DNA of 23,056 bases from a virus. The notes beneath the pieces were generated by a model. It saw nothing but the letters and a program-made list of their open reading frames with translations. It did no database searches and was not told the origin of the DNA. Positions 1 through 23,056 of the stretch are shown piece by piece. Numbering within the stretch: the first letter of the stretch is position 1; each line of letters opens with the position of its first letter. Where the stretch lies: the IMG/VR virus record IMGVR_UViG_3300031673_000506, positions 1-23,056 of that record. The stretch is one strand, 5' to 3'. A program made the position numbers and the translations under genes.

Positions 1-2
1 AG

Positions 3-3000
3 GGAAACCGGAGCATCGGCATCATTTACCGCCTTGTAGTTGCCCGTGGGGACGTGGATTATGACGACGATGGTTGGGGCGATCCGGACGACCCGATCAC
101 TAGCACCCGTGACGGGGATCTCCCTTACCTCGTTTTCGACATTGCACCCGCTAATCAGACGGCTTCGGCGGGTATCGCCCGGCTGACGGCGGGCCAGCTA
201 GCAACTCTCGACGGGGGCCTCTCCGAGGACCGGGGCGACCGTATCGTCGAGGTCATCTACACCGTATCCCCGGCTCGCTTCTGGTGGACGAGGAATGACC
301 GCTACGAGAAACGGTTCGGTTGGAACGGTCAGAAGCAACGCTGGGAGCCCTACAAAGGTGGCCCACCCCAGGATCTCGGCCCTCTCGCCTTCGACACGAC
401 CTACCAACTCACCCCCAGGTTCGCGAACCTACCCATCAACGCCTACCTGCCGGGCAACGCTTTTACGCCCGATGCCTACGCCATGATCCGGTTGGGCACG
501 ACTCCGGGGGCGACCAGCCTCCCCGTCGCCCCCGACGGGACCTTCTCCGGTGTTCGGGTCAAGGCCGACGCCGACGTGGAAGGCTTCGATTTCTCCACAG
601 ACCCTCTCGTCTCCGCAGTCGTCGGCCAGACCAACGGCCTCTTGGTTTTCAATCCGAGCTACATCCGGCTGAACGCAGGGCAAACGATCTGGTACAGCTA
701 CCAAGGGTTTGTTGCGGATGCCACGGGCATTGTCGGCGATCTTTACCACGCCGATGTGAACCCCCGGTTCATCTCCCCCATCCCGGGACCTTCCGACTAT
801 CCGTTCATCACGCTGGGCTCCCGGAGACCCCTTTTGGTCACCCTCGCGGAATCCGACGCAGCAGCGGACTCCCTTCCTCCCCCACAGGAGGGGACGGTCA
901 TCGTCTCCCTCTCGACGGGGTGGTTGCGTTTGAGTTCGGCGGACATCGCGAAGTCCGATCCCAAGAGCACCTTCTTCGACAAACAGTTCCTCGGGGCAGC
1001 CGTCATCTACAATGGGATTGCCCTCAACCACATCCCGCAGCCGACAAGGGCATCGACCGCGTTGCTCGACGATGCCGGGGTTCCGGTTCTTGTGACACTG
1101 GGCAACAAGCTCTACATCCCTAATGCGACGTATCTGCCGGACACCATTTTCGGCAGTGACCCCTGGCGAGGGCTAGGCAGATCCGGCATTTTGGACGCCC
1201 CTGATGGGACGGGGGCGATTCCGGCCCAACCTACAGTTCCCGCGAGTGTCCGTCCCGGCGGAGACACGGTGGGGGACACGACAACGGGACGGATTCGCCA
1301 GGTCACCGACGGGACAGGAGACGCTTTCCTGTTCCACTGGAGAGGTGCCCTTCAAAACATCGTGACTGTGGATACCGAAGATGATCTCCCATCATCCACG
1401 AGTATTCCGGTCGGCACCGCCTACATCTGCAAGGAAGCTGTGGGGCTTTCCTCTGGCGTCTGGGGATCACGGGTGGAGATCAGCCGTGACGACCGAAAGC
1501 TCGTCTACGGCAAGTACCTGTACTTCAGCCAGGCGACAGTCACCCCGGCGAACTACACAACAAAAGCCCAACTGCTCTCGAAAATCCGCAAGATTTTCCG
1601 TTTCGCTGGGACTGAGACCCTGCACATCGCTATCGACGGCGTCTATTCGGTCTGGAGTTCCTCACCTCTGGTGCTCTCCAACCCGACCCTGAGTTTCTTC
1701 ACGGCGGATCAGGTCGCCGCCAGCATAAACAGCGTCCTGAATGCGGGTAAGGCTCGGGCGCTGAACGAACGGGTACTCCTGGAATCCCTGACTTCTGGGG
1801 GTTCGGTCGAGATCGGTTTCGGCACGGATGGGGAGAAGGATCTCTCCGGAGCTGCGGTCCTCGGATTCTTGCCTGGCTGGCGGGCCGTTGACGGGATCGT
1901 CAACTGGCTCCCTGATTGCGGGGCCAGTTTTGGGGTTTTCCGCAGCCCCGTGAATCTTAACAGGTCGAATGCGACGGCGGACTTCAATGCGGTAGCCCGG
2001 CTAGAGGATGTCGTGCTCCAAGAGGAGGTTTCACCTAATCCATTCGTGTTCCTCGACAACGTGCCCCTTCAGGACATTGCGGGCTACGACGAGGACGTGT
2101 TCTTCAATTTCTCGAATGTCATCACCGAGGGTGAGGCGGTCCAGATCACCAGTCGGCCTTTGGAGCACTTTGAGGACATCGTAAACCACTTCGAGGAGCG
2201 CAAGTTCAACTGGGTCGAGAACAACACGGTCACCGGAGTCGTCCAGCAGCCGGTTACCACCCTCCCGCTCGAAAGATCCTCGATTGTGTCGGAATCTCTC
2301 CTTGGGGCCCCTGGGATCGGTGGGGGTTTGTACTCGGCCCCGGAGGGGGGTAGTTTCAGTCTCCTCGACCCCGAGACTGATTACGTGCTTCCCCAGGACG
2401 GTCTGACAGGGGAAGCCATCCTCATCGAGCGGTTCGGGAATCTGAGCAGCTACGGTTCTCTGGGCACGTTCACGGAAGGATCCACGGTTTTCAATGATCC
2501 TTCCGCCCAATTCGTGGCGGGCGATAACCCTGTCCAGGACGGATACCGGCTTAAGCTGTCCACGGGGGATGCTCGGGGTTCATACACGGTCAAATCGGTC
2601 ACGGACGACAACAACCTCATCGTCGAGCCCGCGTTCCTGTTTTCCTCGGAACGGCCGATGCCATGGGAGGTCTACAAAGGCTACACGGCGGATCAGTACG
2701 ACCCGGCTCTCGTCGCCGATGCGGTTTACCAGGAGTTCGACCACCTCTCTAGCGAGCCTTTCAAGATCCGCGTCTTGACCCCTCTCGGGACGACGCCGGT
2801 TTCGGAGACGCCTCGTCTTCGGATCCCCAGCACCGAAGCGATGCTGACCAGCGGACGACCGATCTCGATCCGGTTCAAGCTCGAAGAGGCCACAACGGAG
2901 AACACGGCATCTCTAGTCGAGCTTGCCCAGAGCCAACTGGGCACGATCGCCAACAACGCCCTCATTTTGTCTGACAACGCTCGGGTCGATGCGGGGGCAT

Positions 3001-6000
3001 TCAAACTCCGTATAGGGTCTACGTCGGTTCCTCAAACAAGCCCGCCGATCACCCTCACGGGGGTCACGACATTCTCTCCTGACCCCGGAGACGGGGTGGA
3101 ATACCTGACCCAGGATGCAGTCATCGACGGGGAGAGCGTCCCCAAGGGCAGCGTGAAGTTCGGGAGCCCGCTCCTCTCGACTTATGCGGGTTCGGTGGTC
3201 TGGTACGTCGAGCTATTCCAGGCGGCCTCTGCGGTCACGACCGGGACGGTGGAGTTCGATACCCTGACGGGCGACCTCAATTTCAGCCAGGCGGACATGA
3301 CTGCTCACGAGGGGGAGGAAGTCTACCTCGTCGAACAGATGATCACGGAGGAGCGTAAGGACGTAGCAATTGCCCCTACTATCGGCTCGGTCACATTCAA
3401 CACCCCGATCCAGACCGGTCAGACGGTCGAGATGGACTATTTCCAGGCCACTACGGATGGCCGGAAGCTCGGAGATCAGATCACCGAGTTTTTGCCCGTC
3501 TTTGTTCAGAATGAGGTGGCGGTCAAACAGACGACGCCATCCAATGTGTACCTGTTCAACTCCGCTCTTCGCACGGTGGATCAGACCATTGAACCGATCG
3601 TCTACATCGGCCCAATGCAGCAAAATTTTGGGGGAGTACCCGATTACGTGCTGGAGTACCCGGAGCACCTGAATGGGCAGGGGCAACTTACTTTTTCCCG
3701 GGGTATCGCGGACTACATCGAAATCACAGTCTCCTATGCGGTCTACGAGGCCCTAGGGGGTGAGTCCTCATACGAAACGAGTACAAAACCTGTCTACCGG
3801 CCGCCTTTCTACATTACGGCGGCTCAGGATCAGTTCGGTCTTCGTGGCAATCGCGTCGCGGAATTCCAGGTCGGGCAGATGTTGCGGGTCGGAAGCGACT
3901 GTTTCTATGTACGGGGCACAAAATACTACCCCCCGAGGATCGACGACGGCCATGCAGCCGGGGACATCACCGCTGTTCTCATTTTCCCCTCGACAACTCG
4001 GGAAGTCGGTAGTCGATCACCTGGCAACGACTCGATTTCAGTCATCACGGGTATTCCGATCACCACGGTTGTCGACCCGGACGGAACGACGCCTGTTCCG
4101 ACGACAGCCCCCGCTGGTTTCATGCAAACCATCGATCTCGGAGATTTCCCATTCGAGCCGGTGACCAAGGGGCAGACGAAAATCACGTTCCACGGCAACC
4201 TCACGCGGTTTGCCGTGCCTGGGCACATCATCGAGATCGGCGGCTACCCACTCACCATCATTCAGGTCGACATCAATGAGGACGGTAGCCGTACCAAGAT
4301 CACGGTGGCTTCCCCGTTCAATGCAGGTTTCATAACTGGGGGCCAGCCGACGGTGAAACTCTCCGTGCGGCCGGTTTACCCACCATCGTCGCGGGATTTC
4401 TTGGGCGTTGGGCCATTTCTGGGCACGGAACCTGTCGATTTGATCCTATTCGGGGAAACGACGAGCACTGGGCTGGAGAAGCCGGGACGATCACTCATCC
4501 CGGACATCGAGTACAACATTGACCCGGATTCCGGGTTAATCAAGCTCATCGATCCAGGCCAGGCGGCACTGGGGGGCACACAGCGGCTCCTTCTGGCGTT
4601 CACCCGGCGACGGATCATGCAGCCCTTCTACCAGGACGGGGCGCTCCTGTTCCCGAGGTATCACGCCGACTATCTCTACACCACGATCCCGAGTGCCCAG
4701 AACGGCCTCGAAGGCGGCCAACTCACGGCGACGTACACGTTCAGCCATCCGGACGCTTTCTATTTCCGGGCGGTCCCCATGCCGCAATTCATTGGGGAGG
4801 CCGCGCAGGAGGCCCAGAAAGAGATCACCAGCAAGCAGCCTGCGGGCGGCCCTGTCGTGACGACCTCCGGCGGGACGTTGAACTGGCAGCAGGGCAACAT
4901 AGGGCTTCTAGGCGAGCGTCGGCACCTGGCGGACAAGGACAGGGCCGCTCGGTCTTTCCTGAGCTTCTACAACACCACCGTCATCGGCTTCGAGCAGGTA
5001 CTCGAAACGATCTCGGGTGGTCTCATTGGCGACCGGGACGGTAAGTTCCGCTTCTGGGTTGGGCGCGGAAAGGACTACACGCCCCCCGGCTACGAGGACA
5101 CGATCACCGGGCTCCTGAATCCGAGGCTCTTGTGGAATCAGGTCTTCCAAGAGGCTCGTGCTCCGTTGACGAGCATTTGGGTGTTGGAATCGGATCACAT
5201 CGTCGAGCCCTCGACCGCTACCTTGGACAACAAGGTGCTCGAAGGGTCTTTCCCTAACCCGTACCATCTCGACAAACTCATGCAACGGCAGAAGTGGATC
5301 GCCGCCAATGACGTCGATGACAGGCTCCTGACCGGGATTTCGGACACGCAGTTCCATTGGTTCTTCTACTTCACGGCCACGGGGCGGTATCAGCGGATGG
5401 CCGACCCTCACCGCTTCTCCCGGCTGTTCCCACAGCGCACCAAGGCATTCTTCTTCACTTACCCCGGCGTCGGGGCTGATACGGACTCAGGGGATCCCGG
5501 CGTCTACACTTGGGGCCGGATGTTTGGGGACGAGAACGCCCAAACCTACGGCAAGCCGATCGGGCAGCTTCAAAATCCGGTCCTTGGGAACATCGAGCAA
5601 GTCAGTAAGGCCATCCTCTCGGACAGGCTCCCACGGGCACGTATCTGGGGGTACTTCCCTGACGGCATTCCCCAGAGCGTCGTAGACAACTGGGTTGCGG
5701 CGGGCGCATTTCCAGGAGGGGCGACATCGATCACAGGGCCTTGTCTGGTTGCGACGCCTCTCATGCTCCGGGATCTGCCCATCGACCCGGAGACGGGATA
5801 CCCGGACATCTCCCAGTTCTTCGATGCGTACCCCGAGGGTTCGATCGCCAGCCTCACATCTGGCGATCCCAGCATGGCAATCCCGAAGTTCGAAGGTGGC
5901 CAACAGGTTGCCTGGGGGCAGCCGGATGGAAAAACCTACCAGGCATTCATCAGCCGATTGATCGACGTCCACGGCACGCTTGGATTGGTGGGCGTTTTCA

Positions 6001-9000
6001 TCAGAGATGTCCAGTACGGGTGCGTCATCCGGTTCCAAGACGACCTTGGGAATCCTGTCACGAGCCCGCTGAACCTTCTCGTCGGAACCGCTCCGGATGA
6101 GGGTATCCCTGCACAATACTTCCCCATCGAGCAGGGGGACACGATCTATGTCGGACCGCCTGGGGGAGTCTCCACGGCCCCGACGGACCCTCCCGATGCA
6201 GCAACCCTAGCCGAGCTTGTCAAGGTGCTTCCTGGCTACCGGGAGGGCTACGACCTCGACGTGATCTCCAACGGGCAGATCATCGACAAGACGTGGCCCT
6301 CTTGGTACGACCCGTTCTTCCTTGGCATCAAGGAGATCCTCGGGCAGAACCCACCGAAACCGCTCTACCCGTTGGAGGGGCCGGTCGATTTCGCCTACAC
6401 GGCGCAGAATCCCCTCGAAATCCCAGCCCTGACCGGCGGGGAGTTCGACGATTCAGGCGATCAACGTATCCCCTACCTCAAGACGGGGCTCACCGAGCTT
6501 GACAGGTTCGACGAGGTAGATGTCTCGGCAGCAGGTATCTTGGCCGCCCTGAACGCGGCCGGAACTCTCTTCATCTACCCGGACGAGGTTTCGGCACACG
6601 ACGGAGAGACGGTCGATCAGGTCACCCCTTGGGGCGTAGCGGAGAAGGAGCCTGGCACTCTGATCACCGCACAGGATGTCGAGCCGAAGACCCTCGCCCA
6701 CCCTCTGGCGGACGAACCCGGCATCGGCAACGTCGGGGGTCACGATCTTCTCCTCGTCCAGGTGGATGACCTCGGGACGCACATCCCGGTGGGTGCTCAG
6801 GGCATTCTCAGCGTCGGGGCTGCGGAGTCCCGGAAGCTCGACACCAACGTCTACGGCAGCATCATCGAGCCGCCTCGGTTTATCACGCAGACGACCCCGG
6901 CCCTCGGCCCAACCAACCAAACGGGCTCTCCTATCCGGTACGTGTTGGAAAACGCCCAGGTGTTCCTCAACCCGCCCTATCCGCCGGACCCGCAAGTGGC
7001 TCCTCCGGATGGCGTCTACATCACCGAGGACTCGGGCACTGGCCTGACCTACCTCGACTTCTCGTCGCTGGACATCACTCTGAATGATGGGTTTACCCTC
7101 GGCACAGGGAACCTAAACGACATCTGGGCAGCGAGCGCCACGAACCGGATCACCATCGAGATCCTGGCCCGAGCCGACCCGAACATCGCAATTCCGGCCC
7201 CGTCGCCGGGCGGTGGGACAGTGGTTCTCAAGCTGGACATCCAGGGTCTCAACCTGACGGTGACGGACTACGCGGGGGCGGTCACCGGACCGTTCATCAT
7301 GACCGCACCCCCGGTCTTCGGGACTCACTTCGGAGCTACCAATCCTCAAGTGGATTTGAATCGGCAGATCCACCTAGCGATCGTCGGGGCTATCCCGCTG
7401 AACGCTCCGGCAGGGCTGGAGTCCACCTGGATCATCCCCTACAACGCTTCTGTTCCGGGCGTCAAAAGCACTCTCTACGGCTTCGAGTTTTCCGTTTCCG
7501 TGGACACCCACACGGATGCTGCGGCGAAGTCGGATACGGCCTACGTCGCAGACGATCGGCTCTCTTTCGTCGAGGTGCTCGACCTCCAGCTTGCCAAGAA
7601 ACGGGGGACAACCCACTCCGTTTCCGGGCTTGACTTGGAGACGAGCCTTGTCGTCCACGAAGTCACTTGTGCCGGGCAGTTTTCGACCATCAACGCATCG
7701 TCGAACGGCGGCCCAACTCCGGTCCCGTTCACTTTCGTTCAGCGTTCGACCGCCATCGGCCCAGAAGACGCGGGGGGCACCTGGACGAACCGGCCCAACG
7801 CAGCGACCCCGGAGAAAGGAACCCTCAAAGTCCCGGCCATGGAGGCGTGGGGCAACGTCCCGATCGAAGTCGGCGGGCAGCCTTTGTCGGGCGTGCGGTT
7901 CGCCGCCGTCCCATCATGCCCGGACGAGGAAGATGGCTCGACCATCCTTCAAGGAACGGGAGTCACCGCGAGTCAGTATTCCGGGATCACGGGGGCAGCC
8001 GAGTACGACAACCGCATTCGGAGCATCACCACGACTGCCGGAGCCATCTCGAATGTCTTGCCGGGGGACATCGCGATCATCAAGGAGGCGAACGCCGGAG
8101 CCGATCTGGCTACTACCAAGGCGGGGACTTATCTCGTGCGGTACGCTGCGGCAGCGACCCCGGGCCAGCAATACTTCGAGGCTTCCGCCGGGGACACCAC
8201 GGCGGGCGTGGGGGAAGACGGCGACTACTTCGACGGGGAATGGCGGCATGGTGGCTGGCTCCCCGAGAAATTCCCGAAGGTGATCTCCTACACGGACACT
8301 TCCGCTACGACGGCAAATCTCGTGGTGGGTCTGGAGTGGACGGCCTTCACCTGGGGGGCGTCTCGCCTCTACATCGTTATCTCCTCTCCAGGGCTCCTCG
8401 GTTCCGTCCTGGCGGACTATCGGGAGGGGGCACTCAGCGTCGATTTCACAGCGGTCACCGTGGGGGCGGAAACTGTCTCGATCGCGATTGACACGACCAC
8501 GTTCCGGTACGCGGACAACACCACCGCAACCGCAGCACAGGCCACAGCCCTCATCGAGCCTGACATGATGGTCTCCGGAATGACGGAGATGCCTGTCTCG
8601 GTTCGGGGTGGGGCTTTCCCTGACGACCCGAGTGTGTCGGGCTATCAGGACGCCGCCGCTTCCTTGGGCTTCACGGCTCTCACGATGGCGGTCCCTCTCA
8701 GGGCCTCGGCCGCATTCGATATCACCGGCATCACGGCGGGCGGTGCGGCAACGCTGACGAGCACAAACCCCACCTTCGAGCCATGGATGACGGGCTACTA
8801 CATCCGGATCTCCGGGGCGGATGTGGCTGACCAGGACGGTGAGTTCGGGCCGATCACATGGGTCAGTGCGACCCAGGTCACCTATGCAAACCCGGCAGCT
8901 CCGGCCCTCCCTGCGACGGCCGGGACTTTTTTGCTCGTGTGGCCGCAGCTCACGGCAGCGGCGGGCGAGATCGAAGCCAGTGCGGCTCCGGCGGCGGGCC

Positions 9001-11429
9001 ACCTCGGGGTTCAAGCTCCGGCTCCGGTGCCGGTTCCGCCCTACATTTTCCCTGCGGCAGATGACCCGATCTACGAGAACGTCCCTCGGACCATGTACCT
9101 CAACCTTGAGGCACCACTCTGGGAGACCCTGAACAACCCCCACCGCTTCGGACCGACAGGGGCGGTGAACGATATCACCGCAACGGTCGGGCCGGACACG
9201 GTGGTCCTGACGAGCACGACGGCAGTTTTCCTGCCTTGGATGACCGGGCTGTCTATCACGGTGGCCGGGGCGACGGTGGCCGGACAAAACGGTCTCTTCG
9301 GCCCCATCACCTATCTGAACCCGACCCAAATCCGGTACGACAACTCAGGGGCTTTCCCCGCTGAGACAGGCCCGTCCCCTGCCACCTGGCAGCTCGGAGC
9401 GGGCGTCCAGTGTATCCTGCCCTGGACGGACTTGTCCCTGACGTTCCGGGTACAAGCAGGGTTCTTCCTAGAGCCCTCGTTCCCCCGTTCCACGACGAAC
9501 CTCGGGGCGGCCCAGCCCCATGTAGTAGATGCCGGGCACAGCCTCCCCAACCCAGCACCACTTCCTGACCGGGAGCGGGAGATCGGGATGCGGGACTACA
9601 ACTCGTATCTCGGGACCGGGGCAGTGGCTCGAACGACCCCGGAACCTGTGAAGTTCGAGGTTCGGAGGATTCGTCGATTCCACGAAGTCAACGACATCCT
9701 CCACGGAAGTCTCCGGCCGCTCCAGTACGCCTACGAGATCCGTCGGGGGCGCATCAGTGCGCCTCCTGTCATGGACATCAAGCAATTCTGCGAGGTCACG
9801 GCCCTGAGTTTCGTCATGGATTGGGAGACCACCAAGCCTGTCGGAGCCCCCAAGGCCCCCGACGTGTGGAACGACGGGAGTGAAAACACGGGTACGAACC
9901 TCGGGGACTTCGAGGACAAAGACGTAGGGATTAACCCCGGAGACCGCTTCCGTGTGCTGGACGAAAACGGTGACTTGTTCGAGGAAGGTGAAGTTGTCTC
10001 CGTCGTCAGCGAAAGCAAAGTTCTACTGACCCCCCCGGGACTTTCGAATCACACAAATCCGGCGGACTATGTGGGGATGCGCTTCGAGGTTTTCCTCCGT
10101 CAGGCTCCTGTGCCCCATGAGCAGTCCTGCGAGCAACTCCTTGATCTCATCACAAGTAGGCGGGTAACCAGGACTTTCGCGGACTACACCACCGATAAAG
10201 GCGGCTACGTTCCCGAGATCCTGACGGGGCAAGCCTTCGGGGATGTCGCCAACAGGCTCTACGATGATCTGAACGCCGACGGTTCTTCGGGCAAGACCTT
10301 CTCGGCTCTTGGGGTTCGGAGGGATGACATCGTTCTCATCGACCCCGCTGGGCGCATTCCGTTGGACGGGGGTCTACCGTCGCCGCAAGAGCGGGGCATC
10401 CGGCCTTTCGGGGACCTGGGGATTGTCGATCGGGGGGCGGCCTACACCGCAGGGGGGCCGAGCATCTACGATGACAACCGGGGTTTCTACCGGGTCACAG
10501 CGGTTGTGGATAACCAGGGAACTCCTCGTCTCGAAGTGACAGGTGTCTCGACGTTTGCCGGAGCAGCAAACACCCCGATCGTTTTCCCGGAGGATACGGC
10601 CACACGGGCGGTTTTCGGATACACGGTGTACCCGACCATCCACGAGTCGGCGCTCAACCAGCCGCCTTACGTGACGCCGGATCCGGGGGTAGGGAACCGA
10701 GTCGAGGGTCAGGCGGATCTACGTCCGACAAAGGCTCGCGACGCCACAACCAAATCGTTCGAGGGGAATTCGTATTCTCTCCGCCCCTTCTCGTACACGA
10801 TCATTCGGCCATCCAGCCTGTTCAGTGACGAGGCGGTCGACCTTGCGCTCACGATGCGAGAGAGGATGTTATCTCTCATCGAACTTTTCCGGGGGCCGAT
10901 GCGAGGACGCCGGAACGGGGCTTACTACATCTTCCAGCGGGACGAGCACATCGACGAGCTTTGTGACCCCACCGATTCCGAACTTGGGCTCGGGGTATTC
11001 TCGAATCTCATCGTGCAGAACATCGTCGGGCGGCTAGGGGTGACCCCCTTCTCCAACTTCTCGGACGGCCTGTCGCTCCTGGACCGGCGCTTCTGGGTGC
11101 TCGATCGTCGGTTGGACAGTCTCACTTCGGCGGGCGACGGTGTCTCGATGAAAAAGGTCGTTCCGGGGGACACGCCTTACACGGCCTATACGGACACCAC
11201 AGGGGGTGGTGCGTCGGTGCTTCCGGTGCTGCCCGACAGGGTGAATCTGGTGCTCGACCAGACGGACAAGTTCAGGCCCCTCCGGTACGTCTGGCTGGCC
11301 TACAGGGTCCACAGGCTCCTCGGGACGCTGGCGGCAATAGAGAGGTTCGACACGGAGCTTCCCGAGAGACTCGCCCAGCAGGAAGCATTGCTGTTACTCG
11401 AAGACTCCATGAGCAAGGTGGAAACATGA
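3..11429 (+). CDS. Giant beta-rich modular tail/baseplate structural protein (5' partial)
   Basis: No family is recognised for the whole protein. The frame is open from base 3, so the GTG at 54, which has no good ribosome site, is probably internal and the gene probably starts upstream. Residues here count from that GTG (3,791 aa). The sequence is rich in beta-type Gly/Thr/Val/Asp segments, with Pro-rich linkers near 2306 and 2986. Visible parts are a DxDxDGxxD calcium-type loop (2-10), an LGF module (523-605), an aromatic-rich region (1620-1805), a possible lectin-like jelly roll (2362-2484) and a duplicated ~75-aa domain (2889-2966 and 3040-3115). Several G-x-Y-x-V modules and a mostly helical C-terminus (about 3590-3791) complete it. 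No signal peptide or membrane segment is visible. The gene overlaps the next by ATGA and lies two units upstream of baseplate-wedge genes. I infer a large virion component of the tail or baseplate. A tape measure is unlikely because long helices are lacking. Confidence 0.93.
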   Translation, partial: GNRSIGIIYRLVVARGDVDYDDDGWGDPDDPITSTRDGDLPYLVFDIAPANQTASAGIARLTAGQLATLDGGLSEDRGDRIVEVIYTVSPARFWWTRNDRYEKRFGWNGQKQRWEPYKGGPPQDLGPLAFDTTYQLTPRFANLPINAYLPGNAFTPDAYAMIRLGTTPGATSLPVAPDGTFSGVRVKADADVEGFDFSTDPLVSAVVGQTNGLLVFNPSYIRLNAGQTIWYSYQGFVADATGIVGDLYHADVNPRFISPIPGPSDYPFITLGSRRPLLVTLAESDAAADSLPPPQEGTVIVSLSTGWLRLSSADIAKSDPKSTFFDKQFLGAAVIYNGIALNHIPQPTRASTALLDDAGVPVLVTLGNKLYIPNATYLPDTIFGSDPWRGLGRSGILDAPDGTGAIPAQPTVPASVRPGGDTVGDTTTGRIRQVTDGTGDAFLFHWRGALQNIVTVDTEDDLPSSTSIPVGTAYICKEAVGLSSGVWGSRVEISRDDRKLVYGKYLYFSQATVTPANYTTKAQLLSKIRKIFRFAGTETLHIAIDGVYSVWSSSPLVLSNPTLSFFTADQVAASINSVLNAGKARALNERVLLESLTSGGSVEIGFGTDGEKDLSGAAVLGFLPGWRAVDGIVNWLPDCGASFGVFRSPVNLNRSNATADFNAVARLEDVVLQEEVSPNPFVFLDNVPLQDIAGYDEDVFFNFSNVITEGEAVQITSRPLEHFEDIVNHFEERKFNWVENNTVTGVVQQPVTTLPLERSSIVSESLLGAPGIGGGLYSAPEGGSFSLLDPETDYVLPQDGLTGEAILIERFGNLSSYGSLGTFTEGSTVFNDPSAQFVAGDNPVQDGYRLKLSTGDARGSYTVKSVTDDNNLIVEPAFLFSSERPMPWEVYKGYTADQYDPALVADAVYQEFDHLSSEPFKIRVLTPLGTTPVSETPRLRIPSTEAMLTSGRPISIRFKLEEATTENTASLVELAQSQLGTIANNALILSDNARVDAGAFKLRIGSTSVPQTSPPITLTGVTTFSPDPGDGVEYLTQDAVIDGESVPKGSVKFGSPLLSTYAGSVVWYVELFQAASAVTTGTVEFDTLTGDLNFSQADMTAHEGEEVYLVEQMITEERKDVAIAPTIGSVTFNTPIQTGQTVEMDYFQATTDGRKLGDQITEFLPVFVQNEVAVKQTTPSNVYLFNSALRTVDQTIEPIVYIGPMQQNFGGVPDYVLEYPEHLNGQGQLTFSRGIADYIEITVSYAVYEALGGESSYETSTKPVYRPPFYITAAQDQFGLRGNRVAEFQVGQMLRVGSDCFYVRGTKYYPPRIDDGHAAGDITAVLIFPSTTREVGSRSPGNDSISVITGIPITTVVDPDGTTPVPTTAPAGFMQTIDLGDFPFEPVTKGQTKITFHGNLTRFAVPGHIIEIGGYPLTIIQVDINEDGSRTKITVASPFNAGFITGGQPTVKLSVRPVYPPSSRDFLGVGPFLGTEPVDLILFGETTSTGLEKPGRSLIPDIEYNIDPDSGLIKLIDPGQAALGGTQRLLLAFTRRRIMQPFYQDGALLFPRYHADYLYTTIPSAQNGLEGGQLTATYTFSHPDAFYFRAVPMPQFIGEAAQEAQKEITSKQPAGGPVVTTSGGTLNWQQGNIGLLGERRHLADKDRAARSFLSFYNTTVIGFEQVLETISGGLIGDRDGKFRFWVGRGKDYTPPGYEDTITGLLNPRLLWNQVFQEARAPLTSIWVLESDHIVEPSTATLDNKVLEGSFPNPYHLDKLMQRQKWIAANDVDDRLLTGISDTQFHWFFYFTATGRYQRMADPHRFSRLFPQRTKAFFFTYPGVGADTDSGDPGVYTWGRMFGDENAQTYGKPIGQLQNPVLGNIEQVSKAILSDRLPRARIWGYFPDGIPQSVVDNWVAAGAFPGGATSITGPCLVATPLMLRDLPIDPETGYPDISQFFDAYPEGSIASLTSGDPSMAIPKFEGGQQVAWGQPDGKTYQAFISRLIDVHGTLGLVGVFIRDVQYGCVIRFQDDLGNPVTSPLNLLVGTAPDEGIPAQYFPIEQGDTIYVGPPGGVSTAPTDPPDAATLAELVKVLPGYREGYDLDVISNGQIIDKTWPSWYDPFFLGIKEILGQNPPKPLYPLEGPVDFAYTAQNPLEIPALTGGEFDDSGDQRIPYLKTGLTELDRFDEVDVSAAGILAALNAAGTLFIYPDEVSAHDGETVDQVTPWGVAEKEPGTLITAQDVEPKTLAHPLADEPGIGNVGGHDLLLVQVDDLGTHIPVGAQGILSVGAAESRKLDTNVYGSIIEPPRFITQTTPALGPTNQTGSPIRYVLENAQVFLNPPYPPDPQVAPPDGVYITEDSGTGLTYLDFSSLDITLNDGFTLGTGNLNDIWAASATNRITIEILARADPNIAIPAPSPGGGTVVLKLDIQGLNLTVTDYAGAVTGPFIMTAPPVFGTHFGATNPQVDLNRQIHLAIVGAIPLNAPAGLESTWIIPYNASVPGVKSTLYGFEFSVSVDTHTDAAAKSDTAYVADDRLSFVEVLDLQLAKKRGTTHSVSGLDLETSLVVHEVTCAGQFSTINASSNGGPTPVPFTFVQRSTAIGPEDAGGTWTNRPNAATPEKGTLKVPAMEAWGNVPIEVGGQPLSGVRFAAVPSCPDEEDGSTILQGTGVTASQYSGITGAAEYDNRIRSITTTAGAISNVLPGDIAIIKEANAGADLATTKAGTYLVRYAAAATPGQQYFEASAGDTTAGVGEDGDYFDGEWRHGGWLPEKFPKVISYTDTSATTANLVVGLEWTAFTWGASRLYIVISSPGLLGSVLADYREGALSVDFTAVTVGAETVSIAIDTTTFRYADNTTATAAQATALIEPDMMVSGMTEMPVSVRGGAFPDDPSVSGYQDAAASLGFTALTMAVPLRASAAFDITGITAGGAATLTSTNPTFEPWMTGYYIRISGADVADQDGEFGPITWVSATQVTYANPAAPALPATAGTFLLVWPQLTAAAGEIEASAAPAAGHLGVQAPAPVPVPPYIFPAADDPIYENVPRTMYLNLEAPLWETLNNPHRFGPTGAVNDITATVGPDTVVLTSTTAVFLPWMTGLSITVAGATVAGQNGLFGPITYLNPTQIRYDNSGAFPAETGPSPATWQLGAGVQCILPWTDLSLTFRVQAGFFLEPSFPRSTTNLGAAQPHVVDAGHSLPNPAPLPDREREIGMRDYNSYLGTGAVARTTPEPVKFEVRRIRRFHEVNDILHGSLRPLQYAYEIRRGRISAPPVMDIKQFCEVTALSFVMDWETTKPVGAPKAPDVWNDGSENTGTNLGDFEDKDVGINPGDRFRVLDENGDLFEEGEVVSVVSESKVLLTPPGLSNHTNPADYVGMRFEVFLRQAPVPHEQSCEQLLDLITSRRVTRTFADYTTDKGGYVPEILTGQAFGDVANRLYDDLNADGSSGKTFSALGVRRDDIVLIDPAGRIPLDGGLPSPQERGIRPFGDLGIVDRGAAYTAGGPSIYDDNRGFYRVTAVVDNQGTPRLEVTGVSTFAGAANTPIVFPEDTATRAVFGYTVYPTIHESALNQPPYVTPDPGVGNRVEGQADLRPTKARDATTKSFEGNSYSLRPFSYTIIRPSSLFSDEAVDLALTMRERMLSLIELFRGPMRGRRNGAYYIFQRDEHIDELCDPTDSELGLGVFSNLIVQNIVGRLGVTPFSNFSDGLSLLDRRFWVLDRRLDSLTSAGDGVSMKKVVPGDTPYTAYTDTTGGGASVLPVLPDRVNLVLDQTDKFRPLRYVWLAYRVHRLLGTLAAIERFDTELPERLAQQEALLLLEDSMSKVET
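57..83 (+). other. Calcium-type loop DxDxDGxxD in the giant protein
   Basis: The codons give DYDDDGWGD, an exact match to the DxDxDGxxD loop seen in EF-hand-like and thrombospondin type 3 calcium sites, followed by PDD. Two weaker relatives lie further on: DINEDGSRT (residues 1406-1414) and DLNADGSSG (3405-3413), both lacking the acidic ninth residue. Calcium binding is inferred from the motif only. Confidence 0.45.
1620..1868 (+). other. LGF-type module in the giant protein
   Basis: Residues 523-605 read as a beta strand pair, then a short helix starting FTADQVAASIN, then a strand pair, ending in AAVLGF. The same order (SADQ, helix, strands, GALGFG) occurs in the 387-aa protein encoded at 15499-16662. 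Similar modules ending in LGF are known in flagellar-hook and filament-cap proteins and in phage fibres. That family link is inferred from the pattern. Confidence 0.5.
7137..7505 (+). other. Possible lectin-like (ConA-type) beta domain in the giant protein
   Basis: Residues 2362-2484 alternate strands and turns (NRITIEILARAD, VVLKLDIQGLNLTV) and include NRQIHLAIVG at 2436-2445, which resembles the hallmark strand of laminin-G/ConA-like domains. It follows a Pro-rich linker near 2306-2320. This is a weak pattern-based suggestion. A fit would imply glycan or cell-surface binding. Confidence 0.25.
8718..8951 (+). repeat. Internal domain repeat, copy 1 (giant protein residues 2889-2966)
   Basis: The encoded segment starts DIT, contains LTST, PWMTG, FGPIT and TQVTYAN, and aligns without gaps over 58 residues with the copy at 9171-9398, 29 of 58 being identical by hand count. 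The copies are about 150 residues apart from start to start. Confidence 0.85.
9171..9398 (+). repeat. Internal domain repeat, copy 2 (giant protein residues 3040-3115)
   Basis: This is the second copy of the beta module at 8718-8951. It keeps DIT, LTST, PWMTG, GA-VA-Q-G, FGPIT and TQ-x-x-Y-x-N. DNA similarity is patchy (for example CTGACGAGCAC in both), which suggests an old duplication and not a recent or assembly repeat. Confidence 0.85.
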
Positions 11430-11650
11430 CCCCGGAAGAGATCGAAGCGAAAATCAAGGCCCTCGGACTTGATGTTGGAAAATGGGATGGGGTTGAGGAG
11501 CACAAAGCCGGGTCTGAGAGATTCCACGAAATCGTAGAGGGTTTGACCCAGCTCCGTGACATCTTGAGCGGGGCCGCCGAAGCTGATCGTGAGAAAATCC
11601 TCGAACTGAAACTCCAGGTCAACCGCATGAAACGAGGAGGGGGCCGCTAA
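11426..11650 (+). CDS. Small helical protein of unknown function (74 aa)
   Basis: I do not recognise this protein. It is short, soluble and highly charged, with a predicted helix at about residues 3-15 and a long helix at about 28-68 whose hydrophobic spacing (LTQLRDIL, then ILELKLQVNRM) suits a coiled coil. It ends in a basic RMKRGGGR tail. There is no membrane segment. The ATG overlaps the stop of the giant gene as ATGA, with AAGGTGG four bases upstream, so translation is probably coupled. Its own stop overlaps the next start as TAATG. Its position between two large virion-type genes suggests a small tail component or an assembly chaperone for one of its neighbours. This is inference from position and helix content only. 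Confidence 0.88.
   Translation: MTPEEIEAKIKALGLDVGKWDGVEEHKAGSERFHEIVEGLTQLRDILSGAAEADREKILELKLQVNRMKRGGGR
11634..11640 (+). promoter_or_regulatory. Strong ribosome binding site for the 974-aa gene
   Basis: GAGGAGG lies nine bases before the ATG at 11650, within the last codons of the 74-aa gene. It supports this ATG as the true start despite the TAATG overlap. Confidence 0.8.
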
Positions 11651-14574
11651 TGGCTTTCCCACTTCCCGCCCCAATTGATCCCGCAGTGGGTGACTGGGCC
11701 ACCCTCAAGTTCGAGATCCCTGATTTCATTAAGGACATTGCTGCGGCGATCAACTCGGTCGCGGAAATCCTGATCACATTCCTCGACATCGGGCTAACGG
11801 TTCTCCGGTTCGTCAAGTCCTTCCTGATCGCGTTCCTCGACCCCATCAAAGCCATTGTCGAGGCGATCCTTGCCCAGATCCGGGCGCTCATCGATGCCCT
11901 CCGCAAGATAGGCGCATACCTAACAAGCGATTACCCCCTACTCACACCACCATATCCAGATTTGATTGGGGGCTATGCCGACTTCGAGCGCCGCATGATC
12001 GGCAAGCTCACCGATAGGACGGACCCAACTCGTCCCGACACATCCGGGCAAATCAAGACCCTGGCCGCGTTTTTCTATGTTTCTGCCGATTTCACCGAAA
12101 TCCAGCGGTTGATCGAGACGATCAAGAAGATCCTCAAGTTCTTCAATCAGACCTTCACGCTCGGCGGCGGCCCACCCACTCCCGCTATCACCGGAGTGAA
12201 GTACGGTTTCGCGGGTGGTACGGGTTTTACGGGGGCCTACACGGCGGCTTACGATAGCCTCGTAGCGGTTTTCCGGGATGGTACCCCACCGGACGTAGCC
12301 GAGGTTGCATGGCAACTCACTCCCAACACAGTCGTCTCGGAGTACCTCCCGACCCCGCCATTTCCTCCTGGTGGATTCCTCGTTACGGTTTCGACGTTGC
12401 CTGAGGGTATCAGGCTCGTCTACGACCGCCCGGACAAAAATCGGGGTGACGCTTCGAGTCACGCGGCCCCAAGCAAGAAGATGCAGCCCCGCGATTATGG
12501 CCCCGTGCTAGAGCTAGATAGCGGACGGCCCGCCATCTTGCATGGTGGGGCGGACATGATCCTATGGGACTGGGCTTTCACCTATAACAAACCCCTCAAG
12601 GGAGACACCCTCGCCCCAGGTTTCACGAGGATCTACGGTCTCAGCCCGGATAACGAAGTCATTCCCTTGGATCTCATCAAACAGGGAGATGTCTACCTTT
12701 TCCAGCGGACTTTCTGGGTGGAATCCTTCGCGAGAGTCCTCGACTGGATGTCTGGGGGGTATACCTACGCACTTGAATATGATCAGATGCCGCACATCGC
12801 GGACGTGCAGACAAATTCGGATGGGACTGTCGCACTCGTAGATCGTGGCCCCGCATCGACTTTCTACGTCCGCATCGCCTCTTGCACAGAGGATGTCATC
12901 AAAAACAGGTCATTCAAGTACGACCTGTTTTCCTACGCTCCCATGCGGGATGCCGGGATGCCTGTACAGGTTCCTTTGCGGGGAGCCGAGAACACCAGTG
13001 CCTTCTCTCAGCCCTTCAAGGTCACATTCCCGTCTGTGGACACGGCGGAGTACCTGAAAGCCGTCGAGACGGCCCTGGCGGTTCTCGTTCTGAGCCGGGC
13101 TGACATGCCGGTACTCGACGAACTGACGGAAGTACCCGACTCGCAGAAGAAGCTGGCCGAAGAAGGCCAGTTGATGATTCCGGGGGTGGCTCTCCAGAGA
13201 ACAGGACTTGAGGGGTTGAAGTCCCTGATCCGACTTCTCTACATCGAAACAGATATCGTAACCGAATCCAAGCGCCGGGGTGAAAACCCGAGAGACTTCC
13301 GGGTGAGCCTCCGAAACCGAATCCACAGGCTGGTGCTCGATCTGTACGAGAGGACCGGGCCGATGCCGGATATCGAAGCTCGGGTGGTAGAACAAACGGG
13401 GGCCCTTCGGAACGTCACTTGGAAGCAATTGCTCAAGGAGGCTGGTGAAACAGGCATCGCGAACTGGTGGGCCGGTACGGATATGACGATCCTGGAGTCC
13501 ATCGACGTCCACGCCGAAGAGTCCGATGCTCATGCCGAAGCCGATGATTACGGGGTTGCCCTAAACCCTTATTGCATAGGGGTGACGGAACCCACGACCA
13601 ACGAGCTTTTCTTCGTCGATGGGCTCATCCGTGGGAGGTCTCCGCATTTCATCGTGACTCAGCTCGGGGGGGATGTCCCAGTCGTGCGTTCGACTTCCTC
13701 GGCGGCGGAGACTGTGAAGTTGTTGTCCTCGGGCGACTATTTCATGCAGCAGTTTTACGCGCAGTTTGTGAGGAATGACGGAAAACTCGAAGTGCCGGAC
13801 GATTTCTACGATGGGGTGACCCAGGTCATCCAGAGGGGTCGCAAGGATGGGTCCGGGGACATGGCTCCGGTGTTCTACTCCGACAAGAGTCAGATGCAGA
13901 GCATGAGCGGCACCAGCACCCTTCCGGGATCCAATGTGGGGATGGTCTTCTGCCGGGACATTTTCTCCAAAGCCGAGGGTAACCGTATCTTCGGGCAGGC
14001 CGCCTTGGCTCTAGGGATCGCCGCTTCTGCGGCCAAAAACCTCGGTCCGGGGCAGTGGGTGAGTGTCCGTTTTCTCGCTTCTTTCCCGGGCCTCGAAGGG
14101 ATTTTCGATACCCTCCTGCGCTGGCTTGAAGGCATCGCAGAGGCTCTCAAGGGCGTTATTGATCAGATCATCAAGTACATCGAGTTCCTGGAGTCCCGTC
14201 TCGTCGAGCTTCAGCAGCTCATCCGGCGGATCAATGCCCTCATCCAGTCGATTCTCGGGTTTGTCTTCCAGATCCCCTCGTGCTCGGCCTTGTTGCTCCT
14301 CTCCAACGGGACTGACGGAGTTCTCAGTGATTTCGTCACAGCAGGGAACAAACCCTACGATAGTCCCCTAGCCTATGGGGCGGGCGTTGCCGCAGTGATG
14401 CCTTTGATTCCCGGGGCTCCCATTGACTTCCTCCTGAACTTCTTTGTCAGGAGCGACGACCCCGTTGTCCCAGGGGCCACGATGGGGGAGCAGCCCGTAG
14501 GTGAAACTCTCATGGGGGTCGAGAACCTCCCGGCTCCTACTGCGCCCACAACTGACGAACCGGATGTGCTCTGA
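11650..14574 (+). CDS. Large virion-type protein with helical bundles at both ends (974 aa)
   Basis: No known family is recognised. Residues about 20-90 form a run of strongly hydrophobic amphipathic helices (FEIPDFIKDIAAAINS through DPIKAIVEAILAQIRALI). A second such region at about 813-876 includes ALKGVIDQIIKYIEFLESRL. Between them lies a mixed region with an Ig- or FN3-like stretch near 180-275 and a large folded part with several Cys. The C-terminus after 880 is Pro/Gly/Thr-rich. The helices contain regularly placed Asp, Lys and Arg, which favours helix bundles over true transmembrane spans. A strong GAGGAGG site precedes the ATG, and the stop overlaps the next start as TGATG. Lying between the giant protein and the baseplate block, it is probably a tail or baseplate component. 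Membrane contact during infection is possible but not shown. Confidence 0.92.
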   Translation: MAFPLPAPIDPAVGDWATLKFEIPDFIKDIAAAINSVAEILITFLDIGLTVLRFVKSFLIAFLDPIKAIVEAILAQIRALIDALRKIGAYLTSDYPLLTPPYPDLIGGYADFERRMIGKLTDRTDPTRPDTSGQIKTLAAFFYVSADFTEIQRLIETIKKILKFFNQTFTLGGGPPTPAITGVKYGFAGGTGFTGAYTAAYDSLVAVFRDGTPPDVAEVAWQLTPNTVVSEYLPTPPFPPGGFLVTVSTLPEGIRLVYDRPDKNRGDASSHAAPSKKMQPRDYGPVLELDSGRPAILHGGADMILWDWAFTYNKPLKGDTLAPGFTRIYGLSPDNEVIPLDLIKQGDVYLFQRTFWVESFARVLDWMSGGYTYALEYDQMPHIADVQTNSDGTVALVDRGPASTFYVRIASCTEDVIKNRSFKYDLFSYAPMRDAGMPVQVPLRGAENTSAFSQPFKVTFPSVDTAEYLKAVETALAVLVLSRADMPVLDELTEVPDSQKKLAEEGQLMIPGVALQRTGLEGLKSLIRLLYIETDIVTESKRRGENPRDFRVSLRNRIHRLVLDLYERTGPMPDIEARVVEQTGALRNVTWKQLLKEAGETGIANWWAGTDMTILESIDVHAEESDAHAEADDYGVALNPYCIGVTEPTTNELFFVDGLIRGRSPHFIVTQLGGDVPVVRSTSSAAETVKLLSSGDYFMQQFYAQFVRNDGKLEVPDDFYDGVTQVIQRGRKDGSGDMAPVFYSDKSQMQSMSGTSTLPGSNVGMVFCRDIFSKAEGNRIFGQAALALGIAASAAKNLGPGQWVSVRFLASFPGLEGIFDTLLRWLEGIAEALKGVIDQIIKYIEFLESRLVELQQLIRRINALIQSILGFVFQIPSCSALLLLSNGTDGVLSDFVTAGNKPYDSPLAYGAGVAAVMPLIPGAPIDFLLNFFVRSDDPVVPGATMGEQPVGETLMGVENLPAPTAPTTDEPDVL

Positions 14575-15452
14575 TGTCGACTTTCGCGAAGATGGCCGTG
14601 TGGCCGACTGGGTACTTTCGGGCTTACTCAAGCTGGCTACTTCGTAACCGTCGAGACGTAGTTCTCCAGATGAATACGATTACCGCTGAGTTACGCCGGA
14701 TCGGGTACGTTAAGGTGTCCTATCTCATCCAAGAGATCGACGGAGAGAACCGGGCGACAGAGCAACGCTCGGGCTTCGCGGTGACAGCGGGCTCTAGTTT
14801 GGCCCGGCTCTGCCAAGCCTACATCGCAAATGGTGGAAACCCCCTAGATATTTCACCGTTCATGTACCCCGACGCTACGGAGATCGTCTCTACGGATGCA
14901 CAAGGCAACCCGATCCTAGCCGAGCAGTACCCTTATGGAGGCGTGGTCGCCCCTCGATCAGTCGATACCACTAGCCCGGGAGGGAAGCCGGGGGGGACGG
15001 GGTATGAGTCGTACGAGGGGGGTTGGCTCAGGACGGACAGGTATTACCCGGCCCGGCAGAATGGGCGGCGGGACCGAGGAGGCTTCGACAGCGATAGCAT
15101 CGTCCGGCATATGCACGCCATGAGGGGGTGGGCAAACCAGATAATCAAGGAGCGGCTTCAGAACATCGAGTGGCAGATCATCAAGCTCTGTGATCTCCGG
15201 GAACAGCTTGAGACCGAACGGGATGAAATCATGGTGCAAGCCTTTGGTGGCACGCTCTCTGGGGTGGGGGCTTTTGACGAAGACAGGTTCTCCACGGGAC
15301 TTCGTGTGCAGAGCCTCGTGGCGGATATCCAGGACCTCATCTTCGAGCAAGATAATGCGGAGCAGAGTTTCAAGGACAGCACTCAGATCGGTTTTCTGTC
15401 CTTCACTTTCCCAACCGTGCCATCAGAGGACAGGTTTCCGCTTGGCTGCTAG
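14574..15452 (+). CDS. Unknown phage protein with C-terminal coiled coil (292 aa)
   Basis: This protein is not recognised. Residues 1-110 form a compact mixed domain. Residues about 120-170 are a Gly/Pro/Arg/Tyr-rich, probably flexible linker (SPGGKPGGTGYESYEGG). Residues about 173-222 form a long charged helix (IIKERLQNIEWQIIKL, then REQLETERDEIM) that should make a coiled coil, and a second helix covers about 242-268. The start shares one base with the preceding stop (TGATG), with only a weak GGAT upstream, so expression probably depends on coupling. The TAG stop is the left edge of the conserved motif at 15449-15471, so this is the last gene of its unit. A structural or connector role between the giant proteins and the wedge is plausible from position. 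Confidence 0.9.
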   Translation: MSTFAKMAVWPTGYFRAYSSWLLRNRRDVVLQMNTITAELRRIGYVKVSYLIQEIDGENRATEQRSGFAVTAGSSLARLCQAYIANGGNPLDISPFMYPDATEIVSTDAQGNPILAEQYPYGGVVAPRSVDTTSPGGKPGGTGYESYEGGWLRTDRYYPARQNGRRDRGGFDSDSIVRHMHAMRGWANQIIKERLQNIEWQIIKLCDLREQLETERDEIMVQAFGGTLSGVGAFDEDRFSTGLRVQSLVADIQDLIFEQDNAEQSFKDSTQIGFLSFTFPTVPSEDRFPLGC

Positions 15453-15471
15453 GCGGTGGCTTTCCTATACC
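15449..15471 (+). promoter_or_regulatory. Conserved 23-bp intergenic motif, copy 1 (candidate late promoter)
   Basis: CTA followed by GGCGGTGGCTTTCCTATACC matches the motif at 21793-21815 in 21 of 23 bases. Its first bases are the TAG stop of the 292-aa gene, and it ends 27 bases before the GTG of the wedge operon. TATACC resembles a -10 box, but the bases where a -35 box would sit are not conserved between copies, while those directly upstream of TATA are. A promoter for a phage-modified polymerase or phage sigma factor fits best. An RNA processing site is the alternative. Confidence 0.55.
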
Positions 15472-15489
15472 AACCCCTGATGAGGTCGT

Positions 15490-15494
15490 GGAAG
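15490..15494 (+). promoter_or_regulatory. Ribosome binding site deciding the GTG start at 15499
   Basis: GGAAG lies four bases before GTG 15499. An in-frame TGA at 15481-15483 rules out any earlier start, so this GTG is the only reasonable one. Confidence 0.7.
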
Positions 15495-15498
15495 AAAC

Positions 15499-16662
15499 GT
15501 GTCTAGGGATTTTCAAATTGCCTGGCCCTGTCCACACGCCACCCTCGAAGAGGTGGTGCGGTTAGGGGCGGATCGTCAATCGCTGGCCTGTCGGCAGCCT
15601 GTGGCTTCGGCCAACACCGTCAGGATCATGGTCAATAACGAGTTGTACGTGCCTCAAAGCGGGCTGTACACCCCGGCAACGCTCTTCGGGACGCAATCCG
15701 GCCCCTTCGACGTGATCGAAAACGAAAATCTCCTGACCGTGGAAACCCCCCTAGGGTCTCAGACGGTTGTTTTCCCTGTAGCGGGGACCGCTCGGTTCAG
15801 TGCAGATCAAACCGTCACGGAAATGCTCCGGCAGAACTTCAACGTCGCTCAGGTCAGTCAATCCAACGGACACCTTCTGCTTGCCGAAACATCACAAGTC
15901 GGGGCCGACTCTTTCGTCAAGGTCACCGGAACAGCGGCGGGGGCTTTGGGTTTCGGGACACCTGAGAATGGCTACCAGTGGAGAGCCCAAGGCCGTCAGA
16001 TTTACCCCCCGTGGGGTCTATACCAACGCCCTGATACAATCACCAACAGGTTTCCGCGTTTTCAGCAGCCTGTCCGGGCGAGTCCGATCTTCAAGGTGAC
16101 CTATTCTGTCCCTCCCCACAGGTGCTTGCGCTGTGGGGGTTCTTATGTCGAGAATGATTTCCGGTTCGATGAGGCCGGGCAGGGCATTCTCATCGAGAAC
16201 GAGAATCTGCTCTACCAGGCGTGCCTCAAGGTTCTCCTGACCGACCGGGGGAGCAACGCCTACCACCCATGGTACGGCACACTCATCCGTTCCCGCATAG
16301 GGTCCAAGGCGCTCGGCGGAGTTGCGACCCTAATCAGCGAAGATGTCCGGCAGGCCCTCGCGAAATTCCAGGCACTCCAACAATCCCAGGGGACTTACCA
16401 ACAGGTCACGTTCAAGGAGCGTCTCTACTCTGTCCTGTCTGTTCGTACTTCCCCTCATTCGCAGGATCCCACGACGTTTCTTGTAGATGTCATAGTGCAG
16501 AATGCCTCGAATGAGCCGATTGAGTTGTCGATCGTGTTCACAGTTCCGGGGGTCGTAGCTCTGATGGGGAGTAATGGTCTGATTTTGGATGGGAATCGAT
16601 CGGGGATCTCACAGAACATCTTTGCAGACCCGACACGATCTCTCCTCACAGGTGGAACCTGA
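15499..16662 (+). CDS. Baseplate wedge protein, gp25/GPW-like with N-terminal extension (387 aa)
   Basis: Residues about 234-352 match the gp25/GPW baseplate family: a first helix NENLLYQACLKVLLTDRG, then a PWYG turn at 257-260, a second helix with EDVRQALAKFQAL, and closing strands (LSIVFTVPGVVAL). In T4 gp25 and P2 W this domain nucleates the wedge and binds the gp6/J protein, which here is the next gene. Typical relatives are near 130 aa; this one carries about 230 extra N-terminal residues. These include WPCPH (9-13), an LGF module (76-153, ending ALGFG) and a CLRCGG motif (Cys209, Cys212) just before the gp25 part. A metal site is possible, but only one CxxC pair is clear. The start is GTG. 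Two bases separate it from the next gene. Confidence 0.87.
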   Translation: MSRDFQIAWPCPHATLEEVVRLGADRQSLACRQPVASANTVRIMVNNELYVPQSGLYTPATLFGTQSGPFDVIENENLLTVETPLGSQTVVFPVAGTARFSADQTVTEMLRQNFNVAQVSQSNGHLLLAETSQVGADSFVKVTGTAAGALGFGTPENGYQWRAQGRQIYPPWGLYQRPDTITNRFPRFQQPVRASPIFKVTYSVPPHRCLRCGGSYVENDFRFDEAGQGILIENENLLYQACLKVLLTDRGSNAYHPWYGTLIRSRIGSKALGGVATLISEDVRQALAKFQALQQSQGTYQQVTFKERLYSVLSVRTSPHSQDPTTFLVDVIVQNASNEPIELSIVFTVPGVVALMGSNGLILDGNRSGISQNIFADPTRSLLTGGT

Positions 16663-16664
16663 TT

Positions 16665-19600
16665 ATGGCTACCCTCGCACCCAAGTTCATGGGCCTGGAC
16701 GGCGTGTACCGGGACAACCAGATCCTCTCGACGGACAGCTTCGTCAAGTTCTTCACGGGCTCCATCGATCCCAGCACCGTAGATGTCCAGGTTTCAATTC
16801 GTGGTGCGGGTTTCACTTCCGATCCCGACCTTGTGGTTTTTGAGGGGGCTGAATTCACGATCCCCAACCCGTCCGCTTACCCCGACGGGCTCCGGCTTTT
16901 CCCCGGCGACAATCTCATCCAGGCGAAGTCCATCCTGACGAACGGCCAGGCTACCCCGCCGGGCATAGTGACGGCCCGGCTCTCGCTAGAACGCGATGTC
17001 CAGGCTGATGCAATTGCTCCTTCCGGGATTTGGATCGAACGGTTTGACCGGACCGTGAAGATCAGTGTCGAGGGGCTCGCCGATGATCGCATCACCGGGT
17101 ACAACTTCTACGGTTCGACTTCCCCAGGCGGGGGCTCCGTAGGGTACTACCGCATAAACCCGAAACTGGTACTTACGGGAGATACGACCGAGGTTGTCGA
17201 TACCCTGAATAACCTCTCGGTCGATTCGACCGTAGCGACGAATCCCGATGGGAGTCCTGCTGCCGATCCGCTCTTGTTCAATGTCATAGGGAACCAGACG
17301 GACCGCCTGGGCAACATCGTCCAGGCCGATTTCAACGAGAGTGTGATCGTTTCGGAGATCGTCACCCAGCTCCGGTTCGAAGCCACCCTCTCCTCTGTCC
17401 GAACGACCCAGAGATTTTCGTTCACCCACGACCGGCTGGCGAACACCAACTCCTCCGTCAACCCGGCCGTCCCAAATGCGGATTTCAATGCTATCGCTGC
17501 GACAGACCCGATTTACTATGTCGTGACAGCGGTATACGACATTCTAGGCGAAGAGTACGAATCGGAGTTCTCCCCTGAAGTCTCGGGTTCCCCTTTGATA
17601 GTCACGCCGACGATCGGGACGTTCCCACAGGTGACCCGGCAACAGATCCTTCGGGATACGGTGCTTTCCATCCAGCGGTCGCAGCCGACTATCGACGTGA
17701 AGCCCGGCTCGACGACCCGGGATGTGTTCCTCGATCCTTTCACTTCCGAGGCGGAGCGGATCCGGTTCATCGTCGACTTCGTCCACCGGGCACAGTCCTT
17801 TGCCACCCTCCTAGAGATTGACGACCCTGGCTATACAGGGCTTTCAATCCCGGTCAATCAGTCTGCCTACAAGATTGCTTTGAAGCACGCCTTTTTCCTG
17901 AATGGTGATGCTGATGTGCAAGCGATGATCGACTCCACGTTCGATCATCTTGCCAACCGTCGTGGTGTCACTCGGGAGCCCGGAAAGCGGGCTCGCGGAG
18001 AAGTCACCGCATACATGACGACGCGGCCGACATCCACGAAAGTCATCCCCATCGGAACGAGTGCTCCGGCCGGATCAGTGAATTTCCGGACGATCTCCGC
18101 TGGACGGATCGGTACGGGAGGGGCTGGTATCTCGTACAGCCCCTCCACAGGCCGGTACTCGACCCGCCTCTTCATCCAAGCGGATGCTCCGGGGACAGCG
18201 GGTAATGTCGGAACCGGGGCGATCAAAGGTTTCACCAATGGCCCTTCCGGCGTCCTGGCCACCAACGAAGCGTGGACCTACGGCGGCACCAACAACGAGA
18301 CGAACCGCCAACTCGCTACTCGTGCCGATGGGGTGCTCTCCTCTGTCGATACCGGGACATACCGGGGGTATACGCAGACAGCGGCAGGCGTCCCTGGCGT
18401 GCTCCAGGTGAACGTCGTCGATGCCGGGCACCCTCTCATGTTGCGGGACCTCAATCCCGCCACAGGGAAGCACACAGGCGGTCTGGTGGACATCTGGCTC
18501 CGTGGTGAGAATGTCGCCACGTTGACGGACGTTTTCGCGTTCTCCTTCGAGATCATGAAGAACGTCCAGTTCGAGCCGGTTGGTGCCCTCTCGGACCTGA
18601 TTTTCCGAGCCGTGGACCCGAATCTCAGCACATCCAACCCCATCATCGAGATGCTGGAGATCCCCGATTGGGGGTACGAATTCGAGAATCTCACGACGGG
18701 CCAGGTGCTCGACCTGACCGATGTGGTCATCATACCGCCGGATGGGATCCAGCTCTCGTCCGCGTACAACGACCCGCTCAACAACCACTTTGGGGACATC
18801 TTCCGGGGTTCGTACCGATATCGCACGAGTGACAAATACGTCTTTCCCCGCCAACCCGTCCGGGCGATCGAGTCCCTTGCGGGAGATCCCACGCTGACCG
18901 GGGTTGTGGACTCCGATCTCTACAAGCTGTTCCATGTCTCAGATCCTCTCCTTTTGGGACGCTCCACAGAGGCGGGGGATTACCTGCAAGTCGTATTACC
19001 CGCCGACAGCACCGTGCCGACCATCCCCTCGGGGACTCCCGTTGTCGTCACAGATGAGAATCATGTCCTGCTGGGGGGGACGGAGTACCTAGAAAACCTA
19101 GGTATCAACCCTCTGACAGTAATCGTTCAGAGCCTCGACAAAACCATCACCTACGTCAGTCCGTATGACTCGTCGGGTACCCCGGACTACACGTTCGTCC
19201 AAGAAACCGGAGTAACCCCTCTCGGGTTCGATCTCACGATTGGGTCGCAGTTGGCCGTGGGCGACGAGGTGTTGGTCAGCTACGAGCACGATGAGAATTT
19301 CACGGTGACCTACACGAGCAACATCCTCGTCGCTGTGACTCAGGATGCCGTGGATAAGACCCGTCACGCGACTGCCGACGTGCTGCCCAAGGAGGGGGTG
19401 CCTCTCGGTGCGGACATCTTCGCAACGGTTGTCCTCCGAAGGAAGCAAGACCCCGCCCAAGCGGACGGGGCTATCCGTTCGGCTTTGGCGAGGTTTGTGG
19501 GGGCGTTGGGCTTCGGCGCTCCTCTCCGACAGAGCGATGTGATTGGGGTTATTGAGACTGTCCCGGCGGTGTCTTACGTGATCGTGCCGGTCACGAAACT

Positions 19601-20177
19601 CGCCCTGTCGAATGACTCGTATGTCGTCCAGGAGTATCTGACGGCGGCCCTGGGGGATGTCCTCAAGATAGACGCATGGTCGCAAGGCCCCTTAGTAGAC
19701 GTATTCCTTCTCCAGAATCCCTTGGATTGGGCGACTTCAGATGGCGGCGGCCCGAGCAACGATTTTCGGGGTGTTTTTCAAGATGACATCAGCCTGATCC
19801 ACCTCAACACGCCTCCGGACGTGAACGGGATTCCCCTCAAGAATATCTCGGAGTCGGAGTTCATCATCGGGAACCAAGGCTTGTGGATCCCTGGGTACAG
19901 CGATGACACGACCCTCCAAGCGGAATATCCATTTGCAACCCCTGCTGAGATCGACACCCAACGAGTGGTGATCACTGCGAATCGCGTACTTCTGGCGCTC
20001 CCCAAGGGTGACACCCCCCTCAACCACGACTATACGGCGACCTACCTCGTGTCTGGGGACAATGGGGTTAAGGGTATTGAGCCGGGACCGATCTCCTACG
20101 TCGTCCTCGGGACGCTCGACTTCACCTACGATGAGGACTCGAACTACCAGGAGAAGCTGTTGGGCCGGAGGGTGTAG
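16665..20177 (+). CDS. Baseplate J-like wedge protein with FN3-like insertion (1170 aa)
   Basis: This is a T4 gp6 / P2 gpJ-type protein, a dimeric wedge scaffold of contractile tails. Residues about 1-110 form an Ig-like beta domain. An FN3-like domain (about 118-310) starts SGIWIERFDRTVKISVEG and ends YYVVTAVYDILGEEYESEF, with a long insertion at about 165-282. A helical part follows (320-435), then the Baseplate_J core (about 440-660) with the family signature ADAPGTAGNVGTGAI at 507-520 and later ATNEAWTYGGTNNETNRQL. Residues 890-975 fit the C-terminal domain (FVGALGFGAPLRQSDVIGVI). About 195 residues of unrecognised beta-type sequence follow. The product is larger than P2 J (about 300 aa) and T4 gp6 (about 660 aa). 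AGGTGG lies nine bases before the ATG, and the stop overlaps the next start as TAGTG. Confidence 0.92.
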   Translation: MATLAPKFMGLDGVYRDNQILSTDSFVKFFTGSIDPSTVDVQVSIRGAGFTSDPDLVVFEGAEFTIPNPSAYPDGLRLFPGDNLIQAKSILTNGQATPPGIVTARLSLERDVQADAIAPSGIWIERFDRTVKISVEGLADDRITGYNFYGSTSPGGGSVGYYRINPKLVLTGDTTEVVDTLNNLSVDSTVATNPDGSPAADPLLFNVIGNQTDRLGNIVQADFNESVIVSEIVTQLRFEATLSSVRTTQRFSFTHDRLANTNSSVNPAVPNADFNAIAATDPIYYVVTAVYDILGEEYESEFSPEVSGSPLIVTPTIGTFPQVTRQQILRDTVLSIQRSQPTIDVKPGSTTRDVFLDPFTSEAERIRFIVDFVHRAQSFATLLEIDDPGYTGLSIPVNQSAYKIALKHAFFLNGDADVQAMIDSTFDHLANRRGVTREPGKRARGEVTAYMTTRPTSTKVIPIGTSAPAGSVNFRTISAGRIGTGGAGISYSPSTGRYSTRLFIQADAPGTAGNVGTGAIKGFTNGPSGVLATNEAWTYGGTNNETNRQLATRADGVLSSVDTGTYRGYTQTAAGVPGVLQVNVVDAGHPLMLRDLNPATGKHTGGLVDIWLRGENVATLTDVFAFSFEIMKNVQFEPVGALSDLIFRAVDPNLSTSNPIIEMLEIPDWGYEFENLTTGQVLDLTDVVIIPPDGIQLSSAYNDPLNNHFGDIFRGSYRYRTSDKYVFPRQPVRAIESLAGDPTLTGVVDSDLYKLFHVSDPLLLGRSTEAGDYLQVVLPADSTVPTIPSGTPVVVTDENHVLLGGTEYLENLGINPLTVIVQSLDKTITYVSPYDSSGTPDYTFVQETGVTPLGFDLTIGSQLAVGDEVLVSYEHDENFTVTYTSNILVAVTQDAVDKTRHATADVLPKEGVPLGADIFATVVLRRKQDPAQADGAIRSALARFVGALGFGAPLRQSDVIGVIETVPAVSYVIVPVTKLALSNDSYVVQEYLTAALGDVLKIDAWSQGPLVDVFLLQNPLDWATSDGGGPSNDFRGVFQDDISLIHLNTPPDVNGIPLKNISESEFIIGNQGLWIPGYSDDTTLQAEYPFATPAEIDTQRVVITANRVLLALPKGDTPLNHDYTATYLVSGDNGVKGIEPGPISYVVLGTLDFTYDEDSNYQEKLLGRRV
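20167..20172 (+). promoter_or_regulatory. Ribosome binding site for the GTG start at 20177
   Basis: GGAGGG lies four bases before the GTG that shares its first base with the TAG stop of the J-like gene. It supports the GTG and a coupled start. Confidence 0.75.
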
Positions 20178-21796
20178 TGGCTGATCAACCGGATCCAAAG
20201 AATCTACTCCCGTCTCTGGTAGCTCAAAACCCTTCCCCCGACGAGACGGACAGTCAAGACCGGATGAATTCGGTCCGGTCCCAAGTGGACCGGATCATGT
20301 CCGTGTTCACCCAGATCCTCCCGTCGAACTACGTGGCGAAGGTTCCGGGGCCGAGCTACACCCTTCAGTTCCAGGCCCTCGCAGAGCAGATCGCCAGTTT
20401 TCAGATCACCGCCCAGGAAGTCTTCGCGGACAGTTCCTTCGAGTACACCCGCACGGAGTTCCTCTACCAGTTGCTCGGTGCCCTGGTATTCCCGGATGCC
20501 GAGCTTCAAGGCTACCCGGAGATTCCCGGTGACCTCAGTTACCGGGAATTCCTTCGCCGGATGGTCGTCCTTCTCCTCCAAGGATCGACTGCTACAACGA
20601 TCAAGGAGGGCGTGGAGCTTCTGACGGACGCCGATGTCGAGGTCATCGAGCGGGGCGTTGTCGCGAGGGCGCTAAAGGGGAAGTCCGCATGGGGCGAAGA
20701 CGAGAAGCACACCATTGAGATCAACGTCTCGGCTAGTGGGGTGCCCTACACAGTCGCCAGCGGTACCCTCGTCTTCAACGGGGTCGCTTCGGTAATCTCT
20801 ACGGTCCCAGCGGGGGTGCTGACTACCACCGACTATACGGTATCGTATTCTCCCCCGGACTCGACCGTATTGCAGACAACCGAAAAAACCCTCACCAGCT
20901 TCAAGGCCGTTGCCCCTTACGTCTACGGCACGGTAGCGGACCCGATCAGTGTCCCCTACGATGTGCAGGTTGCCGACAGTGCTTTCCCGACCGAGCCTTT
21001 CCGACTCCAGAGCAACGTCCATCTGGTGCTCCGGGCGCTCAAGCCCGCCCATGTCATCTACGACTACCGGCATCTCCTGAGAGAAACCTTCGGAGACCTC
21101 CTCACCGCATCGGTGAGCTTCGCCTTTCAGGATTACCACTACCAAGACCTCCGACGGTATTGGGAAGGTGCGAAGCTCGTCGGAGGGCCGGACAGCCCGC
21201 TCGATCCCCCGGGGCGCAGGCAGGTCGGCCTGTACGGGGTAACCCACACCGACCGAACCCTTTTCTCAGACCCCCATATCAGCTTTTGGTCGATCCGGCC
21301 GGGCACTGTCCTGACCATCCTGTCCGGACCAAATTCCTTGGTGGCATCTCCCACGGACGAGGGGTGGGTCGGGCGCTACCGGGTGCTCGAAGTCAAGGCG
21401 TTCCCAACCGACGAGGACACGACGGCCAGGGCGTACACGACAGCCCCCACGGGGCTCTCAGGCTTCGCTACGGTCTCAGGGACGGACATCACGGACCCCC
21501 TTCAGGACTGGTCACTGGCCGAGGAAGGGGAGATTCTGACGTTTGCCACAGGGCCGAATGCGGGTTCTTACCGGCTCGATACGGTGCTGGGCAACAACGG
21601 TGGCCCTCTGGGAGCGTATCGCCGGGTCATCGGGCCCTCGACGAGTGTCCGGGTCGCCCCAGGCATCCTTCGGGTCTATCCCCGGATGGCGAGGGCGGTG
21701 ACGGACCAGGAGTACGAGGTTGCCGTGGATCGTCTGGGCGTCCAGTTGACCCAGTACGTTTTTCAAGAGGACGTGTCGGACCAATTCCGTCCCTAG
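20177..21796 (+). CDS. Baseplate wedge component, tail protein I-like (539 aa)
   Basis: It follows gp25/W and J genes, where P2 carries gpI. Residues about 28-165 are largely helical (RSQVDRIMSVFTQILPSN, then FLYQLLGALV), as in the N-terminal parts of tail protein I and T4 gp7 that clamp the J dimer. NVHLVLRALKPAHVIYDYRH at 280-299 resembles the conserved KPAHT segment of that family. Residues 180-265 form a beta domain. Residues 433-500 (DPLQDWSLAEEG, then GPNAGSYRLDTVLGNN) form a beta module also seen in the giant protein at 810-862. P2 gpI is near 180 aa, so this would be an enlarged version. The assignment rests on gene order plus short motifs. The start is GTG, and the TAG stop is part of the second conserved intergenic motif. 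Confidence 0.88.
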   Translation: MADQPDPKNLLPSLVAQNPSPDETDSQDRMNSVRSQVDRIMSVFTQILPSNYVAKVPGPSYTLQFQALAEQIASFQITAQEVFADSSFEYTRTEFLYQLLGALVFPDAELQGYPEIPGDLSYREFLRRMVVLLLQGSTATTIKEGVELLTDADVEVIERGVVARALKGKSAWGEDEKHTIEINVSASGVPYTVASGTLVFNGVASVISTVPAGVLTTTDYTVSYSPPDSTVLQTTEKTLTSFKAVAPYVYGTVADPISVPYDVQVADSAFPTEPFRLQSNVHLVLRALKPAHVIYDYRHLLRETFGDLLTASVSFAFQDYHYQDLRRYWEGAKLVGGPDSPLDPPGRRQVGLYGVTHTDRTLFSDPHISFWSIRPGTVLTILSGPNSLVASPTDEGWVGRYRVLEVKAFPTDEDTTARAYTTAPTGLSGFATVSGTDITDPLQDWSLAEEGEILTFATGPNAGSYRLDTVLGNNGGPLGAYRRVIGPSTSVRVAPGILRVYPRMARAVTDQEYEVAVDRLGVQLTQYVFQEDVSDQFRP

Positions 21797-21815
21797 GCGG
21801 TTGCCTTCCTATACC
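21793..21815 (+). promoter_or_regulatory. Conserved 23-bp intergenic motif, copy 2 (candidate late promoter)
   Basis: CTA followed by GGCGGTTGCCTTCCTATACC differs from copy 1 at two positions. As in copy 1, its left end contains the TAG stop of the upstream gene. It lies 67 bases before the ATG at 21883, leaving a longer leader. It would drive the 145-aa gene and the gene at the right edge. Confidence 0.55.
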
Positions 21816-21818
21816 GCC
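21796..21818 (+). other. Small inverted repeat overlapping motif copy 2
   Basis: GGCGGT and ACCGCC can form a 6-bp GC-rich stem with an 11-base loop. No T-run follows, so it is a poor terminator. Copy 1 keeps only GGT/ACC of the stem, so the hairpin is not the conserved property of the motif. Confidence 0.3.
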
Positions 21819-21869
21819 GCCTCAATAGGATCACCGCCTCTCCGGTAAGGTGGGACAACGCCAGGTGAC

Positions 21870-21875
21870 GAGGAA
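21870..21875 (+). promoter_or_regulatory. Ribosome binding site for the 145-aa gene
   Basis: GAGGAA lies seven bases before ATG 21883. This is good spacing and supports that start after an 86-base gap. Confidence 0.7.
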
Positions 21876-21882
21876 CTAGGAA

Positions 21883-22320
21883 ATGGCAAATACCCTATAC
21901 AACATCACCCGCGAGAAGTTCGGTCTGGGCCTCTTCGACATCTTGGGCGACTATTCGGCAGGACCCCCGTACACCACCGGGCTCAAGGTGGCGTTGGTCA
22001 GTAGTGCATATACCCCGGACTTCGACAACGACGAGTTCTTCTCCGACCTCACAGGAGTTACCATATCGTCGGACGTTCTGGAAGGGAACAGCGGGGCGAC
22101 CCCAGCCACGTTTCTCCTGGGGATCCTCGACGCTGACGACATCACCATCACCGGAGTTCCGGCGACCTCGATCGAGAGCCTCGTCATCTACAGCGATGAC
22201 GGCACCCCCGCCACCTCACGGCTCATCTGCTACATCGACGTGGCGGCTGGGACTCTGCCGGTGACACCCACAGCTACCGTCACGATCGAGTGGAACGCAT
22301 CAGGGATTCTCAGGATCTAG
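21883..22320 (+). CDS. Small phage structural protein, MANTLYN-type (145 aa)
   Basis: The N-terminus MANTLYNITREKFGLGLFD, the middle TGLKVALVSSAYTPDFD and DEFFSDL, and the end DVAAGTLPVTPTATVTIEWN form a pattern I associate with small beta-rich proteins found beside tail or capsid genes in many tailed phages. Their exact role is not settled. The whole protein looks like a single compact beta domain with no membrane segment, signal peptide or cysteine cluster. It is the first gene after the second conserved motif, with a good ribosome site, so it probably begins a new transcript. The next gene starts 17 bases after its stop. A peripheral tail or virion-decoration protein is the likeliest role. 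The family call comes from remembered sequence pattern only. Confidence 0.88.
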   Translation: MANTLYNITREKFGLGLFDILGDYSAGPPYTTGLKVALVSSAYTPDFDNDEFFSDLTGVTISSDVLEGNSGATPATFLLGILDADDITITGVPATSIESLVIYSDDGTPATSRLICYIDVAAGTLPVTPTATVTIEWNASGILRI

Positions 22321-22337
22321 CGGAAGCCGGTGAGTAG

Positions 22338-23056
22338 ATGGCGACGAAGATCACCTTCACCGACGACGTGGGGCTCGTCTCCACGGCCTCGAATCCCAGC
22401 GGGACATATCGCTGGCACGTCTACGAGCGCACGATTGCCGGGAAGACGGCGATCTACGTCCAGCGTGAGGTGAGCAGCGTCCTCGACCCCGAAGTGAAGT
22501 TCGTCCCCGACGGAGGTAAACCCCGCATCTCCTACGACGACACCCTGGCGAAGTGGATCCTCATCTACGAGTTCAATGAGCAGAGCTGGATGCTGCTCAT
22601 CGACGAGACGACGGCTCCCTCCGAGCGCCCTATCCAGCAAGACACCATCCTCATCCACATGAGGACGGCCCCAGATTACCCCGATACGTTGGATGTTGCG
22701 TCTGCGGTCAGGGAATCCACGGACTCTGTCCCGAGTGTGGATGCCTACTCTTCCCCGGCGCAGCTATTTTCTGTCGGCGTGGCGGCTTCCCCAACGGAAG
22801 GTCGGTTCCGGGTGCGCTGGCTCCCGAAGAGGGATGAGTCGAACCCGCCGTTCAACGAAAATCTCATCGGGTTCAACGTCTACATGAAGCGGGCGGACAC
22901 TGGGCAGATCGTCAAGCTAAACCCAAGCCTGATCCCTTTCGTGGATTACAACATCCACGAGTACGAGGTGCCCGAAGTCGGTGGCGTTTACATGGTCACC
23001 GAGGTCGAGCGCAAGGGTCGGAACACCACGTCCACTGCTGAAAGCCGTCTCGGTCA
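22338..23056 (+). CDS. FN3-containing tail/fibre protein (3' partial, 239 codons seen)
   Basis: The frame opens at ATG 22338, with GGTGAG a few bases upstream, and stays open to the right edge. Residues 1-110 form a beta domain of unknown type (YRWHVYERTIAGKTAIYVQR, then KPRISYDDTLAKWILIYEF) that resembles one blade of a propeller-like repeat. A short linker precedes an FN3-like domain at about 152-239 (GRFRVRWLPKRDES, IGFNVYMKR, VYMVTEVERKG). This FN3 shares G-x-N-x-Y, the K/R-x-NPxL segment and the last strand pattern with the FN3 of the J-like protein. The position at the end of the baseplate block, after a probable promoter, suggests a baseplate-attached fibre or spike protein. Its full length and C-terminal receptor-binding part lie outside the window. 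Confidence 0.88.
   Translation, partial: MATKITFTDDVGLVSTASNPSGTYRWHVYERTIAGKTAIYVQREVSSVLDPEVKFVPDGGKPRISYDDTLAKWILIYEFNEQSWMLLIDETTAPSERPIQQDTILIHMRTAPDYPDTLDVASAVRESTDSVPSVDAYSSPAQLFSVGVAASPTEGRFRVRWLPKRDESNPPFNENLIGFNVYMKRADTGQIVKLNPSLIPFVDYNIHEYEVPEVGGVYMVTEVERKGRNTTSTAESRLG

Follow-up and report, generated by a model that had tools for sequence, protein, structure and literature searches.

The window analysed here, a 23,056-base IMG/VR contig, opens with a single gene of more than 11.4 kb whose homologues form a family of giant proteins encoded beside baseplate genes. We consider it reasonably probable that its product, a giant of ~3,950 aa and ~420 kDa, serves as an obligate structural component of the baseplate in a contractile-tailed huge-phage lineage. 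A structural role in the tail, which the earlier note had proposed, is likely; the single, beta-modular gene lies inside a tail/baseplate block. The genes of the window on which this reading draws are the following.

3–11429, + strand: giant gene; 3,808 of its ~3,950 residues present, 5′ end lost at the contig edge
11426–11650, + strand: 74-aa protein, start overlapping the giant's stop (ATGA); homologues in 45 loci
11650–14574, + strand: 974-aa partner; co-occurrence with the giant in all 52 testable loci
14574–15452, + strand: 292-aa conserved baseplate-cassette protein
15499–16662, + strand: gp25-like sheath initiator with a ~210-aa N-terminal extension; PF10934 E 7e-6, below the curated cut-off
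16665–20177, + strand: Baseplate J (gp6-like) wedge protein, 1,170 aa; PF04865 E 4.8e-17
20177–21796, + strand: protein in the gp7/tail-protein-I position; profile matches phage G gp189, E 5e-16

At 3–11429 (+), one uninterrupted ORF encodes 3,808 residues; it is still open at the left edge, and its TGA stop overlaps the ATG of the next gene (ATGA, 11426–11429). At the base composition of the window a stop is expected every ~32 codons, and 3,808 open codons would occur by chance with a probability of ~10^-53. A further 56 loci contain complete, closed homologous frames of comparable length. The ORF and its closed homologues thus confirm the earlier description of one left-open gene longer than 11.4 kb with more than 3,800 residues. 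Residue 1 of the window (GNRSIGIIYRLVVARGD) aligns with residue ~145 of L035 (GNRSLGIIYRLVVARGD), the closest complete homologue (~60% identical), whose N-terminus is MSFDFSGYVLRSAQVAPSNAPTTAEA. Therefore, ~144 residues are missing and the true giant measures ~3,950 aa. The fallback start near 54 fails on the same alignment, which makes GTG-54 an internal codon and puts the start ~144 residues upstream of window residue 1. Extension of the assembly to the left had been advised, and an overlapping contig was sought without one being found. Locus L126 (contig IMGVR_UViG_3300031578_005417) encodes the 974-aa partner with 100% protein identity from residue 171 on. It is probably another assembly of the window virus and gives no leftward extension.

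Scans of viral contigs for relatives of the giant returned 5 with one sequence and then 196 in IMG/VR with a profile. Among 81 loci examined, 57 hold closed frames, with complete lengths of 3,444–4,164 aa (median 3,723), a range that leaves out one broken frame (L080, 2,189 aa). The contigs carrying the gene reach 618,736, 536,053, 485,040 and 435,804 bases, and the sole match among annotated phage records is LR745208.1 (uncultured, 485 kb). The alignment of 53 non-redundant homologues is co-linear from end to end, except at residues ~2300–3140, where identity drops to 0.31 vs 0.42–0.46 in other regions; the best-conserved region is the C-terminus. Mean pairwise identity is 0.41 for the giant, 0.46 for gp25, 0.46 for J and 0.44 for the VgrG-like protein, and the divergence of the giant correlates with that of gp25, J, the VgrG-like protein and the partner (Spearman 0.76–0.88). 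Because these identities are close and the divergence is rank-correlated, we read the giant as a putative component of the core baseplate machinery. A receptor-binding protein that is swapped or hypervariable should show a different pattern.

The giant frame is broken in L080:9641-20775 and L083:3-8025, by assembly error or real splitting. In L058, the N-terminal 120 aa are a short-repeat extension matching the minor tail protein family phrog_13352 (E 4.7e-18). A single match from a genome scan, L115 (RGPS01000140.1), is a 15.5-kb contig carrying a giant homologue and binned in a Terriglobia (Acidobacteriota) MAG; this binning is a hint that some family members have hosts in the phylum Acidobacteriota and is too thin to name a host.

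The genes around the giant make up a cassette of constant order that begins with the VgrG-like spike and a ~200-aa gene, continues through the giant and genes for ~75, ~950 and ~292 aa, and ends with gp25, J and I. Upstream, the usual order is a tape-measure candidate, ~235–275 aa, ~490–530 aa, 1,343–1,924 aa, the ~805-aa VgrG-like gene, ~200 aa and the giant, in which the ~490–530-aa and 1,343–1,924-aa genes are homologues of phage G gp184 and gp185. The ~805-aa gene gives weak VgrG/spike signals (DUF2345 E 2e-4, Phage_base_V E 0.07), below the curated cut-offs. A scan with the ~950-aa partner yielded 52 loci with enough upstream sequence; the giant is seen directly in 51 of them, and the remaining locus, L189, lies on the same contig as giant locus L075. 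The earlier placement of the gene beside baseplate genes is therefore correct, as gp25, J and the I-position gene follow downstream within one tail/baseplate block. LR745208.1 (uncultured huge phage, 485 kb) resembles the window in having a full-length 3,642-aa giant homologue and homologues of the cassette genes, and differs in that the block of giant and partner and the gp25/J block are ~20 kb apart on opposite strands. In a few other contigs, gp25 and J are not directly downstream and other genes intervene. Adjacency of the giant to the wedge genes is thus common, not universal, and its gene position shows membership of the module, not its place in the particle.

The 974-aa partner has hydrophobic/helical ends and a variable middle, with weak tape-measure-like matches to its N-terminal helices. 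Downstream of the I-position gene, window positions 21883–22320 encode a 145-aa member of phrog_644 (E 9e-23), a family of unknown function.

We compared the tail genes with those of known phages. The PF04984 sheath family has no match in eight contigs. With the phage G sheath protein as the query, a homologue appears in 7 of 7 large contigs tested, and the gp25-like profile matches phage G (2e-24) and Tunturi_5 (4.9e-25). Tunturi_5 is an isolated myovirus with a 167-nm contractile tail (PMC11924767). On the strength of the sheath homologues, together with J and gp25 matching phage G and Tunturi_5, the tail of the giant-carrying phages is very probably contractile. Bacillus phage G also has a contractile tail. 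In its tail block (gp178 sheath, gp184, gp185, gp187 gp25-like, gp188 J, gp189), the sheath, gp184, gp185, gp25, J and I-position genes all have homologues, and these follow one another as they do here. In contrast, the 40-kb tail region of phage G that was searched has no homologue of the giant or of the 75-, ~950- and ~292-aa genes, and its sheath measures 579 aa vs 1,768–2,488 aa in the giant-carrying lineage. Judged by J (26.7% identity, E 2e-24) and gp25, the closest cultured relative is Tunturiibacter phage Tunturi_5 (309-kb myovirus), whose host belongs to the Acidobacteriota. It differs in that the 43-kb region searched has no homologue of the giant or partner; large genes there are annotated as RCC1-like and tail fibre.

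The sheaths of the giant-carrying phages are 2,488 aa in L119/L120 (G008), 1,770 aa in L121 (G007), 1,768 aa in L116 (G006) and 1,894 aa in L024 (G004). Their C-terminal ~390 aa match the phage G sheath, the middle is extra sequence, and the N-terminus is sheath-like in the three checked. The longest sheath listed in a published survey is 1,283 aa (PMC9230969).

In order to describe the chain itself, we predicted the structures of two slices, residues 1095–2290 and 2612–3808 (2,393 of 3,808 residues), with alignments of 53 and 50 sequences. The first slice reaches pLDDT 79.1 and pTM 0.49, and the second pLDDT 80.3 and pTM 0.73. For both, the prediction is a string of small beta domains, interrupted by one central helical segment in the first slice and ending in a helical C-terminus in the second. 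Over the two slices, strand content is 22–30% and helix content 14–18%: the prediction gives 30% strand and 14% helix in residues 1095–2290, and 25% strand and 10% helix in residues ~2612–3596, followed by the helical C-terminus (54% helix). The composition agrees, with Pro+Gly at 17% and helix-formers at 33%, vs 51–55% helix-formers in the candidate tape measures. Prediction by slices had been suggested as a check, and for these two it bears out the description of the protein as beta-rich and modular. The parts of the giant are listed below.

1599–1880, + strand: beta module, residues ~533–626, ‘FTA..VAASIN...LGF’; hhalign 93% to a sheath insert, 82% to the gp25 N-terminal extension
2460–2636, + strand: small beta-barrel-like module, residues ~820–878; hhalign 96%, common to the tail-protein-I-position protein
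3285–6872, + strand: first predicted slice (slice M), residues 1095–2290; predicted beta modules, pLDDT 79
4779–5015, + strand: central helical segment, residues ~1593–1671, adjoining the most conserved motif EQVLETI-G--IGDRDGKFRF
6900–9422, + strand: variable zone, residues ~2300–3140, with differing inserted modules among homologues
8715–8885, + strand: copy 1 of a window-specific inserted module, sharing 47% identity with copy 2 across 72 aa
9141–9404, + strand: window-specific inserted module, copy 2, tandem partner of copy 1
10827–11420, + strand: helical C-terminal region, residues ~3609–3806, from the predicted structure

The tandem pair of inserted modules in the variable zone is unique to the window. 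Profile comparison reveals modules repeated within the giant, and the ~210-aa extension of the gp25-like protein holds a module common to the giant and the sheath insert. The hhalign figures are pairwise probabilities; of the ~3,100 slice comparisons made, almost all score far lower. The whole giant profile has no match to the sheaths by hmmsearch; only slice profiles matched. At the level of folds, residues ~1371–1456 match phage tailspike barrels with Z of 8–10 (best 10.3, 80 residues, 2.5 Å) and the T5 tail tip with 6.9. The barrels matched by residues ~3244–3369 are EF-Tu-domain-II-like; the lambda tail tip is among them (7.7), on a par with unrelated proteins. A further partial match is to the phi812 baseplate (6.1). 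These matches span single modules of ~80 residues, rank level with translation-factor barrels that are unrelated, and do not point to a function. The viral structure library gives no whole-chain fold match for the two predicted slices, and no hub, spike or wedge fold is listed for them in a search that sees single modules and so does not exclude such folds.

Profile searching had been recommended; Pfam, PHROGs and PDB sequences give nothing significant for the core. The baseplate wedge profiles (gp6/J, gp7/I, gp25) of Pfam and PHROGs have no match in the giant either, and separate genes fill those roles. The database matches of L079 and L058 do not identify the family, being local to an inserted module and to the N-terminal repeat extension, respectively; in L079, that module matches repeats in phrog_2885 and phrog_701 (E 3e-6, 7e-6). 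These two PHROGs giants, a baseplate wedge profile of 4,179 positions and a virion structural one of 6,136, are very long, as is the giant, whereas the likeness is limited to this one module and the giant core is without a match. In size and location the giant resembles the giant structural proteins of huge phages, exceeding ~3,000 aa and being encoded in the virion module. In a survey of huge phages, predicted proteins reached 7,694 aa, and a structural role was tentatively given to some (PMC7162821). Since giant predicted proteins in huge phages are already on record, size alone is not new. Ranking the protein among the larger virion proteins is fair for a putative virion protein, but its length is not exceptional beside those 7,694 aa and the two PHROGs families. 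We found no description of the family in the literature searched. One large structure-based annotation effort excluded proteins >3,000 aa (PMC12774648), so the family would have been missed there. What we rate as new is a contractile-tail baseplate with an apparently obligate giant component added.

Several other roles were weighed. A very long single tail gene recalls a tape measure protein setting tail length, and we give this almost no weight. The giant is beta-rich and non-helical, with 17% Pro+Gly, and three related contigs carry a separate helix-rich, cysteine-free gene of 1,008–1,093 aa at the expected place, upstream of the giant and following the sheath and small genes. The structure and this separate candidate rule out the giant as tape measure, and the earlier statement that it is not a helical one stands. 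The 1,343–1,924-aa gene upstream of the spike was also considered for this role and set aside; its match is to phage G gp185, and the helix-rich ~1,000-aa gene fits the role better. That the giant is ejected or internal, or works as an enzyme on the host, is very improbable. The core has no recognised structural family, as such a protein might, but no catalytic domain is recognised, the modules are of beta-barrel/Ig type, and the gene lies within the baseplate block.

A receptor-binding tail fibre or spike, or a host-range adhesin, is unlikely, though it remains the strongest of these rivals. The protein is modular and beta-rich, modules are swapped in zone ~2300–3140, and the partial fold matches include tailspike barrel domains. 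However, only this zone varies, and the remainder evolves like the core baseplate genes. Both ends are conserved, the C-terminus best, with no fast-evolving tip, and the giant lies upstream of gp25/J, whereas fibres usually come after gene I. Somewhat less likely still is an external ornament dispensable for assembly, such as a whisker, cage or tail wrap, close to the ‘conspicuous tail or baseplate ornament’ of the earlier note. The great length of the giant would suit it, and an outer coil is reported around the phage G sheath (PMC13282480). Yet phage G has this wrap and no giant homologue in the tail region searched, and the giant is strictly retained and co-inherited with its fixed partner and the baseplate genes. 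Its co-linearity in 53 non-redundant homologues and a divergence in step with gp25, J and the VgrG-like protein make both fibre and ornament unlikely.

Returning to the giant as a structural baseplate protein, we suggest that it is probably a scaffold between the hub/spike and the wedge, with an exact place that we infer. The chain would be a string of small beta-barrel and Ig-like modules that, as a collar or wedge extension, may join the central hub/spike to the gp25-J wedges. The helical C-terminus may serve as a packing or anchoring end, and the variable zone (~2300–3140) would face outward and tolerate inserted modules. Such a scaffold could keep the parts of the enlarged baseplate together and relay the recognition signal to the sheath. 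More tentatively, and with some doubt, the whole contractile tail may be enlarged, with an obligate ~3,700-aa baseplate protein and its dedicated partner, sheaths above surveyed lengths, and extended gp25- and I-position proteins, all of them built up from one pool of beta modules.

With these findings, what had been an outlier lacking annotation becomes a defined and widespread family whose place in the tail operon is fixed. The family offers a marker for a huge-phage lineage and a target for cryo-EM. Together, the giant, the oversize sheath and the shared modules make the scale-up of contractile tails in >400-kb phages testable. If the tail is indeed enlarged throughout, it would represent a distinct architecture of the contractile injection machine, scaled with genome size.
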